Part shown: in pieces, positions 1 to 64,000 of the stretch
How positions within the stretch are numbered: the stretch's first letter is position 1
Layout of the letters: the number at the start of each line of letters is the position of its first letter
DNA from: Priestia megaterium
GTDB taxonomy: Bacteria > Bacillota > Bacilli > Bacillales > Bacillaceae_H
Assembly: GCF_023824195.1 (NCBI RefSeq)
Contig: NZ_CP085449.1
Coordinates: forward strand, 9,011 to 73,010
Reading direction: 5' to 3'
Length of the DNA: 64,000 nt
Position numbers and translations under genes: made by a program
Notes under the pieces: model-generated
Told to the model about the DNA's origin: nothing
Seen by the model: only the letters and a program-made list of their open reading frames with translations
The model's database searches: none

Positions 1-187
1 TAATTAATTCATCTAACGTTATATTGTATAAATCACTCAACTTAATAAGGTTTTCAATATCAGGATATCCCTTATTATTCTCCCACTTATATACAGCCTG
101 CCTAGATACGTTCATCTCTTGAGCTAATTCTTCTCTAGACATATTTTTTTGTTCTCTTAACTTTTGTAACTGTTCTCCCAATTCCAT
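1..187 (-). CDS. XRE-family HTH regulator, partial (cut by window edge)
   Basis: Reading leftward from an ATG behind an AAGGAG site, the first 62 residues form a lambda-repressor-type helix-turn-helix: LREQKNMSREELAQEMNVSR, then QAVYKWENNKGYPDIENLIK. The recognition-helix pattern SRQAVYKWE and the following GYPDIENL are typical of the Bacillus XRE regulators that often carry a C-terminal membrane segment. The C-terminus lies outside the window, so its ligand and any membrane domain are unseen. It is transcribed away from the hydrolase gene at 458. DNA binding is safe from the motif; targets are unknown. Confidence 0.85.
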   Translation of the reverse strand, partial: MELGEQLQKLREQKNMSREELAQEMNVSRQAVYKWENNKGYPDIENLIKLSDLYNITLDELI

Positions 188-300
188 ATACGCTCACTCC
201 TTGTATACCACTTTATAACATTTATGGTAAAAATACCACAAACGCTTGGTAACACCGTGTAAACCATTGGTTAACAGAGAATAAATTATAGAAATAGCTT

Positions 301-350
301 CCGAAATCGTACAATATACACATCAACTTTACATAATTACCATTATCGGC
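301..350 (-). repeat. Dispersed TTATG/TTAAC-type repeat, divergent copy
   Basis: Read on the minus strand this shows the sequence GCCGATAATGGTAATTATGT followed by a GTATATTGTAC-like tail, the same order as the better copies near 34.57, 41.35 and 43.12 kb. It lies just upstream of the hydrolase gene. No protein is encoded. Confidence 0.5.
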
Positions 351-457
351 ACTGAAAAAGATCCTTTTAACTACTCATTCAGGTGTTTCTTCTACCATAT
401 AGACCTGGATTAGTAATATACTGTTTTTACATCTATAAAAAGAAAAGGGGAGTAACA

Positions 458-1024
458 ATGGGAAAACAAGTATATATTATCCATGGATACGGAGCCTCAC
501 CATCTAATCATTGGTTTCCTTGGCTAAAAGAAAAATTACTAGCAGATGCTCATCAAGTTTCAGTTCTTCACATGCCAAATTCGTCTGACCCCAAGAAGGA
601 AGAATGGTTGAAAACATTGGCTAATAAAATAAAGAATTTAGATAACAACACTTATTTTGTAGCACATAGCTTGGGATCTATTATACTATTAAACTATCTA
701 GAACAGTTAGATCCGTTACCAGGCTTTGGAGGCTTTATTCTTGTTTCTGGCTTTTCTGAGCGATTAACATCTTTACCTTCACTAGATCCCTTTACAGTTA
801 AAAAAGTGGATTATCAAAAAATAATTTCTGCAACTAATTCACGTGCTGTTATTGCTGCAAAAGACGACTATATTGTTCCTTTTCAATTAAGCCAAAATTT
901 ATCCAAACAATTGGATGCATCTTTTTATCCTGTTGAAAAGGGTGGTCATTTTCTAGAAGATGATGGTTTCATTACTTTCCAATTGGTTTATGATATTTTA
1001 AATAATATGATGAAAACCGTATAA
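458..1024 (+). CDS. RBBP9/YdeN-family alpha/beta hydrolase
   Basis: A 188-residue serine hydrolase of the RBBP9/YdeN family. The start used is the ATG preceded by AAAAGGGGAGTAACA; an upstream in-frame extension has no ribosome site and reads as non-native. Visible motifs are the N-terminal strand VYIIHGYGASPSNHW (oxyanion region), the nucleophile elbow AHSLGS at about residues 70-75, the acid region AAKDDYIVP near 145, and the catalytic histidine in KGGHF near 168. There is no signal peptide, so it is cytoplasmic. It is followed after 24 bp by an FMN reductase, probably in one operon. The physiological substrate of this family is unknown. Confidence 0.88.
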   Translation: MGKQVYIIHGYGASPSNHWFPWLKEKLLADAHQVSVLHMPNSSDPKKEEWLKTLANKIKNLDNNTYFVAHSLGSIILLNYLEQLDPLPGFGGFILVSGFSERLTSLPSLDPFTVKKVDYQKIISATNSRAVIAAKDDYIVPFQLSQNLSKQLDASFYPVEKGGHFLEDDGFITFQLVYDILNNMMKTV

Positions 1025-1048
1025 ATAACGAGGAAGCAGGATGATAGC

Positions 1049-1600
1049 ATGGATAAAAACAGAATAAAGATACTCGCCATTTCAGGCAGTTTGCGTAAAA
1101 ATTCTTCTAACACAAATGTTTTGTATGCTGTTTCTAATCTAAGACCTGAAAATACTGATTTTCAATTTTATGAAGGATTGGAACACCTTCCTCATTTCAA
1201 TCCTGAAATAGATACTGATAGTCCTCCTGATCCTGTTAAGGACTTACGTAACCAACTGAAATTAGCTGATGGTGTAATAATATGTACACCAGAATATGCT
1301 AGGGGAGTCCCAGGGTCCCTAAAAAATGCTCTTGACTGGATTGTATCTTCGGGAGAATTTGTGAATAAACCAGTAGCAGTTATTAGTGCTTCTTCACATA
1401 GATCAGGTGGAGATAAAGCTCACGAGTCTATTTTACTTACATTAGAGATGATTGAAGCGAAAATCCCAAAAGAAAGCACTTTACAAATTGGTGCTGTAGG
1501 AACCAAAATCAATAATAAAATCGAAATCTTAGATTCTACAACGAGTGAACAGTTAAAATCGGTATTGAATTCTCTCATTTCATCTATCAAGTTTAACTAG
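1049..1600 (+). CDS. NADPH-dependent FMN reductase family protein
   Basis: A 183-residue flavodoxin-fold protein of the NADPH-dependent FMN reductase/azoreductase type. The phosphate-binding loop ISGSLRKNSSNTN sits at the N-terminus, and the flavin-contact motif TPEYARGVPGSLKNALDW lies at about residues 80-97; both are diagnostic. Enzymes of this family reduce flavins, quinones, azo dyes or metal ions with NAD(P)H. The start follows GAGGAAGCAGGATGATAGC. It sits 24 bp behind the hydrolase gene, and an intrinsic terminator follows at 1635. The exact electron acceptor cannot be told from sequence. Confidence 0.88.
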   Translation: MDKNRIKILAISGSLRKNSSNTNVLYAVSNLRPENTDFQFYEGLEHLPHFNPEIDTDSPPDPVKDLRNQLKLADGVIICTPEYARGVPGSLKNALDWIVSSGEFVNKPVAVISASSHRSGGDKAHESILLTLEMIEAKIPKESTLQIGAVGTKINNKIEILDSTTSEQLKSVLNSLISSIKFN

Positions 1601-1634
1601 CTAGAGTATTCCTCATTGTGTCTATAAATATGAG

Positions 1635-1666
1635 AAGCCTTTGTCTATATCCACAAAGGCTTTTTC
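1635..1666 (+). terminator. Intrinsic terminator after the FMN reductase gene
   Basis: Arms AAGCCTTTGT and ACAAAGGCTT enclose a short loop and are followed by a T run. Confidence 0.8.
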
Positions 1667-1852
1667 GCCATTATAAAGTGGTTTGGTGAGCCTAAGGTTA
1701 ATCTTGAAAGGAGACATTAATAATATTCTAATCACTTAATTCACTCTAAAAGAGTGGCTTTTTTAGAAGGATTTTACCTTTTTAAGTCCAAATAAGATAG
1801 TAATAGTGACTAATAAAACGATTGAAGGATGCAGAAATGGAGGGAATAGAAA

Positions 1853-2344
1853 ATGGATGTAAAGACACTTTTGTTACAACAATGGGCAAGCTGCTTAGAT
1901 AAAGAAGACTGGTTTCCACCACTTGAAAAAGTGCTAAAGGATATTACTTTTGAACAGGCTACTTGGAAACCAGTTGATGGGGGAATGAATTCCATTTGGG
2001 AATTAGTTTGTCATTTACTTTTCTATGAAAAGAGACTTCTCATGCGATTTCTTGGTGAAACAGCGAATGAACCACAGGCAGAAGATAATGAATCTACATT
2101 TCGATTACCAACTGAGACGTTTCAAAATTGGAAGGAAACAAAGCAAGAATACTTTTATGTTCATCGTGAACTTGAAAAAATACTAGCAAAATCAGAACAT
2201 GAAGATCTGTATAGACAGATCCCTGGAGAAAGATCATTAGTGCTTGAACTGAAAAGTTTAGCATTGCACGATGCATATCATATTGGGCAAATTGTATTCC
2301 TAAGTAAAATGCAAGGAGCTTGGGCAGGGAAACGCAGCTTTTAA
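1853..2344 (+). CDS. DinB/YfiT-like four-helix protein
   Basis: A 163-residue DinB-superfamily protein. Family members are four-helix bundles that bind a metal through three histidines, and some transfer thiols such as bacillithiol. Here the candidate ligands are the His in ELVCHLLFYEKR (about residue 53) and the two in LHDAYHIGQI (about residues 139 and 143). The pattern WKPVDGGMNSIWELVCHLL is typical of the DinB subgroup with an N-terminal helix lying over the bundle. The start follows ATGGAGGGAATAGAAA. No neighbour indicates a substrate. Confidence 0.8.
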   Translation: MDVKTLLLQQWASCLDKEDWFPPLEKVLKDITFEQATWKPVDGGMNSIWELVCHLLFYEKRLLMRFLGETANEPQAEDNESTFRLPTETFQNWKETKQEYFYVHRELEKILAKSEHEDLYRQIPGERSLVLELKSLALHDAYHIGQIVFLSKMQGAWAGKRSF

Positions 2345-2385
2345 AAAACCTTCATTAGCTTTACAGTTATTCCATTATAGCAACA

Positions 2386-3012
2386 TTAAATTATTTTGTT
2401 TCTATACATTACCTTATTCACATTATGCCTTACGGTATTATGACCGGCTTTAGTACCTTTACCAATAGCTATAAGCATAACATCTAAATACCTTTCAGGA
2501 ATATTTAAGATTGCTTTTAATTTCTTAGAGTCATAGCCTGACATAGTAATTGTTTCAAAACCTGCTTCATTTGCTAATAAAATTAATGACATTGACGCGA
2601 GACTTACATCTCTAGTTAATTCTAGCTTTAGATCTTCATTTGATTTATTTTCATAATATTTTATTGCAGCATTTGCAAGATAATCTCTTAGCGATTCATC
2701 AAAAAAACCTGCCTGAAAGCCTTCTTCATGTATCTTAATAATATTATCTTTGTCAAATGCTTGATAATCACCCAACATAACAATTAAAGTTGAAGCTTCT
2801 ACCACTTGTTGTTGATTAAAAGCTATAGGTAGCAATAAATTTTTCAAGTCCGAATCATCAATAATTAAGTATCGAGTTGCTTGAATATTATTTCCATTGG
2901 GTGACTTACTCGCACTTTCAATTAATGAGGTTATAATTTCTGAACTTATTTTATAACTTGAATCATAATTTCTAACTGAACGTCTTTTTTCCAAAATCTT
3001 TTTTACACTCAT
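2386..3012 (-). CDS. Nitroreductase-family protein
   Basis: A 208-residue nitroreductase-fold protein. The start chosen is the ATG behind GGAGTTGATATA; a longer upstream frame would cover the intergenic control region. The N-terminal LEKRRSVRNYDSSYKISSE and SASKSPNGNNIQATRYLII are the classic FMN-phosphate contacts of the family. The C-terminal IAIGKGTKAGHN(T)VRHN is also typical. These enzymes use FMN and NAD(P)H to reduce nitro compounds or quinones. It is divergent from an HxlR-type regulator (3136), an arrangement usual for redox- or electrophile-inducible nitroreductases, so control by that regulator is likely but inferred. Confidence 0.87.
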   Translation of the reverse strand: MSVKKILEKRRSVRNYDSSYKISSEIITSLIESASKSPNGNNIQATRYLIIDDSDLKNLLLPIAFNQQQVVEASTLIVMLGDYQAFDKDNIIKIHEEGFQAGFFDESLRDYLANAAIKYYENKSNEDLKLELTRDVSLASMSLILLANEAGFETITMSGYDSKKLKAILNIPERYLDVMLIAIGKGTKAGHNTVRHNVNKVMYRNKII

Positions 3013-3135
3013 TATATCAACTCCGAAATTTTTATTTATTGCTCCTTTAATTATAATAAGCAATAATAAATAAGAAAATAACGCACAAAAATGTGGTATA
3101 GCCACTTTTAAGTGCCTATTGGGGAGGGACAGAAC

Positions 3136-3486
3136 ATGGTTAAGCATAATACGGGAATCAACATTTTTATGAATGTTGCAGGTGGAAAATGGAAATGTTT
3201 AATCCTCTTTTTCTTGAGTCAAAAATCAGTAAGGACAAAAGAGTTTTACGAGTTAATACCTGGAATTACACAAAAAGTCTTAACAGATCAACTGAAACAG
3301 TTAGAAAAAGACGGTCTTGTCCGACGAGAAATATTTAAAGAAGTACCTCCAAAAGTAGAATACAGCCTAACTGATTTAGGAAAATCATTTGTACCAGTAT
3401 TAAATACAATGTGTGAATGGGGTAACACTTATGCAACTATAAAAGATATAGATAGAGATCAACAAATTTGTTGTAGTCATAAATAA
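3136..3486 (+). CDS. HxlR-family transcriptional regulator
   Basis: A 116-residue winged-helix HxlR protein: GGKWKCLILFFLSQKSVRTK, then the recognition helix ITQKVLTDQLKQLEKDGLV and the wing VPPKVEYSLTDLG. The start is the ATG behind GGGGAGGGACAGAAC. YodB-type members sense quinones through an N-terminal cysteine. This one lacks a cysteine near its start and has a CC pair at the C-terminus (QQICCSHK) that could be the sensor or a metal site. It is divergent from the nitroreductase gene 120 bp away, its probable target. Confidence 0.88.
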   Translation: MVKHNTGINIFMNVAGGKWKCLILFFLSQKSVRTKEFYELIPGITQKVLTDQLKQLEKDGLVRREIFKEVPPKVEYSLTDLGKSFVPVLNTMCEWGNTYATIKDIDRDQQICCSHK

Positions 3487-3864
3487 AGGCAAACTTCAGC
3501 TAATAACCCCACCTCATAATTCGGAAGCAATACATTTCGACAACTTATCTAGAAAGTAATCAACATGTATGCCATATACAAACTTAGTTAACATAAGGCA
3601 GATTACCGGCACTGAAAAAGGACCTTCGTTTAAAAGGTCCTTTTAGCTGCTTATTCAATTAAAGTGCCCTATTCTCGGATAGTCCATTACTAATATTACC
3701 CCGTGAAGTCCTTTTTGCCTTTTCACTTTTCTAATGCTTTTTGTCTTCAGAATAGTAGTTGTATACCGAACAGTTGGGGTAAGTAAAACATAAATCGAGA
3801 CAGCCACTGCACAAATATTGCTACTTTCCAAGCCTCGGTGAACTGTGAATGCCGACTGCTAGGG
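3487..3864. other. Intergenic region with repeat copy and terminator
   Basis: No gene is seen. It holds a minus-strand copy of the dispersed repeat at about 3560-3610 (TATGCCATATACAAACTTAG then TTAACATAAG) and a hairpin terminator at 3615-3644. The remaining 200 bases before the VOC gene show nothing recognisable. Confidence 0.6.
3615..3644 (+). terminator. Intrinsic terminator after the HxlR gene
   Basis: AAAAGGACCTT pairs with AAGGTCCTTTT across a short loop; T runs are present on both strands, so it may act bidirectionally. Confidence 0.7.
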
Positions 3865-4281
3865 TCACGCTTTTCTGGTCGAACCCAGAACCTCCAAATA
3901 GTGCTGATTGTACATAATGCCTAGGATGTTTCCAAAGGGATCGACCACGGACGCAGTGATGAACCCCTCGCCGCGCTCCGTGGGTGCCTCGTACTCTTTC
4001 GCTCCCATAGACAGTAACTTCTTGAAAGTTGCTGTTACATCATCGACATGCCAGTACACTACAGCACCGGCCGGTCCGGTCGCTGAACTATTGGGCATAT
4101 AGCTGCTATCGATCAGGCCCAGTTCGTGCTGGTAATCGCCGAGACGAAACTCGGCATATCCTGGACGTTCGAAGTATGGTTCGATACCCAATAGTTCGGC
4201 ATACCACTTCTTTGCTGCTGCTAGATCATCCGTCCAAAAACTAATTGTGGTGAGCCCTCGTAATGTCTGTGAGTCGTTCAT
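3865..4281 (-). CDS. VOC (glyoxalase/bleomycin-resistance) family protein
   Basis: A 138-residue VOC-fold protein with two beta-alpha-beta-beta-beta halves: LTTISFWTDDLAAAKKWYAE at the start and VVYWHVDDVTATFKKLLSMG in the second half, ending in VVDPFGNILGIMYN. VOC proteins bind metals or small molecules and include glyoxalases, dioxygenases and drug-binding proteins; the function here is open. The start follows AAGGAGGAAGTCGATT. The gene is visibly richer in G and C (for example GAACCCCTCGCCGCGCTCCG) than its AT-rich neighbours, which suggests acquisition from a different genome. Confidence 0.85.
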   Translation of the reverse strand: MNDSQTLRGLTTISFWTDDLAAAKKWYAELLGIEPYFERPGYAEFRLGDYQHELGLIDSSYMPNSSATGPAGAVVYWHVDDVTATFKKLLSMGAKEYEAPTERGEGFITASVVDPFGNILGIMYNQHYLEVLGSTRKA

Positions 4282-4475
4282 AATCGACTTCCTCCTTAAT
4301 GTTGAGTAGTATGTCTTGATACTCAACTAAATAGCATCTTCTGATTGACTTCGATTTACTTACGATTAATTCCTTCCCTTATTCAAGAAAATGGCTCGAT
4401 TGCCTAATAAGATCTTCAATAAACAGGCGAATACTCTATGCAAAACTAGTTACCATAATGTGCCTTCTAGGAAGA

Positions 4476-4508
4476 AAAGACCCTGAAGTATCCTTCAAGG
4501 TCTTTTTT
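4476..4508 (-). terminator. Intrinsic terminator of the MerR gene
   Basis: Imperfect stem AAAAGACCCTGAAG / CTTCAAGGTCTTTT, 12 bp downstream of the merR stop on the minus strand. The repeat motif TTACCATAATG lies next to it at about 4450. Confidence 0.65.
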
Positions 4509-4519
4509 ATAAAGATGTA

Positions 4520-4903
4520 TTAAGAATGTTGTTTCTGCGTTATCTCTAATTTTTTATAATACTCTATCTTTTCCTCAATTTTATGTGAGTTCAACTTTAA
4601 TTCCTCTATCTTCCCTAAGACATCTTTATAATGTTCCTCTAACAATTCTCTTCTTGAAACTATAGTAGAATCTCCTCTCTGTCGTAAATCAGAAAACTGC
4701 TTCATTTTAAGCATTGGCATACCTGTAACACGTAATCGAATTAAAAAATGAATCCACGCTATATCAAAGTCCGTATATTGTCGATACCCAGTTTGATCTC
4801 TTTGCACATTTTTTATTAATCCGATTTTTTCATAGTAACGCAAAGTATGTGTAGAAAGCCCTGTCATTTTTGCTACTTCTTGAATACTGAATAATTTTTC
4901 CAT
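4520..4903 (-). CDS. MerR-family transcriptional regulator
   Basis: A 127-residue MerR protein: helix-turn-helix FSIQEVAKMTGLSTHTLRYY, wing EKIGLIKNVQRDQTGYRQY, then a long dimerisation helix (residues about 80-120). It lacks cysteines for metal sensing, and the HTH resembles the AdhR/YraB aldehyde-sensor group, though that assignment is tentative. No Shine-Dalgarno precedes the ATG. A TATAAT box (4911-4916, minus strand) ends only 7 bases upstream, so the transcript may be leaderless. It is divergent from the CMD gene, whose promoter has MerR architecture. Confidence 0.88.
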   Translation of the reverse strand: MEKLFSIQEVAKMTGLSTHTLRYYEKIGLIKNVQRDQTGYRQYTDFDIAWIHFLIRLRVTGMPMLKMKQFSDLRQRGDSTIVSRRELLEEHYKDVLGKIEELKLNSHKIEEKIEYYKKLEITQKQHS

Positions 4904-4934
4904 ATTGATGATTATAACACGAGAGATAAAGGGC

Positions 4935-4965
4935 TTGCCTTAGAGCGCGCTCTAAAGAGTAATAT
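4935..4965 (+). promoter_or_regulatory. MerR-type promoter with operator palindrome
   Basis: A -35 box TTGCCT (4935-4940) and a -10 box TAATAT (4960-4965) are separated by 19 bp, the long spacer that MerR proteins untwist. The spacer contains the perfect 16-bp palindrome TTAGAGCGCGCTCTAA (4940-4955). It lies between the merR gene and the CMD gene and points at the latter. Confidence 0.85.
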
Positions 4966-5011
4966 CTAATTTATAAATAAAATAACTCAATCAAAAGGAG
5001 AGATTCAATTG

Positions 5012-5401
5012 ATGAATGAACGTTACGAAGATGGATGGAAAAAGTTAATGGAGGTAGATGGTGAAGGTGGAAAACGAGTAATTGAATCATTAAAAGACAT
5101 TGCTCCTGATCTTGGAAAATACGTCATTGAATTTGCTTTTGGAGATATTTATACAAGAGAAGGGCTTAACCTGCAACAAAAGCAACTTGTAACCATAAGC
5201 TCACTCACAACACAAGGAGGATGTGAACCACAATTAAATGTTCATATCAATGCGGCTCTGAATGTGGGACTCACTCCAAACGAAATAGTAGAAGCAATTA
5301 CTCACTGTATTCCGTATACTGGTTTTCCTAGGGTTCTAAATGCAATTTTCGTTGCCAAACAAGTTTTTGAAGAAAGAGATTTAACAATAAGTGTGAAATA
5401 G
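5012..5401 (+). CDS. Carboxymuconolactone decarboxylase-family protein
   Basis: A 129-residue all-helical CMD/AhpD-like protein. Residues 53-75 (QQKQLVTISSLTTQGGCEPQ, then LNVHINAALN) carry the family Cys and His, followed by GLTPNEIVEAITHCIPYTGF. True 4-CMD enzymes act in aromatic catabolism and AhpD-type members are peroxidase reductases; with one Cys in the motif, the CMD-like side is more likely. The ATG at 5012 is preferred (AAGGAGAG upstream), though a TTG one codon earlier is possible. Transcription is probably driven by the MerR promoter at 4935-4965, suggesting a response to an electrophile or aldehyde (inference). Confidence 0.85.
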   Translation: MNERYEDGWKKLMEVDGEGGKRVIESLKDIAPDLGKYVIEFAFGDIYTREGLNLQQKQLVTISSLTTQGGCEPQLNVHINAALNVGLTPNEIVEAITHCIPYTGFPRVLNAIFVAKQVFEERDLTISVK

Positions 5402-5460
5402 AATTATATGTACAAGATATACATTTGTAGTTAACATAATCAACATTATCAGAAGCAAAA

Positions 5461-5494
5461 AATCCCTTCAAATAAGCAAAATTGAAGGGATTAA
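5461..5494. terminator. Bidirectional terminator between the CMD gene and kimA
   Basis: AATCCCTTCA pairs with TGAAGGGATT, flanked by A and T runs, between two convergent genes. A copy of the repeat motif (AGTTAACATAATC) lies just upstream at about 5431. Confidence 0.75.
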
Positions 5495-5502
5495 ATTTAT
5501 TT

Positions 5503-7332
5503 TTATTTCTTAAATTTATAAGGTAATGTAGTTACAATTACATTCTTACGGTAAAGAAGATGAGCTTTTAATAATAAGCTTGATTGATTGTGCAACATAT
5601 TGTGCCAGCTTTTCCTTGTAATAAACTGAGGGATTAATACCGTTACACTCATATTACTTTCCGTAGCTTTCTCTTCGGCCGTGTCAATAAAGCGCAAAAG
5701 AGGTCTTACTAAACTTCTATATTGTGAATAGAAAGTAACTAAGCGTATATCTGGTTGCCATTGGTTCCATTTCTCTTCCATTCTCTTTTCACTTTCCCGA
5801 TCAAATGCCACATGAACAGCAATGACTGTGTCTCCAATTACTTTTGCATAATTAATTGAGTTCTCTACGGCTTTTGTCAGCCCTGCTACTGGTATAATGA
5901 CGACATTGCCTTCTAACTTTAAGACTTTCTTGTCACCCGGCTTTATGCGAAGCTGCTCTCCTACAGCGTCATAATGCCTTTTTATACGATGGAACAAGTA
6001 GACAATTAGAGGTAAGAAAATGAGAATGGACCATACTTGTGAGAACTTTGTCGTAAAGAAAATAAGTAATACGGTTAATGTAATAATAGCTCCAATTAAA
6101 TTAATCGTTAACTTAACTTGCCATCCCTTTGGTTTTTCTCTTAACCATTTGGCAATCATTCCACTCTGTGAAAGCGTAAAAGGAATAAACACCCCAACTG
6201 CATATAAAGGAATAAGTTGCTCTGTTTGCCCTTTAAATGCAACGATAAGCACAATGGATGCAATACCAAGTGTTAAAATCCCATTTGAATATCCTAATCG
6301 ATCTCCACGCATGGTAAACATTCGTGGAATGTATTTATCGGTTGCAAGGTTTACAGCTAATAATGGAAAAGCTGAGAAGCCTGTATTGGCTGCAAGAACT
6401 AAAATTAATGCTGTTGTCCCTTGAACAAAGAAATAGAGACCGTTTCTTCCAAACACTTGAGAAGCAATTTGAGAGACGACTGTCTCTTCACTTTTAGGTG
6501 CGATACCATACCAGTATCCCAAAAACATAATTCCTGAAAACAATACAGCAAGAATAATTCCCATGGCAGTAAGCGTTCTAACTGCATTTTTGGCAGCAGG
6601 TTCTTTAAAGTTAGTCACTGCATTTGAAATAGCTTCCACACCTGTAAGTGCTGAACATCCAGATGAGAAAGCTCTTAATAGAAGGAATAAGCTAATGCCT
6701 GGAACTACGGTTCCAATGGATGCATGTAAATCAGCAGGTGCCTGTCCTGTTACTACTTTCCACATTCCTACTCCTATTAAAAGAAGTAATGCAACTACGA
6801 ATAAATAAACTGGATAAGCAAGAACAGAAGCAGATTCTGTTACACCTCTTAAGTTTAAAATCGTAATAAAAATAACTAACAAACAAGAAATGATCACATT
6901 ATAACTGTGTAGTGCAGGAAAAGCTGATGTCAAGGCATCGGTTCCAGCTGATACACTTACAGCTACTGTTAGAATATAATCTACCAATAGTGAACCGCCC
7001 GCGATTAGGCCTGGATTCTCTCCTAAATTGTTTTTCGAAACAATATAGGCTCCACCGCCGTGAGGATATGCATAGATAATTTGACGGTAAGAAAGAATTA
7101 ATGCCGTTAAGAGAATAAGTACCCCAATCGCAATGGGAATCGAATACCAATAGGCAACCATACCAATGGTAGCTAAAACAATTAAAATTTGTTCCGGGCC
7201 GTATGCTACCGATGAAAGAGCGTCAGACGAGAGAATAGCAAGTGCTTTTATCTTATTTAATTTTTGCTCCCCTAACTCTTTTGTTTTAAGTGGCCTTCCT
7301 ATTAATACTCTTTTTAAAACTGAATACTTCAC
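5503..7332 (-). CDS. kimA: KimA-type c-di-AMP-controlled potassium importer
   Basis: A 609-residue APC-superfamily permease closely resembling B. subtilis KimA (YdaO), a high-affinity proton/potassium symporter. Near-identical blocks include KALAILSSDALSSVAYGPEQ, SYRQIIYAYPHGGGAYIVSK and LLVDYILTVAVSVSAGTDAL. The C-terminal cytosolic domain (AVGEQLRIKPGDKK to the last residues TLPYKFKK) matches KimA's USP-like domain. About 12 membrane segments are apparent. The start is the GTG behind AGGAGGAAATGTT; a longer frame would run into the leader. The 5' leader carries a ydaO-class riboswitch and terminator, so expression should fall when c-di-AMP is high. Confidence 0.95.
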   Translation of the reverse strand: MKYSVLKRVLIGRPLKTKELGEQKLNKIKALAILSSDALSSVAYGPEQILIVLATIGMVAYWYSIPIAIGVLILLTALILSYRQIIYAYPHGGGAYIVSKNNLGENPGLIAGGSLLVDYILTVAVSVSAGTDALTSAFPALHSYNVIISCLLVIFITILNLRGVTESASVLAYPVYLFVVALLLLIGVGMWKVVTGQAPADLHASIGTVVPGISLFLLLRAFSSGCSALTGVEAISNAVTNFKEPAAKNAVRTLTAMGIILAVLFSGIMFLGYWYGIAPKSEETVVSQIASQVFGRNGLYFFVQGTTALILVLAANTGFSAFPLLAVNLATDKYIPRMFTMRGDRLGYSNGILTLGIASIVLIVAFKGQTEQLIPLYAVGVFIPFTLSQSGMIAKWLREKPKGWQVKLTINLIGAIITLTVLLIFFTTKFSQVWSILIFLPLIVYLFHRIKRHYDAVGEQLRIKPGDKKVLKLEGNVVIIPVAGLTKAVENSINYAKVIGDTVIAVHVAFDRESEKRMEEKWNQWQPDIRLVTFYSQYRSLVRPLLRFIDTAEEKATESNMSVTVLIPQFITRKSWHNMLHNQSSLLLKAHLLYRKNVIVTTLPYKFKK

Positions 7333-7409
7333 AACATTTCCTCCTGGAATAGCTAACAATTTAAAGAAAATAAACTTACTTAACTTTAACTTAATCATTC
7401 CCTGTATCG

Positions 7410-7457
7410 AAAAAAAAACACAACAAAGAACACTAAGGTTCTGCTTAGTGTTCTTTT
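7410..7457 (-). terminator. Riboswitch-controlled terminator in the kimA leader
   Basis: On the minus strand AAGAACACTAAG pairs with CTTAGTGTTCTT, followed within a few bases by a run of nine T. It lies between the c-di-AMP aptamer and the kimA start, as expected for an OFF switch. Confidence 0.85.
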
Positions 7458-7486
7458 CAAGACAAATCAAAGCAAACCTCCTCTAC

Positions 7487-7614
7487 AAACGCTTATGAGG
7501 TTAGCTGTCGGATTCGGGCCTTTAGAGTAGCCCTACCTTCTTTTAGAAGGATTCACCCCAAGTGACAATGCACAACAAAATGGGTCCCCCACTCCTTACA
7601 GATTAAGCGATACA
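7487..7614 (-). promoter_or_regulatory. ydaO-class c-di-AMP riboswitch aptamer
   Basis: The minus strand shows the conserved series of this class in order: ATCGCTTAATCTG, GGAGTGGGGGACCCA, TTGGGGTGAATC, AGGTAGGGCTA, CCGAATCCGACAGCTAACCT and AAGCGTTTG. The first CGCTTA and the last TAAGCG form the closing helix. The aptamer precedes a terminator and kimA, so c-di-AMP binding should stop transcription of the potassium importer. Confidence 0.95.
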
Positions 7615-7767
7615 AGGTAATATGAAATTAAAATTTAAAGTTTACTTCAAACAATATACTCTTGTAAAACTCGTTTGTAAAGAGAGAATATACAAAAAAA
7701 CATTTGAAATCAGTAAGAATTCTTAGTTTTTTATTTGGTGACTATCAGGTCCTCGAAATCCAGTTAA

Positions 7768-7853
7768 GTCGGGTAAGCGAGGGGCATCGCTGCCCCTAAT
7801 CCCCTAAGAACTGTACGTGAGCCATACTATATAAAAGCAACATCTTGTAGCAC
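7768..7853 (-). mobile_element. 86-nt group II intron relic (both ends only)
   Basis: On the minus strand it begins GTGCTACAAGATGTTGCTTT, matching the 5' end of the larger introns here (GTGCGACAAGAAGTCGCTTT). It switches directly to the 3' half of domain V (CACGTACAGTTCTTAGGGG) and domain VI, and ends TTACCCGAC like the other copies. All of domains I-IV are missing. Flanks are AATTATG and TTAACTGG, the same insertion motif as introns 1 and 2. Confidence 0.8.
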
Positions 7854-7896
7854 CATAATTACGATTATTGGATTTGTCACTATTTCGAATTACAGA

Positions 7897-8277
7897 TTAT
7901 TTCATATAGATTACTACAAGTATCCATAAAGCCAAAGCACCAAGGATAGCAAGTGCTATACGCGTAGATAGTATCCGTACTTCAAAGTCGGTTTTCTTGG
8001 ATGGTTCAGGATATGCAATTACGTAAATTCCCTTTAGTAGTGAGAGCCATCCAATAAGTGTAATGAATCCCTGCCAGTTGAGTGCCCATACATTATGCAA
8101 GATAACAGTTCCTAACCCTAAGAAAATAGATAGCAAGCCGTATATAATCCCAAATCCTCTGTCTTCAACCACTAATTTTTTCAGCTCACGTAGTACCGAT
8201 GGACGTATGAAAAGTATTCCCGATACGATAACCGTCGTCCATCCCCAAAATAGTCCTAAAAAGGTACTTGCTTGCAT
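7897..8277 (-). CDS. Small polytopic membrane protein, unknown
   Basis: A 126-residue protein with four hydrophobic segments, near residues 7-24, 42-62, 68-87 and 104-124. The short polar link EPSKKTDFEVR precedes the last one. The start follows AAGGAGTGAGATAAT. The pattern GLLSIFLGLGTVILHNVW and GWLSLLKGIYVI resembles small Bacillus integral membrane proteins of unknown function; I do not recognise a named family with confidence. It follows the kimA leader and intron relic on the same strand but has its own upstream region. Confidence 0.7.
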   Translation of the reverse strand: MQASTFLGLFWGWTTVIVSGILFIRPSVLRELKKLVVEDRGFGIIYGLLSIFLGLGTVILHNVWALNWQGFITLIGWLSLLKGIYVIAYPEPSKKTDFEVRILSTRIALAILGALALWILVVIYMK

Positions 8278-8601
8278 TATTATCTCACTCCTTTCACTTA
8301 TATTTATATTTCAGGTACGCCCCCTTTAGAATTGTTCTGAAGGGGACATGTCCTTTTGATATTAATGTTGTATGTATATCTTATTCAGGTTTAGTTACCA
8401 TAATGTACTTTATCAGTATCCAATCTTCATAGAGTTGATTTTAAAGTACTTATCCATAAAAAAGGAGAACATTTAATTTGGTGTTCTTCTTTTTTTATAA
8501 AATTAATTTACTTTAAAAACATTGATGCGACTATAAAGCCTATAATGGTTAAAAGGATAAGTATTCCATTAGCCTTATACTTTATTAATACGGAGGATAT
8601 T
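8278..8601. other. Intergenic region with repeat copy and hairpin
   Basis: No gene. It holds a copy of the dispersed repeat motif (AGTTACCATAATGTACTTTA, about 8391-8410) and a hairpin at 8460-8497 (AGGAGAACAT / GGTGTTCTTCT, then T7) that would terminate rightward transcription. Confidence 0.5.
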
Positions 8602-8982
8602 ATGATTCAAAGATATGTATTGTCTATATTGCTATCTTCAATTTGTCTATCTTTATTGTATTTAATTATTGAATACGGAGTTAAAGATCTTATTTCACCT
8701 ACATTGCCATTCAGTATGATTATAAGTACAGTAGTGTACTTCATTTTATATACAGTTTTTGGGCTGCCTACATCTCTACTTATAATTAAAAAGTTACCGA
8801 GATTTAGTATAATAAGTTTACTGGGCTATTTATTAATATTTTCTATCGTTTACTATATTTTTTATACTTTAACTTATAATCCTGTTCCATTTATAAAAAA
8901 CTTTGAGGTTTACATTTATATAGTTAGTACATCAATTGTTTATTGGTTTTGGTGCAATATTATGGTGTCAAAACCTAGCTAA
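8602..8982 (+). CDS. Small membrane protein, unknown
   Basis: A 126-residue protein with about four transmembrane segments (near residues 4-24, 34-54, 69-91 and 104-122), rich in Ile, Leu, Tyr and Phe. The ATG is behind TACGGAGGATATT; an earlier in-frame start has no ribosome site. No conserved motif is recognised. It stands alone between repeats. Confidence 0.65.
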   Translation: MIQRYVLSILLSSICLSLLYLIIEYGVKDLISPTLPFSMIISTVVYFILYTVFGLPTSLLIIKKLPRFSIISLLGYLLIFSIVYYIFYTLTYNPVPFIKNFEVYIYIVSTSIVYWFWCNIMVSKPS

Positions 8983-9007
8983 TAAAAGGTTTTGAAGTCA
9001 GTTAATA

Positions 9008-9208
9008 ATTGTATACGCTATACAAAATTAGTTTACATAATACCTCTTCAAGGAACCAAGAAAGCAAAAGAACCCTTACAGGAAAAGGGTTCTCTTGTGG
9101 GTGCCTCTAATCGGATATGTAGCCTTTTATACATTTTTGATATGACGGTGATCTCTCCAGGTGTGTGTGAAGAAAAGGCGTATAAAAAGACTACCTTTTA
9201 TACATATG
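9008..9208 (-). repeat. Composite dispersed element, copy 1 (minus strand)
   Basis: Read on the minus strand it has the same order as the plus-strand copies at 18.4 and 25.8 kb. First comes a block opening CATATGTATAAAAG and ending ATGTATAAAAGGC (9122-9208), then a hairpin AAGAACCCTT / AAGGGTTCTCTT (9068-9096), then TATTATGTAAACTAA with its GTATAGCGTATACAA tail. No credible protein is encoded; an 80-codon frame through it lacks a ribosome site. Confidence 0.65.
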
Positions 9209-9500
9209 CCGATTCATCCAAAAATATCCATTAAGGAAAAATGTGCTATTGTTTACTCGCGGTTATATTTTGGTACTTTATAATTAGCATTCCTACTAAA
9301 AAGCTATCTCGCTTATTGCTGAGGTAGCTTTTTACATGTGAGTAAAGGTATAAAAATATCTTTACTTTATTATCCAAATTATTTATAATTTACAAGTCGA
9401 TTAGTAAGTTAATCACCACTTACTAAAAAGCGATCGCTTTCTCATGCTAGGCCAATGCGGAGAGAAAGCGATTGTTTTTTATTTATAAAGAAACAAATAC
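9209..9500. other. Intergenic region with two hairpins
   Basis: Two terminator-like stems are seen: AAAAAGCTATCTCG / GAGGTAGCTTTTTA near 9298-9336, and a long one with arms GCGATCGCTTTCTC and GAGAAAGCGATTG followed by T6 near 9428-9481. The second would terminate the spo0E-like gene. No gene is visible. Confidence 0.55.
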
Positions 9501-9689
9501 TTACTTTGTTAAGCTTACCTTATGTAATTCATTCAATAATTGATCAATGGACTGACTGACTTGAAGTGTACTTTCACTGGTTATACCTTCTTCTCGTGCC
9601 ACTTGAATCATATTCTCCTTGGCCTTTTCTATCTCTATAAGTAAAGTTTGTTTTAGAACACCCTTATCTTCCTGCAATATCTCTCCCAC
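9501..9689 (-). CDS. Spo0E-family aspartyl-phosphate phosphatase
   Basis: A 62-residue two-helix protein of the Spo0E family, which dephosphorylates Spo0A~P and so delays sporulation. Helix one is IEIEKAKENMIQVAREEGIT. The family signature follows in STLQVSQSIDQLLNELHK, the counterpart of the canonical SQxLDxLI. The length fits the short Spo0E-like proteins. It stands alone with a strong terminator downstream. It supports assignment of the window to a spore-former. Confidence 0.85.
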   Translation of the reverse strand: MGEILQEDKGVLKQTLLIEIEKAKENMIQVAREEGITSESTLQVSQSIDQLLNELHKVSLTK

Positions 9690-9938
9690 CCGTTTACTAA
9701 AAGTGTCAATTCGTCAACCTATTTAACAATAAATGTATTATCCTTCTATTTCAACACCTAATATAAAACAAAGGTGGGGTATGGTTAATAATGCGTACTT
9801 AAAGGGTCAAAATCCAGGAAAAAGGGTTTGAATAGTCATTTTCTTTTTGTAATCTCCATAAAAATATAGAAAATTTTACATAAATTTGGTATTATTTAAT
9901 TACTGTAACATTCACATTTCAACGAGTGTGACATCCAA

Positions 9939-9977
9939 GAAGCTGCTTCATTCCCTGCATTGAGGCAGCTTCTTTAT
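9939..9977 (-). terminator. Terminator of the replication-relaxation/FtsK operon
   Basis: AAGAAGCTGCTTCA pairs with TGAGGCAGCTTCTT just downstream (minus strand) of the stop at 9989. Confidence 0.7.
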
Positions 9978-9988
9978 GTTGGTCGTCA

Positions 9989-10684
9989 TTACGTGAGATT
10001 GATTTTAATCCCACCTAAAGAAGCTGATGTTCTTGGCTTTGCCTCTCTTTGCTGCTTACCTGAGCCTTTGTATTTCTCCATTAACTCATGAATGCTTGCT
10101 ACCTGTATAATACGAACATGGTCGGAAGACACCGCATAACGAACAGGTGTAATCAAAATAACGGAAGGGAAGATAGGTGACCGTTCTTCTGGCTGCCAGT
10201 GCAACGCTTTCCACTCATCCGAAAAAAAGAATTCCTCATATAAATGAATCTTCCCCTGCATTCTCTGCTCAGAATACTGATTTCGTTGAATTTCAATCCA
10301 AAACGGAGATCCTTTAAAGATACAAAAGAGATCGGGTTCAATGCCTCCCTTTCGTCCAGTAGGCTTATCTTCCACAATGACACTCTTAGGCATACTATAC
10401 GAACACAGCTGCTTATAGACATCCAAGATAGAAAGGAAATGTAATATTTTTTGAGAGTTCTTTTTAATCTTCGCATTCACGGGCAAATAGACCGCCGGAG
10501 AATACTGCTGGGTGCGTTCAATGAGCCCTAACCGATATAAACGTACCATGACACTATTACACGCATTAATAGGGGATTTCAGCTGTTTAAAGAACAGTTC
10601 CACTAATGAGTCTCGATCTACAGCCCGAAACTGATGGATAAACCCAATGATGTCTTTATCACGCTGAGATAGCCGAAAGCTCAT
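9989..10684 (-). CDS. Replication-relaxation family protein
   Basis: A 231-residue protein of the 'replication-relaxation' family found on Gram-positive plasmids and ICEs. The N-terminal third is a winged helix (LSQRDKDIIGFIHQFRAVDR, then MVRLYRLGLIERTQQY). The middle has a nuclease-like core with GRKGGIEPDLFC and PFWIEIQRNQYSEQRMQGKI. Its start codon overlaps the stop of the FtsK-like ATPase gene, so the two are translationally coupled. The role is inferred to be plasmid replication or conjugative transfer; no catalytic activity is established for the family. Confidence 0.85.
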   Translation of the reverse strand: MSFRLSQRDKDIIGFIHQFRAVDRDSLVELFFKQLKSPINACNSVMVRLYRLGLIERTQQYSPAVYLPVNAKIKKNSQKILHFLSILDVYKQLCSYSMPKSVIVEDKPTGRKGGIEPDLFCIFKGSPFWIEIQRNQYSEQRMQGKIHLYEEFFFSDEWKALHWQPEERSPIFPSVILITPVRYAVSSDHVRIIQVASIHELMEKYKGSGKQQREAKPRTSASLGGIKINLT

Positions 10685-11814
10685 CGCTGTTCCTCCTTCT
10701 CTAATAGTCCAAAGATAGACTGTGGTACGACCTCCAGTTGAGGTTCAGGATCTTTTACCCGAGTTTTATAAGGAGAAAGTATGTCCTTGCAAGCTCCTTC
10801 ATCTAAGAAGAAGGCTTGAAACTCTTTCACGTCATCAATTTTAATTTTCATACGTCCCCTAGCTGCAGCATCGATTTCTTCTGCCCCAAGTACTCCTGCC
10901 ACCTTTGCATTTGTGGCATCTGCTTGTCGTCCAGAGATTCTTACTCGTAAGTTCGCTTTTAACGCAGAATTTAATAAATCAGCATCCGGACGCTGCATCG
11001 CAATAATGGTGTGAACACCTAGCGCACGACCTTGGCTGGCAAACTGTTGAATCATCTCTACAAGGTCTGTTTCTCGCTTAATAATGCTCATCTCATCTAC
11101 AACCACGACAATCCGAGGCAGCTTAAACGGAAGCCTACTGATATGGGTCACACCATGTTCTAACATTAAATCACCTCGGCGATACATTTCAGCTCGAAGT
11201 AAGGCAAAAGGTTTTCGCATGTCTTTGGCTTCAAAACAAAGCGCATCCACGTGTTCAATCCCGTGAAATAACCCTAAATCAGCTCGTTTAAGATCCACTA
11301 GCACTAAACGCAAGTCTTCCGGAGAGGCATATTTCATCCATGTGGTCAGAATCACGCGCATTAAACTGCTTTTTCCTGCGCCAATTTCACCAGAGATAAG
11401 TAGGGTTTCTAAATCAGCAAAATCCCATGAAACAGGGTTCCCATAGATATCTTGACCAATGCATACGGGAAGTTCCATTTTCTCAATATGGGGATGAATG
11501 GCTTCATATTTGTATTCAAGCATCTTAGGTAGGTTTTTATGATGAACCGTGATGCTAAAATTCTTCAGGCTGCCGTTTATTTCGATGTTGCTGCCTAATA
11601 CTTGTCGTAAGGCCCATCTTTTTTTCGTTAAAAGCTCAGGATCGATCCCATTTAGTAAAGAAAAGGCGTACCGAGTGTACATATGATGGTTATCGATTTG
11701 ATGAATTTTCGGAAAGAGATAGGAGGTACGGTCTCCACGTTTAACCACCCGGTAAATCTCTGCCGTACGAAACGCTTTAATCAATTGGCCACGCAGTTTT
11801 AGTTTTTCAAACAT
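10681..11814 (-). CDS. FtsK/SpoIIIE-like DNA translocase (plasmid/ICE type)
   Basis: A 377-residue ATPase with one FtsK domain. Walker A is GEIGAGKSSLM (about residues 142-152), Walker B is RIVVVVDEMS (about 235-244), and ASQGRALGVHTIIAMQRPDA is the usual FtsK sensor region. The second ATG is used as start because GAGGAGGAATGTTG gives it good spacing, while the first ATG abuts the ribosome site. There are no N-terminal membrane segments, but a 99-residue membrane protein is encoded 12 bp upstream. Such ATPases act in conjugative transfer or plasmid replication; no relaxase or integrase is seen nearby, so this may be a cassette remnant. Confidence 0.88.
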   Translation of the reverse strand: MFEKLKLRGQLIKAFRTAEIYRVVKRGDRTSYLFPKIHQIDNHHMYTRYAFSLLNGIDPELLTKKRWALRQVLGSNIEINGSLKNFSITVHHKNLPKMLEYKYEAIHPHIEKMELPVCIGQDIYGNPVSWDFADLETLLISGEIGAGKSSLMRVILTTWMKYASPEDLRLVLVDLKRADLGLFHGIEHVDALCFEAKDMRKPFALLRAEMYRRGDLMLEHGVTHISRLPFKLPRIVVVVDEMSIIKRETDLVEMIQQFASQGRALGVHTIIAMQRPDADLLNSALKANLRVRISGRQADATNAKVAGVLGAEEIDAAARGRMKIKIDDVKEFQAFFLDEGACKDILSPYKTRVKDPEPQLEVVPQSIFGLLEKEEQR

Positions 11815-11826
11815 CAACATTCCTCC

Positions 11827-12126
11827 TCAAAACATAAAGGTCGCAAAGAAGTAAAGTAAGGCGCTAAAGAAGGTAACAGGCAAGATAAAGCGCATCACCT
11901 TTGCGAACTGATCAACAAGATCAATTACACCCCATCGCTCTAATATCTGTTCAATGATGGCAATTCCTAAGACAATGCCTCCTATGGTCAAAATAGTGGG
12001 GTCAAGCATGGCTAATGGGCTAAAAGGGACAAAGGAATACGCCTTGAAGGGACGAGGTCTCGTGAGAGATGGTTTGTGTGGTAGAGGAAAGATATTTCGA
12101 AAGGTAAATCCTTTTGTTTTTCTCAT
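11827..12126 (-). CDS. Small membrane protein of the FtsK cassette
   Basis: A 99-residue protein with a basic, proline-rich N-terminus (HKPSLTRPRPFKAY) and two hydrophobic segments (about residues 41-61 and 75-97) separated by EQILERWGVIDLVDQFAKV. The start is the ATG behind GAAAGAAGGTACCAAC. It is the first gene of a three-gene leftward operon with the FtsK-like ATPase and the replication-relaxation protein. It probably anchors or partners the ATPase; this is inferred from context. Confidence 0.7.
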   Translation of the reverse strand: MRKTKGFTFRNIFPLPHKPSLTRPRPFKAYSFVPFSPLAMLDPTILTIGGIVLGIAIIEQILERWGVIDLVDQFAKVMRFILPVTFFSALLYFFATFMF

Positions 12127-12429
12127 GTTGGTACCTTCTTTCATTCTTTTAATTTTTTTGCCTTTCATGTATGCATTATTTTAGCTCGACGCATCCGGTC
12201 GCCCCCTTCGCCTCTTCGGCTCAGCTCCCTTACAGGTTCCATGAAGGGCTTCACTAGGCGTATACAGCTTGTATTAACGCGGTAGCGATAATGAACTAGA
12301 TACTGATTAGGTAACGAAGTTGTAATTCTTTAGATACTATGTAGTTACTGCAGTAAGCTTGCCTGTCCAATCGAAAAATAAAAAAGAACCCTTACTGCAG
12401 TAGGTAAGGGGGAGGTAGTTATGTAACAT
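12127..12429. other. GC-richer region upstream of the FtsK cassette
   Basis: No protein gene is seen. The stretch is richer in GC (GGTCGCCCCCTTCGCCTCTT) than its surroundings and contains the repeated motif TTACTGCAGTA twice (about 12346 and 12391). A plasmid replication or transfer origin could lie here, but no known origin motif can be named. Confidence 0.35.
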
Positions 12430-12579
12430 GTGCTGGGCTTTTATATGTTGGGGATTAGCCTAGTCGCTTATATTTTTCATGAAATGGACGAGAGATTGAA
12501 AGATGTTCCAACATCTAAAGAAGAAGGAAAGGAAAGGAATAGAATTCAATTTAAAATCACTAAGGTAAATAAGAAATAA
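12430..12579 (+). CDS. Possible 49-residue membrane peptide
   Basis: A GTG-initiated frame reads VLGFYMLGISLVAYIFHEMD, then a charged tail ending KITKVNKK. It has one transmembrane segment and a polar C-terminus, like many small plasmid-borne proteins. GGGGGAGG lies 14 bases before the GTG, which is long, so the start and even the reality of the gene are uncertain. Confidence 0.35.
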   Translation: MLGFYMLGISLVAYIFHEMDERLKDVPTSKEEGKERNRIQFKITKVNKK

Positions 12580-12646
12580 ATAATTACATATTTCTATTTG
12601 TTTTCAGCTAATACTAATAAAAGATCTAAATAGTGAGGTGATTGCT

Positions 12647-12820
12647 ATGAATAAATATGAAGAGCTATATAAATATTTATTTCACGCTGCTCTTGCGAAT
12701 GAATATGATATGTTATATAAATATTTATCTTATGCCACTTTGTGGTTTGTTCTAATAGTGATTGTGTTATTGCTATCAATGTTTGCCTTTTTGGTTTATC
12801 GTTCTTCAAAAAAGAAATAG
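12647..12820 (+). CDS. 57-residue single-span membrane protein
   Basis: A small protein with an N-terminal soluble part made of an imperfect duplication (YKYLFHAALANEYDM and YKYLSYATL), then one transmembrane helix (about residues 32-52: LWFVLIVIVLLLSMFAFLVY) and a basic end RSSKKK. The ATG is behind GTGAGGTGATTGCT. The family is not recognised. Orientation is probably N-out, C-in by the positive-inside rule. Confidence 0.6.
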   Translation: MNKYEELYKYLFHAALANEYDMLYKYLSYATLWFVLIVIVLLLSMFAFLVYRSSKKK

Positions 12821-13073
12821 CAAAAACTATAGAACAGAACTTAAGTTTTTTTTACTTTGTCTGTTCTTCTATGATGGGAACAAAAATTTCAGCTTGGATT
12901 TGTTCATTTTTATTTTGATATTGCTTATTGGAGCAACATCGTTCAAGTTCTGCATAACCTGAATGTCCATAACCCAAATAAGAAAGCCACGCTTCTAAAA
13001 TAACTTTCTATGTACAGTCAATCGCTTCTAAAATGGTTGATAGGGAAAAGAAATGATTGGGAGGTGTATTAGC

Positions 13074-13295
13074 ATGGAAATAAATAATTCAAATGAACAA
13101 ATTGAACAATCTGCTGTAGCTGAACCTAGAGTATTAACCTCATTTGTAGCATATTGTACTTCTTGTGCACCACATTGGAGGTCTAGATGTTATGCAACTA
13201 AAACAGAAGCTCAATCATTAGCAGATGCACATAATTATGCAAACCATGGCGGACGTATTGGAGCATCAGTAACTCAACACGCCGGGAATTGCTAA
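13074..13295 (+). CDS. 73-residue Cys/His-containing protein, unknown
   Basis: The ATG follows GGGAGGTGTATTAGC. The protein has an acidic N-terminus and a C-terminal half with four cysteines: AYCTSCAPHWRSRCYATK and HGGRIGASVTQHAGNC. The CxxC pair plus a distal Cys and several His suggest zinc binding or disulfides. It could also be a small secreted or peptide-type product, but there is no signal peptide and no modification enzyme nearby. The family is not recognised. Confidence 0.6.
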   Translation: MEINNSNEQIEQSAVAEPRVLTSFVAYCTSCAPHWRSRCYATKTEAQSLADAHNYANHGGRIGASVTQHAGNC

Positions 13296-13441
13296 ATCCA
13301 ACAATTAAGATCATTTATAAGGGTTGACCCCTTTTTTAGTAAATAGAACTAACTGGTCATTCATTTTAGCACTATTTTTTACTTCTGTACCTTTCCTCAT
13401 ACTTCTTATATTTCAACTCGAATATATAGGAGGTGACTGTT

Positions 13442-13844
13442 ATGCCAGATCAAGCTCACGAAAAAGAGAAAATACCAACGAAGAATGGTAATTCTCGAAT
13501 TGCTGAAAGAAGTCATGGAATATACAAAACGACACGTAATGAATTAGGTAATAGAACCATTCTAAACAATTGAAAGACGTTTATATAATGCGTTGGTACT
13601 AAATGGCTATTGTGTCCAAACACAAGTAAAATGTGGCCCTTATCGAATTGACCTTGTAATAGGTAAGCTTGCGATTGAATGCGATGGGAAAGCGTCTCAT
13701 TCTTTTCCATCGCAAAAGGCTCATGATCGAAAGAAAGATGCTTATTTGAGGAAACAAGGATATAAAGTAGTGCGGATCAGTGGCAACAGTATTGTAAATC
13801 GTATGCCTCAAGTTTTAAAAAGAGTGAAAACAAGATTGAATTAA
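13442..13844 (+). pseudogene. DUF559/Vsr-like endonuclease gene broken by a frameshift
   Basis: A strong ribosome site (AGGAGGTGACTGTT) precedes an ATG at 13442 whose frame runs for 43 codons (NSRIAERSHGIYKTTRNELG) and stops near 13572. The adjacent frame then continues with IERRLYNALVLNGYCVQTQV, followed by a PD-(D/E)xK core: RIDLVIGKLAIECDGKASH and YLRKQGYKVVRISG. The two halves join naturally by a single shift near 13560-13570. The nuclease core alone could start at a TTG at 13593 but would lack a ribosome site. DUF559 proteins are Vsr-like nucleases; this copy is probably inactive. Confidence 0.65.
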
Positions 13845-13876
13845 AAAAAGAGAAGGGTAGAAACCTTCTCTTTTTA
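13843..13876 (+). terminator. Intrinsic terminator after the DUF559 relic
   Basis: AAAGAGAAGG pairs with CCTTCTCTTT and is followed by a short T run. Confidence 0.75.
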
Positions 13877-14028
13877 CTATATAGTCCTCTATACTTAGAT
13901 ACTCTTCTTCATGCCACATTTGACTTCCTGTAATCCTATATATTGCTCTGGCATACTCTTAAAAGCCCGCCATTTTTTCATTTTATCAAGTCTTTCTTTT
14001 AAAAAAGTTCTTATTTTAAATGGTTTTA

Positions 14029-14054
14029 ATCGATGTAGACATGTCTACATCGAT
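14029..14054. promoter_or_regulatory. Perfect 26-bp palindrome (possible operator)
   Basis: The half-site ATCGATGTAGACA is followed directly by its exact reverse complement TGTCTACATCGAT. There is no loop, which fits a protein-binding site better than a terminator. It lies in a 620-bp gap upstream of the alkaline phosphatase gene with no gene directly beside it. Confidence 0.6.
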
Positions 14055-14282
14055 AATCGTTTTTTAAATTCGAGATTGATATTACTTCTCCTTGGCTTAA
14101 GAATGGTATATAAGTTATAGATTTTCATAAACTTTTCCTAGATCTTTTTTAATCTGATCTTCCAAATTTTGATTTTCTACTTCTAGTATAAAAGATTAAT
14201 AGATTAGGAATCACAAAAATTATGTGAATATGAAATTTATACGCGTAACAATTGGTTTTTAAATCAAAGCAAATTAATAATG

Positions 14283-14384
14283 TTTACAACAACTTAACAT
14301 GAAAAATAATCCTTGTTTGTTAATTTTTAGTGCTTTTTCTCATTTATAAAAAGAATTCTCTCTGTTTTTAACACTTAATTTACA
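14283..14384 (+). promoter_or_regulatory. Two candidate PhoP boxes upstream of alkaline phosphatase
   Basis: Two pairs of TT(A/T)ACA repeats have the 11-bp spacing bound by PhoP in Bacillus: TTTACA (14283) with TTAACA (14294), and TTAACA (14368) with TTTACA (14379). They lie 80-180 bp before the phosphatase start. Induction under phosphate starvation is inferred. Confidence 0.65.
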
Positions 14385-14465
14385 ATTTATCAAAAATCTA
14401 TTAATAAACCTTCTCTATAATTCTCATTAGGACATAAAACACGACAACAATTGGAGGTAACAACA

Positions 14466-15866
14466 TTGTTTAAAAAGAAGTTAACGAAAAAGTTATTACC
14501 GGTAGCCGTTCTTTCAACAGTTGCTTTTAGTGGTTTAATTGGTGGTTTCTCACATGTAAGTGCAGAGGAATCTACTAATAAAAAAAGAACTAATAATGCG
14601 GAAATTAAAAATGTTATTGTTTTAATCGGTGATGGCATGGGGGTTTCTTATACTTCTGCTCATCGTTACCTAAAAGACGATCCATCAACAAAAGTTGTTG
14701 AGCCAACAACTTTTGATCAATACCTTGTTGGCCAACAAACAACTTATCCAGAAGATCCTGAGCAAAATGTAACGGACTCTGCTTCTGCAGCAACTGCTAT
14801 GTCTGCAGGTATTAAAACATATAACAGTGCGATTGCCGTTGACAATGACGGATCAGAAGCAAAAACGGTTCTTGAAGCTGCTAGAGAAGAAGGAAAGGCA
14901 ACAGGTCTTGTTGCGACTTCGGAAATTACACACGCAACACCTGCTTCTTTCGGATCACATGATCACAGCCGTAAAAACATGAACTCAATTGCCGATGACT
15001 ATTTTGACGAAATGGTAAATGGTCAACATAAAATCGATGTTCTTCTTGGTGGAGGTAAAAGCAACTTTGATCGAAAAGATCGTAATTTAACAGAAGAATT
15101 CAAAAAAGCTGGATATAGCTATGTGGAAAACCGTGAAGATATGTTAAACGATAAAAACAGTAAAGTGCTTGGTTTATTTGCTGATGGTGGACTTCCAAAG
15201 AAAATTGACCGCACAGAAGAAGTTCCTTCATTAAAGGACATGACAAACACTGCTCTTTCAAAATTAAACAAAGATAAAGACGGGTTCTTCCTAATGGTAG
15301 AAGGAAGCCAGATTGACTGGGCAGGGCATGACAACGATATCGTTGGAGCTATGAGTGAAATGGATGACTTTGAACAAGCATATAAAGCAGCAATTGAGTT
15401 TGCAAAAAAAGACAAACATACCTTAGTAGTAGCAACAGCTGACCACTCAACTGGTGGATACTCAATTGGTTCAGACGGTATTTATAACTGGTTCAGTGAA
15501 CCAATCAAAGCTGCAAAGCGCACGCCTGATTTCATGGCTGAAGAGATTGCTAAAGGAGCAGGCGTTGAAGAAACATTAAAGAAATATATTGATCAAAATA
15601 CCCTAGCCTTAACAGAACAAGAAATTCAATCTGTTAAAGAAGCAGCTAAAACAAAGAAAGTTCTTGATATCGATAATGCCATTGAGAATATTTTCAACAA
15701 ACGTTCTCACACAGGTTGGACAACAGGTGGACATACAGGTGAAGATGTTCCTGTCTATGCATTCGGACCATCAAGTGAAAAATTTGCTGGATCAAATGAT
15801 AACACCGATATTGCAAAAAATATTTTTGATGTCTTAGATTATAATATTAAAATTCAAGATAAGTAA
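14466..15866 (+). CDS. Secreted alkaline phosphatase
   Basis: A 466-residue alkaline phosphatase that hydrolyses phosphomonoesters outside the cell. A signal peptide (LFKKKLTKKLLPVAVLSTVA, cleavage after about SHVSA) opens it. Metal and catalytic motifs are in order: VLIGDGMGVSYTSA (first Asp), the phosphorylated Ser in VTDSASAATAMSAG, HDHSRK, EGSQIDWAGHDND, TADHSTGG and, near the C-terminus, HTGWTTGGHTGED. The start is a TTG behind GGAGGTAACAACA; an earlier TTG has no ribosome site. Candidate PhoP boxes lie upstream and a strong terminator follows. It resembles the B. subtilis PhoA/PhoB enzymes. Confidence 0.93.
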   Translation: MFKKKLTKKLLPVAVLSTVAFSGLIGGFSHVSAEESTNKKRTNNAEIKNVIVLIGDGMGVSYTSAHRYLKDDPSTKVVEPTTFDQYLVGQQTTYPEDPEQNVTDSASAATAMSAGIKTYNSAIAVDNDGSEAKTVLEAAREEGKATGLVATSEITHATPASFGSHDHSRKNMNSIADDYFDEMVNGQHKIDVLLGGGKSNFDRKDRNLTEEFKKAGYSYVENREDMLNDKNSKVLGLFADGGLPKKIDRTEEVPSLKDMTNTALSKLNKDKDGFFLMVEGSQIDWAGHDNDIVGAMSEMDDFEQAYKAAIEFAKKDKHTLVVATADHSTGGYSIGSDGIYNWFSEPIKAAKRTPDFMAEEIAKGAGVEETLKKYIDQNTLALTEQEIQSVKEAAKTKKVLDIDNAIENIFNKRSHTGWTTGGHTGEDVPVYAFGPSSEKFAGSNDNTDIAKNIFDVLDYNIKIQDK

Positions 15867-15891
15867 GAAATAATTGGATAAGATAAAGTGT

Positions 15892-15928
15892 ATCCCGTTG
15901 CTTAAGTACAAGCAACGGGAACTTTTTT
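15892..15928 (+). terminator. Intrinsic terminator after alkaline phosphatase
   Basis: CCCGTTGCTTAAG pairs with CAAGCAACGGG and is followed by T6. Confidence 0.85.
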
Positions 15929-15957
15929 AGAATATAGAATCATACGGGGGAATCATC

Positions 15958-16710
15958 ATGAAACACACTCTTTCTATATTATTTTTAATCATGCTGCTTG
16001 TTGGTTGTTCATCCAATGCCAGTCCTGAAAACAATGAAAAAAATGCAGCGAACGAAAACCAAACAGAAAATAATACAGACGAAAAAAATGATGAAACGAA
16101 ACAGGAAAAGGATCAGGAACAAACTGAGAGAAAAAGTGACGAGTATCAGCCTAATTCTCAAGTAACAGATGACCATTCATTGCAAAAAGTCGGTCAGACA
16201 TATGCAGATGAAAAAGGTGAGGCTACATTAAAAGCAATTAAACCTTTGAATAAAACTTATAAACTTGGTGAAATTGAATTAACAATAAAAGAAATGAAAC
16301 TGATTCACTTACGACCTGATTACAGTATGATTGATTATTTTCACGTCTTAACACATGACGAAGAGTTTGATTTTGTTAAAGTTTTCGTTGAGATCAAAAA
16401 CAAGTCTTCAGAGAAAGTGAATTTTGCACCAATTGCCTTACTGAAAACGAATACAGGTGAAACATTTGATTGGCAAAAAGATATTTACCTTGAAGAGTTA
16501 AATGGTGAAATTGAAGGTAATGGCACGAAATTTGGAAATATTGGTTTTATTGTAAATGCAACAGGCGGTCATGCGCACAAAGATGGGCACAATGAGTCGG
16601 ACCAAAAGGAAGCAAAGGATATTAAGTGGGTTGAAATAACCACAAGTGATGTATTTGATAAAAACGAGAAAAAAATCAGCGAAGCACAAAAAATTAAAAT
16701 TGAGTTTTAA
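15958..16710 (+). CDS. Lipoprotein with DUF4352-like domain
   Basis: A 250-residue lipoprotein: signal peptide and lipobox LLVGC (Cys at about 17), then a 50-residue Asn/Glu/Lys-rich linker, then a beta-sandwich-like domain (about residues 95-250: YKLGEIELTIKEMKLIHLRP, VKVFVEIKNKSSEKVNFAPI). That order matches the immunoglobulin-like DUF4352/telomeric-repeat-type lipoproteins of Firmicutes. GGHAHKDGH is a His-rich loop that might bind metal. The start follows ACGGGGGAATCATC. Function unknown; it is anchored to the outer face of the membrane. Confidence 0.75.
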   Translation: MKHTLSILFLIMLLVGCSSNASPENNEKNAANENQTENNTDEKNDETKQEKDQEQTERKSDEYQPNSQVTDDHSLQKVGQTYADEKGEATLKAIKPLNKTYKLGEIELTIKEMKLIHLRPDYSMIDYFHVLTHDEEFDFVKVFVEIKNKSSEKVNFAPIALLKTNTGETFDWQKDIYLEELNGEIEGNGTKFGNIGFIVNATGGHAHKDGHNESDQKEAKDIKWVEITTSDVFDKNEKKISEAQKIKIEF

Positions 16711-16731
16711 TAAAAGCTACCAATTAATATA

Positions 16732-16758
16732 CCCATCTTTAAAGATGGGCCTTTTTGT
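16732..16758 (+). terminator. Intrinsic terminator after the lipoprotein gene
   Basis: CCCATCTTT pairs with AAAGATGGG and is followed by CCTTTTTG. Confidence 0.8.
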
Positions 16759-17249
16759 TTATAAAGTTGCACTTCTATAGCTTATAAATATAATAATGAC
16801 ATGAAAACACCCCTCCTAAAAGTTCTGTTTAGAAGAGGCTGGGACAAAAAACTATCTCAAAATTAAAAGCAGTTCCTAACGCTGTAAAGGAATCGATTTT
16901 TTATGCCTAATTTAGCTTAACGTTGTAAATCCGCATCTTCCTGACTGACGCTACCCCAACTACATAATAAAGAAAATTGTTCGTAAAGGTATGTGTAAAT
17001 AACAGAACGTCCGAAAAGTGTTTTTTAATTTTTGCGGATATATATATAAGTTGGAATTAGTAGTTTCCTATATGTCCGTAAACGTATACTTTATTGAACA
17101 CTCCTTGAGCACCAATGCACACATTTTGTGTTAGTTTTTGCTGAGAGAAAGAGTAACTTTAGGGTTGCTCTTTTTTACGTTGAATGGTATAATTTCCAAA
17201 ATATAAAGATTCTACATGGTTTTAGTTTTGTAAGATAAAACTTATCGGA
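16759..17249. other. Intergenic region, no gene recognised
   Basis: It contains AAGAGGCTGGGACAAAAAAC at about 16834, a sequence often seen in intergenic and insertion-element-end DNA of Firmicutes. No transposase relic can be read around it, and nothing else is recognisable. Confidence 0.4.
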
Positions 17250-17281
17250 GAACCGCCTTACTTTTGTAGGGCGGTTTTTTC
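17250..17281 (-). terminator. Terminator of the small-protein cluster
   Basis: ACCGCC and GGCGGT arms followed by T6 on the plus strand. It sits directly downstream of the leftward small-protein genes, with A-rich flanks giving some T residues on the minus strand. Confidence 0.6.
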
Positions 17282-17284
17282 GTG

Positions 17285-17467
17285 CTATTTTTTTGGATGG
17301 TATCCAAGGTTTGCATTTACTTTTCCAGTTAGTCCATCGTTTTCAGCAGGAATTTTGTTTCCGACAGATTGGGGTACATCTACTGGTTGGATACTTCCAC
17401 CGTTTGTATCATAACTATTGCTATGATTGTTATTATCATGCATTTGATTAAAACCGTGTTCTGGCAT
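17285..17467 (-). CDS. 60-residue Asn/His-rich small protein, unknown
   Basis: A hydrophilic protein beginning MPEHGFNQMHDNNNHSNSYD and ending KVNANLGYHPKK, behind the strong site AGGAGGTGTTTTT. It has no membrane segment or cysteine. It is last of three same-strand small genes. Short, polar, Asn-rich proteins of this kind are common in spore-formers, but no family can be named. Confidence 0.6.
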   Translation of the reverse strand: MPEHGFNQMHDNNNHSNSYDTNGGSIQPVDVPQSVGNKIPAENDGLTGKVNANLGYHPKK

Positions 17468-17507
17468 AAAAACACCTCCTAGCTGTATTACTTGATTGCG
17501 CTTTTTA

Positions 17508-17798
17508 TTATTCTGATAGTTCTGATTTATATATGCGACCACAAGCTATCTTTGCTACAGCAATGCCACCGTCAGCCATTATTCCTTCAATTCCAGCACC
17601 ATCAAAAATACTACTATCGTTAGCACATTCAACAGAAACTACAGCAACACAATTAGAATAGTTTTTATTTTCTCTTTCACTTTCACTATAATTTTTAGCT
17701 CTCTGATTTGCAATAGCGTTAACCTGTTCGCGTGCCTGCTTTCTAGGGTTAAATCCTCCAATAAGACCATCCTCAAACATCCCAGCAAAAGGGAGCAT
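17508..17798 (-). CDS. 96-residue small protein, paralogue of the upstream gene
   Basis: The protein shares the block RAKNYSESERENKNYSNCVA with its upstream neighbour (KAKEYSNSERENKNYCDCVV). The two also share a C-terminal IACGRIY motif (AKIACGRIYKSE here, ARLACGRIYTSG there). The Gly/Ala-rich C-terminal half (GAGIEGIMADGGIAVAKIAC) is mildly hydrophobic. The ATG at 17798 follows GGAAGAAGTGATTTTT. Function unknown; a small secreted or spore-associated peptide is possible but unsupported. Confidence 0.55.
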   Translation of the reverse strand: MLPFAGMFEDGLIGGFNPRKQAREQVNAIANQRAKNYSESERENKNYSNCVAVVSVECANDSSIFDGAGIEGIMADGGIAVAKIACGRIYKSELSE

Positions 17799-17820
17799 AA
17801 AAATCACTTCTTCCATTTCA

Positions 17821-18176
17821 TTATTCACAAGGTCCAGAAGTATAAATTCGTCCACACGCTAGCCTTGCTGCAGGAAAACCGCCTAAGGCACCTAGCCCTG
17901 CTCCTACAGGCCCCCAAGAGCAGCACCAGCTACCGCACATCCAGCAGCTACCGCAACTACACAATCACAGTAATTTTTATTTTCTCTTTCACTATTACTG
18001 TATTCTTTAGCTTTCTCATCAGCATTATCTGTTACTGATTTAAAATCACCTGGATTTAAGTCTACTCCAAAATATTCTCCTGTAGAAACTTCTCCGGTTA
18101 AAACCTTGCTTGGATCAAGAGACCTAGCTGCTCTACGAACTGATCGAGGAGGTCTAAGTCTATCTCTTAATGACAT
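17821..18176 (-). pseudogene. Frameshifted paralogue of the 96-residue protein
   Basis: Starting at an ATG behind GGAGGTCAATTAA, 90 codons are open (SERENKNYCDCVVAVAAGCA, then VAGAALGGL) before a stop at 17904. One extra base in the G5 run just before the stop opens the frame PVGAGLGALGGFPAARLACG, then RIYTSGPCE, ending at 17821. The recovered tail matches the IACGRIY end of the neighbouring paralogue, so this is one gene disrupted in a homopolymer (true mutation, slippage site or sequencing error). Confidence 0.65.
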
Positions 18177-18432
18177 TTAATTGACCTCCTAAACGTATTA
18201 TTTGATTTGTGTTGAAGAAAATAAGAGGTAGTATGAGGAAATTACTAATACAACTACTCACGAAAAGACTTTTAATTTTGCGTATGAGTTCGCTAGCAAC
18301 ACGATTTTAGGCAAAAAAAGAGCAACCGTGATTATTTCGGCTGCTTTTAGTAGAGCTCATACATATTTGATGTATGAAATAAGCTATTTTCATCATATTT
18401 TTCGCATATAGGCAATTTTTTATAGGGGTTAA
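18177..18432. other. Intergenic region before the composite repeat
   Basis: A weak hairpin (AAAAGAGCAACCG / CGGCTGCTTTT, about 18315-18350) is visible. No gene or other signal is seen. Confidence 0.4.
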
Positions 18433-18729
18433 CATATGTATAAAAGACAGCTTTTTTATACATTCTTTCTTTATCTATTCCTCTGAGAAAGCCTTTCATA
18501 TCAAGGGTGTATAAAAAGCTGCATAATTCGTAATAGGAATCTTTTTGAAACCCTTACTCCCATGAGGGTTCTTTTTGGTTTGTATTCCGGAAAGTCACAT
18601 TATGGTAACCAACTTTTTATGCCGTATACAGTTAAAAAGAGAAAAAACCCCTGTGCCTATTCAGGAGTTTTTTAAAGGTCATGCTAGGTGAGATGATGCT
18701 CTCCATCATCTTGAGTAGTTTGCTTAACA
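18433..18729 (+). repeat. Composite dispersed element, copy 2
   Basis: It consists of a 93-nt block (18433-18525) that differs at two positions from the copy at 25765-25857, then a hairpin with ACCCTTACTC / GAGGGTTCTTTTT, then ATTATGGTAACCAAC with tail ATGCCGTATACAG. A second hairpin (AAAACCCCTG / CAGGAGTTTTTT) and TTGAGTAGTTTGCTTAA close the unit. It encodes nothing. Confidence 0.8.
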
Positions 18730-18750
18730 TAGTCAATAACTATACATAAT

Positions 18751-18792
18751 AAAAAAGAAAGTCTACTGAGGATCTCAGTAGACTTTCTTTTA
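18751..18792. terminator. Bidirectional intrinsic terminator
   Basis: AAAGAAAGTCTACTGAG pairs with CTCAGTAGACTTTCTTT, with A and T runs outside. The next 280 bases up to 19076 hold no recognisable gene. Confidence 0.75.
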
Positions 18793-19076
18793 GTTCATTT
18801 ATAAAACCCCGAAGTTAATTTTACTTCTTGTTATAAGAATATGTACGTTTCTTCTCTTTATAACTTGTACCAACATATAAAACCAGTTGAAAGAGTGGTT
18901 CTTTCACTGGCTTTATACGAGGTGTATTTATTTAATGCATTATAGCATCATAGATAGTTTGCGCAAATGCATTTTGTATTATAAATACTAGTTCTTAACT
19001 ACTGATGATTTTCATCTCGTATAGCACCAGGAAAGGCTAATCTTCTTTTGTGACTAAACTTTCAAAAGTAGACAGA

Positions 19077-19120
19077 AAACACCCTAACTCTTTAAAACAT
19101 AGTCAGGGTGTTTTCGTTTT
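19077..19120 (-). terminator. Terminator of the TerC-family gene
   Basis: AAAACACCCTAACT pairs with AGTCAGGGTGTTTT, located 20 bp beyond the stop codon on the minus strand. Confidence 0.75.
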
Positions 19121-19139
19121 GATCATACTGATTATATTT

Positions 19140-19910
19140 TTAAGCTGAAGGCTTTTCTAAAGACTTATTGCTCGGTGCAAACCAACCAAGTAGAGCAATA
19201 CCAACTAATACTCCATAGAAGATTAATGTCCAAATAGTACTATGGGGAAAATGAGGGTCTAAGACACCTATATCCTTATGAGCAAGTGTAATAACAGCAA
19301 GTTTGACACCCACCCAAGCAACAATGGCATATGCTGTAGTTTCTAAGGCAGGACGCTTTTCGAGGAGTTTTACAAACCAGGTCGCTGCAAACTTAATCAA
19401 GATAAGACCTGCAATCCCCCCCAAAACTACAACTGCAAATTGTCCGCCATCCATACCACCAATTTCGCCAAACTGTGAATCTGGAAGACCAAGGGCTATA
19501 GCTACCGCAGCTAAAATGGAATCAACTGCAAAAGCCAAATCAGCTAACGCAATTTTTCCTACTGTCGGCCAGAATCCTTTTCCAGCAGATTCCTTTTCAG
19601 CATTATGAATATTCTCGTTGTGTTTCCCAAACCGTGCCTTAAGGACATGCTTCAAACCTAAATACAGAAGATAAGCTGCTCCTACCGCCTGAATCCACCA
19701 GACATTGGCGATAAATGAAATAGCGAAGAGAGCACCGAATCGAAAAATAAATGCCATAAGAATTCCATAATTAATTGCTTTTTTCTTCTGATTATCTGGT
19801 AGATGTTTAGCTATGACTGCTAGTACAAGAGCATTGTCAGCCGATAATAAACCTTCTAAACCAATTAGAATTAACAACGCCCAAGCGTATTCGATCCATA
19901 TGGACTCCAT
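19140..19910 (-). CDS. ykoY: TerC-family membrane protein (YkoY/MeeY-like)
   Basis: A 256-residue TerC-family protein with about seven membrane segments. The metal-site motifs LEGLLSADNALVLAVIAKHL (residues 18-37) and IALADLAFAVDSILAAVAIA (about 119-138) contain the acidic residues typical of the family. GGMDGGQFAVVVLGG and KRPALETTAYAIVAWVGVKL resemble B. subtilis YkoY more than YceF. YkoY (MeeY) supplies manganese to exported proteins. I looked for a yybP-ykoY manganese riboswitch upstream and do not see its conserved core, which is unusual for this gene type. The start follows GGAGGAAGATAG. Confidence 0.85.
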   Translation of the reverse strand: MESIWIEYAWALLILIGLEGLLSADNALVLAVIAKHLPDNQKKKAINYGILMAFIFRFGALFAISFIANVWWIQAVGAAYLLYLGLKHVLKARFGKHNENIHNAEKESAGKGFWPTVGKIALADLAFAVDSILAAVAIALGLPDSQFGEIGGMDGGQFAVVVLGGIAGLILIKFAATWFVKLLEKRPALETTAYAIVAWVGVKLAVITLAHKDIGVLDPHFPHSTIWTLIFYGVLVGIALLGWFAPSNKSLEKPSA

Positions 19911-20253
19911 CTATCTTCCTCCTTTCCAAAGTATAATTCATTATGTTAAAGAATTTGCTTACATTAGAATGACCATCTATATGAACGGTAATCCTAGAGA
20001 ATGGGACTTTCATTATTTTAACACTAATTCTATATATAATATTTATTAAAATTTAAATGTTCAGAAGTTACTTGTGTAACTTTGCTAATAATTCTTTTGA
20101 ATATTGTAAACACCTTTTAACACCTCTATAATTACCTCATTTTTAGTGAAACAAAGCTGGGCTACTACAGTATGATTATGAGGGAGCTAAACTGTACATA
20201 TGTGAAATGCATGTAAATAATAATATCACTTATATAGAACTGGGGATTTTAAT
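19911..20253. other. Intergenic region between divergent genes
   Basis: Only AT-rich promoter-like sequence is seen. No riboswitch core or gene is recognised. Confidence 0.4.
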
Positions 20254-20898
20254 ATGATTATTTTAGTAAAGCTAAAATTATATATTATTGGACTATTACT
20301 GCTAATTAGCTTTATATGTACTGGTATCTTAGTTAAAATAGAAAAGTTTAGTGGATTTGACAAATGGTTATCATCTATTATTCATCATAAACGCTCCTCT
20401 TTCTTAACACCTATAATGAAATTTTTTGATTTTATTGGATCAACTTACTTTGTTATTGTAATCTGCCTTGCAATTTTATTTTACCTTTATTTTGTAACTA
20501 AACGTCGTTTGGCTTCTGTTCTATTTGTTGTTGCCATGATAGGAGAAAGACTGCTTAGCGAGGGTCTAAAGTATTTATTTAGCCGTTCACGACCAGATGG
20601 ATTTCATTTAGTAGAGGTAGATAAACATAGCTTTCCTAGTCAACATGCTATGAATTCCTTTGTTCTTTACGGTATACTTCTATTTCTGTTATGGACACAT
20701 TTAAAGAGCAATAAAATAAAGGTTCTACTTTCCTTACTAGCAAGCATTCTTATCTTAGTAATGGGATTCAGTCGTATTTATCTAGGTGTACACCATCCAA
20801 GCGATATTTTAGGCGGATACCTTATTAGTGCGCTTTGGCTCATAATTATAATGATATATACAGGTCATTATAAAGAAGAAAAGAAAATGCCTAACTGA
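20254..20898 (+). CDS. PAP2-family membrane phosphatase
   Basis: A 214-residue PAP2 protein with about six membrane segments. The three catalytic motifs are in order: KYLFSRSRP (about 106-114), SFPSQHAMNS (about 127-136) and SRIYLGVHHPSDILGG (about 172-187). The middle motif is PSQH where PSGH is usual; the catalytic His is kept. Substrates in this family include undecaprenyl pyrophosphate, phosphatidylglycerol phosphate and other lipid phosphates; which one is used here is not clear. The start follows TGGGGATTTTAAT. Confidence 0.87.
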   Translation: MIILVKLKLYIIGLLLLISFICTGILVKIEKFSGFDKWLSSIIHHKRSSFLTPIMKFFDFIGSTYFVIVICLAILFYLYFVTKRRLASVLFVVAMIGERLLSEGLKYLFSRSRPDGFHLVEVDKHSFPSQHAMNSFVLYGILLFLLWTHLKSNKIKVLLSLLASILILVMGFSRIYLGVHHPSDILGGYLISALWLIIIMIYTGHYKEEKKMPN

Positions 20899-21078
20899 TT
20901 AATGTCAATTTGGTGACATAAATGTCTCATACAAAGATGGTAGTTAACACAAGATTAATTATGATCATTATTGTGACTATGGTATAAAACTCCTCCGGTT
21001 TTAGAATAGTAATTTCGTTTGATTTTTTAAAGAATAGGCAATATAAATAAAAACAAAGAAAAAGGAGAAATAAGCTAT

Positions 21079-21720
21079 ATGAATAAAAAAATGGTAGTGC
21101 TTTGTATTTCATTAGCAGGTGCTTTAGCTACAGGATCTCTTGTAGGATGCTCTAATCAAAATGATTCATCTCAAAATACATCACAAAGTAAAAATAGCTC
21201 TTCTGAAAATAAATCAAATTTACAACAGTACTCTAAAGATCCGGATAGTAAACAGCAAGGTGAAGATTTTGATTTAATAGGGACGCTAGACAAAGAAACG
21301 AATGATGAGTTGACACTTGTTATCGATGATAAAAAAGTAAAGATACCTAAGAGTAAGTCGTTTAAAAAAGAAAAAGATACACCTAAGGATATTGGTGGAA
21401 AACAAGTAAATGTAGAGATTGATGCTAAAAATCAAAATGCAGAAAGCTTAGAGTTAACTCCTCAGGCAAAAGCAGATTCAAATGGTATATACGAAAAAGA
21501 TGCGGATGGAGACTACAGTATAATTGGAAAGTTAATCAATGAAACAGATAATGACGTAACAATAGAAGTGTCTAGTGGAAAAAAAACTTATAAAAAATCT
21601 AAAGACTTTGAGCAAGATAACGACAATATATCGGGAGATAGTAAAAATAAAGTCGTGCGATTAGAAGTAAAAAAGAATGATGAAGTTGAAAGTCTTGAGG
21701 TAGATCCAGAGGATCAATAA
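21079..21720 (+). CDS. Lipoprotein, two-repeat, unknown function
   Basis: A 213-residue lipoprotein: signal peptide with lipobox SLVGC (Cys at about 24), a Ser/Asn-rich linker, then two related beta modules. FDLIGTLDKETNDELTLVID at about 58-77 is mirrored by YSIIGKLINETDNDVTIEVS at about 147-166, each followed by KKVKIPKSKSF or KKTYKKSKDF. The protein is very acidic at its end. The start follows AAAGGAGAAATAAGCTAT. No enzyme motif is seen. Confidence 0.7.
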   Translation: MNKKMVVLCISLAGALATGSLVGCSNQNDSSQNTSQSKNSSSENKSNLQQYSKDPDSKQQGEDFDLIGTLDKETNDELTLVIDDKKVKIPKSKSFKKEKDTPKDIGGKQVNVEIDAKNQNAESLELTPQAKADSNGIYEKDADGDYSIIGKLINETDNDVTIEVSSGKKTYKKSKDFEQDNDNISGDSKNKVVRLEVKKNDEVESLEVDPEDQ

Positions 21721-21961
21721 ATGGAATAGAGAATTTAAGTAGCTTATTTGTTTTACTTATAATGTATGTTTTTTTCTTTTAAAAAAGGGTAAGAACTAAA
21801 TAAGATCATGTTAATTCTTAAAGTTAACACTTTTCCCCTTTTCCAAACTATTTCGTTGGATATAGGCGCCATAATAGGCGTCTTTTTTTTGCACAAAAAA
21901 GGCAATCCACTACGTTTTCATGAATATAGATAGGAAAATAGTGAAGAAAGGGAAGGTGTGA

Positions 21962-22105
21962 ATGATAAGAAAGTTAAAGTTATCTATTCCTATTTTAATT
22001 TTAATGATACTATGGACAATTATTCTGTGGATAGAAAAACAAGTTATTGTGGCCTGTTTTCTATGGATTGTTTATAGCACCTTGCAGTTTTTTCGAAGGA
22101 AATAA
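21962..22105 (+). CDS. 47-residue membrane peptide
   Basis: A short gene with a clear ribosome site (GAAGGTGTGA) just before the ATG. The protein has a basic start (MIRKLKLS), a hydrophobic segment IPILILMILWTIILWIEK, a second segment VIVACFLWIVYSTLQF, and a basic end FRRK, giving a helical hairpin. A weak hairpin with T8 (21862-21893) precedes it. The family is not recognised; the good start signal and topology support it being real. Confidence 0.5.
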   Translation: MIRKLKLSIPILILMILWTIILWIEKQVIVACFLWIVYSTLQFFRRK

Positions 22106-22226
22106 GAAATAATTTTTATCCTTTAAATAAAGATTTTTAAGAAAGTATATGAATCGTACATAGAGGATTTCTAATAGACCTTTGAATTTCTTTAGCAAAA
22201 CTACAAACTTAACCTCCTTACATAAA

Positions 22227-22263
22227 CCAAAGACACTGGGTCTTAACCAGTGTCTTTGGTTTA
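22227..22263 (-). terminator. Intrinsic terminator near ftsW
   Basis: CCAAAGACACTGG pairs with CCAGTGTCTTTGG, 54 bp beyond the ftsW stop; it could serve either strand. Confidence 0.65.
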
Positions 22264-22316
22264 TAATTTTATTTTATCCTCAATAATTTTTATAGAAAGG
22301 TCATTCAAGTAAGTCA

Positions 22317-23507
22317 TTAAACGCTTTTCAATTCCTTTGGATCTTTTACTTTATTTTTATATTTCTTTTCATATTTATTAAACATGGATATATTCGCTAG
22401 TACTCCTACAGCAAACAGAAGCAATGTAAGAGAAGAACCACCATAACTTACAAAAGGTAATGTTACACCTGTGATAGGAAGAAGTCCCGTTACTGCTCCA
22501 AGGTTAACAAATGCTTGAATGCCAATCATGACCGAAATACCGATAGCTAGTAGTGCCCCAAAAGGATCGTTGCATCTTCTTGCTATTTTTAAGCCTTGCA
22601 AAATAACAAAAAATAGTAACCCTAATACAAGCAGAACTCCCCAAAAACCTAACTCCTCAGCAATAATTGCCATAATAAAATCTGTATGGGATTCAGGAAG
22701 ATAACCTGCCTTTTGAACACTTTGTCCTAATCCCATCCCTGAGAGTCCGCCACTCCCTATAGCCAAGTAGGAATTAACCAGTTGGTATCCATTTCCTTGT
22801 TGGTTTTCAAAAGGATGTAGATAACCTGTAAAACGAGCTAAACGAACAGGTGAAAATACGGTGTCGATATGTCCCGTTATTAATAGAACGACTAACATAA
22901 TAAGGATGCCTACTACTCCTAGTAAGGCAATCTTTAGCATTGATTTTCCAGAGATACCTGAACATAAGACAATAGCTGCAACTGTGCCTAAAATAAGTAA
23001 AATCCCACCGTAATCGGGTTGTAAAGCAATTAAGAAACAAATAAACAACACAATAAGGATAGGCGGAATAATAGAGCGCTTTAAATCATTGATATACTCT
23101 TGTTTATTCGCAAAAACAGCCGATAAATATACAATGATTGTTAGTTTCGTAAATTCTAGTGGTTGTATTCTAACCGGTCCCAGTATAAGCCAACTTTGTG
23201 CATTTCCTGCCGTATGTCCAAAAATAAGGACCAAGGTAAGAAGCGATATCACTGTTACTAATAAGATTTTTAATATTTTTTTCTCTCGATAAATTTTATA
23301 AGGAATAAAGGCAGCAATACAGAAGAAGAAAAAGCCTGCTATCAGAGCAAGTTTTTGCTTTTGATAAAAATAATCCCCTTCAACACCGTAACGACTAACA
23401 GCCGTTACCATACTAGCACTGTAAACCATGACTAAGCCGATGAGACTTAGAATAATTAAGGCTACAATAAATTTGTAATCATAACATTTTACTATTCTCT
23501 TAAACAT
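22317..23507 (-). CDS. ftsW: SEDS-family glycosyltransferase FtsW
   Basis: A 396-residue SEDS protein with ten predicted membrane segments, the peptidoglycan polymerase of the division machinery. Diagnostic motifs are MVYSASMVTA, LGPVRIQPLEFTKLTII, IALQPDYGGILLI, the large loop ESHTDFIMAIIAEELGFWGV and the closing LPFVSYGGSSLTLLLFAVGV. PESHTDFI and the FtsW-like C-terminus distinguish it from RodA. The start follows GGAACGAGGAATTTTT. It is not in a cell-division cluster here, so it may be the YlaO-type housekeeping FtsW or an additional paralogue. Confidence 0.9.
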   Translation of the reverse strand: MFKRIVKCYDYKFIVALIILSLIGLVMVYSASMVTAVSRYGVEGDYFYQKQKLALIAGFFFFCIAAFIPYKIYREKKILKILLVTVISLLTLVLIFGHTAGNAQSWLILGPVRIQPLEFTKLTIIVYLSAVFANKQEYINDLKRSIIPPILIVLFICFLIALQPDYGGILLILGTVAAIVLCSGISGKSMLKIALLGVVGILIMLVVLLITGHIDTVFSPVRLARFTGYLHPFENQQGNGYQLVNSYLAIGSGGLSGMGLGQSVQKAGYLPESHTDFIMAIIAEELGFWGVLLVLGLLFFVILQGLKIARRCNDPFGALLAIGISVMIGIQAFVNLGAVTGLLPITGVTLPFVSYGGSSLTLLLFAVGVLANISMFNKYEKKYKNKVKDPKELKSV

Positions 23508-23549
23508 AAAAATTCCTCGTTCCTTGCAGGTATAAGATTCTTATTTTCA

Positions 23550-23807
23550 TTAGAAAAAAAAGATTCTTAGTAAATTATATAGAGTAAAAAGAACACTCAA
23601 TAGTATAATAACAGTTCCCTGTGTTTTGTTCTTTCGGACGATATAATCATTTACACCATGTAAGAGAAAAGATACTGAAACCATAAGAACAGCTATATTG
23701 TACCAGTAATCGCTATCAAATAGCCAAGCTATACTCATACAAATAAGCAATACAATCAACGTTGCATTTCGAATTCGATTGTCAGTAAAAATTTTTGCGT
23801 ATTTCAT
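23550..23807 (-). CDS. 85-residue small membrane protein, unknown
   Basis: Three hydrophobic segments (about residues 14-30, 35-51 and 63-84) separated by short polar loops (FTDNRIRN, VRKNKTQG). The ATG follows GTAGGAGATCTTT. It lies 42 bp upstream of ftsW on the same strand, so co-transcription is possible. No family recognised. Confidence 0.6.
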   Translation of the reverse strand: MKYAKIFTDNRIRNATLIVLLICMSIAWLFDSDYWYNIAVLMVSVSFLLHGVNDYIVRKNKTQGTVIILLSVLFTLYNLLRIFFF

Positions 23808-24161
23808 AAAGATCTCCTACTACCATTTCTTTTCTTATATATAGTTACGTTTTATTATTTACTTTCTCTCCCAACTTATTGGTTTATATTCTTCTTGGAC
23901 TATACCTTTTTTAAGACCAATAATCCTCTTTCTTCCAAAAATTCAGGACATATAGAACGTTTTAGTATATAATAAGTTGTTTTTTACGTTTTAATTATAG
24001 ACATCAGGATAAAAAAAACAATAAGAAATCAATTCTTTCTTTTTTATCCTATGTGCTATTAGCCAGCTAAATTAATTTTAGTACTTTTTGTACCTGATTA
24101 AAATACGCAGAGATACTTATTGAGAATTCTCACATCAAAGTGAGAAATAAGGAGAATTACT
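23808..24161. other. Intergenic region, nothing specific
   Basis: AT-rich sequence with a small stem TTGAGAATTCTCA at about 24119, just before the next gene's ribosome site. No gene is seen. Confidence 0.35.
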
Positions 24162-24359
24162 ATGTCATTTATTACTATAGATCATTTCTTTCATTACTTA
24201 ATACTGGATATCATCCTTAGTTTCCTCCTCCTTTGTTTTATTATCTTTATAGATAAATATTTTAGAAAAAATAAAGATACAGATGAAGAAAAGAGAAGAA
24301 AATATCAGAAAGATTTTATTACCTTGTTAGCAGTGGGGTTAATCGTTTATTTTATGTAA
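24162..24359 (+). CDS. 65-residue membrane protein, unknown
   Basis: One long hydrophobic segment (FHYLILDIILSFLLLCFIIF), a charged middle (DKYFRKNKDTDEEKRRKYQK) and a short C-terminal segment (FITLLAVGLIVYF). The ATG is behind AAGGAGAATTACT. It lies 45 bp upstream of corA in the same direction and may be co-transcribed. Confidence 0.6.
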   Translation: MSFITIDHFFHYLILDIILSFLLLCFIIFIDKYFRKNKDTDEEKRRKYQKDFITLLAVGLIVYFM

Positions 24360-24404
24360 CATACTATAAATAGAGAATGATTAATCACATGGAGGAGCAG
24401 CATC

Positions 24405-25364
24405 ATGATTCGAATAATCGCTATTACACAAGACTTACACGTCAAAGAAGATGTCCCCCTTGATTACTTATCTGACCCTTCAATTAAGTGGTTCTGGATA
24501 GATCTTGCCTCTCCATCTGAAGAGGAAGCAAAAGTGTTAGAGACGTTTTTCCACTTTCACCCTTTAGCTATCGAAGATTGTCTTCATCTATTACAACGTC
24601 CTAAACTTGATTATTATGAAGGTTACAGCTTTTTAGTGCTTCATTATTTAAATAGCAACACGTTAGATGTTGAAGAAGTAGACTTATTTATTGGGGAAAA
24701 TTATCTAGTGACCTTTCACTTTAAACCGGTACTCAGTATTGAAACAGTACGACAACGCCTTTTACAGCACCCTAGTGGATTTAATAAAGGAGTGTCCTAT
24801 ATTGCTTATGCGGTTCTAGACCAATTAGTAGATGATTACTTCCCAATTGTGTATGAAATTGAGGATAAATTAAATGCAATTGAAAGCAGAGATGCCAAAA
24901 AATCAATTGCTTTATTAATGAATGATGTTTTTGATATCCGAAGTGATTTATTAAAGCTTAGAAAAACCATTCTTCCTATGCGTGATCTGTTATATCGAAT
25001 TATTAATTCCGAACGTTTAAATATACCTGCGGAGCAGAAAGCCTATTTCAATGACATCTATGATCACTTAATAAAATTAACAAGCATGGTGGAAGCCAAT
25101 CGAGATATGACATCAGATATGAGAGATAATTACCTTTCACTTAACGCCAATCGGATGAACTCTATAATGATGACATTAACAATTATCTCCTCTATTTTCA
25201 TCCCCCTTACCTTTGTCGTAGGGTTATATGGGATGAACTTTGATCATATGCCTGAACTTCACTGGCACTACGGATATTATATTGTTTTAGGAATTATGGC
25301 TTTAATGACAATCGGTATGATTCTTTGGTTTAAACGAAAAGGCTGGTTTAATGTCAATAAGTAG
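24405..25364 (+). CDS. corA: CorA-family divalent-cation transporter
   Basis: A 319-residue CorA/MIT protein: a cytosolic domain of about 250 residues (PSEEEAKVLETFFHFHPLAI, then RPKLDYYEGYSFLVLHYL), a long stalk helix, then two C-terminal transmembrane helices. The signature YGMNFDHMPELHW sits at the pore entrance between them (GMN at about 280). CorA pentamers import magnesium, and some members move cobalt or zinc. Length and architecture are normal. The start follows GGAGGAGCAGCATC, and a terminator-like stem follows the stop. Confidence 0.92.
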   Translation: MIRIIAITQDLHVKEDVPLDYLSDPSIKWFWIDLASPSEEEAKVLETFFHFHPLAIEDCLHLLQRPKLDYYEGYSFLVLHYLNSNTLDVEEVDLFIGENYLVTFHFKPVLSIETVRQRLLQHPSGFNKGVSYIAYAVLDQLVDDYFPIVYEIEDKLNAIESRDAKKSIALLMNDVFDIRSDLLKLRKTILPMRDLLYRIINSERLNIPAEQKAYFNDIYDHLIKLTSMVEANRDMTSDMRDNYLSLNANRMNSIMMTLTIISSIFIPLTFVVGLYGMNFDHMPELHWHYGYYIVLGIMALMTIGMILWFKRKGWFNVNK

Positions 25365-25398
25365 GAAGGGCTGGAAGGAAGCCTTCCTACTTATTTTT
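25362..25398 (+). terminator. Terminator after corA
   Basis: AGTAGGAAGG pairs with CCTTCCTACT and is followed by TATTTTTT. A second hairpin (ACACATCTCT / AGAGATGTGTTTTTTG) lies at 25518-25547. Confidence 0.75.
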
Positions 25399-25764
25399 TA
25401 AAATAAAAAGCTGCCATCTACGATTTGCCACTACTTTTTCATTATGCTAGTATGTACTCAATGGTTATCAATTTGCTTACTTTATGCATGGAGTTATAAA
25501 GTGAAAATTGAAACAAAAAACACATCTCTTAGAGATGTGTTTTTTGTCTTTATTATATGTGTATCTTCTCGCAAATCCCTACGTCTGTTTAAAGATAATG
25601 ATTACACAAATATATATTTAAAAAAGTATGTCTTACAATGAACAAATAGAAAACTACCTCGGGTCATCAGGGGAGGTAGGTTATAAGGGAAAATTAATAT
25701 GGAATTTATTTCATATTAATTCATATCGAATTTTTGCTATAAATACTATCTTTTCCATTACAAG

Positions 25765-26073
25765 CATATGTATAAAAGACAGCTTTTTTATACATTCTTT
25801 CTTTATCTATTCCTCTGAGAAAGCCTTTCATATCAAGGATGTATAAAAAGCTGTATAAACGATAAAGAGGACCTCTTGAAGAATCCTTGCTTACTAAGGG
25901 TTCTCTTTTTATATGTGTATCGGAAAGAGTGATTATGTTAACTAAACATGTATGCCATATGCAGGCTAAAAACAGAAAAAACTACCTTAGAGTTAGGAGG
26001 AAGGTAGTTTTTTCTGCTACATTTATTCAACCAAAGGACTGATACCTCACGGCGTCTTGAGTATTTTGCTCAA
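25765..26073 (+). repeat. Composite dispersed element, copy 3
   Basis: It opens with the 93-nt block (25765-25857) that is 91/93 identical to 18433-18525. A hairpin with AAGGGTTCTCTTTTT follows, then GATTATGTTAACTAAACATG with tail ATGCCATATGCAGG. A second strong hairpin (AAAAACTACCTT / AAGGTAGTTTTTTC) and TTGAGTATTTTGCTCAA end the unit. No coding capacity. Confidence 0.8.
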
Positions 26074-26538
26074 TTTGCTATTTATTATTCGTTTTATAAT
26101 CTTAAATAAAAAAAGAAACAGATCTAAAAAGACTGTTTCTTGTAAAATTCCAATCCATCATAATACTTTACCCCTTTGATCGAAAATGAAACATAAAATA
26201 TGATTATTTTTCATAAAACTTATTTTGCTTCTGATAAAGTACATTATGGTAACTAAAAATATATAGAGTACACAGTTTCTAAAGTTAGAAAGTTTTTTTA
26301 TAAAATAAGCGCACTATATTATTGTGGTAATAAATTTCCCATAATAAAACACAAAAGGTACCTAGAAATAGGCCACTGTATTTTGATCTATATAAAGACA
26401 AGATTACTTCTCCCATTGATATAGAGGCTTAAATAATAAAACACAAAGATGTACCATATTTATTTTTAATTAGTGTGACGGGTCTTATAAGAAGTAAAAG
26501 CTCTCTAATTTAAAAGAAATTCGAGAGCCTTTCAATGA
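26074..26538. other. Intergenic region with a further repeat half
   Basis: It contains ACATTATGGTAACTAAAAAT with tail AGAGTACACAG at 26241-26280, another copy of the TTATG/TTAAC motif, and a stem AGCTCTCTAATT / AATTCGAGAGCCT near 26500-26530 that would end the leftward DUF3189 gene. No gene is seen. Confidence 0.5.
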
Positions 26539-27045
26539 TTACTTAAATCGTTTATTTTCTAATACAATTACTTTTGAATTCGTTGACTTTCCTATTTGTT
26601 TCGTGTGTTCAACCAATTCCAGAATATTATGACAACATTGTTTGGCACCAACAACTAATAACGGTACACCGATGAAGTCAATTTTTAGCTCTCTGGACAA
26701 GAATCCTCCCATTGTCATAGCAAATGGAACAGTAGGTGATGTATTTGAAAAAACTATTTTTTCATGAATTTGATATTTTTCTTGTAATAATAGACTTAAA
26801 TTTTTTAAAGCTGGAACAACAAGTTTGGAGGACTTTCGACCAATTGTATAAACGGAATTCCCCTCTGTATCGACCCCATGAAAAATAATTTTCCCCATAT
26901 CAGAATGATTTAATTTATTGAAATAGTCAATATTTAATATTTCATCTTTAGTCAGTGTTCGACTAGTAGGTAATTTTTTTAAATGGTAAGCTGCTGCCAT
27001 AGAAGTGGTATGTGTTCCACCATAATCATTATAGATAAAAATCAT
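26539..27045 (-). CDS. DUF3189-family protein
   Basis: A 168-residue protein with the family opening MIFIYNDYGGTHTTSMAAAY, followed by HLKKLPTSRTLTKDEILNID and GKIIFHGVDTEGNSVYTIGR. The start is moved to the internal ATG because AAAGGATGATACC precedes it, whereas the earlier ATG has no ribosome site. DUF3189 proteins are small Firmicute proteins of unknown function, often linked to sporulating species. The C-terminal GAKQCCHNILELVEHT has adjacent cysteines. Confidence 0.8.
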   Translation of the reverse strand: MIFIYNDYGGTHTTSMAAAYHLKKLPTSRTLTKDEILNIDYFNKLNHSDMGKIIFHGVDTEGNSVYTIGRKSSKLVVPALKNLSLLLQEKYQIHEKIVFSNTSPTVPFAMTMGGFLSRELKIDFIGVPLLVVGAKQCCHNILELVEHTKQIGKSTNSKVIVLENKRFK

Positions 27046-27098
27046 GGTATCATCCTTTAGTTTTTGATTTATATCCATTATTACCGTTTATACAATTG

Positions 27099-27367
27099 CT
27101 AATTCAGGGATATATTAAGAGTGTTAAATTTCTTAGTTAAACTTAATAGTATATAAATAAAAACTCTATTAGTAATACTGTTTACAACATTCTTAGCTTT
27201 GTTACCTTCTTTTATTGAAGTTACAAGTTCAAATATTATGACAAGAGTAAGTATAGACAAAACTATCTGTAGAGGTAAGTTAAATGCATATACAGATATT
27301 ACAATTAGAGCATATATAATACCTAAAATTATATTTTTTTATTATTAGTTTTTTCTTGATTACTCAT
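27099..27367 (-). pseudogene. Small membrane protein gene with frameshift in an A7 run
   Basis: A good ribosome site (AGGAGCTTTTCAA) precedes an ATG reading MSNQEKTNNKKI and then a stop. With one extra A in the A7 run the frame continues IILGIIYALIVISVYAFNLP, then VLSILTLVIIFELVTSIKEG and a hydrophilic end, to a stop at 27099. The joined protein would be about 88 residues with two membrane segments. Either the gene is broken or the homopolymer is a slippage site. Confidence 0.55.
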
Positions 27368-27415
27368 TTGAAAAGCTCCTTAATCGATTGAAAATATTTA
27401 GACAATCTGTTCTTT

Positions 27416-27583
27416 TTAAGTGAAGGTTTTTGTAACTAGAAGCATAATAAAGAAGATAATAGCGAATGAAAAACCTTGTACAACATAATTTGTATTTTTG
27501 TTATCTGCTTTTCTTCGTGTAAATAATTTTGTTAATATAAAAGAAAAGTAACATAGCCTACAATAATCTACTGCTGTAGACTG
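27416..27583 (-). pseudogene. Relic of a small membrane protein
   Basis: An open frame without a start codon reads LCYFSFILTKLFTRRKADNK, then NTNYVVQGFSFAIIFFIMLL and VTKTFT before a stop. The RRKADNKNTNYV-then-hydrophobic pattern resembles the C-terminal end of DUF2178-type membrane proteins. No ATG or ribosome site exists upstream, so it is probably a decayed gene. Low certainty. Confidence 0.3.
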
Positions 27584-30500
27584 TTATTGTTTTTAATAAG
27601 AAACTTCTTTATCAGATACTCCTTATCTCAAGATAATGCATTTTGTAGTAAACTGATATAGTATAAAGCTAATCTTCCTAGCCAGTAGCATTGGTGTTTT
27701 TATCATACTGATCTCATTATATAGGCAATACAGTCCCCCCTATTCCTTTCATTTGTTAAAAGCTGCATCTTAGTTTTTCGAGGGTTATTAAATGGGGATA
27801 TACTATTATTAAGATGCTAAGATGAATCATTAGTTTTGAGAATCACAGAGGATGGAAGTATGAAACAAAGAATATGTATTAAACAATATTCAAAGAGCGA
27901 TCAGCCATTTTTGCTTTTTACTATGACGATGCTCACGTCAGCCCCTATTAGACGTGATCATAATATGAAACGTTAAACAGTGAGTTTTACCAATCTCCAC
28001 AACGGAAGTGTGCAAGTTACATGATATGCTGTTACAGGATTTGAATTTTACGGACTTGCTGCATGAATCGGCTGTTTATCTACAATCTTCTTTCGTCCCT
28101 TACCCTTGGTAAAAGTCTCATATTACCTGCTCTACCGTTCACGGATTATTATAGATCATAGCTGGAGATGTTCTAACTGTACACATTGTCATTCCTTACT
28201 AGTTTTTCGGTTCAACAAGGGTTTCCATGATGTTGACAACTTTGAATTTACACGTGGTACACAGTATGATTATGGTATGTACAACATGAATAGAGAACTA
28301 TATGGGTAGAGCCTTAGTTTCGGATGCTCTTTTCTTTACATACGTAGAAAGTACTTCGAGTAAGTGCGCTAGCGCAGACACCATGTCCTAGTCAAGCACC
28401 TCTGCTTCCATCTATAAATCTTGGCTCATAGTAATCCGGACGCTAGCTAGTGCTGCAGATAACGATTATATTAACTGATTACAACCATGAAGTTTAAGTC
28501 TTATTGTGACTATGTATTCTTTTAAAAGCATTCCTTGTCTGTTCCCCTACGTTCGAGGCCTTCATTCATCTACCGCTCGAATGCAATCCGGATAGTAAAC
28601 ATTTTGGATAAAGCACCTTAAAAGTAAGATTCACGAAGAAAACCAGTTGTAAATTGATGGCATTAAGTTCGAAACAATTCATCAGATATCTAAATTTTTA
28701 CAATTTCGTGAAGGAGTGACTCTCATTACAGCATGAATCAGGTACCCTATCAGTTTGGATAAGAAGCAATTGATAAGCCATAATAGGACATGAATTAATT
28801 AGAGGAAGGTGGAATGCCATTTTAGATACTTATTCCTGTTCTCATTGCCTACCTTTAGTAAGGAAAAAGAGATATAACGACGGTGGATGTGGAGAATATA
28901 ATAAGTCGTTTTCATTGATATATTTTTATAGGATAGTTTCCTAAATATAAATGTTTTCCTGATACCCGTTATCAGTTAGAACGGAAAACATACAGTTATC
29001 ATTATAATGAAGAAGCAGCTGAATAAGCCATGATAGAAGTATTTTCATTCTATCCGTCCGTTATTTTAAAGATAGTTGAATGTATAATGGAATATGAAAT
29101 GTTATATTACTAAATCTTTACTTATCTATTCAAGATGATAAGTAAAATCCCTTATTAAGCAGCCTTGTATACTCTCTTAGATATAAACTAGTATGGTACT
29201 TTTCAGGATCAACTGCATAGTTACTAGATGCAGCTTTATCTTTTATTAATACATTTCCATTACTTAATACTACATTTCTACTGCATGTGCTTCTGTTTTA
29301 TAAAGAGTTTTATCAGTTGATATAATCGCTGATAGAACCATAATGGCGATAGCGTAAAGCCGTATTTCATAAGATCTCACTAGTCCTAAATTGAGCCTTT
29401 TACCAATAATATTCACTATGAACGGTAATGAAACACCAATAAGGTATTAATACGGCTTTATTCTCAATTGAGAAATTGAGGATAATCATTGATGATACTT
29501 TATTATGATAGTCAAGATGCTTGCGTGATCCCGATCGGGTATGGAATAATGCACGACCATAAGAGATAAGAAATGATAGAACACCATTTCAAACGAGCAA
29601 ACTGCACTCATTGCAATGACAATCTACTTTGGTAAAAAACTGTTTAACACATGATCTAATCCTACTTATTATTAGTAGTACTCGATGTTAATATCAATGA
29701 GGCGAGCACGGTGATCTGATAAAAGAGTTTAAATAATATACAGATTGAGGAATAGATGATCCTTTCATTAAACATAACACCAATTAAATATAAATCAGTT
29801 CTGATCGATGGTGCAATACTTTGTAAAGAAAAAACAAGAGTAAGGAAGGTAGAGAATAGTAGTATGTACTCAATAACTTAGAAGATAAAGTGGAAAATCC
29901 AATAATAAGAGAAAATAATTTCATGATCTACAATATAGTACCTAGCGTCGGTGACTCGAATCCTTGATATAAAGAGACCTATTTAACATAAGTACTGATT
30001 CAAACTGTATGATAATATCCAGAATATTTGCTGACTCACAGGTCAATTTGCTCATGATAGCTAAAACCAATATATTGATAATAGACTTAGCTGGAAAAGT
30101 GGAACTAGTAAACAATTAGAGTGGAGAATTTTAAATTCATAGAAAAGTACCTCCAGATTATACTAATATTATAGTTTATCAAAGTAGCTTTCAATATTAA
30201 TGTTAAGTGGAATTTGTTTAATTCCAGCATTTTTTAACGTACATAAGTATTTTAGCAAACATTATTTATATAGGATCTCATTTGCTTTCTTTATTTATTT
30301 CTCCGTAATACATAAAAGATGGACATAATTCAATGATCGTTATTACTCCGATGATTTATATGATATTTTTCTGGCCTTATGAAACTTATTAAATACGGCT
30401 TTGTTAGCATGACTACTACTGAGTTTAAATCAACAGATGATAGTTTGATGACTTTTCGAAAAAGACAATTATGATGTATTAATTTTTTATAAGGAATTAA

Positions 30501-31161
30501 TTGGTGCAAAAGAATGAATGATTTGCTAGTGTGAAAAAGGTGAGAAAGAGAATCCTCAATAGATGCGCAAAATACGTTACAGTAAATTTTAATGTAAGGA
30601 TGATATTGCATGATGATTAGATCGTGATCAGGGAAATAACATTGGACAAAAAGTTTCCATTGCCGTCATAGTTGCTTCTATCCGGGATCGATGATGAAAC
30701 TGCTTGTCTTATAGTATGATCAGCACAGTGGCGTGGTGGATATCATACTTCAAAATATGATAATCTCTCGCTGGTATGGGATAGTCAAATAAGAAATATA
30801 AATGAAGAGCCAAAGCTCTCAATCGACAACAAATGGTCAATAACTAATTCAGCTTCTTATACCATTTAAGTGTGGATAAATTTCATATCAGAACTTAATA
30901 TAATATAAAATGGATTTTCCAATCTCCATAAAAGGATATAAGAAAGTAGAAATCCTTATTGAATTGTTGCAACCATGGTAAAATTAATATCAGCAACTAC
31001 TAAAAGATGATGCAATATTGTCAAGATGAGATGGTGTGAAATATTCATTATTGGAGGCGGTGTAGCTACATCTCTAAGGAAAATAGCTCTAAGTACTCTG
31101 TATATAGAATTATTTTTTTCAAATACTGTAAGTAAAAACTCTCTCTGTAGGAGTGAAAAAA
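27584..31161. other. 3.6-kb region without credible genes
   Basis: All six frames are densely interrupted. The longest frames (67 codons at 28106, 93 at 30330) lack ribosome sites and show no family resemblance. Base composition is like the rest of the window. I cannot recognise any tRNA, rRNA, riboswitch or insertion-element end. A weak internal similarity exists (GAAGCAATTGATAAGCCATA near 28765 and GAAGCAGCTGAATAAGCCAT near 29010). Decayed genes or a long untranslated RNA are both possible. Confidence 0.5.
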
Positions 31162-31782
31162 TTGAGAAGAGACAAAAACAAAACACTTCATCTATTTTTA
31201 CTATTGGTTGTTACTGCAGTTTTTATCTGGTCAGTTATCAAGCCTGCCGGGTACTTGATATGGATATTGGAGGTTAGCCCTGCCGTTATCGGACTAATGA
31301 TTGTCCTTGCAACATACAATAAATTTCGCCTCACTAATCTCTCTTATATTATTATTACAATTCTAGCCATTATGATGTTTGTTGGCGGTCATTATACATA
31401 TTCAAAAGTACCCCTTTTTAATTGGGCAAAAGATATCTTTCATTTTAATCGAAATCACTACGATCGTTTTGGACATTTTCTAAAAGGCTTGTTTGTAATT
31501 GTAATAAGAGAAATATTATTACGGAAAACACCAATAACCAAAGGTTATTGGTTATTGGTCATTGCTACAAGTATTTCACTTGCGATCGCTTCCTTGTACG
31601 AAATCATCGAATGGTTATCCTCTAAAATAACAAGGGAAGGAAAAATAACTAAAAGCTTTTTAGGTATGCAAGGCGACATTTGGGATGCACAATGGGATAT
31701 GTCGCTTACCTTAGTTGGTACAATTCTTGCTTTACTTATCCTTTCAAAGCTACATAACCGTCTCTTGAAAAAATTTAAATGA
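31162..31782 (+). CDS. DUF2238 (YjdF-like) membrane protein
   Basis: A 206-residue protein with about six membrane segments. The family motif HYDRFGHFLKGLFVIVIREI lies in the middle, followed by SISLAIASLYEIIEWLSSKI and MQGDIWDAQWDMSLTLVGTI. The acidic residues within membrane segments (EIIEW, GDIWDAQWDM) are conserved in the family and suggest proton or metal handling, but no activity is established. A TTG start with AGGAG eight bases upstream is preferred; a GTG three codons earlier abuts the ribosome site. Confidence 0.85.
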   Translation: MRRDKNKTLHLFLLLVVTAVFIWSVIKPAGYLIWILEVSPAVIGLMIVLATYNKFRLTNLSYIIITILAIMMFVGGHYTYSKVPLFNWAKDIFHFNRNHYDRFGHFLKGLFVIVIREILLRKTPITKGYWLLVIATSISLAIASLYEIIEWLSSKITREGKITKSFLGMQGDIWDAQWDMSLTLVGTILALLILSKLHNRLLKKFK

Positions 31783-31787
31783 AAAAC

Positions 31788-31820
31788 AGAAAAAACCACT
31801 AATCAGTGGTTTTTTCTGTT
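31788..31820 (+). terminator. Terminator after the DUF2238 gene
   Basis: AACAGAAAAAACCACT pairs with AGTGGTTTTTTCTGTT. A repeat-type TGAGTAGTTTGCTCAA follows at 31857. Confidence 0.8.
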
Positions 31821-31981
31821 ACGTATCAAACTTTCAAGAGTGAAACTTTACTATCATGAGTAGTTTGCTCAATATACAAAAGTTTATTCCTACTTGGATT
31901 TTCAAGGTATTTCCTGTAATTATTTTAAAAAACAATGTAAATCTTAATACATATATGACTATTAGAAGGAGTGAAAAAGGA

Positions 31982-32533
31982 ATGAAGACAAAAAAATATG
32001 TATTGGGACTCTTATCAACTATTTTATCAGTAGGGTTTCTTTTTGGTTGTAATGATAAAAAGGATGAAGCTGAGCCTGATCCAACTGAAGAACCGTCTGA
32101 ACAAAAAGCACAAAATACTCGTGACAACAATGATCTGCGAGACGTGGGATTTCAACCCGACGGTGATCAGAATAATAATGTAGATAATAATAACCAGACA
32201 CGATTAGAGGTAGCTGATAAGGCTGCGGATCGTATTGTTAAATTAAATGAAGTAGACACGGCAAATGTGATTGTTACAAACCGAAATGCATACGTGGCTG
32301 TTGTTTTAAAGAATGGAGCAAACGGAGAGGTAACCGACCGTTTAAAAAAGAAGATTTCAGATCAAGTAAAAGCTACAGATAAAGATATTCGAAATGTGTA
32401 TGTGTCATCCGATCCTGATTTTGTGAATCGTATGGAAGGGTACGGAAATCGAATTAATGAAGGTTCGACAAGAAATGGCCTATTTGAAGATTTTACTGAA
32501 ACCGTTAAAAGAGTATTCCCTAACAATCGTTAA
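31982..32533 (+). CDS. YhcN/YlaJ-family sporulation lipoprotein
   Basis: A 183-residue lipoprotein with signal peptide and lipobox LFGCN (Cys at about 23), an acidic linker, and a C-terminal YhcN/YlaJ domain: RLEVADKAADRIVKLNEVDT, then ANVIVTNRNAYVAVVLKNGA and VKATDKDIRNVYVSSDPDFV. Family members sit in the spore inner membrane or forespore and affect germination. The ATG follows AGAAGGAGTGAAAAAGGA; an earlier frame start would not give a signal peptide. Confidence 0.87.
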   Translation: MKTKKYVLGLLSTILSVGFLFGCNDKKDEAEPDPTEEPSEQKAQNTRDNNDLRDVGFQPDGDQNNNVDNNNQTRLEVADKAADRIVKLNEVDTANVIVTNRNAYVAVVLKNGANGEVTDRLKKKISDQVKATDKDIRNVYVSSDPDFVNRMEGYGNRINEGSTRNGLFEDFTETVKRVFPNNR

Positions 32534-32576
32534 ATAAAAATGATGAGATATAACAAAGCAATTTTTTGTGTTTTAA

Positions 32577-32610
32577 AAAGAGAGGCCTCCTTATAGATTA
32601 AGGAGGTTTC
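32577..32610 (+). terminator. Terminator after the YhcN-like gene
   Basis: GAGGCCTCCTTA pairs with TAAGGAGGTTTC; the T run is short. Confidence 0.5.
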
Positions 32611-32755
32611 ATCTATGCTTCTCTCTCCATTATACGAAATGACTTAATAGTTATTTTTGGTTCCTTTCTTACAATCATAAGAGCATTAATCATGTAAGGG
32701 GTTCTTCGTTAGGAAAGAAGAGTCTGTCTATCTAAAATTGAAGGAGAAAATCGGG

Positions 32756-33301
32756 ATGGATTATAAAATATTCAGGAGAATTAATCAACTGGCTGGTCGC
32801 TATTCTATATTAGATATGCTGATGATATTGATTTCAAATAAGATACGTTATCTATTCGTTTTTGTATTAATGTTGATGTGGTTTCGAGGCTATTCACAAA
32901 GAAAAGTGACCGTATATGCCGTCATCTCTTCGACTTTTACGTTGTTGATTAACATGTTAATTCAATGTTTTTATTTTAAGCCTCGTCCATTTATGAAGCG
33001 TCGTGTCGGCATCCTTATTCCTTCAAAGATGAACTCCGCATTTTTAAGTATACATACGTTGCTTACAACTGCGGTATCCACTTCTATTTTTCTACGTGAA
33101 CGTCTTCTTGGGTCAGTTATGTGGATATTGTCCTTTTTAACAGGATTCTCAAGGATTTGGGTAGGGCATCATTATCCCTCTGATATTATCCGAAGCCTCT
33201 TTATTGGTAGCTTGACAAGTATTATCGTTGAGAAAGTCTTTGGTTCTCTAAAAGTAATGAACCGAAAATCAAAAAAGTATTATGCCCAAATACGTAAATG
33301 A
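32756..33301 (+). CDS. PAP2/BcrC-like protein with altered active-site motif
   Basis: A 181-residue protein aligning with undecaprenyl-pyrophosphate phosphatase BcrC along its length: YKIFRRINQLAGRYSILDML at the start, YFKPRPFMKRRVG (motif 1) and TGFSRIWVGHHYPSDIIRSL (motif 3). Motif 2, normally SFPSDH, reads AFLSIH, losing Pro and Asp while keeping Ser and His. The start is the ATG behind AAGGAGAAAATCGGG. It would act at the outer membrane face, recycling the cell-wall lipid carrier and affecting bacitracin tolerance, if active. Confidence 0.8.
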   Translation: MDYKIFRRINQLAGRYSILDMLMILISNKIRYLFVFVLMLMWFRGYSQRKVTVYAVISSTFTLLINMLIQCFYFKPRPFMKRRVGILIPSKMNSAFLSIHTLLTTAVSTSIFLRERLLGSVMWILSFLTGFSRIWVGHHYPSDIIRSLFIGSLTSIIVEKVFGSLKVMNRKSKKYYAQIRK

Positions 33302-33533
33302 AGCATTTTCATTAGCTAATAATGTCTCGATTCTGTACTTGCTTTAATAATTGGTTAAAGCAGTTGCTATAGCGAAGGCTTCTACTAATAACGATAAGAT
33401 AAAGCACTTAAGGAAAAAAGTCCCTAATCTCCGCATTTTCAGTTATAAAATATGTATTTAGGCTAATGAGTTAAACAAACTTACCGATCTCCTGTAGTTT
33501 ATCATCGAGTTTTATACATATGAGATTTTAAAA

Positions 33534-34334
33534 TTATTCATTGCTTAAGTCTCTTTTTGTTTTATAACTGGATTTATTTAAGACAAATCCTGTAATTAGC
33601 TCATTAAATTGAACCCACTTTTTTGTAGGCAGTTGGTGACCCTGTTGTGGTAAAACAAAGAATTCAGCATGCTTACATTTATTTTTATACTCTTTCATAT
33701 AGTGGGTAGTCCAATCCTTTTTCCCACCATATATAAACAACAAAGGCATAGTTAAATGATGAAGTTTGTCTAAACAGTTATAGTGTAATGAATGATTATA
33801 GTACTGATACCATGATTCGTGATCTGCTTTTTTCATATAACTAACTAGGCTCTTTCTTAGTGTCTTGTCCCGAGTATGACTTATAGAAAGGCTTTTTATT
33901 AATATGTTTAGGTGTTCTTTTACCATATACATTCCTATTTTATGTAATAGTTGTCCAGGTATATCTCTTACTATAGGGTAAGTTCCTGAGAAAACTAATA
34001 ATTCGATTCTATCGGGATGATAAATAGCCAGCTCTTGAGCAATTAGACAGCCAGCAGAATAACCACATATGATAGCCTTGTCTAAATGCAGCGCATCCAT
34101 AAAACGCAATACTTCGTTTGCATAGAAGGAAATTGATACAGTTTGTTCAGCTTTAGGACTTCGTCCATGACCACTTAAATCTGGAAAGATGACTCTCATA
34201 TGCTTGGATAAATCGTATTGATAATGGAAGACTTTATTTCCCATGCCAGGTGGATGAATAAAGATGACTGGCATACCCTGTCCACGCTCTTCATAATACA
34301 AGTATTTATTAGTGTCTATTTCAATAAAAGGCAT
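33534..34334 (-). CDS. Alpha/beta hydrolase
   Basis: A 266-residue hydrolase: oxyanion region VIFIHPPGMGNKVFHYQYDL, FPDLSGHGRSPKAEQ, nucleophile elbow ICGYSAGCLIAQEL (Ser at about 94), acid region YGGKKDWT near 215 and catalytic His in PQQGHQLPTKKW near 240. There is no signal peptide. The start follows GGAGTGAGAAATAATC. It resembles general esterase/epoxide-hydrolase-like proteins of Bacillus; the substrate is unknown. Confidence 0.87.
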   Translation of the reverse strand: MPFIEIDTNKYLYYEERGQGMPVIFIHPPGMGNKVFHYQYDLSKHMRVIFPDLSGHGRSPKAEQTVSISFYANEVLRFMDALHLDKAIICGYSAGCLIAQELAIYHPDRIELLVFSGTYPIVRDIPGQLLHKIGMYMVKEHLNILIKSLSISHTRDKTLRKSLVSYMKKADHESWYQYYNHSLHYNCLDKLHHLTMPLLFIYGGKKDWTTHYMKEYKNKCKHAEFFVLPQQGHQLPTKKWVQFNELITGFVLNKSSYKTKRDLSNE

Positions 34335-34570
34335 GATTATTTCTCACTCCAAAATCAATTAATAATTACTTTTTAGTTAAGGTTAATCTAGTTTATGAAA
34401 ACCAAGATCTTTTTTCATCTTACATTTAACTCAATATAATTAACTATTTGTGCTGTATGGTTTAAAATCAAAGATCCTTTTTATTATTTATTATGAGGTT
34501 ATTATAGTAAGACTATACAGACTAAAAAGGGGGAGATTTTAGAATTGTTAATAGGATTTCTGATAATGCT

Positions 34571-34707
34571 GATTATGTGAACTAAACATGTATACGATAC
34601 ACAGTTTAAAAAGCAGAAAAACTCCCATCGGTTGGAAGAAAGTTTTTCTGCTTTTTAAGAGTTTGCTATAGTATGATGATTTATCCATCTTGAGTAGTTT
34701 GCTTAAA
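34571..34707 (+). repeat. Dispersed TTATG/TTAAC repeat with terminator
   Basis: GATTATGTGAACTAAACATG is followed by ATACGATACACAG, a hairpin (GCAGAAAAACT / AGTTTTTCTGC) and CATCTTGAGTAGTTTGCTTAA. Order and spacing match copies at 18.6, 25.9 and 41.35 kb. It lies in a 476-bp gap with no gene. Confidence 0.75.
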
Positions 34708-34810
34708 AGATAAACTTTTATTCATTTACATAAAAAGAAAAAACATTCATGACAGGTAGCTAAAGCTTATACATATAGTAAGAGATAAATTAATTAAAAA
34801 GGTGATTAGT

Positions 34811-35374
34811 ATGTTTCGAAAAATACCGGTTGTTCTTGTCGGAAGCTTATTATTAAGTATAGGAATTAATGGATTTTTAGTTCCTCATTATTTGTTGGAT
34901 GGAGGGACAATTGGAATTGCTCTCATCCTTCACTATTATTTTGAATTTCCTACAGGTGTAACGATGATTATTTTGGGTTTTCCATTATGTTGGTTTGCTT
35001 GGGTTTATGAAAGAACTTATTTTTATAATAGTTTTTATGGGTTAGTTATTTCTTCTTTATTGATTGATTGGCTAGAGCCTATTAAAGACCAGTTTCAACT
35101 CTCTGTTTTTCCTAGTGTGATCTTTGGAGGAGTATGTATTGGAACGGGGATTGGTCTTATGCTTCGATACGAGACAAGCACTGGAGGAACAGATTTATTA
35201 GCACAACTTATATCAAAAGCTTTTTCCTTAAACATAGGGATGGTTATTTTAATTATAGATGGTTTTATCATAACAGCAGCTCTTCCTTTATTAGGACCTA
35301 AAACGTTTCTTTTTTCATGTTCGACAATTTTTATAGGTGGAATGACAACTTCGTTAATTACAAAAAAAGAATAA
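34811..35374 (+). CDS. YitT-family membrane protein
   Basis: A 187-residue YitT/DUF161-type protein with about five membrane segments. The family pattern GSLLLSIGINGFLVPHYLLD, then GGTIGIALIL sits at the N-terminus and GTGIGLMLRYETSTGGTDLL in the middle. The C-terminal cytosolic DUF2179 domain found in full-length YitT proteins (about 280 residues) is absent, so this is the short form. The ATG at 34811 follows AAAAAGGTGATTAGT. Function unknown. Confidence 0.85.
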   Translation: MFRKIPVVLVGSLLLSIGINGFLVPHYLLDGGTIGIALILHYYFEFPTGVTMIILGFPLCWFAWVYERTYFYNSFYGLVISSLLIDWLEPIKDQFQLSVFPSVIFGGVCIGTGIGLMLRYETSTGGTDLLAQLISKAFSLNIGMVILIIDGFIITAALPLLGPKTFLFSCSTIFIGGMTTSLITKKE

Positions 35375-35658
35375 TTGGGATTATAAAATCAGTATCTTCT
35401 ATCCTCCGTTTTTTGCCCCTCCCTTTCTACACCCTTCAATCGCTTTATAAGTTCATGTTAACTATTTTGACTTATAAACCTAAAATCCTTTTAAAAATGG
35501 CCTTCTTTTAGAGTAATCTAAAATACATAAACCTTTTCGTAAAAATTAAGGGATGCTGTTATGACATTTGTTTGATTATAAATTGAATACCATATCTCTT
35601 TCTAAATCATACTATATAAGTACATTTGTATTTATACCAAAATCAGGAGGTTCTGTTA

Positions 35659-35952
35659 ATGAGCAATGGTAATACACCGGCAATTGGATTCATTTACAAC
35701 GGTGAATTTTACGAAATACTTATAAATAAGAAGTCCACAACATTTAAGGAAAACATTAGCCCCCAGGAATCTAGATTACCTACGGAGTTAAACTTTCCTG
35801 GGGAAGACGAAAAAAAATTAGTTTTTGTTTCCTATAATTTCACCGGAAATGGTCAGACACCAACAATAATTGAGAAATCTAATCAATTACCAGAAAACGC
35901 TATAAAAATGCTATTAGAATACAGTATTGATTCATCTAGACCTTTCTTATAA
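35659..35952 (+). CDS. 97-residue soluble protein, unknown
   Basis: The ATG is behind AGGAGGTTCTGTTA. The protein looks like a small beta-rich domain (PAIGFIYNGEFYEILINKKS; KKLVFVSYNFTGNGQTPTII) with no signal peptide or cysteine. Upstream is a 280-bp gap and downstream the composite repeat carrying intron 1. I do not recognise a family. Confidence 0.6.
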   Translation: MSNGNTPAIGFIYNGEFYEILINKKSTTFKENISPQESRLPTELNFPGEDEKKLVFVSYNFTGNGQTPTIIEKSNQLPENAIKMLLEYSIDSSRPFL

Positions 35953-36026
35953 AGGAAACTTAATGTGGAATCTTTTCTCAAAAAATATAGCATAATTCTC
36001 TATAAGGACTATTTTTATAGGGACTA

Positions 36027-36200
36027 ACATATATATATAGTGCAGACTTTTTATGCATTCACCTTCCACTGGGGTATCGAGAAAACGTAGTCATATCAAG
36101 GATGTATAAAAAGCTGCATACTCCGGAAAAAGAACCCTCGGCGGAACCGTTCTGCGACAAGGGTTCTTTTTTGGTGTGTCTTCCGGAAAGAGTGTTTATG
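36027..36200 (+). repeat. Composite dispersed element, copy 4 (interrupted by intron 1)
   Basis: A diverged 93-nt block ends TATCAAGGATGTATAAAAAG with CTGCATA, followed by the hairpin AAGAACCCT / AAGGGTTCTTTTTT and TTCCGGAAAGAGTGTTTATG, where the intron begins. The right-hand part of the element resumes after the intron as TAAACTAG at 38550. Confidence 0.65.
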
Positions 36201-38549
36201 GTGCGACAAGAAGTCGCTTTCTTACAGTGTAGCTAACGCTACTCATCTAGACGCGGAGATGATCTCCATCCAAAACGGCATTCTTGGTAACGAGTCTGTC
36301 GGTTGCATGAGGAAATGCGGAAACAGAGGACAAATGCATGGTCCAGAATACTGCTAGGAGAAGATAGGTATGGTAAACGAAAGTGAAGGTTTGTAAGCTT
36401 CGTTACTCTTAGCCCAAGATAATGCATAGATTGGCTTGGGTCTTGGTAAGAGGAAAAGTAGAATCATAAGGCTACTCTGATGCGTCCCGCATCTTACCCG
36501 GAGTAAAGAACCTACCTCCCCCTATCGCATCTGTAGAATGTGGAACTTGGTAAGCCCTATGTCATCTGCATAAGCAGTAGGATGACTGCAAAGTCAAACG
36601 ATGTGGCAGAGGGTATGGGATATGAGAAAAAGCGAAAGCCGTTACCCTGAAAAGGGACAGGAAAGCAGAAACGTTGTATAACTGGACGGATACTGTCGTC
36701 TTTATAGACAATGACAGGCTCGAAAGAGCGCCTACTTCTCATGGGTCTTCAACACGAAAATAAATTTGTGGCTATCTTTTAACGACAAGGAGCGTGCTGT
36801 TATGAATACCTCTCCACGAGCGTCGGCGCACGTCTCGCATAAAGGTTGGTACTCTATTGATTGGAATACTGTACAAAAATATGTAACGAAGTTACGACAA
36901 AGAATTTATCGTGCCGAACAACAGAATCAACAAAGGAAAGTAAGGAAGCTTCAACGCTTACTCCTTCGGAGTAAAGCAAATCTACTACTTTCTATTCGCA
37001 GAGTGACACAACAAAATAACGGTAAGCGAACACCTGGAGTAGACGGCTACACGGCCTCAAATCCAAACGAACGTATCAAACTTTATCAACAATTAGTTAA
37101 ATGTAATGTCTTTCAGCATCGCCCAAAGCCAGCGAAGCGAATGTTTATTCCTAAGAAAAATGGAAAACTAAGACCTCTCGGTATTCCGACAATGCGAGAT
37201 CGAGTGTACCAAAATGTCGTGAAGAATGCACTCGAACCGCAATGGGAAGGCAGATTCGAGTCTACCGCCTATGGTTTTCGTCCTAAACGAAGCACACACG
37301 ATGCTATAAGTAATCTCTTTAACAAGCTTAACACCAACAGTAAGAAAAAGTGGGTTTTTGAGGGGGATTTCTTAGGATGTTTTGACCACCTCAAACATGA
37401 TTGGATAGTAGAACAAATATCTACGTTTCCAGGAACCCCTCTTATCAAAAGGTGGCTCAAGATGGGATACATAGAGCAGGATATGCTCCGTCCAACAAAG
37501 GAAGGAACTCCGCAAGGAGGCATTGTGTCCCTCCTAGCCAATATCGCCTTATGCGGTATGGAAAAGAGATTGGTATTATCTATAAAAGACATACAAACCA
37601 AACGGAGGATATAAAATCGACCCCAAGTGTAAGATAGGACGTGTTCTCTACGCAGATGACTTCGTCATCGTAACAGAAACGAAGGAACAAGCTGAAAGTA
37701 TGTATCAAAACCTAATTCCTTATTTACAAAAACGAGGAATTACACTCAGCACGGATAAAACTAGGGTTACACATATCGAGAATGGGTTCGATTTTCTTGG
37801 CTTCTCGCTGCGTCAATACAACACAGGACAAGGAAAGAAGTTATTGATCAAACCTAGCAAAGACAGTATCAAAAAAGCTAAAAACAAGATAAAAGATACG
37901 TTCACAGTAATGAGAGGACGACCAGTAAAAGAAATTATACGTGTCTTAAACCCTATTATTAGAGGTTACGGACAGTATTGGAAACATGTCGTTTCCAAAA
38001 GACGTTTAGTTATATGGACTATTATGTTTTCTCTAAATTAATCAAACATCTTAAACAATTACATCCAAAAAAATCGTGGAAATGGATTACCAGGCGTTAT
38101 TTTAAGAAGCCCAACCACGGTGGAAATGATAAATGGACTCTCACCTGTCCACCTACTAATATTCAATTGTTGAAGATGGCCTGGATTAAAATAGAACGAC
38201 ATGTGATGGTAGCCTATAAAAACAGTCCAGATGATCCGAACCTAAAAGGATATTGGGAAAAGCGAGACCGTAAGGTCTTCAATAGCGAAAATACGCTAGA
38301 TAGGATAAAACTCGCAAGGAAACAAGGTTACCGTTGCACATTATGTAAACACACTCTACAAAATGGCGAAAAAGTTACTGTACAACACTTAGAAGTTTCT
38401 ACAGGCAAAGTTGCTAAATTAGTACATGTACCGTGTATTAAATAAAGAAGTTGTTTGGATAAAAAGAAGGCTTGAGCCGTATGACGGGAAATCTGTCACG
38501 TACGGTTCTTAGGGGGGCGGGCGCTCGTGAGAGTGCCCGCCTACCCGAC
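36201..38549 (+). mobile_element. Group II intron 1 (with damaged IEP gene)
   Basis: The 5' end is GTGCGAC. Domain I-type sequence of about 600 nt precedes the intron-encoded protein gene. Domain V is the hairpin GAGCCGTATGACGGG / CACGTACGGTTC at 38474-38508. Domain VI follows with GCGGGCGC / GCCCGC arms, and the 3' end is CTACCCGAC. It interrupts the dispersed repeat after TTTATG, downstream of an intrinsic-terminator-like hairpin, which resembles the target choice of terminator-associated group II introns. The HNH-bearing protein differs from the usual protein of that class. Confidence 0.88.
36802..38445 (+). pseudogene. ltrA: Group II intron reverse transcriptase/maturase with HNH domain, frameshifted
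   Basis: The first frame (from the ATG behind AAGGAGCGTGCTGTT) encodes the RT N-terminus: NGKRTPGVDGYTASNPNERI, FIPKKNGKLRPLGIPTMRDR and STAYGFRPKRSTHDAI. Near 37570 the reading moves to the next frame (GIIYKRHTNQTED). Near 37605 it moves again into DPKCKIGRVLYADDFVIVTE, which holds the catalytic YADD, and the maturase region. Near 38010 it returns to the first frame for FSKLIKHLKQLHPKKSWKW and a C-terminal zinc-finger/HNH-like end (RCTLCKHTL, VQHLEV, HVPC). At least three shifts make it inactive as sequenced. Confidence 0.88.
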
Positions 38550-38591
38550 TAAACTAGAAGTGAATATTGTATTCATATACCTTTCTAAAAA

Positions 38592-38620
38592 AATAATACC
38601 TTGCATTATTAGGTATTATA
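38592..38620. promoter_or_regulatory. PadR operator, copy 1
   Basis: Inverted repeat AATAATACC, 11-bp gap, GGTATTATA, 30 bp before the padR start. The same element precedes the paralogous padR at 46391. Confidence 0.7.
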
Positions 38621-38650
38621 AATTATATTTTAAATAGAGAGGTGTAAAAT

Positions 38651-38992
38651 ATGGAAATTAATAAGGAAGTACTTAAAGGACATATTGATACCTTAATCCT
38701 TTCCCTTCTAGATCTTAGGGATATGTATGGGTATGAATTAGCAAAATTGGTTCGAGAGAAAAGTGATAACCAATTTGAATTAAAAGAAGGAACACTTTAT
38801 CTATCTCTAAAGCGTTTAGAAAAGAATAAATGGATCCAATCCTACTGGGGGAATGAGCAAGGACCAGGAGGCAGAAGAAAGTATTATAAACTCACATCCT
38901 TAGGTGAACAAGGTTTTGAAGAAAAGCGTTTGGAATGGCAATTTGTAAAGAAGATGATGGATTCATTTTTAGAAAGGAATGAAAGAGAATGA
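38651..38992 (+). CDS. PadR-family transcriptional regulator (copy 1)
   Basis: A 113-residue PadR winged-helix protein: LKGHIDTLILSLLDLRDMYG, YELAKLVREKSDNQFELKEG and TLYLSLKRLEKNKWI, wing GPGGRRKYYKLTSLG, then a short C-terminal dimerisation helix. Its stop overlaps the start of the HAAS-domain gene (ATGA), the normal pairing for PadR with a membrane partner. It is about 85% identical by eye to the PadR at 46391, and the two genes share an operator, so cross-regulation is likely. Confidence 0.9.
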   Translation: MEINKEVLKGHIDTLILSLLDLRDMYGYELAKLVREKSDNQFELKEGTLYLSLKRLEKNKWIQSYWGNEQGPGGRRKYYKLTSLGEQGFEEKRLEWQFVKKMMDSFLERNERE

Positions 38993-39726
38993 AGAAAATC
39001 AATCAATTTGTAGATTCGATTTACTCCGATGTTAGTAGCAAAGAAGCTGAAGAAATGAAAGAAGAAATGCGGACACATTTAATTGAGACAGTGGAAGATT
39101 TAAAGTTAGAAGGTAAATCCGAAAAGGAAGCCATAGAAATTGCATTGAATAGATTCGGTGACGAAAAATTGATTACCAAGGGACTATTTAGTTTGTTTAA
39201 GGAACAAAGTACGATTGTCAAAAAGCTATTTCGCTGTTCTGTTGTTCTTCTTGTTGTAGGGTTTATCTTTTTAGCAGCACTTGTTACAAGAGATCAAATG
39301 ATTTCTTCAAAGAACGATAAAGCACTTTCGACAATCCAAAACATTATTGATAATTTAGGAAATAGGTCTTTGTCTCAAACTGAGCAAGAAAGGATTGTTA
39401 ATACGACTGTAAAAGGATTAAAAATTGAAGATTTTGCTTTATATAAAAAGCCAGAGGGAAGTCCTAAGAGATTCAAAGAGACTCAGTTTCCTGAAGTATA
39501 TAGTAAAATGAATCAGGTGATTGAGTATGGGGATGAAAGAGAATGGGATGCTGGAATTGAAAATCAAAATTGGTATGCAGAGTTTAGTTATAAGCAAATT
39601 CCCTTCTATGAGCCATTCTATGCTATTCCGTACAGTCTATTTATAGTGGCATTTGTTTTAGGAATTGTAGCATTGTTTATAAAGCAACGTTCAACGAGAA
39701 ATAAACTACATATATTACTTCAATAA
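38989..39726 (+). CDS. HAAS-domain membrane protein (copy 1)
   Basis: A 245-residue protein with the N-terminal HAAS (helical) domain seen next to PadR genes: FVDSIYSDVSSKEAEEMKEE, then MRTHLIETVEDLKLEGKSEK and EAIEIALNRFGDE. Two membrane segments (about residues 82-101 and 214-234) flank an extracellular region of about 110 residues without recognised motifs. It is translationally coupled to padR. The paralogue at 46726 shares the HAAS domain but differs strongly in the extracellular region. Roles are unknown; membrane-stress signalling is a guess. Confidence 0.8.
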   Translation: MKKINQFVDSIYSDVSSKEAEEMKEEMRTHLIETVEDLKLEGKSEKEAIEIALNRFGDEKLITKGLFSLFKEQSTIVKKLFRCSVVLLVVGFIFLAALVTRDQMISSKNDKALSTIQNIIDNLGNRSLSQTEQERIVNTTVKGLKIEDFALYKKPEGSPKRFKETQFPEVYSKMNQVIEYGDEREWDAGIENQNWYAEFSYKQIPFYEPFYAIPYSLFIVAFVLGIVALFIKQRSTRNKLHILLQ

Positions 39727-39757
39727 AAAAGAAGGTGCATTATGCATCTTCTTTTTT
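39726..39757 (+). terminator. Terminator after PadR/HAAS module 1
   Basis: AAAAAAGAAGGTGCAT pairs with ATGCATCTTCTTTTTT. It lies 22 bp before intron 2. Confidence 0.8.
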
Positions 39758-39778
39758 GTGCCGAGAATCGTGATTATG

Positions 39779-40555
39779 GTGCGACAAGAAGTCGCTTTTA
39801 TATAGTGTGGTTTACGCCACTGGTTTAGACGCAAAAACTATCCCCGTCCAAAACTGCGGGCCTGGTAACGGGCTCGTGGGTTGCATGCGGAAATGCGGAA
39901 ACAGAGAGTCAGTGCACGACTCGGAACACTGCTAGGGGAAGATGAGTATGGTGAACATTAGTGAAGGTTTGTAAGCTTCGTCAGGATTAGCTCAGGATAG
40001 TGCACAGATTTGCTTGGGTATTGGCAAGAGGAAAAGCAGATTCATAATGCTGCTGTGAGGCGTCCCGTATCTTGCCCGGAGTAAAGAACCCACCTAACCT
40101 CGTCGTATCTATAAGATGCGGAACTTGGTAAGCCCTTTGTCATCTGTGTAAACAGTAGGATGACTGTAAAGTCAAACGATGTGATAGAGGGTAAAGGATA
40201 CGAGAGAAAGCGAATGCCGTTACCTCGAAAGAGAACAGGAAAGCAGGAAACTGTATAACTGGACGGATACTATCGTCCTTACGGACAAACCCATGATAGG
40301 CCCGAAAGGGAGCCTACTTCTCGTTGGTCTCTCGTAGGAACATAAGGTTGTGGCTATCTTCTGACGAAAGAAACGTACTGTTATGTATACCTCCACTTGG
40401 AGCGTCGGCGTACGTTTTAACTTACCGTTATGGTATGTGATGAAGATACGACAGCAAATGGACCTGCAATGGGAGGCTTGAGCCGATGTGTCTTGAAAGG
40501 GACTCGCACGGTTCTTAGGGGAGGCGGGGGCAGTGATGCCCCTAACTTACCCGAC
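39779..40555 (+). mobile_element. Group II intron 2, ORF-less deletion derivative
   Basis: The first ~600 nt parallel intron 1 closely (GTGCGACAAGAAGTCGCTTT onward; CGAAGGTTTGTAAGCTTCGT-type blocks). The protein start region is still recognisable (ATGTATACCTCC near 40383). About 60 nt later the sequence jumps to domain V (GAGCCGATGTG / CGCACGGTTC, from about 40480), domain VI and the end CTTACCCGAC. The whole RT gene is thus deleted. Flanks GATTATG and TTAACTAATTTTG reconstitute the repeat motif. It could only splice or move with protein supplied in trans. Confidence 0.85.
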
Positions 40556-40667
40556 TTAACTAATTTTGTATATGATATACACCTCCATTACTTATAAAAT
40601 GAGCAATTCTAATTAATAAGAGATGATATAATTTAAGGTATAAAAGTAAGTATTTGGAGGATATTTA

Positions 40668-41270
40668 ATGGAACCATTTTGGGAAAAATCTTATCTAAAC
40701 GATGAGGTTGAAACATTCGGCAAGCCAAGTATTGAAGTAGTTGATGTTAGTAAAAGGTTAAAAGAAAACTCGAAAGTTCTAGATCTAGGCTGTGGAGATG
40801 GACGGCATGCTATCTTTCTAGCGAATTTAGGACACGAAGTTGATGCAGTAGATATATCAGAGGCAGGTATAGCTAAAATCAATAGGGCTAAGGGAAAGTT
40901 GAACCTAACTAACTTAACTGCATCTGTAGAGAATGTAGTTAACTATAAATTTATTGATACATACGATTTAGTTATTTCACATGGGCTATTTCATTTTATG
41001 GAACGTAACCACTGGTCTAATGTAATTGAACGTATGAAATTAGGAACACGAAAGAATGGATACAACATTATTGCGGTTTTTACTAATGAAGTTGAAATAC
41101 CAGAGGATTTAAAGAGTTATGTTAAAGGAATTTTTAATGAAGGTGAATTAAAAGAAATTTATTCTGATTGGTCCGTAGAAATGTATCAATCTTATCAGTT
41201 TGAAGATGAACATGAAAATAATATTAGACACTGTCATGCAGTTAATAAGGTTGTTGCGAGAAAATTATAA
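40668..41270 (+). CDS. Class I SAM-dependent methyltransferase (TehB-like)
   Basis: A 200-residue Rossmann-fold methyltransferase. Motif I is KVLDLGCGDGRHAIFLANLG (about residues 36-55), motif II VDAVDISEAGIAKINRAKG, and post-motif YDLVISHGLFHFMERNHW. The opening FWEKSYLNDEVETFGKPSIE resembles TehB-type proteins, which methylate tellurite, selenite or unknown small molecules. The start follows TTGGAGGATATTTA. A terminator follows at 41303. The substrate is not determined. Confidence 0.85.
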   Translation: MEPFWEKSYLNDEVETFGKPSIEVVDVSKRLKENSKVLDLGCGDGRHAIFLANLGHEVDAVDISEAGIAKINRAKGKLNLTNLTASVENVVNYKFIDTYDLVISHGLFHFMERNHWSNVIERMKLGTRKNGYNIIAVFTNEVEIPEDLKSYVKGIFNEGELKEIYSDWSVEMYQSYQFEDEHENNIRHCHAVNKVVARKL

Positions 41271-41302
41271 TAAGCAGCACATTGTTTAGTTACAATACTA
41301 AA

Positions 41303-41340
41303 GCCATAGAGATTTATAATCTTCTATGGCCTTTTTTACT
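41303..41340 (+). terminator. Terminator after the methyltransferase gene
   Basis: AAAGCCATAGAGATT pairs with AATCTTCTATGGCCTTTTTT, with one mispair. Confidence 0.75.
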
Positions 41341-41352
41341 GCCGATAACGTG

Positions 41353-41490
41353 TTTTATGTTAACTAAAAATCTATACGATATACATTTTAAAATCAGAAA
41401 AAGCCACTAAACAGGGATTAGTAGCTTTTTCTGTTGTATAGTTAGTTGCACGAGTCGATGTTTGGCGACATCTTGAGTAATTTGCTCAAT
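41353..41490 (+). repeat. Dispersed TTATG/TTAAC repeat with terminator
   Basis: TTTTATGTTAACTAAAAATC is followed by TATACGATATACAT, a hairpin (AGAAAAAGCCACTAA / TTAGTAGCTTTTTCT) and CATCTTGAGTAATTTGCTCAA. A further bidirectional terminator (AAAGAAAAGCTTACCT / AGGTAGGCTTTTCTTT) lies at 41513-41556. The rest of the gap to 41916 holds no convincing gene. Confidence 0.75.
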
Positions 41491-41916
41491 TTATTGATAA
41501 CTTATGTACTAAAAAGAAAAGCTTACCTGATTTGTCAGAGGTAGGCTTTTCTTTTTGCTAAATATTAAGGGTGTAATTGCTTGTTACTTACATATCATTT
41601 AATATTTTTGTAGATATTTATTATAACCCATCAAATCATTTTGAGAAAGTAAAAATCGAAAGCGATTACTTAACGTTTGAATTAAAAGGCGTTTTTTCTA
41701 TTTCATACCGATAAATGGCATTATGTTAACTGTTTTTAAAATTTCTTTCTTAGTTAGATTAGATTCTTTGCATGAGAATGAAATAATATATGACATTAAA
41801 AACATTAAAGAAAATAAAAACGCGTTACTTTACATTCTTGTGATAAGATTGCATAGTAATTTACTATAAAGTATTCATATTGATAGGATATTCTTATCAG
41901 AAGGAGAGTGGGGATT

Positions 41917-42276
41917 GTGAGAGAAACCTGTGTTCCGACTGGCGTAGAACTAAAAAACACTGGTTTTGGATATACGTTATCCTTAATAGGTGGTAAATAT
42001 AAAATGATTATTTTGTATTGGTTGTCTGAAAATAAGGTTATGAGGTTCAATGAGCTGAAGCGACGTATTGGGACTATTTCCTTTAAAACACTAAGTGTTA
42101 TGTTAAAAGAGCTTGAGGAAGATGGTCTTATTATCCGCAAAGAATTTCCCCAAATACCTCCAAAAGTTGAATATTCATTATCTGAACGTGGTTGTTCACT
42201 TATTCCATTGTTAGATATGATGTGCGAGTGGGGAGAGAAAAATAATTTTCAAGCTCTAGAAGATGTAACAAAATAG
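41917..42276 (+). CDS. HxlR-family regulator (YodB/CatR-like)
   Basis: A 119-residue HxlR winged-helix protein: FGYTLSLIGGKYKMIILYWL, FNELKRRIGTISFKTLSVML, KELEEDGLIIRKEFPQIPPK and YSLSERG. A cysteine sits at position 5 (RETCVP), where YodB and CatR carry the conserved redox-active Cys that senses diamide and quinones. The GTG at 41917 is used because AAGGAGAG lies at good spacing. It is convergent with a quinone-reductase-type gene whose promoter holds a strong inverted repeat. Control of that gene is the likely role (inference). Confidence 0.85.
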   Translation: MRETCVPTGVELKNTGFGYTLSLIGGKYKMIILYWLSENKVMRFNELKRRIGTISFKTLSVMLKELEEDGLIIRKEFPQIPPKVEYSLSERGCSLIPLLDMMCEWGEKNNFQALEDVTK

Positions 42277-42348
42277 GCATAGTGTAAAATGGAAGTACCT
42301 TCTTGTTTAGGAGGTACTTCTTATTTTAACTTTTATAAAAGTTACCCA

Positions 42349-42876
42349 TTACATATTATCAATGAAATTTAAATAATCTTGAGTGCTTTTTTCTATTTCA
42401 CTTACAGATGGCTCAAATTCTGCTCCATAAAACGCAAAGAACGAACGATAATCTGCTTTGCAATAGATGGCTGTCGTCTCAAACGGACGCAACACTTGTT
42501 CAAGTGTATAATGGTATCTTCCAGTTTCACTATAATCCACATTTTTGATCCCGGCAGATACCCCTAAAGCAATTTTACGATTCTTTAATTTATCTCCTTT
42601 TGAACCATAAGCCCATCCATAAAGGAAAACATCATCCAGCCACTTTTTTAAGAGAGGAGGACAGTTGAACCAATATACAGGAAATTGGAAAACAAGGTTT
42701 CCGTGAGTTTCAACCAATTTTTGTTCTTTTTCCACATCTATGTTCTCATCAGGATAAACCTTATACAATTCGTGCACAGTATATTTTTCTGGATATTTTT
42801 TTAATTCTTCTACCCATCGCTTATTAACAACAGATGTTTCTAAGCTTGGGTGTGTTATGATAACAAGAGTTTTCAA
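42349..42876 (-). CDS. NAD(P)H:quinone oxidoreductase, flavodoxin-like fold (KefF/YwrO type)
   Basis: A 175-residue flavodoxin-fold reductase: TLVIITHPSLETSVVNKRWV at the N-terminus, LVFQFPVYWFNCPPLLKKWL, DDVFLYGWAYGSKGDKLKNR and the late ETTAIYCKADYRSFFAFYGA. These match the KefF/YwrO/MdaB group that reduces quinones with NAD(P)H and FAD or FMN. The start is a TTG behind AAGGAGGAAGAAACA. A perfect inverted repeat at 42955-42980 lies in its promoter region, and an HxlR gene is convergent, fitting quinone-inducible detoxification. Confidence 0.87.
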   Translation of the reverse strand: MKTLVIITHPSLETSVVNKRWVEELKKYPEKYTVHELYKVYPDENIDVEKEQKLVETHGNLVFQFPVYWFNCPPLLKKWLDDVFLYGWAYGSKGDKLKNRKIALGVSAGIKNVDYSETGRYHYTLEQVLRPFETTAIYCKADYRSFFAFYGAEFEPSVSEIEKSTQDYLNFIDNM

Positions 42877-42954
42877 TGTTTCTTCCTCCTTAGGCTGATT
42901 TCATTTTTATTGTAAAGTCCAAACTAAAAATATGTAAGTACGCACTTTTATTAC

Positions 42955-42980
42955 AGGTACTTACATAAAGGTAAGTACCT
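42955..42980. promoter_or_regulatory. Perfect inverted repeat upstream of the quinone reductase
   Basis: AGGTACTTAC, 6 bp, GTAAGTACCT: ten-base perfect arms, 79 bp before the TTG start. It is a probable operator for the HxlR-type regulator at 41917; a partial half-site (GTAAGTACG) lies at about 42934. Confidence 0.65.
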
Positions 42981-43180
42981 TCAAGTTTAAATCCATTATC
43001 CTAAAGTTTATTATGCTTTACTTTAACTTTTAAAGGTGATAATTATCATCCGTGGAGCAGTAACTCAAGAATTTATGAAATTAATTTAGTCGAGTAATGA
43101 TGTTCTTTATAATACCGATAACTCTGATTATGGTAACTAGATTTTTATGCAGGATAAATATTTTGTTAAATATTTACAAA

Positions 43181-43224
43181 AATAGTAAGTGCACGTATCA
43201 TTAATAATACGTGCACTTACTATT
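43181..43224. promoter_or_regulatory. Perfect 18-bp inverted repeat before the SRPBCC-EVE-MarR operon
   Basis: AATAGTAAGTGCACGTAT, 8-nt loop, ATACGTGCACTTACTATT, ending three bases before the AGGAGG ribosome site. It could be the operator of the MarR protein encoded at the operon's end, or an RNA hairpin occluding the ribosome site. Confidence 0.7.
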
Positions 43225-43239
43225 TTAGGAGGTCTTATT

Positions 43240-43665
43240 ATGTGGAACTACGAACATACTGTTTTTACTACTTCTACCCCTATATCTATTTGGAATTTGT
43301 ATCAAGATATATCTAAATGGTCAAAGTAGGATGAAGAAATTATAGAAGCTCATTTAGAGGGACCCTTTACAACGGGGAGTATTGGAACTCTAACAGTTCT
43401 CAATCAAAAACCTAGTACCTTTACTCTTAAAGAAGTGAAAGAAAATCGAAGCTTTACAAATGTTATGGTAATAGACGAACTAAATATACAAATTGCTTTT
43501 TACCATTACATAAACAATACTGATTCCCAAACAAAGATTACTCATGGCGTTAGCATTTCAGGCCTTCATGCTAAGGAAATAGGAGATCAGATAGGCCCCT
43601 TGTTAACGAAAAATATTCCCTGTTCTATGGATAGACTTGTGAAATTGGCAGGTGAAAAAGAATGA
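43240..43665 (+). pseudogene. SRPBCC-family gene with in-frame TAG
   Basis: From the ATG behind AGGAGGTCTTATT the frame reads MWNYEHTVFTTSTPISIWNL, YQDISKWSK, then TAG (43327-43329), then continues without shift: DEEIIEAHLEGPFTTGSIGT to the end RLVKLAGEKE. The family consensus at the stop is W (ISKWxKWDE), so one base change TGG to TAG explains it. SRPBCC proteins bind hydrophobic ligands. The gene's end overlaps the EVE gene start. Read-through or a re-start downstream is possible but not evident. Confidence 0.8.
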
Positions 43666-44111
43666 CTAAAATACGATATTGGATAGGTGTAGTATCTGAG
43701 GATCATGTAAGAATAGGAGAGGAAAATGGCTTTGCTCAACTATGTCATGGTAAAGCATATCCTTTAAAACGAATGAAAGCAGGAGATTGGCTCGTTTATT
43801 ATTCACCAAAGACATCTTATAAAAATGGCTTACCTTTACAGTCTTTTACTGCTATTGGTAAGGTTAAATCGGGTGAGGTTTATCTTTACGAAATGAATCC
43901 AAACTTTATACCGAATAGAATAGATGTAGAATTTAAAGAATGCCAATATGCTAGTTATTTACAAATTAAGCCTTTATTAAATTTTGCCCGTATGACTCGA
44001 AATGTAGGTTTACTCTTTAGAAGGGGGCATTTCGAGATAGAACGGGAAGACTTTTTAATAATTGCTAAAGCTATGGGGGTAAAACTGCATGAAATGGGTT
44101 TCCAAATTTAA
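43662..44111 (+). CDS. EVE-domain protein
   Basis: A 149-residue EVE (PUA-like) domain protein: YWIGVVSEDHVRIGEENGFA, LKRMKAGDWLVYYSPKTSYK, LQSFTAIGKVKSGEVY and a C-terminal RGHFEIEREDFLIIAKAMGV. The aromatic-lined pocket of the fold recognises modified bases in other members. Its start overlaps the SRPBCC stop (ATGA) and its end overlaps the MarR gene by 23 bases, so the three form a tight operon. The function in this context is not known. Confidence 0.87.
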   Translation: MTKIRYWIGVVSEDHVRIGEENGFAQLCHGKAYPLKRMKAGDWLVYYSPKTSYKNGLPLQSFTAIGKVKSGEVYLYEMNPNFIPNRIDVEFKECQYASYLQIKPLLNFARMTRNVGLLFRRGHFEIEREDFLIIAKAMGVKLHEMGFQI

Positions 44112-44526
44112 TAATCCAGAAGATAGCTCAGGATTTCTATTATGGCAAGTAACACATGCATGGCAAAGACTTATAACAAAAGAACTGAGTAAGATAAATG
44201 TTACTCATTCACAATTTGTGTTACTAGCAGCATGTGATTTTCTACAGACTAAAGGAGAAAACGTGACTCAAAAAAAGCTTGCTGACTTTACAAAGTTAAA
44301 TATTATGATGATTTCTGATGTAGTACGTACTATTGAAACAAAAGGGCTTTTAGAGCGAAGTAAGAACCCCTTAGATAAGCGAGAAATTTTATTATCTATA
44401 ACTGCAGAAGGAAAAAATAAGGTTAAACAAGGGATTCCAATTGTAGAAAAAGTAGATGAACAGTTTTTTAATAATATTAAGGATAATCAGGAAAACTTTA
44501 ATGAGATGTTACATTCTTTATTATAA
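44089..44526 (+). CDS. MarR-family transcriptional regulator
   Basis: A 145-residue MarR protein: dimerisation helix SGFLLWQVTHAWQRLITKEL, winged helix VTQKKLADFTKLNIMMISDV, VRTIETKGLLERSKNPLDKR and EILLSITAEGKNKVKQG. It overlaps the EVE gene start-to-end. MarR proteins usually repress their own operon on ligand binding; the perfect 18-bp inverted repeat at 43181-43224 is the obvious candidate site. No sensing cysteine is evident. Confidence 0.88.
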   Translation: MKWVSKFNNPEDSSGFLLWQVTHAWQRLITKELSKINVTHSQFVLLAACDFLQTKGENVTQKKLADFTKLNIMMISDVVRTIETKGLLERSKNPLDKREILLSITAEGKNKVKQGIPIVEKVDEQFFNNIKDNQENFNEMLHSLL

Positions 44527-44682
44527 CTAAGTTGGCTTCTAGAATAGCTCATACTATTTCCTATAACACGTTTTATGTTAACTGGAAAGGAATAGTTAAA
44601 CATATACTTTAACACCGGTGTATATAGGGGTGTTAAGTATAGGCGTACCTTTTTATAAGGGCCAAATATATGTTGAAGGTTA

Positions 44683-44724
44683 TAAAAAGTGGCAGCTTAG
44701 TATGAGAAGTTGCCACTTTTTATT
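44683..44724 (+). terminator. Hairpin terminator after the MarR operon
   Basis: AAAAGTGGCAGCTT pairs with AAGTTGCCACTTTTT. A copy of the TTATGTTAACT repeat motif lies upstream at about 44572. Confidence 0.75.
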
Positions 44725-44802
44725 TTACATGATCAGTAACCTTATTTGTGATACAAGAATCTAAAAAAGAATCCTTAATTTCTGCTTTCATATTCCATGA
44801 TT

Positions 44803-45204
44803 TTAATACTTCTGTTTCAAATCTTTGTATATCTTTAAAGCTTGTTCATATGTATCGTTGTTCGAAGCAATTTGATAATTTTTTGTACTATCATCTGTAT
44901 GAAAAATTCCCTTATCATCTATCATTAAAGTTCCCGAAATTTTATCATGATAGACAAATATTATTGATATTGCCTTATCATAATTCAGTTGTTGGTTGGT
45001 TTGTCCTATGTATTGAAGTTGATTATAAGAATTAACAAGTGATTGAACGCTTTCTTGCTCAACTTTATTATATCCCTCATATAAACTTTGCCCTAAACCG
45101 ATATCAACGTAATCTGCTTTGATTCCCTTTACAGAGTTATTACTGCATCCATTTATAATAAGGACTATTATTACAATGCTAAGAATAAATAATGATCTTT
45201 TCAC
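44803..45204 (-). CDS. Small lipoprotein, unknown
   Basis: A 133-residue lipoprotein: hydrophobic signal RSLFILSIVIIVLIINGCSN with Cys at about 20, then a soluble domain (SVQSLVNSYNQLQYIGQTNQ; ISIIFVYHDKISGTLMIDDK). The start is a GTG behind GAAGGGATT. It resembles the single-domain Bacillus lipoproteins that monitor or protect the envelope, but no family is recognised. Confidence 0.65.
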   Translation of the reverse strand: MKRSLFILSIVIIVLIINGCSNNSVKGIKADYVDIGLGQSLYEGYNKVEQESVQSLVNSYNQLQYIGQTNQQLNYDKAISIIFVYHDKISGTLMIDDKGIFHTDDSTKNYQIASNNDTYEQALKIYKDLKQKY

Positions 45205-45522
45205 AATTTTAATCCCTTCAAATTATTAATGTTATTACTTTTTAAGCTTTAATAAACACGTCACTATCTTTTTTACTTAGACCTATATATTTAAAATACC
45301 TCCTAGAATTTTTTTGTATTATTAATGGTAACATTTATTTTTTAATTTAAATTACTAAAGTGTAAAACTAATTCAAACTTCCCAGAGCGCACATTATGGT
45401 AAATAAGAATGTATATATTATTCGCTTAAAAACAAAGATTTCATTTTAATTTTTTCTATTTTATGAAATAATTGTATGGTTCGTTTGAAATATGACAATC
45501 AGATTTATAAGGAGAAGAAAAA
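45205..45522. other. Intergenic region with repeat motif
   Basis: It contains GCGCACATTATGGTAAATAA at about 45390, another divergent copy of the dispersed motif. Otherwise it is AT-rich promoter-like sequence for the two divergent lipoprotein genes. Confidence 0.4.
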
Positions 45523-46077
45523 ATGAAATCAGTAAAAAATATTGTATTTTTTGTGCTGTTGTTATTTATTATTTCAGCTTGTTCTAATTCAAAAGATATA
45601 AAGCTTTCAAAAGCAGACGCTATAATAACTAATAACAAAGACCTTGTAGGAGAAACTGTTAGAACCATAGGAGAAGGTAAGAGTCAAACAACTGTGGACA
45701 CGGCGTTATACTATACGTTTGTAGTAAAGAACAATTCTAATAAATCTATATCTAATGAAGACTTGAACCAGATAAAACTAAAAATAAAACCTAATCAAGA
45801 ATTACTATCAGTTGTAGAAGATACAGTAGGATCTAACATTTATAATGTTAACAAGAGCAAAATAGGATGGGGCCAAGGAATAGAGGAGATTCCAGCTCAT
45901 GGTACTGGAAAGTTTACTATTTATTATAACTTAAGTACAGATAAACAGGGGAATAAACTACCTTCTATACCTACTAAAGAGGAGTTAAAAAGAATAAAGG
46001 AAAATGCTTTAAAATCTACACTTATTGTCTCAGAAAATGGAGAAGAGATTGCTCACTTCAATTTAAATAAAAATTAG
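45523..46077 (+). CDS. Lipoprotein, unknown
   Basis: A 184-residue lipoprotein with signal KNIVFFVLLLFIISACSNSK (lipobox ISAC, Cys at about 20), then a beta-rich domain: TTVDTALYYTFVVKNNSNKS, IKLKIKPNQELLSVVED and GTGKFTIYYNLSTDKQGNKL. The fold pattern is like small immunoglobulin-like lipoproteins. The ATG follows AAGGAGAAGAAAAA, and a strong terminator follows. Family not recognised. Confidence 0.7.
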   Translation: MKSVKNIVFFVLLLFIISACSNSKDIKLSKADAIITNNKDLVGETVRTIGEGKSQTTVDTALYYTFVVKNNSNKSISNEDLNQIKLKIKPNQELLSVVEDTVGSNIYNVNKSKIGWGQGIEEIPAHGTGKFTIYYNLSTDKQGNKLPSIPTKEELKRIKENALKSTLIVSENGEEIAHFNLNKN

Positions 46078-46107
46078 TATGTAATTTAGAGATACATAGA
46101 GTAATTA

Positions 46108-46142
46108 AAGAGAAGACCATTTAAATGGTCTTCTCTTTAATT
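46108..46142. terminator. Bidirectional terminator after the lipoprotein gene
   Basis: AAAGAGAAGACCATTT pairs with AAATGGTCTTCTCTTT. Confidence 0.8.
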
Positions 46143-46333
46143 ACTACAGATAAGCTTTATTATCCTAATCAAGGATGCATAGAGTATATTACTTGAACCT
46201 AACTAACTTTAGATTTTTCATTCATAGATTCCATCCTCTAGAAAAGATTAAAAATGTTATTGTTTTATTAGAGCAGATATACTTATTACAACTTTGTTTA
46301 TTTCCGACAATCTTAATTATGGTAATTATAAAA

Positions 46334-46362
46334 AATAATACCTTGTATTAAAAGGTATTATT
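46334..46362. promoter_or_regulatory. PadR operator, copy 2
   Basis: Inverted repeat AATAATACC, 11-bp gap, GGTATTATT, 28 bp before the padR start at 46391; same arms, gap and position as at 38592. The upstream AATTATGGTAATTAT belongs to the dispersed repeat. Confidence 0.75.
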
Positions 46363-46390
46363 TTTTATAATCAACTAAGAGGTGGAAGAT

Positions 46391-46729
46391 TTGGAAATTA
46401 GTAGAGAGATCTTAAAGGGTCATATTGATACGTTGATTTTGTCGTTACTTTATCAAAGGGATATGTACGGTTATGAATTGGCTAAGATTGTTCGAGAAAA
46501 AAGTGATGAACAATTTGAACTGAAAGAAGGAACTCTTTATTTGTCTTTAAAGAGATTAGAAAAGAATAATTGGATTTCTTCTTACTGGGGTAGTGAGCAA
46601 GGTCCTGGCGGAAGAAGAAAGTATTATAAGCTTACCTCCTTAGGTAAGCAAGGTTTTGAAGATAAGCGTTTAGAATGGCAATTTATAAAGAAAATGATGG
46701 ATTCATTTTTATGGGGAGGAACTAAGTGA
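46391..46729 (+). CDS. PadR-family transcriptional regulator (copy 2)
   Basis: A 112-residue PadR protein nearly matching the one at 38651: ISREILKGHIDTLILSLLYQ, RDMYGYELAKIVREKSDEQF and the identical wing GPGGRRKYYKLTSLG. The TTG start aligns with the ATG of the paralogue and has AGAGGTGG at the same spacing; a GTG three codons earlier is inside the ribosome site. It overlaps the downstream HAAS gene. Both modules share the operator, so they probably form one regulatory circuit. Confidence 0.88.
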   Translation: MEISREILKGHIDTLILSLLYQRDMYGYELAKIVREKSDEQFELKEGTLYLSLKRLEKNNWISSYWGSEQGPGGRRKYYKLTSLGKQGFEDKRLEWQFIKKMMDSFLWGGTK

Positions 46730-47568
46730 AGAGAATAGAAGCATTTGTGGATTCTATGTATCTAAATGTAGACGGAGATAAACAAGAAATCGACGAATTA
46801 AAAGCAGAAATGAAAAATCATTTGTTTGAATCAGTTCAGGAGTTAAAAGAAGCAGGAAAAACAGAACAACAAGCTATTACAATTGCGATTCAACGGTTTG
46901 GTGAAGAAAAAGAAATGCGCGCTGTTATTGGACAATTGTTTGAGATACAAAAAATATTTGCAAAGCGTGTGCTTTACATAGCAATAGTTTGTTTAATATT
47001 AACAATATCAATGGGTAGTTTTCTTTGGGAAATTGACGATTCAACTGCTCAAGGATTATCTGAAACAAGTACATTAATATCTAAGGAATTAGAAAATAAA
47101 GACGTTATGACCTTCAGTATGAAAAGGAAAATTGAAACTTTAGTAGAGGATACGAATTATATATCTGAAGTCACTATCTATAATTCAAAAGATATAAGAA
47201 GTGTTAGCCAAAATTCTGGGGAATATCATTGGAAATCACAGAATCCAGATTTTCAATATCAAAGAACGATTTGGGCTCCAAAATGGCTAGGTGTGGATTC
47301 TTCCACGTCTGGAAATGGAAATGAACAATGGTTTGTACTAATAGAGAGTAGAAGTTTTGATCAATTACAGGTAATTGTAATATTTATGGGTGGAGCTATT
47401 TACTGGACACTGTTCACTATTTGGGCAATTATTAATGCTCACCATCAAAAACCGTTACGAATTAAATGGATTTTTATATTTGTAGGCCTTAATGTTTTAG
47501 GTTATTTACTTTATTATTTTACAGGAATACGGAGCGTTTCTTCTAAAGAGCATGAGGATTTATATTAA
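46726..47568 (+). CDS. HAAS-domain membrane protein (copy 2)
   Basis: A 280-residue protein starting at a GTG that overlaps the padR stop. The HAAS domain (FVDSMYLNVDGDKQEIDELK, AEMKNHLFESVQELKEAGKT, EQQAITIAIQRFGEEKE) precedes a membrane segment near residues 85-102. An extracellular region of about 115 residues follows, then two C-terminal segments near 220-237 and 247-264. It differs from copy 1 in having the extra C-terminal segment. Function unknown; it probably works with the PadR regulator. Confidence 0.8.
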   Translation: MKRIEAFVDSMYLNVDGDKQEIDELKAEMKNHLFESVQELKEAGKTEQQAITIAIQRFGEEKEMRAVIGQLFEIQKIFAKRVLYIAIVCLILTISMGSFLWEIDDSTAQGLSETSTLISKELENKDVMTFSMKRKIETLVEDTNYISEVTIYNSKDIRSVSQNSGEYHWKSQNPDFQYQRTIWAPKWLGVDSSTSGNGNEQWFVLIESRSFDQLQVIVIFMGGAIYWTLFTIWAIINAHHQKPLRIKWIFIFVGLNVLGYLLYYFTGIRSVSSKEHEDLY

Positions 47569-47674
47569 GATTCTGTAGCCTCTACCTCAAAGCTAATATA
47601 TACACTTATAAACTAATATGGTAAAATTACTCATATTTTGTCGTTAGGAACTTAAATTTTGTTGGAGGTTACAA

Positions 47675-48073
47675 ATGAGTTACGGCGTTTCAGTATTTTT
47701 TATATTAGTGCTTATGTGTATTATTGCAAGTCAGTCTTACTTACCAAAATGGTTAAAGTGGTTAGTTGGTGTCTACTATTCTTTAGGAATATTACTTTTT
47801 AGTTATCTTCAAACTCCTTTAGCCGATAAATGGTATGTACATACTCCTGTTCCAGACGAGTATTGGGATGCAAATTCAAGATTAACAGATCTATTTGCTG
47901 CTGTGTTCTTTATACCCGTCTGCATACTTTTTTTCATACTATATTATAACTGGTTCAAAAAACTAAAAAAGCCCCTACATCGTGTGTATTTGGGAATTAG
48001 TGTGGTTCCTGTTTTACTTATAGGTTTTGTATGTTTCTTTATGTTTGAATTCTTGTATGGGTATAGGCCTTAA
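47675..48073 (+). CDS. Membrane protein, unknown
   Basis: A 132-residue protein with four hydrophobic segments: VSVFFILVLMCIIASQSY, WLVGVYYSLGILLFSYL, FAAVFFIPVCILFFILYY and YLGISVVPVLLIGFVCFFMF. The ATG is behind TTGGAGGTTACAA. It lies 106 bp after the HAAS gene in the same direction and may belong to that operon. A terminator follows. Family not recognised. Confidence 0.65.
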   Translation: MSYGVSVFFILVLMCIIASQSYLPKWLKWLVGVYYSLGILLFSYLQTPLADKWYVHTPVPDEYWDANSRLTDLFAAVFFIPVCILFFILYYNWFKKLKKPLHRVYLGISVVPVLLIGFVCFFMFEFLYGYRP

Positions 48074-48117
48074 AATCATATTACATTTTACAACTCCAGA
48101 ACTAAGCATACAAAAAA

Positions 48118-48156
48118 TAAACCTTTGCTAATATAAGCAAAGGTTTTTCAAATTTA
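48118..48156 (+). terminator. Terminator after the membrane protein gene
   Basis: AAACCTTTGCTTATAT-type stem: AACCTTTGCT pairs with AGCAAAGGTT, followed by TTTC. Confidence 0.7.
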
Positions 48157-48712
48157 TTGGAATAGGGGGAGTACGTTATTAGTCTGGCCAGATTTGTAGA
48201 TTCATATACATATACCTTTAAAAACAAATGTTGTCATTAACTATATTTATAGAAAATAACCTCGACTCCGTTTTATCATTCGTTAAGTAAATACTAAATT
48301 ACTTCATTTATTATTAATGTTTTAACATTTACACTAAGTGACGACAAATATATTGTTTTTCTACAAGATAAGTAAATGATAAAACTATTTTTAATAAAAT
48401 ATGTTTGATTTTATTTAATGATATAGTGGAAAGTAAAACTAAACATAATCCATTTTATATAAACTGCATATTATATACAGCTTAAAAAAAGAAAAACCTA
48501 CTGACCCAGTAGGTTTTTCTATATGCAATGAAGATGAAAGAATAGCACGTACTCAAGAGAATATACTCTGACCTTTATAAGGTAGCAAACTATTCCCTCA
48601 ATAGATGTGGGAAAATTCACAACTTTAAAGCCTGAAGAGTGTTACGATGTATTTGACCTTTCTAACAAAAGATCACTTTTACCCTTGCTCTTGGTGTTAT
48701 TTTTAAAAATAA
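48157..48712. other. Intergenic region between convergent genes
   Basis: No gene. ACTGCATATTATATACAGCT followed by a hairpin (AGAAAAACCTACTG / CAGTAGGTTTTTCT, 48490-48524) is a partial copy of the repeat-plus-terminator unit. The rest shows nothing recognisable. Confidence 0.5.
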
Positions 48713-50023
48713 TTAAAACTTTTTATTTACTAACGTTGGAATAAACACACGGAAAGTTGTTCCAACCTCTTTTTTACTTGTTAACTCAATATATCCATCG
48801 TATTTTTCTAATTTTCGTTTAACTGTATATAATCCAATTCCTTGATGATTCAACTTAGTTGAATAACCTGGGACAAATACCTTGTCTAAATTATCTCCTT
48901 TTATGTAAGAGTTTTGATTGTTAACCTCTATTACAAAAAAAGATTTTAATAAATGATCTATCTTTAAACTTACATATTTATCTTCCTTCTTTGAAGCCAA
49001 CTCTGCCTCAAAAGCATTATCTACAATATTTCCAACAATTTGTATTAATTCATGAGATAATATTTTAACACAAGGAATGTCTTCTGCTGTATCAATAAAA
49101 AAGTTAATATTATATAATTTAGCTACCTCTATTTTGGCTTGTAACAGTGTAGATAATGCCGTATGCTTTAACCTCAATAAATTATCTGTTAAACAAATAT
49201 CTTGAAATAAATTTTTTATATACTGATTTAATTCATTGTATTGCTTATGCTCTGATAATCCATATATAACCTGAAGTTGATTATAATAATCATGTCTATG
49301 GCTTTTAACAGAGGCGCTTAAATCTTGTAAGTTACTGAGGTATACATCCTCAGACATAAGGTACATCTGTTGCTCTGATTTTTCACAAAATTTAACTACC
49401 ACACGTATTAAATTGCACATTATTAAAATTGTAGCAAATACAATTATGTATGTTAATGCGCGTCTCCCTTCACCATTTCCAATGTCGACCAATACAGCTA
49501 ATAATACCACAAAAATTTGAGCAAGAATTGACGTGATAATCGTTATAATAAAATTGCTATTAAGATTATTTCTATCTAATACTTTCTTCAAAGAAATGTC
49601 TTTCTTTGAAAGCACAATAATTCCTATAATGATAGTTACATATAAAAAGATAGCGATATAAATCTGAAGTGGCAATTTCATTTTTACAAAATTTATATAC
49701 TGTGCATTTAAAATTATAAGTACAATTATACTCTCTAGTGTTGTTTGCAGAACTGCACGAAGCAAGGATATAAGTATACTAAACTGTAAACTAAGCTTAA
49801 ATATATACATAACAATTATTATATGCATGAATATATTAACTAATAGCTTTATATCTGTATTAATATCCCAGTTAAAAGTATACGATGTGCATAATGAATA
49901 GATGGCGCTGAACATTATTACTTTTCTTATATTTTTAACTAAGTTACCAAACAATAATTTAACTAAAAATGATAATAAAGTAATATTTTCAATAAAGGTA
50001 AGAGCATAAGCTATTAAGTGCAT
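48713..50023 (-). CDS. agrC: AgrC-like sensor histidine kinase
   Basis: A 436-residue kinase of the HPK10/AgrC type. About six to seven transmembrane segments fill the first 210 residues. Then comes a linker and H-box (SASVKSHRHDYYNQLQVIYG, phospho-His at about 240), the N-box QIVGNIVDNAFEAELA and an ATP lid GYSTKLNHQGIGLYTVKRKL. It is 9 bp downstream of the agrD gene and part of an agrB-agrD-agrC operon. It should bind the cyclic peptide made by AgrB/AgrD. No LytTR-type AgrA gene follows: the next gene is convergent, beyond a terminator. Confidence 0.88.
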   Translation of the reverse strand: MHLIAYALTFIENITLLSFLVKLLFGNLVKNIRKVIMFSAIYSLCTSYTFNWDINTDIKLLVNIFMHIIIVMYIFKLSLQFSILISLLRAVLQTTLESIIVLIILNAQYINFVKMKLPLQIYIAIFLYVTIIIGIIVLSKKDISLKKVLDRNNLNSNFIITIITSILAQIFVVLLAVLVDIGNGEGRRALTYIIVFATILIMCNLIRVVVKFCEKSEQQMYLMSEDVYLSNLQDLSASVKSHRHDYYNQLQVIYGLSEHKQYNELNQYIKNLFQDICLTDNLLRLKHTALSTLLQAKIEVAKLYNINFFIDTAEDIPCVKILSHELIQIVGNIVDNAFEAELASKKEDKYVSLKIDHLLKSFFVIEVNNQNSYIKGDNLDKVFVPGYSTKLNHQGIGLYTVKRKLEKYDGYIELTSKKEVGTTFRVFIPTLVNKKF

Positions 50024-50032
50024 ATTCTAATC

Positions 50033-50155
50033 TTACTTACGCTTCAAAGATTTTGGAATTTGAATCTCATGGATTAGATAGAAGCTAGCTGTTGATATTT
50101 CTGTATGAGCTATTTTTACAAAGAAACTTGCAAATAATCTTTTAATTTTTTTCAT
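50033..50155 (-). CDS. agrD: AgrD-like autoinducer precursor with predicted Ser lactone
   Basis: A 40-residue peptide gene with a ribosome site (GAGGGAC) before the ATG, overlapping the 3' end of agrB. The N-terminus is an amphipathic leader (MKKIKRLFASFFVKIAH), followed by TEISTASFYLI and then the conserved-type tail HEIQIPKSLKRK. In AgrD the ring residue is followed by four residues and then an acidic/EVP-like tail. Here that position is Ser24 (S-F-Y-L-I, then HE), so a five-residue lactone ring is predicted instead of a thiolactone; the peptide has no cysteine. Confidence 0.8.
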   Translation of the reverse strand: MKKIKRLFASFFVKIAHTEISTASFYLIHEIQIPKSLKRK

Positions 50156-50720
50156 TTTTTGTCCCTCTTTTTCTCTTTAATAAAGTAAGTGACTGGGAAA
50201 CTATCCCCAATTGGATAGCTGTAGCATATGAAGGGCTTAAACCCAAAATATACTGAACGAATATATACATTATAATTATAAAAGTAATTGATAAATATTT
50301 TAGTAGCGATCTATGATTGTAGGATACTCTATCAGGATTAATTGAAGTTCCGAAAACCAACAATATAAAAATACTAATTATAAAACAAAAAAACATGCTT
50401 ATTTTTAAGTATGCTATGTTTACTTGCCCCATTATTTGGGAAGCTAATGCTATACTTGTCAGCAGGGACATAGAGTTTATATAACAGTAAAAAAATCTAG
50501 AAAAGTGAAACCCTCCGGAGAGCAATCTTAGAGAAGAAAACGAAACTAAAACTATTAGGATAAGGATCAAATCATTTATTAAAAAGCCTATTAATAAAAT
50601 TGTAACTAATTTAATCAATGATCTAATTGTAATTTCCACTCCATAGGCTATTACCTCTGATTCATAATTTGATTCCTTAACCAATTTGTTACTTATTTTT
50701 AGGGAAAGGTCGTGAATCAT
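50142..50720 (-). CDS. agrB: AgrB-family accessory gene regulator protease
   Basis: A 192-residue membrane endopeptidase of the AgrB family. The catalytic block RLLSGGFHFSRFFYCYINSM keeps the His and Cys (about residues 72 and 79) seven apart, as in staphylococcal AgrB. About five membrane segments surround it. It cuts AgrD after the ring and forms the (thio)lactone. The ATG follows AAGGAGATAAGAA. It is the first gene of a three-gene leftward operon with agrD and the kinase. Confidence 0.92.
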   Translation of the reverse strand: MIHDLSLKISNKLVKESNYESEVIAYGVEITIRSLIKLVTILLIGFLINDLILILIVLVSFSSLRLLSGGFHFSRFFYCYINSMSLLTSIALASQIMGQVNIAYLKISMFFCFIISIFILLVFGTSINPDRVSYNHRSLLKYLSITFIIIMYIFVQYILGLSPSYATAIQLGIVSQSLTLLKRKRGTKNEKN

Positions 50721-50779
50721 TTCTTATCTCCTTTGTATTTCTTACTAAACGTCGTATTTAAGTAAGGCTTTTAAATTGT

Positions 50780-52189
50780 TCAACTGTTAGGGAGATATCC
50801 ACTAAATATAGCTCCATTAGGATGATTATTTTTTACTATTAAGTCTCCTCCATGTATTTTAAAAGCATGTTTAGCAATTGTTAATCCAAGTCCAGTTCCA
50901 CCTGTCTGACGATTTCTGGAGTATTCTCCCCGATATAATGGTTTAAATATGTGCGGTAATATTTCTTCAGGTATGCCTTCTCCACCATCTTTTATAGTAA
51001 TGATTATTTCTTTTTCTGTATTTTCTAAGATTATATCTATTGAGCCACCTGTAGGTGTATATCGAATTGCGTTACTCACTATATTATCTATAGATCTCGT
51101 CAATAAAGGCGCATTACCTTGTAAAGTGAGAGACTTCTCTGGCATCTCTAAAGACAAACTTATGTTTTTTTGACGGCACGCTAAATCGTAGCCCTCAACT
51201 ATATTTTGGACTAAACTTTTAATTTCAATAGGATGAAATTCTGGCTGAGTTCCTAAATAATCAAGCTTTACATATTCGAATAAATTAGAAACTAGTTCTT
51301 CTAACAAGTTTGCTTTATTTCTACAAACCCTAATATATTTTTTTTGTTTTTCTGGGCTATTTGCTATCCCCTTTTCTAACCCCTCTAAATATCCTCTTAT
51401 CGAAAATAAGGGTGTTCGTAGGTCATGGACAATTGAAGCAACAAACATTTTTCTATCTTCTTCCATTTGGGCTTTCGAAGCTAACAACTCATGTAGCTCT
51501 TGTTGCATAAATTTAAAACCATCCGATACTGCATTGATTTCTTTAACTGATGAAGAAGGCAAAACAGATGTAAATTCATTACGAGAAAGTGACAAAGCTG
51601 CACGCTCCAATAACTTAAGAGGACGTATTATCATTTTATGGGTGATAATAACACAAAATAATAACACAAGAAAGAATAAGGATATCCAAACAATAACTCC
51701 ACCCCATTGCTTTAAAAATGCATTTTTAGGTTTATTAATCTCTTCCCCAACAGCAGGGGGAGTATACTTTATAAAAGCAGTCCCAGTAGCCTTTCCTTCT
51801 TTATAAATTGTTTGTTTTTCAAAAGCCGATTTAGATAACCCAATGCTGTAGTTTCCTTTTTGATGAATAGTTTCGCCTGAAGCTCCATTTGTACTTGTGA
51901 ATACTATTTGGTCATTAGAATCTACTAAAATAATTTCTATTCCTTTATTATGTAAATCTTTTATTATATTATTTTTCCATTTTGAACTTCCCCATAATTC
52001 AGGCTTCAGAAGAATAGATTTTTCTATCCATCCCTGTACGTTATTTTCTCCCACCTGATTATTTTCATAAGAATCGCTAGAATACCGATTATACATGTGC
52101 GATATAAATTTAGTTCCTAAGAAAGGTACCAGTGTAAGTAATAATAAAATAATGATGACCCACTGACGTATAGAGAGTTTACTGATCAT
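50780..52189 (-). CDS. Sensor histidine kinase (HAMP, HisKA)
   Basis: A 469-residue kinase: N-terminal transmembrane segment (QWVIIILLLLTLVPFLGTKF), an extracellular sensor of about 130 residues, a second segment (GGVIVWISLFFLVLLFCVII), HAMP (IRPLKLLERAALSLSRNEFT), H-box ASIVHDLRTPLFSIRGYLEG (His at about 255), N-box SIDNIVSNAIRYTPTGGS, and GTGLGLTIAKHA. Its start overlaps the response regulator stop by 11 bases. The divergent ABC transporter beginning at 53065 is the probable target, as in peptide-antibiotic or envelope-stress modules. Confidence 0.9.
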   Translation of the reverse strand: MISKLSIRQWVIIILLLLTLVPFLGTKFISHMYNRYSSDSYENNQVGENNVQGWIEKSILLKPELWGSSKWKNNIIKDLHNKGIEIILVDSNDQIVFTSTNGASGETIHQKGNYSIGLSKSAFEKQTIYKEGKATGTAFIKYTPPAVGEEINKPKNAFLKQWGGVIVWISLFFLVLLFCVIITHKMIIRPLKLLERAALSLSRNEFTSVLPSSSVKEINAVSDGFKFMQQELHELLASKAQMEEDRKMFVASIVHDLRTPLFSIRGYLEGLEKGIANSPEKQKKYIRVCRNKANLLEELVSNLFEYVKLDYLGTQPEFHPIEIKSLVQNIVEGYDLACRQKNISLSLEMPEKSLTLQGNAPLLTRSIDNIVSNAIRYTPTGGSIDIILENTEKEIIITIKDGGEGIPEEILPHIFKPLYRGEYSRNRQTGGTGLGLTIAKHAFKIHGGDLIVKNNHPNGAIFSGYLPNS

Positions 52190-52883
52190 GCCTTAATCCC
52201 TCAAACTTATAACCCACTCCCCAAACAGTTTGAATCCACTCAGGGTGTGCTGGACAATCTTCTATTTTATCTCGAATTCGGGCAATAAACACTCTAACAG
52301 AATGTGAATCACTATAATCCTCTCCCCACACCTTATTAATAAGCTGCTCATGAGTAAATACTTGCTTGGGATGTATAGCCAAAAGCTCTAAAATATCGTA
52401 TTCTCTAGATGTTAAAGAAACTTGTTTGTCTCCTTTCCATACTTCACGAGCTTTCATATCAATTTTCAAATTTCCAAAATCGAGAATGTTCGTTGAATGA
52501 TTTACTTTTACCTGTTGCACATCAAATCTTCTACGAACTGCTTTAATCCGGGCAATGATCTCTCCTGGAGTAGCTGATTTTACAATATAATCATCTGCTC
52601 CAAGATTTAGCCCTCTAATTTTATCAATATCATCTTGTTTTGCACTTAAAAACAAAATAGGTACGTTACTAATTTTTCGTATTTCTTTACATACAGTAAA
52701 TCCATCTATATTTGGCATCATAATATCGAGTAAGATACAATCGATTTTTTTAGATGCTATGACGTCTAAAGCTTCTTTACCGTTATATGCAGTACGCACT
52801 TTATAACCATCTATCTCCAAAAAATCTTTTAATAAATCAACAATCTCTATCTCATCATCTGTAATTAGAATTGTTTCTTGCAT
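52179..52883 (-). CDS. OmpR/PhoB-family response regulator
   Basis: A 234-residue regulator: receiver domain with ILITDDEIEIVDLLKDFLEI, phospho-acceptor Asp in IDCILLDIMMPNIDGF (about residue 53), conserved Lys in DDYIVKSATPGEI, then a winged-helix effector (VSLTSREYDILELLAIHPKQ; HSVRVFIARIRDKIEDCPAH; IQTVWGVGYKFEG). The start follows GGAAGGAAGTGAAGCT. It is co-transcribed with the downstream kinase gene and divergent from the ABC transporter genes. Confidence 0.93.
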   Translation of the reverse strand: MQETILITDDEIEIVDLLKDFLEIDGYKVRTAYNGKEALDVIASKKIDCILLDIMMPNIDGFTVCKEIRKISNVPILFLSAKQDDIDKIRGLNLGADDYIVKSATPGEIIARIKAVRRRFDVQQVKVNHSTNILDFGNLKIDMKAREVWKGDKQVSLTSREYDILELLAIHPKQVFTHEQLINKVWGEDYSDSHSVRVFIARIRDKIEDCPAHPEWIQTVWGVGYKFEGLRHDQ

Positions 52884-53064
52884 AGCTTCACTTCCTTCCT
52901 CTACTTATTTTCCATATAGTATATATTAAGCTAAAAAAAGTAATTTTTTAATATGTTTGATAAAAATTTGATACTTTATTTACATTTTATTGATATTTTC
53001 ATGACAATTTATTTAGTTTTCTCTTATACAATGACGTTAACTTAAATAAGGAGAGATGCTAGCC

Positions 53065-53820
53065 ATGTCATTTGTATTAGAAGCACAATCAATAAACAAG
53101 ATATATGGAACGCAGGATAATCAATTTTATGCGTTAAAAAATATTCATTTACAGGTCCAAAAGGGTGAGTTTCTGGCAATTATGGGGGCAAGTGGATCCG
53201 GAAAATCTACTTTATTGAATGTCTTATCCGGATTAGATAAGCCTACTTCTGGAAAGGTCATTCTAGATAATATTGATATTACCAAAGCTAGAGATGCAGC
53301 CCTAACAAAAATACGCTCTGAAAATATAGGGTTTATATTTCAATTCTTTAACTTACTTTCTATTTTGACAGCAGAGGAAAATGTTTTGTTACCTCTACTT
53401 CTTTCTAAAAGAAATAAAAATGGATTAAAAGAGAAAGCAAAAGAGCTTTTAAATCTATTAGGAATAGGACATCTACACTCTACTCATCCACCTAATATGT
53501 CTGGTGGACAACAACAGCGTGTAGCCATTGCAAGAGCATTAATTACAGATCCAAAAATTATACTTGCTGATGAACCCACAGGAAGCTTAGATTCAAAGAC
53601 AAGTAAAGAAATACTAGGAATTTTACGCTATTTCTGTGACACTTTGCACCACTCTATGGTTATGGTAACCCATGATGCAAACGTAGCTTCTTATGCACAT
53701 CGCATTGTCTTCATGGAAGATGGGCAATTAGTTGATGAACTTAAATTAAAAGACAAACAAAGAGATCGTAAGCAAGTTATTACGGAGATTACAAATAGAA
53801 TTGAAGGAGTTCTATCATGA
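53065..53820 (+). CDS. ABC transporter ATPase (MacB/LolD type)
   Basis: A 251-residue ATPase: Walker [21 protein letters not shown] (about residues 40-55), Q-loop [20 protein letters not shown], signature [20 protein letters not shown], Walker [18 protein letters not shown] and H-loop [14 protein letters not shown]. This is the MacB/LolD/BceA class that pairs with FtsX-like permeases. The second ATG is the start, since the first lies inside the ribosome site AAGGAGAG. It overlaps the permease gene (ATGA). The divergent two-component system is the likely regulator. Confidence 0.93.
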
Positions 53821-56390
53821 AGATATCAAGTATCTCTTGGAAATTCTTTGTCTCTAAAAAAGGAAGAAGTTTCTTTTCTGTTTTAGGTATATCTTTAGGG
53901 ATTATGATGTTAATTATTTCTCAAATCCTTCTTTTCACTGTAGAAAAGTCTAATGAAGAATCAGTAAAGCAGAAGTATGGCGATTATGATATGCTAGCTG
54001 GTTATCAAACAAGTAAAGATCACTTGTCAAATGAGGATATTTCTTTTATAAATAAAATTCCTGGAGTCAAAAAAAGTAGTCCTCTACTGTATCCTTATTT
54101 AGGAAATAAGGATACACATTCCGAACTCTTAGGAATGCCTATGTATGTTGGATTAAAAAATGATTCTCTATCTAAACAACATCCTTTTTCGAACATAGGA
54201 AAAGGTCATTTTCCACAAGAAAATGAAGTAGTATTACCTGTACGCTATGTGAAATCACATGGACTTAAAATAGGATCCACTATTGAAATGTCTTTCCCTC
54301 CCAACGGAAAGAAAAAGGTCAAAATCTCTGGCACTTTTAATGAAACAGAAAAATTAGATTATATAGCTTTATTTAATTACAGATGGTTAAGTCAAGTCAC
54401 CTCTCATGAAAATAAAACGACTGTAGTCATGTTGAAACTTTCCAGCCGTTCTTATGTGGAAAATGTTTCAGAAAGTCTCAAAGAAAAATTCTCGAATATA
54501 TATATTGATGGACGTAAAGAGATGGATAAAGAAAAAGAAAATATTGGGGGATTAAAACCATTTATCCACATCCTTACATTTGGATCCATAATTGGAAGTA
54601 TATTAATTGTAATTAGCACATTACAGATGGCTATACAAGAAAGACAAAGAGACCTTGCAACCTTAAGGTTATTAGGAGCCAAAAAAATTCAGATTTTCAC
54701 ACTAATATTAGTGGAATCACTAATCATTGGTATTTTAGCTTCCATAGTAAGCCTAGGATTAGGCACACAAATCGCATTTTTATCCAAAAATTTTGTCCAA
54801 CACCTAATGAATGTACAAATAGCTGAGGTTATTATTCCTTGGAAATCTGTTATTATAAGTGCAATTATAGGAGTAGTTTTAACAATCCTATCAGGGGTCA
54901 TTCCAGCTTATAATGCAATGAAACTCCCACCAATTGCAGCCTACCGTCAGAGTTCGCAAGGGTTACAAAAGTTAAATCCCTTAATTACAATTGCTGGCCT
55001 AGTTTTTCTCAGTTTGTCTTGTTTAATAGGATTTCTAAATTATTTCTATATAGATGGTCCCAAGTGGATTTATTTACTTACAGGAATAACCTTTTTTATC
55101 TCCATGTTTCTAAATATTCCCTTAGTACTAAAGACTATGACTAGATTATTCACTTTAATTGCAAAACCAATAGTAGGATCAGAAGGTTATATTTCTGGGC
55201 AAAATGTTTTGCGACAAATAAAACGAAATATTCAAATCTCAAGCATATTAGTTCTAGCCTTTACAATTGGATTTACAGGATATATGTTATTTAGCTCTGT
55301 CGTGCGTCAATCAGAACAAACAATACGTGATGAACACCTTACTGATTATACAATTCGTTCTAGTGAATCCACACTTGAACCGGGATTCTCTAATGAACTA
55401 GTTAATCAGCTGAATAAGATTAACGGCCTACGATATATTTCAGTTCCTACATCTGTATTTGGTCTAACGTTAAATCTAGATCAAGAACATGCAAGTAAAT
55501 GGAACGGTCAATTATTTTCAGTAAATGGTCAACAGCAGGCTCATCTTAATTTAGGTGCCATAGATATGAAAAAAGCAAATACATTCAAATCTATTAACGT
55601 ACTAGAAGGTACAATCGATCAAAATGCCCTACGTGATAATGGTGTTGTAATAACAAAGGATATAAAAGACTTAGGGTACAAATTAGGCGATACAATTCAA
55701 ATTGGACGATATGATGATGTATTAAAAGGGGATAAAGGCCATTCATTTCGTATTATTGGAGTAATTAAGGATATGCCATTGACTCCTGGTGACGAGTATA
55801 AAATTTATACTGATCCTATAAACTTACAAAGATACTTTTATCTCAATAAAGTTCAACAGATTCAATATAATATAGTTAATAAAAATAAAACAAAAGAGAT
55901 TCAAAATCAAGTTGAAACGCTTTTAAAGAATCCTAGCTTTTCTAATACCGTTTTGTATGATAGAGCACAGGAACTCCAGAAATTAAAGAATGAAGCAACT
56001 CAGAGAATGCTTATTTTACTTATTGTTGTCATTCTAATGACATCTATTGCACTTATTGGATTAATGAATAGTATGGCAAGTAGTTTTCAAGAAAGAAAAC
56101 GCGAGTTTGCGGTTCTAAGAGCTATTGGAAGTAGAAAGAAACAAATTATTCGCTTGGCTTTATTAGAAGGAATTATAGTGACGCTCTCCGGAGGTATTGT
56201 TGGTATTATTACTGGATTAATAGTAGGATATAACGTTTTGGCAGGTTTGGAAGCAGAATATTATATCCTTCCAACTGTATTTGTTCTAATAGGTTTATTT
56301 GTAAGTCCCTTAATAGGTATTTTATCAACTATTTTCCCATCTATTTGGGTTTCAAAGATGAATGTTATTAAAAATTTACGTGAGGATTAA
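53817..56390 (+). CDS. FtsX-like ABC transporter permease (857 residues)
   Basis: A permease with two FtsX units. The first has an N-terminal segment (ISLGIMMLIISQILLFTVEK), an extracellular MacB-like domain (residues about 50-240) and three segments (about 250-370). The second repeats the order: segment near 485, extracellular domain (about 515-720), and segments at about 730-850, with the typical EFAVLRAIGSRKKQIIRLAL. This double-unit layout fits non-canonical mechanotransmission or efflux systems rather than BceB (about 650 residues). Substrate unknown; antimicrobial peptides or lipids are likely candidates. A terminator (56393-56425) follows. Confidence 0.88.
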   Translation: MKISSISWKFFVSKKGRSFFSVLGISLGIMMLIISQILLFTVEKSNEESVKQKYGDYDMLAGYQTSKDHLSNEDISFINKIPGVKKSSPLLYPYLGNKDTHSELLGMPMYVGLKNDSLSKQHPFSNIGKGHFPQENEVVLPVRYVKSHGLKIGSTIEMSFPPNGKKKVKISGTFNETEKLDYIALFNYRWLSQVTSHENKTTVVMLKLSSRSYVENVSESLKEKFSNIYIDGRKEMDKEKENIGGLKPFIHILTFGSIIGSILIVISTLQMAIQERQRDLATLRLLGAKKIQIFTLILVESLIIGILASIVSLGLGTQIAFLSKNFVQHLMNVQIAEVIIPWKSVIISAIIGVVLTILSGVIPAYNAMKLPPIAAYRQSSQGLQKLNPLITIAGLVFLSLSCLIGFLNYFYIDGPKWIYLLTGITFFISMFLNIPLVLKTMTRLFTLIAKPIVGSEGYISGQNVLRQIKRNIQISSILVLAFTIGFTGYMLFSSVVRQSEQTIRDEHLTDYTIRSSESTLEPGFSNELVNQLNKINGLRYISVPTSVFGLTLNLDQEHASKWNGQLFSVNGQQQAHLNLGAIDMKKANTFKSINVLEGTIDQNALRDNGVVITKDIKDLGYKLGDTIQIGRYDDVLKGDKGHSFRIIGVIKDMPLTPGDEYKIYTDPINLQRYFYLNKVQQIQYNIVNKNKTKEIQNQVETLLKNPSFSNTVLYDRAQELQKLKNEATQRMLILLIVVILMTSIALIGLMNSMASSFQERKREFAVLRAIGSRKKQIIRLALLEGIIVTLSGGIVGIITGLIVGYNVLAGLEAEYYILPTVFVLIGLFVSPLIGILSTIFPSIWVSKMNVIKNLRED

Positions 56391-56392
56391 AA

Positions 56393-56425
56393 ATTAAAAG
56401 GCTGTCCAAACTATTTTGGACAGCT
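56393..56425. terminator. Terminator between permease and VKOR genes
   Basis: AAAGGCTGTCCAAA pairs with TTTTGGACAGCTCTT; it sits between convergent genes. Confidence 0.75.
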
Positions 56426-56426
56426 C

Positions 56427-56843
56427 TTACGAACTAATTACTTTATAGAGTTTCAAATTTCTATAGAAATCTAACACAGCACTAAAAAATAAAAAAGTTA
56501 TAATGGCAAATGAAGTTGTACACCAAAAACAGATTGCTCCAATTTTAAAAATTGATGTGTAAATTAAATACAAGGAAAATAAAAAGCCCATACCTGTAGT
56601 TAATAAAAATAGGCTGGAAAATTTAATACTATTTCTTTTGAAAATCAGCATATTAAATATTATTAAATAACCTAATACCCCTATAAGTGACACCGGCAAT
56701 CCCATCAATTCTGAGTAAGAACTGAGGGAGACCTTTTCACAACCACTAGAAGGGCAATATAAATAGGAGTTCTCCATCCATTTATTGATTAGTAAGTATA
56801 AAGAAACTAATAAACCTATGAGAGACGTACAAATTTTAAACAT
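56427..56843 (-). CDS. VKOR-family disulfide-generating membrane protein
   Basis: A 138-residue VKOR homologue with four membrane helices. The loop pair is in YLYCPSSGCEKVSLSSYSEL, and the quinone-side CxxC is in GAICFWCTTSFAII (about residues 104-107), with the conserved Ser and Gly-Leu-Pro (ELMGLPVSLIGVLGY) between. VKOR proteins reoxidise DsbA-like partners using quinone. It is the last gene of the lasso-type operon and lies just after precursor 1. With the DsbA-like protein at 57558 it forms a complete oxidation pair, like BdbC/BdbD in Bacillus. The ATG at 56843 follows AGGAGTGATAGAGTCT; an earlier start is possible. Confidence 0.85.
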   Translation of the reverse strand: MFKICTSLIGLLVSLYLLINKWMENSYLYCPSSGCEKVSLSSYSELMGLPVSLIGVLGYLIIFNMLIFKRNSIKFSSLFLLTTGMGFLFSLYLIYTSIFKIGAICFWCTTSFAIITFLFFSAVLDFYRNLKLYKVISS

Positions 56844-56949
56844 AGACTCTATCACTCCTAATGTGGTTTCTAAAAAAAGCAACAGTTTGCTGACTGTTAC
56901 TTCTCGAAAACATCCAGCAAACTATTGCCTAATCTATACTATTTATATA

Positions 56950-57132
56950 TTAATCACAACGATTTCCTCTAAGTGTTGTGCAAATGCAGTGCCATTTATC
57001 CGTATATAACCAACGGAGTTGTCTATCAGAATCATCCAAACTCAAGCCTTCAACTCCCCATCCGTCACAACCTTGAATAAGATCAATAGCTTCACCAAAC
57101 ATTACAACTGTAGGAAATGAGAATTTTTTCAT
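56950..57132 (-). CDS. Putative lasso-peptide precursor 1
   Basis: A 60-residue precursor behind the strong site AGGAGGAACTAAA. The leader MKKFSFPTVVMFGEAIDLIQ has an FSFP motif in place of YxxP and a conserved-type Gly near its middle. The presumed core starts at Gly21: GCDGWGVEG puts Glu at core position 8, giving an 8-residue G1-E8 macrolactam. The core is 40 residues, well above the 15-26 usual, and has Cys at core positions 2, 29, 31 and 39. The penultimate leader residue is Ile, not the usual Thr. Leader and most core positions match precursor 2. Confidence 0.78.
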   Translation of the reverse strand: MKKFSFPTVVMFGEAIDLIQGCDGWGVEGLSLDDSDRQLRWLYTDKWHCICTTLRGNRCD

Positions 57133-57294
57133 TTTAGTTCCTCCTATTTTTTAAAAAGATTTTATATGTACCGTAAGCTTCTGACGCTGTTTACTTGGAA
57201 TTCTAAAAGACTTACGGTATAATAATACAACTAATTCTTTATATTTTTTATGATCTTTTACCATTCACACGCCCTGTGATGGTAAAAGATTTTT
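57133..57294 (-). other. Spacer between the two precursors, with two inverted repeats
   Basis: A hairpin ATCTTTTACCAT / ATGGTAAAAGAT (57252-57291) lies directly after precursor 2, and a second pair TACCGTAAG / CTTACGGTA (about 57173-57219) follows. Neither has a T run on the minus strand, so they may protect or process RNA ends rather than terminate fully. Confidence 0.55.
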
Positions 57295-57486
57295 TTAGCT
57301 AATTGGTGTACAACCGTTACCTTTTAAACTTGTGCAGATACATACCCAACGAGTAGTATAAATCCATTTATAACGAGAATCAGAATCATCTAAAGTAAGA
57401 TTTTCGGTTCCCCAACCACCGCAACCTTGGATTAAATTTGATGCATTACCAAACTCTACAACCGTAGGAAATGAGAATTTTTTCAT
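57295..57486 (-). CDS. Putative lasso-peptide precursor 2
   Basis: A 63-residue precursor behind AGGAGGAACCAAA. The leader MKKFSFPTVVEFGNASNLIQ differs from that of precursor 1 at only a few positions. The core begins GCGGWGTENLTLDDSDS, with Glu at core position 8 as ring acceptor, and continues through IYTTRWVCICTSLKGNGCT. It is 43 residues with Cys at core positions 2, 29, 31 and 39, exactly as in precursor 1. Conserved LDDSD, W, Y, CIC and GN blocks indicate selection on the whole long core, not only on the ring. Confidence 0.8.
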   Translation of the reverse strand: MKKFSFPTVVEFGNASNLIQGCGGWGTENLTLDDSDSRYKWIYTTRWVCICTSLKGNGCTPIS

Positions 57487-57557
57487 TTTGGTTCCTCCTA
57501 TTTTTTAAAAGATTTTATTTTATTTATTTAAAGCTGTTCCAAGTACAGCATCAGACA

Positions 57558-58235
57558 CTATTTCATAGATTTTGCTAACTCTTTTTCAATTACACTTTCC
57601 AATTCTTTCTTACTAGGCGCACCTATAATTTGAGTTTTACCTATAATAAGAACTGGCGTTCCTAAGAATTGCATTTTTTTAAATTCTTCTCGAGTTTTTG
57701 ACAGCTTGCTGTTTAAAGCTTCAGCTTGGACATCTTGATTGAATTGACTTATATTTAAATTTAATTGGTCGGCATATTTTCCGAAAATTCCGAATCCTTT
57801 TTCAGCCGAGCTCCATTCACTGCTCTTTTGAAATAAGAGGTTATGCATTTCCCAATATTTATCTTGTTTTTGAGCTGCTAGTGATGCTATAGATGCTTCT
57901 TCAGCGTTAAAGTGACTACTTGCAGGTACATCTTTAAAGATGTATCTTACCTTTCCACTCTCAATATAATTCGAGTAAAAATTTATTGAATCAAAATTTC
58001 TCTTCAAAACATTACATGCTCCACATCCATAATCAGAAAACTCTACTATAGTGAGTGGAGCATCTTTTTTACCAACCACTACACCATTCTGAGAATTCAT
58101 AATCGATGGATCTTTCAATGTTTTAGAAATGGTATTTGCATCAACTTTAGGATCAATAGCAAATTGATAGAATAATAAACAAATTAAGAAACCTAAGCTT
58201 CCAAATATTACACCTTTTTTTATAAAGGAATTCAT
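57558..58235 (-). CDS. DsbA-like thiol-disulfide oxidoreductase (BdbD type)
   Basis: A 225-residue membrane-anchored thioredoxin-fold protein: one N-terminal transmembrane segment (IFGSLGFLICLLFYQFAID), then a domain opening GVVVGKKDAPLTIVEFSDYG with active site CGAC (about residues 70-73), a helical insert (EEASIASLAAQKQDKYWEMH) and the cis-Pro loop LGTPVLIIGKTQI. It matches extracellular DsbA/BdbD oxidases that introduce disulfides. Its start overlaps the preceding gene (ATGA). Placed beside two four-Cys precursors and a VKOR, its substrate is very probably the exported peptide. Confidence 0.88.
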   Translation of the reverse strand: MNSFIKKGVIFGSLGFLICLLFYQFAIDPKVDANTISKTLKDPSIMNSQNGVVVGKKDAPLTIVEFSDYGCGACNVLKRNFDSINFYSNYIESGKVRYIFKDVPASSHFNAEEASIASLAAQKQDKYWEMHNLLFQKSSEWSSAEKGFGIFGKYADQLNLNISQFNQDVQAEALNSKLSKTREEFKKMQFLGTPVLIIGKTQIIGAPSKKELESVIEKELAKSMK

Positions 58236-58549
58236 AATTGTGGCCTCTTTTTTTTCATAATTATGAACCCAATACCTGATATAGTAGACACCAACATTGC
58301 TAATCCTGCTGCCATTTCATACTTTAATACATCATCTGTACCATCAAATTTAAAATTTTCATTATCAACACTTACTGCACTTTCCTCTGGTTTTTCCATT
58401 GAAGGTGGTTTTGACGAATTTGTCATATGACTCTCAATATATTGATCTGTTAATTTTATTCTCATATTTTTTTCTCTGATAAACATACCTATAAAGAAGA
58501 TCATAGTAATTAACGAAATTACAAAAGTTCCAAACCAAAACTTTCTCAA
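58232..58549 (-). CDS. Two-span membrane protein of the lasso operon, unknown
   Basis: A 105-residue protein with a transmembrane segment at each end (FGTFVISLITMIFFIGMFIR; MAAGLAMLVSTISGIGFIIM) and a polar middle of about 50 residues (NSSKPPSMEKPEESAVSVDN). The start is a TTG behind AAAGGAGGATTACG. It overlaps the dsbA-like gene. Immunity, maturation or exporter assistance are possible; no family recognised. Confidence 0.65.
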   Translation of the reverse strand: MRKFWFGTFVISLITMIFFIGMFIREKNMRIKLTDQYIESHMTNSSKPPSMEKPEESAVSVDNENFKFDGTDDVLKYEMAAGLAMLVSTISGIGFIIMKKKRPQL

Positions 58550-58574
58550 ACGTAATCCTCCTTTGTTCCTAGTA

Positions 58575-60359
58575 TTAAGTCAAAGCTTTAACTGCTTTTG
58601 TGTGACGTGAATGAGATTGCTTACATAGTTGAGCAAATATACTTTGCTTTTGTAATAGTTCTTCTGGAAATCCAGATTCTGCTATCTTTCCGTTTGATAA
58701 AACAATTACTCTGTTATTGTTACTAATATTGGCTACCCGATGAGTGATTGAGATAACGGTTCTCTCATAAGTAAGACGTTCAATTGCATTTTGGATCATT
58801 TCTTCAAAATGTGTGTCTAATGAAGAGGTAGCTTCATCTAAAATCAAAATTGAAGGATTTTGTAAAAATACCCGAGCAATAGCAATTCGTTGCTTCTCTC
58901 CTCCTGATAACTTATAGCCCCTTTCTCCTACTAAAGTGTCATATTGATCTGGTAAACCCATAATTTTCTCATGAATATGAGCTGATTGAGCTGCCATAAC
59001 CATTTCTTCTTCTGTGGCATCGGGTTTGGCTAATAAAATATTTTCACGTATAGTAGAATGCAAAAGATATACTTCTTGTGAAATTAGTCCAATGTGTTTA
59101 GGTATGTCTTCAGAAGAAACATCCTTTAAATTTACACCGTCGATGTATATATCACCTTTGGTTGGCTGATAAAGGCGAGATAGTAAATAAGCAATTGTCG
59201 TTTTTCCAGAACCACTATATCCCACAATGGACACTTTCTCTTTTGCTTGTACTTTAAAAGAAAGATTATCAAGGGCTTTTTCTTCGTCATAAAGAAATGA
59301 AACATTGTCAAAACAAATCTCACCTTTTACATGTCCCAAAGATATATTGTTTTTAGGTTCAATAACATCAGAATTTTGATCTAAATATGAAAAAAGCCTT
59401 TCAAAAGTTACTTTTGCACTTTGAAGCATTATGCCAATTTTACTGATGCTTTGTATAGGATTAAAAAGAGATGCGATATATGATGATAAAGCAATAGCTG
59501 TTCCAGCACTAATTTCAAAAGGTCCTCCAGGTCTTCCCAACCAATACATAAGAACAGGAGCAATAGCTGTCCCTAAGGTAAAAGTAGTATTAAATATTCC
59601 CCCTAAAAATGCTTGTTTAATAGATAACTTCCTTACGGTGTCGATAAGGTTAATAAACTTTTCCCTAACTACATTGTTTCGGCCAAATAACTTCAATAAC
59701 ATGATTCCATTAATACTTAAATTTTCATTTATAAAAGAATTTATTTCTGCATTATTCTCTACTAATTTTTTACTGATTTTATAAACGATTTTCCCCATTA
59801 AAGGAAGCGTTAGTAATAGTAAAGGCGTGGTCAGTATAATTATTAGTGAAATTTTCCAACTTAGCATAATCATAGTTACAATTGTTACAATAAGTGACAA
59901 TATTGTTTGGAAACTATAAATAATCGGTTTAAAGACACTATCGCCTATCATATTCGCTTCGGAGGTGACGCGTGAAATAATCTCACCCGATTTATTGTCC
60001 GTAAAGAAACGAATAGATTTTTGCTGGAGATGATCATAAAGTTTTAGCCTAACATTGTATATTATTCCACTAGTAAGAGAGATGACTAACAAATCTTGAG
60101 CAGTATGAATTATAACCTGTGTTATTCCTGCAAAGAAAAGTAATGTAAGCAATACTTCAAATGGAATAGTATTTGTCCCAGAAAATCCTTTATCTATAAT
60201 CTCTGCTACAAGTAATGGGGTTACAGGGCTTAGCAGAGATTGAACAATTATAGTAATTATGATAAAAACTAGTGTTTTCCATCTATTCCCCGATAAAGCA
60301 ATTACTCTCTTCCAGGAGAAATCAGAGCTAATTTCACTCACGCTTTTTGTAACGTCCAT
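58575..60359 (-). CDS. ABC exporter (type-IV half-transporter) of the lasso operon
   Basis: A 594-residue half-transporter with an N-terminal six-helix membrane domain (about residues 20-320) and a C-terminal ATPase: Walker A IVGYSGSGKTTIAYLLSRLY, signature YKLSGGEKQRIAIARVFLQN, Walker B PSILILDEATSSLDTHFE. It lacks the C39 peptidase domain of bacteriocin exporters, consistent with leader cleavage by a separate B2 protease. The usual role in lasso clusters is export and self-immunity. The ATG at 60359 is preferred (GGGAG eight bases upstream) over a TTG two codons earlier. Confidence 0.9.
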   Translation of the reverse strand: MDVTKSVSEISSDFSWKRVIALSGNRWKTLVFIIITIIVQSLLSPVTPLLVAEIIDKGFSGTNTIPFEVLLTLLFFAGITQVIIHTAQDLLVISLTSGIIYNVRLKLYDHLQQKSIRFFTDNKSGEIISRVTSEANMIGDSVFKPIIYSFQTILSLIVTIVTMIMLSWKISLIIILTTPLLLLTLPLMGKIVYKISKKLVENNAEINSFINENLSINGIMLLKLFGRNNVVREKFINLIDTVRKLSIKQAFLGGIFNTTFTLGTAIAPVLMYWLGRPGGPFEISAGTAIALSSYIASLFNPIQSISKIGIMLQSAKVTFERLFSYLDQNSDVIEPKNNISLGHVKGEICFDNVSFLYDEEKALDNLSFKVQAKEKVSIVGYSGSGKTTIAYLLSRLYQPTKGDIYIDGVNLKDVSSEDIPKHIGLISQEVYLLHSTIRENILLAKPDATEEEMVMAAQSAHIHEKIMGLPDQYDTLVGERGYKLSGGEKQRIAIARVFLQNPSILILDEATSSLDTHFEEMIQNAIERLTYERTVISITHRVANISNNNRVIVLSNGKIAESGFPEELLQKQSIFAQLCKQSHSRHTKAVKALT

Positions 60360-60374
60360 ATTCAATTCTCCCGT

Positions 60375-60791
60375 TTATAATTTTTCAAATATGTATAAGT
60401 TAACTAATATAAGTACCATATATGAAATATTAAAAATAAGTTTACTTTTATTAATTTTTTGAGGACCATGCAGCCCAAAACACCCGCATCCAAAAGGCAA
60501 TATTTTGTTATAACGTAATATCATCATGACAATAAACACTAATTGTAATAATGTAGCTAGAATTAATCCGTAGTATCTACTTACCTCGAAGAAAATCATT
60601 ACTCCTGTTATGAACTCTAAAGGCCCCATTATAATTGCAAATATTAAAGCTATATGTCCTTTTAACTTTAAATCATATGTTTCAATTACCTTTCCAAATG
60701 CATATGGATTCTTTATTTTTCCGGAACTACTCTTTATAAATATAAATCCGGTTACTAAACTAAGAATGATAGCAATAATATTCTCTATCAC
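60375..60791 (-). CDS. MauE/DoxX-like membrane protein
   Basis: A 138-residue four-helix membrane protein: FIKSSSGKIKNPYAFGKVIE after the first segment, then HIALIFAIIMGPLEFITGVM and LPFGCGCFGLHGPQKINKSK. The FGKxxexY and PFGCGCFG patterns belong to the MauE family, which assists disulfide formation during methylamine dehydrogenase maturation. The start is a GTG behind GGGGGAAGAAATTT. It lies between a thioredoxin-like gene and the exporter, the same pairing (MauE/MauD) as in known disulfide maturation systems. Confidence 0.8.
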   Translation of the reverse strand: MIENIIAIILSLVTGFIFIKSSSGKIKNPYAFGKVIETYDLKLKGHIALIFAIIMGPLEFITGVMIFFEVSRYYGLILATLLQLVFIVMMILRYNKILPFGCGCFGLHGPQKINKSKLIFNISYMVLILVNLYIFEKL

Positions 60792-60809
60792 AAATTTCTT
60801 CCCCCGCCT

Positions 60810-61286
60810 CTATAAGAAAGCATTAATTTTACTTTTAGAGTTGTCACTACTACCAAGAAAATTTTTAATTTCATCTAAAGGTAATGTATCTGGTCCCTTG
60901 GATAAACAAGCTTTTAATTGATGGTTCTCAAAACGAAGGATTGAAGGTACATTAGAGACCTGATACTTATCCAAGTATCCAAAAGCAGGTGCAACTCCAC
61001 TTTTCTCATCAAAATTTTCTAATACATTTACACATGCATAAGGTATATTAGATTTTTTCATTAACGTATTTATTTTCTTCATATTTTTGATGGTTCTCTT
61101 ACACGTATTTTCATCAAAAAACAATATGATAAAAATACTATGCTTTGTAATTAAAGATTCAATCTTTTCAACTGGCGTAGTCATATTTTTCAGTACATAC
61201 AATGTATTTTTCACTTTAAAGTAAGTAATAAGTGTTAAAATAATAAATACTGCGGTATAAATACTAAAAATGATAAACTTTGTCAT
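60810..61286 (-). CDS. Membrane-anchored thioredoxin-like protein (MauD-like), atypical motif
   Basis: A 158-residue protein with one N-terminal transmembrane segment (FIIFSIYTAVFIILTLITYF) and a thioredoxin-like domain. FIILFFDENTCKRTIKNMKK holds the active-site position, and VSNVPSILRFENHQL the cis-Pro loop. The usual CxxC reads CKRT, keeping only the first Cys, so it could form mixed disulfides but not a standard dithiol cycle. Another Cys lies in IPYACVNV. It overlaps the cyclase gene by 23 bases, indicating coupled translation in the lasso operon. Confidence 0.75.
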   Translation of the reverse strand: MTKFIIFSIYTAVFIILTLITYFKVKNTLYVLKNMTTPVEKIESLITKHSIFIILFFDENTCKRTIKNMKKINTLMKKSNIPYACVNVLENFDEKSGVAPAFGYLDKYQVSNVPSILRFENHQLKACLSKGPDTLPLDEIKNFLGSSDNSKSKINAFL

Positions 61287-63099
61287 AAAGCTGCTCCTTT
61301 TTATAAGTATGTTCTTGTAACCACAGTTCTAAGATGAGAGCGCCAAAAAAGTCCATACTCTTGCTGAGTTCACCATGTCGATATCGATCTATTTGATTGA
61401 GGAACACTTTCCCGTCAATCAGTCCAAGCTCCGCCAATAATGGTTTCTGTAAAGCTGGATAAAGTTTATCCCATTCATTTTTTAATCCCTGAAATATTAA
61501 CATGTCTGTAGAAGATTTAGTGGGTCTATCAAGTATTTCATCAGGAACAATCCCTCGTAGTGACCTACGCAGTAAAACTTTTGTTTGGGCATCATCAATT
61601 TTTTGTTCAATAGGCAAACTGAAGAGATATTCCACAAGTCTAACGTCTAAAAATGGGTATCTTGTTTCGAGTCCATTTGTTTCTGAAAGGAATTGGGCAA
61701 AATGGAAGCCCTGGGACCTTTCAATATAGCGATACTGCATTCGAAGACCGGGATTTTTAATCTTATTCTCATTTTGATATCGTTCTTGACATTGATCGTG
61801 AACTTTTGGCAACAATACGGTAGGCTGCTCATGTTCCCCTTTTATTGCATTTACTCCAAATTCCTTAATAGCTCCACTTAATGTATAATTATAAGATTTA
61901 GCAAGTTTACTACTTTCTTGAAGAAACTTTAGAATTCTAAATTTTTTTAAGAAATCAGCAATATAATATGGATTAAATCCAAATACTTGATCCCCTGCAT
62001 AACCATTTAATAGAACTTTGGCCTTTTGTTCCATGGCGATATTATAACAAGGCTTTAACATAGCATATGACAATTGATTACGATTGGGTTCATCAGTTTC
62101 AATAGAAAAGTTTGGGTACCCCTTTAAAATCCACAAATCATCTGATACAACGCATTTATGGTCTCTTTCTCTATATTGATCTAGTATATATCGAATATAG
62201 TATCTCTCGTCCCCGTCGGTATATCTATCAAAAACGCAAGATATCGGAAATACCTTGTTATAAGCTAAATTTTTTGCACTTCCATAAATAGAGGTAGAAT
62301 CTAATCCACCACTAAGTAAAACACCTGTACAGTCAATATTCTCTATACGACCCCTTACGGACTTGGAAAATAAATCTCTAAAATGCTCTTCATATTCGGA
62401 ATCATTTTTATACTTTATTTGTTTACCTACATCTAAATCCCAATATTTATTTATTTTTATATCGTGAGGATCTACTATCATGTAGCTCCCTTTAGGAAGC
62501 CTTTTAACGGATTTATACGGCGTTTCTTCTTCGGAACAAGTACCTTTTCGATACAAAAAGTCTGCTAAGTAAGTAGTATTCCACTCGGATACTTCCATAG
62601 TCTTTTCAATACTTCTAATTAAGCTAGAAAAAATAAAATTTCCATTTATGGTTTTATAAAATAGTGGACGCATTCCCATAGGATCCCTCGCAGCAAATAT
62701 TTGCTGCTTCTCACAGTCCCATACTATAAAAGCAAAATCCCCAATTAAATATTTAACGCAATCATGTCCCCATTTTTGGTAGGCTTTTAAAATAAGTTTT
62801 GTATCATTCATAGAGGAATTAGTAAGGTTAGTCTGAAGCAGATCTATTAATTCCTGTTTATTGTCAATTCTGCAATCTGCTACTATATATATTTCTCCAT
62901 TTTCTGAAGATAAGACATTGGTACTATCCTGATTTCTTTCATTAACTTGTAGTGTAGCCTTTCCTAACGCTACATAATCTCGAACCCAGTAATCTTGATA
63001 GTCGTTTCCTATAATTTTTAATTTATATACTATTTTAATGATCTCAGATAGTTCGACTTTTTTTAAACTACGATTAAATATACCGGCAATACCACTCAT
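61264..63099 (-). CDS. Asparagine synthetase-like lasso cyclase (C protein)
   Basis: A 611-residue protein with an N-terminal Ntn-like domain (MSGIAGIFNRSLKKVELSEI; YLIGDFAFIVWDCEKQQIFA; ARDPMGMRPLFYK) and a C-terminal AsnB synthetase domain with the PPi loop VLLSGGLDSTSIYGS (about residues 258-272). The nucleophilic Cys2 of glutamine-dependent AsnB is Ser here, so it does not use glutamine in the usual way, as in lasso cyclases. These adenylate the Glu/Asp side chain and join it to the core N-terminus. Its start overlaps the B2 stop. Confidence 0.88.
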   Translation of the reverse strand: MSGIAGIFNRSLKKVELSEIIKIVYKLKIIGNDYQDYWVRDYVALGKATLQVNERNQDSTNVLSSENGEIYIVADCRIDNKQELIDLLQTNLTNSSMNDTKLILKAYQKWGHDCVKYLIGDFAFIVWDCEKQQIFAARDPMGMRPLFYKTINGNFIFSSLIRSIEKTMEVSEWNTTYLADFLYRKGTCSEEETPYKSVKRLPKGSYMIVDPHDIKINKYWDLDVGKQIKYKNDSEYEEHFRDLFSKSVRGRIENIDCTGVLLSGGLDSTSIYGSAKNLAYNKVFPISCVFDRYTDGDERYYIRYILDQYRERDHKCVVSDDLWILKGYPNFSIETDEPNRNQLSYAMLKPCYNIAMEQKAKVLLNGYAGDQVFGFNPYYIADFLKKFRILKFLQESSKLAKSYNYTLSGAIKEFGVNAIKGEHEQPTVLLPKVHDQCQERYQNENKIKNPGLRMQYRYIERSQGFHFAQFLSETNGLETRYPFLDVRLVEYLFSLPIEQKIDDAQTKVLLRRSLRGIVPDEILDRPTKSSTDMLIFQGLKNEWDKLYPALQKPLLAELGLIDGKVFLNQIDRYRHGELSKSMDFFGALILELWLQEHTYKKEQLYDKVYHF

Positions 63100-63533
63100 A
63101 CTATCTGCTCCTCTACTCGTCTAAGGCGTCTTGTATCAAACTGTCGAATTAAATTCTCTATAAACTCTGGAGAATCATTAATAACTTGCCCATTAAACTC
63201 TAGCCAGGCATGTGACATAAATGGCTTCTTACTAACCCCTACTACAAGATCAATAGGAATACCTCTTTGTTGAAAAACATGATATCCGGACAAAGAACGA
63301 TGAAGACATCGAGCATTTCCAAAAAAACTAAAACAAATCTTCTCGCTAATTTCCAAAATTAACTTGATAAATTCTACATCATTTTCATTTAAATCTCTTA
63401 ATGGCATTAGAGAAATATTTTCATTTAAATAAACATTATGTATTTGTTTAAACCCTTGGTTTTTTAATATCTTATCGATTCCCTTTATTACAAAATAAAC
63501 TTTCCAATACCAATAAATTTTCCGCAACATCAT
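63096..63533 (-). CDS. Lasso B2 transglutaminase-like leader peptidase
   Basis: A 145-residue protein of the lasso-peptide B2 family. Catalytic Cys is in FGNARCLHRSLSGYHVFQQR (about residue 79), His in KPFMSHAWLEFNGQ (about 114) and Asp in VINDSPEF (about 125), the Cys-His-Asp triad expected. It cleaves the leader before ring closure. It overlaps the genes on both sides (ATGA junctions with B1 and C), the normal split B1/B2 arrangement of Gram-positive lasso clusters. Confidence 0.87.
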   Translation of the reverse strand: MMLRKIYWYWKVYFVIKGIDKILKNQGFKQIHNVYLNENISLMPLRDLNENDVEFIKLILEISEKICFSFFGNARCLHRSLSGYHVFQQRGIPIDLVVGVSKKPFMSHAWLEFNGQVINDSPEFIENLIRQFDTRRLRRVEEQIV

Positions 63534-63790
63534 ACAGATGTAATCAGCCCTTTCTCAAGTAAACTTTCTAGAAAGGTATGTAATTGTACTTCTAGTACTT
63601 CTTCCTGAACATCATACATTTTCAGCATGTTTTTTTTAACTTTATCTGAACTACCATGTTGTTCAATTAATTTCCAGATATCAACCCCGACCTCATCTAA
63701 TCCGAAATAAATTCCACTTTCTATATCCAAAACTACTGCTTCACCGTCCGTTTCAGTAAAAACTACATTTTGAGAAGTTTGAAAATTCAT
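63530..63790 (-). CDS. PqqD-like RiPP recognition protein (lasso B1)
   Basis: An 86-residue PqqD/RRE protein: VVFTETDGEAVVLDIESGIY, FGLDEVGVDIWKLIEQHGSS and a helical C-terminus FLESLLEKGLITSV. The beta-hairpin-then-helix pattern with YFGLDEVGVDIW is diagnostic. It binds the precursor leader (the FxxP motif in both precursors) and brings it to B2. It is the first gene of the operon; the ATG follows GGGAGCAATGATAAA. The 210 bases upstream hold the presumed promoter and no gene. Confidence 0.88.
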   Translation of the reverse strand: MNFQTSQNVVFTETDGEAVVLDIESGIYFGLDEVGVDIWKLIEQHGSSDKVKKNMLKMYDVQEEVLEVQLHTFLESLLEKGLITSV

Positions 63791-64000
63791 TTTATCATTG
63801 CTCCCATTTCTATAGTTTATTTATGTGTTTAGTGTATAATTTACAAATTTATGTTACTAGCAAATCGGGACGAACTCATTAAAATTCAGGATGAAAGAAC
63901 TTTTCGAAAGGATAAAATAAAATTTTGATTGTTTATATTTTTATAAAGATTATAATAATAAGGGAAAATATGGATTTTTAGTATAAAGGGGATGTTTTAG

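Follow-up and report, generated by a model that had tools for sequence, protein, structure and literature searches.

Gene content of the locus

The window, a 64,000-nucleotide stretch of Priestia megaterium DNA, contains a lasso-type gene cluster on the minus strand at positions 56401-63790, comprising B1, B2, C, an ABC exporter, two precursors, a MauE protein, a DsbA-like protein with a CGAC motif and VKOR. Each of these lasso, exporter, precursor and redox genes was recovered on the minus strand where the original prediction had placed it, but that inventory overlooked a 105-aa membrane protein (58232-58549) and a convergent ABC/FtsX exporter (53056-56390).

B1 (63530..63790) is a PqqD-type leader-binding protein (RRE) that scored 58.6 bits with PF05402 (cut-off 23.4) and 42.9 bits against the RRE protein TbiB1 (5v1u), as expected of an RRE protein in lasso biosynthesis; with the lasso-specific model NF033536 it scored 64.5 bits, under the cut-off of 80. 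B2 (63096..63533), the transglutaminase-like leader peptidase, exceeded the cut-off of NF033537 (61.5 bits against 33). C (61264..63099) is an asparagine-synthetase-like macrolactam synthetase whose best NCBIfam model was that of the lasso cyclases (NF033535), at 373.9 bits, short of the cut-off of 525. The protein begins MSGIAG, and thus lacks the Cys2 of glutaminases, and it contains SGGLDST. In a tree that sampled ten standard lasso cyclases, C branched away from their clade with a support of 100/100; the paeninodin-type clusters common in the order share B1, B2 and C with the window, whereas their cyclases (10 sampled) fall in that separate clade. Judged from its sequence, C appears to be a divergent cyclase, the sub-cut-off score weakening the claim of membership rather than that of cyclase-like working.

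The ABC exporter, with membrane and ATPase parts (58575..60359; PF00664, PF00005), has a TTG at 60365 in the ORF list and an ATG at 60359; its translation probably starts at 60359, and that of VKOR at 56843. The 105-aa membrane protein, also on the minus strand, has two hydrophobic stretches by eye and was assigned no function. The convergent exporter on the plus strand consists of a MacB/FtsX-type ABC ATPase (53056..53820; PF00005, 132 bits) and an FtsX/MacB-type permease (53817..56390; PF02687, PF12704), and possibly has a role in immunity or export.

The original prediction counted four redox proteins forming two dedicated oxidation pairs. MauE1 (60375..60791) is a membrane protein with a CxC motif (GCGCFG) that scored 75.8 bits with PF07291 (cut-off 27), and its C102 and C104 are invariant in 6/6 aligned rows. 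The DsbA/BdbD-like protein (57558..58235) has an N-terminal hydrophobic anchor, the CGAC active site and the TP cis-Pro motif of such oxidases, scored 94.7 bits with PF13462 and matched BdbD (3eu3) with an E value of 2.5e-16. VKOR (56427..56843; PF07884, 85.2 bits) carries both the loop Cys pair and CFWC, with C29, C34, C104 and C107 (alignment numbering begins at residue 2) invariant in 4/4 rows. No second VKOR was found in this genome; the protein search gave three matches, one of them 99% identical to the VKOR of the window. These three redox proteins bear out the prediction, but the fourth does not as a redox-active protein. The thioredoxin-like membrane-anchored protein (60810..61286), here called the pseudo-thioredoxin, has TCKRT in place of CXXC and fell below every Pfam and NCBIfam cut-off; as to a thioredoxin fold, profile matches were weak, hhalign gave a probability of 3.8% and the single-sequence model was unreliable (pLDDT 44.9). 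Since CXXC is missing from its canonical place, the second oxidation pair (MauE with the thioredoxin-like protein) was rejected as worded, leaving DsbA/VKOR as the one catalytically complete pair.

The cluster had also been described as a single operon. The genes do share the minus strand, but a terminator-like hairpin with a U run (56866..56940; -29.2 kcal/mol, z -6.6) separates A2 from VKOR, so that VKOR is not simply cotranscribed with the rest. This hairpin was absent from the terminator pattern scan, whose loop limit is 8; a hairpin occupies the corresponding place in L195, a related locus from another order of Bacilli. Two more hairpins lie between A1 and A2 (57150..57290; -34.4 kcal/mol, z -5.3), and an intrinsic-terminator-like site follows VKOR (56401..56424), the scan giving 4 sites in the region against 3.4 expected from shuffles. 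The cluster, in this Bacillus relative, is probably located on a plasmid; among the matches listed (20 of 69), Priestia plasmids cover only 45.0-48.5 kb of the query, and the contig ends showed no mutual overlap in a circularity check.

Precursors and their predicted cores

Precursor A1 (57295..57486) has 63 aa with a predicted core GCGGWGTE... from residue 21, and A2 (56950..57132) has 60 aa with a predicted core GCDGWGVE.... As originally claimed, four Cys occupy the same core positions in both, namely 2, 29, 31 and 39 counted from Gly21. Two residues, Gly21 and Glu28 (core positions 1 and 8), do not vary across alignments of 22 and 18 precursor rows or in L206-L208, in agreement with the Gly/Ala/Ser/Cys at position 1 and Asp/Glu at positions 7-9 of lasso cores. 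The Thr expected at leader position -2 of lasso precursors is not the rule in this Bacillota family: all 18 rows and L206-L208 have Ile or Val, and Thr occurs in P0017 of the wider set. BsfA works with Ile at this position (PMC10368454), so the missing Thr is not fatal to lasso membership.

The number of Cys was even in 22/22 related precursor proteins (two are those of the window, and P0013 looks truncated) and in 11/11 cores from nine related loci, with four Cys in type V and six in type M, the two kinds of related cluster; the core of L138 has four. The ring Cys is spaced as GC in type V and GxC in type M, with Gly21 invariant, and the tail has 32-35 residues in the peptides of the window and up to 55 in type M. 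Going by the sequences, a Bacillota lasso family with a predicted Gly1-Glu8 ring, Ile/Val at -2 and four or six core Cys appears to be new. With a single Cys in the ring and three in the tail, one disulfide would join ring to tail and the other would lie within the tail, a pattern found in none of classes I-IV. For such products, Gly1-start cores less water and 4 H, the calculated monoisotopic neutral masses are 4734.14 (A1) and 4620.06 (A2). The class I hallmark of two ring-to-tail disulfides, one of them from an N-terminal Cys, is absent, the single ring Cys being at position 2.

Related clusters and the distribution of redox genes

L195 keeps the gene order B1-B2-C-pseudo-thioredoxin-MauE1-ABC-small protein-DsbA-A1-A2-VKOR with flanking genes that differ from those of the window, and its C is 46% identical. 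Because the whole set is syntenic in a genome from another order, the gene set is beyond chance. The permease at 53817..56390 is 39% identical to an FtsX upstream of the L195 cluster (tblastn, 544 bits); the 105-aa membrane protein scored 35.6 bits against a frame in L195, and an ORF in L196 is its positional counterpart. L196 follows the same order as far as its precursor, where the sequence ends. VKOR was found in 1/2 other type V loci, the L196 sequence stopping before its place. In L195 the closest ATG ahead of VKOR is out of frame; either this VKOR starts at a TTG, or the copy is damaged or misassembled. The pseudo-thioredoxins of L195 and L196 have CPxC further along, where the window has APAF.

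All seven distinct type M clusters contain MauE1 with MauE2 and a redoxin, a further protein stands where the window has its pseudo-thioredoxin, and neither DsbA nor VKOR was matched in any of them. MauE2 and a CXXC-redoxin thus stand in place of DsbA and VKOR beside the shared MauE1, an exchange of the redox pair that is observed directly, as are the conserved gene order and the Cys, Gly1 and Glu8 pattern. By phmmer, the pseudo-thioredoxin of the window matched the proteins of L195 and L196 and no type M counterpart (pairwise E 0.11 and 0.045). The original prediction would have been given up had redox genes been absent from all related clusters; they are present in 10/10 retrieved loci with a related precursor, among which L205 repeats the L014 cluster. 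The 11 Cys-rich clusters are not an independent sample, as precursor similarity led to nine of them, the window supplies the tenth and the census described below the eleventh (L138).

Among 97 other lasso-type loci around B2 matches in 93 other genomes of the order (seven loci <19 kb), two had a profile-detected redox gene, L138 with its four-Cys core and L141. The phmmer screen overlooked the MauE and thioredoxin of L138, and profiles built without L138 recovered both, so the profile census was relied on. The redoxin of L141 belongs to the ordinary AhpC-TSA/redoxin type, and a crude CXXC motif screen adds a frame in L135 (82-813) that has no Pfam match and lies some 11 kb away from the cyclase. 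The precursor pattern, which admitted Thr, Ile or Val at -2 only, gave candidates in 57 of the 92 loci with a C match, leaving 35 unread; 47 of 58 candidates have no core Cys, and seven have two core Cys with no redox gene detected nearby. The candidates carry Thr at -2 except in L057 and L141, where they look spurious.

The family is sparse in the databases searched. At strict limits C was found in 1/10 genomes of the genus and 1/397 of the order, its own genome in each case; in plasmids (376 records) none reached at least 60% identity, and the matches listed (20) appear to be other synthetases. One distant match of C among genome contigs, L005, was left unused. The precursor was likewise found in 1/397 genomes of its order (itself), and searches elsewhere gave 0/36 in the genus of G299, 0/12 in that of G301 and 1/42 (itself) in the order of G542. 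P0018 had no match in plasmids, and the L014 precursor retrieved only itself and the L013 record. A phage origin was rejected: P0008 had no phage match, and none of 43 pattern stretches in viral_contigs was precursor-like in frame by eye.

Maturation, alternatives and significance

Taken whole, the best explanation makes the locus, on balance, a biosynthetic cluster for two lasso-type peptides of 40-43 residues. We infer every enzymatic step from the protein families. B1 would bind the leader, B2 would cleave past Ile-Gln, C would close a ring around the tail by linking Gly1 with the side chain of Glu8, and the ABC protein would export the product. The anchored DsbA (CGAC) would oxidise the four Cys outside the membrane, and VKOR would hand the electrons on to quinone; with all four paired, a disulfide from Cys2 in the ring to the tail and a tail-internal one (among Cys29, 31 and 39) would result. 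In the sister clusters, MauE2 and the CXXC redoxin would do the job of DsbA and VKOR. A part in docking, chaperoning or export is more likely for MauE1 and the pseudo-thioredoxin than one as a second oxidase, given the missing CXXC of the latter. This explanation is favoured by B1 and B2 above their cut-offs, C nearest to lasso cyclases, the precursor leader pattern, L195 synteny, the redox exchange in type M, the even Cys counts, the rarity of redox genes in the census and the single VKOR found in the genome. It is weakened by C under the lasso cut-off, the hairpin before VKOR, the start problem of the L195 VKOR, its detection in one of two other type V loci, pseudo-thioredoxins of the two types without a phmmer match, and the Streptomyces mutants and arcumycin cluster described below.

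The claim that no known cluster carries two dedicated oxidation pairs needs limiting, as disulfide lasso clusters with neighbouring redox genes have been described before: PMC6409603 and PMC9266682 report DoxX and DsbA in siamycin-type clusters, and PMC6405829 a thioredoxin-like/DsbB pair in glycocin clusters. The Streptomyces class I clusters of sviceucin (svi), MS-271/siamycin I (msl) and aborycin (abo) resemble the window in split B1/B2, C, ABC export, a DoxX protein with a DsbA-like protein (AboE/AboF, SviE/SviF) and four core Cys, which form two disulfides there. They differ in that no VKOR figures in the available descriptions, and in their host, Streptomyces rather than Bacillota; aborycin has 21 residues and closes its ring at Asp9, with Cys 1 and 7 in the ring, whereas the 40-43-residue peptides of the window are predicted to close it at Glu8 and have one ring Cys (position 2). 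Glycocins (sublancin with bdbA/bdbB, pallidocin) are likewise products of Bacillaceae RiPP clusters with their own oxidation proteins, thioredoxin-like and DsbB-like, and have two disulfides (PMC6405829); they are glycopeptides without lasso enzymes, with DsbB instead of VKOR or MauE. A role of MauE in disulfide formation has been a matter of speculation for methylamine dehydrogenase maturation (PMC7794033); the substrate of MauD/MauE is an enzyme subunit, and MauE1 of the window adjoins a pseudo-thioredoxin. Class IV peptides (LP2006, pandonodin, felipeptins) have the tail-internal disulfide predicted here but only one, and extra genes in their clusters are limited, according to PMC9266682, to the felipeptins' flavin protein.

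The disulfides may instead form spontaneously, with the redox proteins serving export, quality control or the thiol balance around the exporter, which we consider unlikely. According to PMC9266682, a sviF mutant still produced sviceucin, found in mycelia only, MS-271 with its disulfides was still obtained at lower yield from mslE and mslF mutants, the arcumycin cluster is without such redox genes, and the class III/IV clusters described have none, the felipeptins' flavin protein aside. The mutants mean that redox genes are no proof of mechanism, and with arcumycin they indicate that oxidases may be dispensable; the seven two-Cys census candidates point the same way. Against spontaneous formation, the sister clusters hold two different complete redox modules, and the module tracks four to six Cys rather than lasso export generally. 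It is quite unlikely that the ring is unthreaded, a branched macrolactam capping a disulfide-rich mini-protein, or that the core starts at Cys22 with a Cys1-Glu7 ring. The long tail and the placement and score of the cyclase would suit such products, but a Cys start misfits both types together, the Cys moving one place while Gly21 stays, and the experimental precedent for Ile(-2) also counts against this reading.

A reading in which the redox genes maintain the Cys in the reduced state, or take part in metal binding or other Cys chemistry, seems very unlikely: a crude charge count could put the pseudo-thioredoxin domain in the cytoplasm, and thiol relays can run both ways, but the known pairs of DsbA and VKOR are oxidising, and every family core read has an even number of Cys. 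A chance neighbourhood of the lasso cluster and unrelated redox genes within a mobile element, which the plasmid-matching DNA might suggest, is extremely improbable and was rejected on the gene order kept in L195 amid other flanking genes.

Building on the preferred lasso reading, we tentatively raise a new structural class, a possibility on the doubtful side, in which a Gly1-Glu8 lasso has a long disulfide-knotted tail. Four Cys would form one ring-tail and one tail-tail bridge, and six would form three; the extracytoplasmic modules, DsbA with VKOR or redoxin with MauE2, would swap for each other; and MauE1 with a non-catalytic thioredoxin-like anchor would hold or present the exported lasso to the oxidase. 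We put this proposal lower because type V and type M anchor proteins, although they share position and size, show no detectable sequence similarity.

Redox genes next to disulfide lasso peptides may or may not act, as the Streptomyces mutants illustrate, and these Bacillota clusters offer a natural experiment in which related lasso genes occur with two alternative complete redox modules. The thioredoxin-like protein without CXXC that adjoins MauE provides a clue to the role of DoxX/MauE in RiPP clusters. The predicted disulfide pattern lies outside classes I-IV, and such long, stable, knotted mini-proteins may be possible scaffolds.

Gene content and setting of the lasso cluster

From position 63790 downward on the minus strand, the cluster encodes B1 (the leader-binding RRE protein), B2 (the leader peptidase), C (the putative lasso cyclase), an anchored thioredoxin-like protein, a MauE protein (MauE1), an ABC exporter, a 105-residue membrane protein, DsbA, the precursors A1 and A2, and VKOR. 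B1, B2, MauE, the exporter, DsbA and VKOR each scored over a Pfam or NCBIfam cut-off in family searches, confirming that much of the original prediction of a lasso set with redox genes. C is asparagine-synthetase-like; among NCBIfam models it fits the lasso cyclase best, with 373.9 bits vs 525 required. B1 is similar to TbiB1, DsbA to BdbD, and VKOR to solved VKOR-thioredoxin proteins; the window’s genome has other DsbA-like proteins and no other VKOR. A single leftward operon had been proposed, but a terminator-like hairpin between A2 and VKOR (z -6.6) argues against VKOR as a plain co-transcript. Given this hairpin, VKOR may need read-through or its own promoter for expression, and the precursors could be produced in excess. 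A strong hairpin also directly precedes VKOR in the related locus L195 (9740-9832, z -5.7), at the same place as in the window, with a different sequence and a short U run.

The second oxidation pair proposed earlier did not hold in its thioredoxin-like half, as the protein at 60810-61286 has TCKRT and lacks a CXXC. Its profile matched solved structures weakly, the best row being 7uek, called OT3 (E 1.3e-5), followed mostly by thioredoxins at E 0.08 and above, and hhalign placed it onto redoxins in the expected register (E 0.011) with a probability of only 3.8%. In view of these weak matches we call the product a pseudo-thioredoxin with reserve.

The window runs from base 9011 to the end of its contig (base 73,010), and its 45.0-48.5 kb region is closest to Priestia plasmids, which suggests that the contig, whose ends showed no overlap when compared, is probably a Priestia plasmid. 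An ABC/FtsX exporter at 53056-56390, absent from the original account, converges on the cluster. Its FtsX permease is 39% identical to the permease upstream of the L195 cluster and has relatives at 20-24% identity in L013, L014, L197, L206 and L207, with no match in L196, L198, L208 or eight other loci tested (6/17 positive). An OmpR-type response regulator and a HisKA kinase (50780-52883) are divergent from this exporter, in an arrangement resembling a peptide-sensing immunity unit. An Agr-like set spans 48713-50720 of the window and 1-759 of locus L006, with AgrB (PF04647, 94.5 bits), a sensor kinase that resembles AgrC in size and place, and a short frame (~50033-50155) that by eye would encode a Cys-free AgrD-like peptide. 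The contig opens with a LytTR response regulator gene, which in a circular contig would sit upstream of B1.

Redox genes in related and unselected lasso loci

A protein search with A1 matched A1 itself and the related precursor P0002, and a search started from an alignment of these two and A2 recovered 22 proteins, the window’s own two included, with the names Parageobacillus, Bacillus and Lysinibacillus given among them. Genomic context was readable for ten loci with a related precursor. L195-L198 come from four new genomes among 398 of the class, L205-L208 from four new ones among 197 in the family of genome G658, and L013 and L014 from a plasmid collection. We checked whether the redox genes are missing from all related clusters, and found them in 10/10 loci (L205 repeating the L014 cluster).

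L195 has the full DsbA/VKOR arrangement of the window (type V), B1-B2-C-pseudoTrx-MauE1-ABC-small protein-DsbA(CGAC)-A1-A2-VKOR. L196 keeps this order up to its precursor, where the contig ends, and its DsbA motif is CNAC; its cyclase gene (1771-3597) runs across three frames, reflecting decay or a sequencing error. Seven distinct clusters (L013, L014, L197, L198, L206, L207 and L208) are of type M, containing MauE1, MauE2, a CXXC redoxin and a protein at the pseudo-thioredoxin’s place; none of the seven gave a match to DsbA or VKOR. In L197 and L206 an FtsX gene separates MauE1 from MauE2, and the precursor gene precedes B1. The MauE1 proteins of the window and L014 share 31% identity (E 8e-20). 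Among the compared loci, the window’s pseudo-thioredoxin matches those of L195 (86 bits) and L196 (42 bits) alone; the type M counterparts resemble it in size, anchor and place only, and a Pfam scan of six of them gave no match. NZ_CP083270.1 (L013, L015) is another Priestia plasmid bearing a type M lasso cluster, and neither of its two six-Cys precursors is entered in the plasmid gene table, a list that by design does not cover every gene.

In a control census of the order, lasso B2 was matched at E 0.001 in 94/397 genomes, the window’s included; of the 98 listed places, all but the window’s own were taken, giving 97 loci. Profiles for MauE, redoxin, DsbA, VKOR and pseudo-thioredoxin, built with L138 left out, matched two of the 97: L138, with MauE, a redoxin and a four-Cys core, and L141, with a redoxin and no clear lasso core. 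L138 (8314-13957) shows a third arrangement, in which B1-B2-C-A has MauE and a thioredoxin-like protein with CXXC upstream of it; an ABC exporter is also present. A precursor pattern was present in 57 of the 92 loci with a C match, giving 58 candidates with no core Cys (47), one (3), two (7) or four (L138), and the profile screen detected no redox neighbour for the seven two-Cys candidates. In the loci examined, the redox genes thus accompany cores with at least four Cys, although, of the eleven Cys-rich clusters, L138 alone comes from the unselected census; similarity of the precursor led to nine others, and the eleventh is the window.

Precursor cores and predicted disulfides

The type V cores (window, L195, L196) have four Cys, at position 2, in a CxC and at or near the C-terminus, and each of the eight type M cores has six, one at position 3 and the other five in the tail. 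In a third precursor group (P0014-P0022, GCGGWGCE...), Cys 2 and 7 belong to the ring and the tail carries two or four further Cys; the two ring Cys would fit a class I-like pattern. The names given for this group are Bacillus and Lysinibacillus. The Cys number is even in all 22 proteins of the alignment search (P0013 looks truncated), in 11/11 cores of related loci and in L138. No row of the precursor alignments departs from Gly1 and Glu8; L138 differs at these positions. Thr is usual at leader position -2. The type V and M rows have Ile or Val, and Ile(-2) works in BsfA, according to a passage in PMC10368454. A core with a single Cys in the ring and three in the tail would, if all four pair, need one ring-tail and one tail-tail disulfide, a combination that none of classes I-IV has as PMC9266682 defines them.

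Proposed disulfide formation and possible origin of the family

We propose that DsbA and VKOR would form the disulfides, because they are the sole complete thiol pair with a quinone-linked partner in the cluster; MauE1 and the pseudo-thioredoxin would be companions, probably with an accessory role. Against this assignment, Streptomyces mutants in the redox genes sviF, mslE and mslF are described, in part of PMC9266682, as still producing the disulfide peptide. A crude charge count, too coarse to assign the proteins to one side of the membrane, gave the three DsbA proteins two or three positive residues ahead of the hydrophobic stretch and between one and three behind it. For most of the pseudo-thioredoxins and their counterparts it gave zero or one ahead and two to five behind, and in each of the seven redoxins, too, the positive residues behind the stretch outnumber those ahead of it.

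Redox genes beside lasso genes are already known, AboE being a DoxX and AboF a DsbA protein in the account in PMC6409603. The open-licence literature, with subscription journals mostly outside its scope, gave no paper joining lasso peptide, disulfide and VKOR; none among the matches listed names the four/six-Cys lasso family in its title or the opening of its abstract. Together this is weak evidence that neither has been described.

The cyclase tree (n=20) included ten sampled standard cyclases; L013, L196 and L205, being split, broken or repeated, were omitted. A support of 100/100 separates the standard cyclases from types V and M together with L138/L139. Type V (two rows) is recovered at 99/97 and type M (six rows) at 100/100, and the fork uniting V and M at 83/69 only. 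The simplest reading would be a single family in which the redox module has been exchanged, in whichever order of events.
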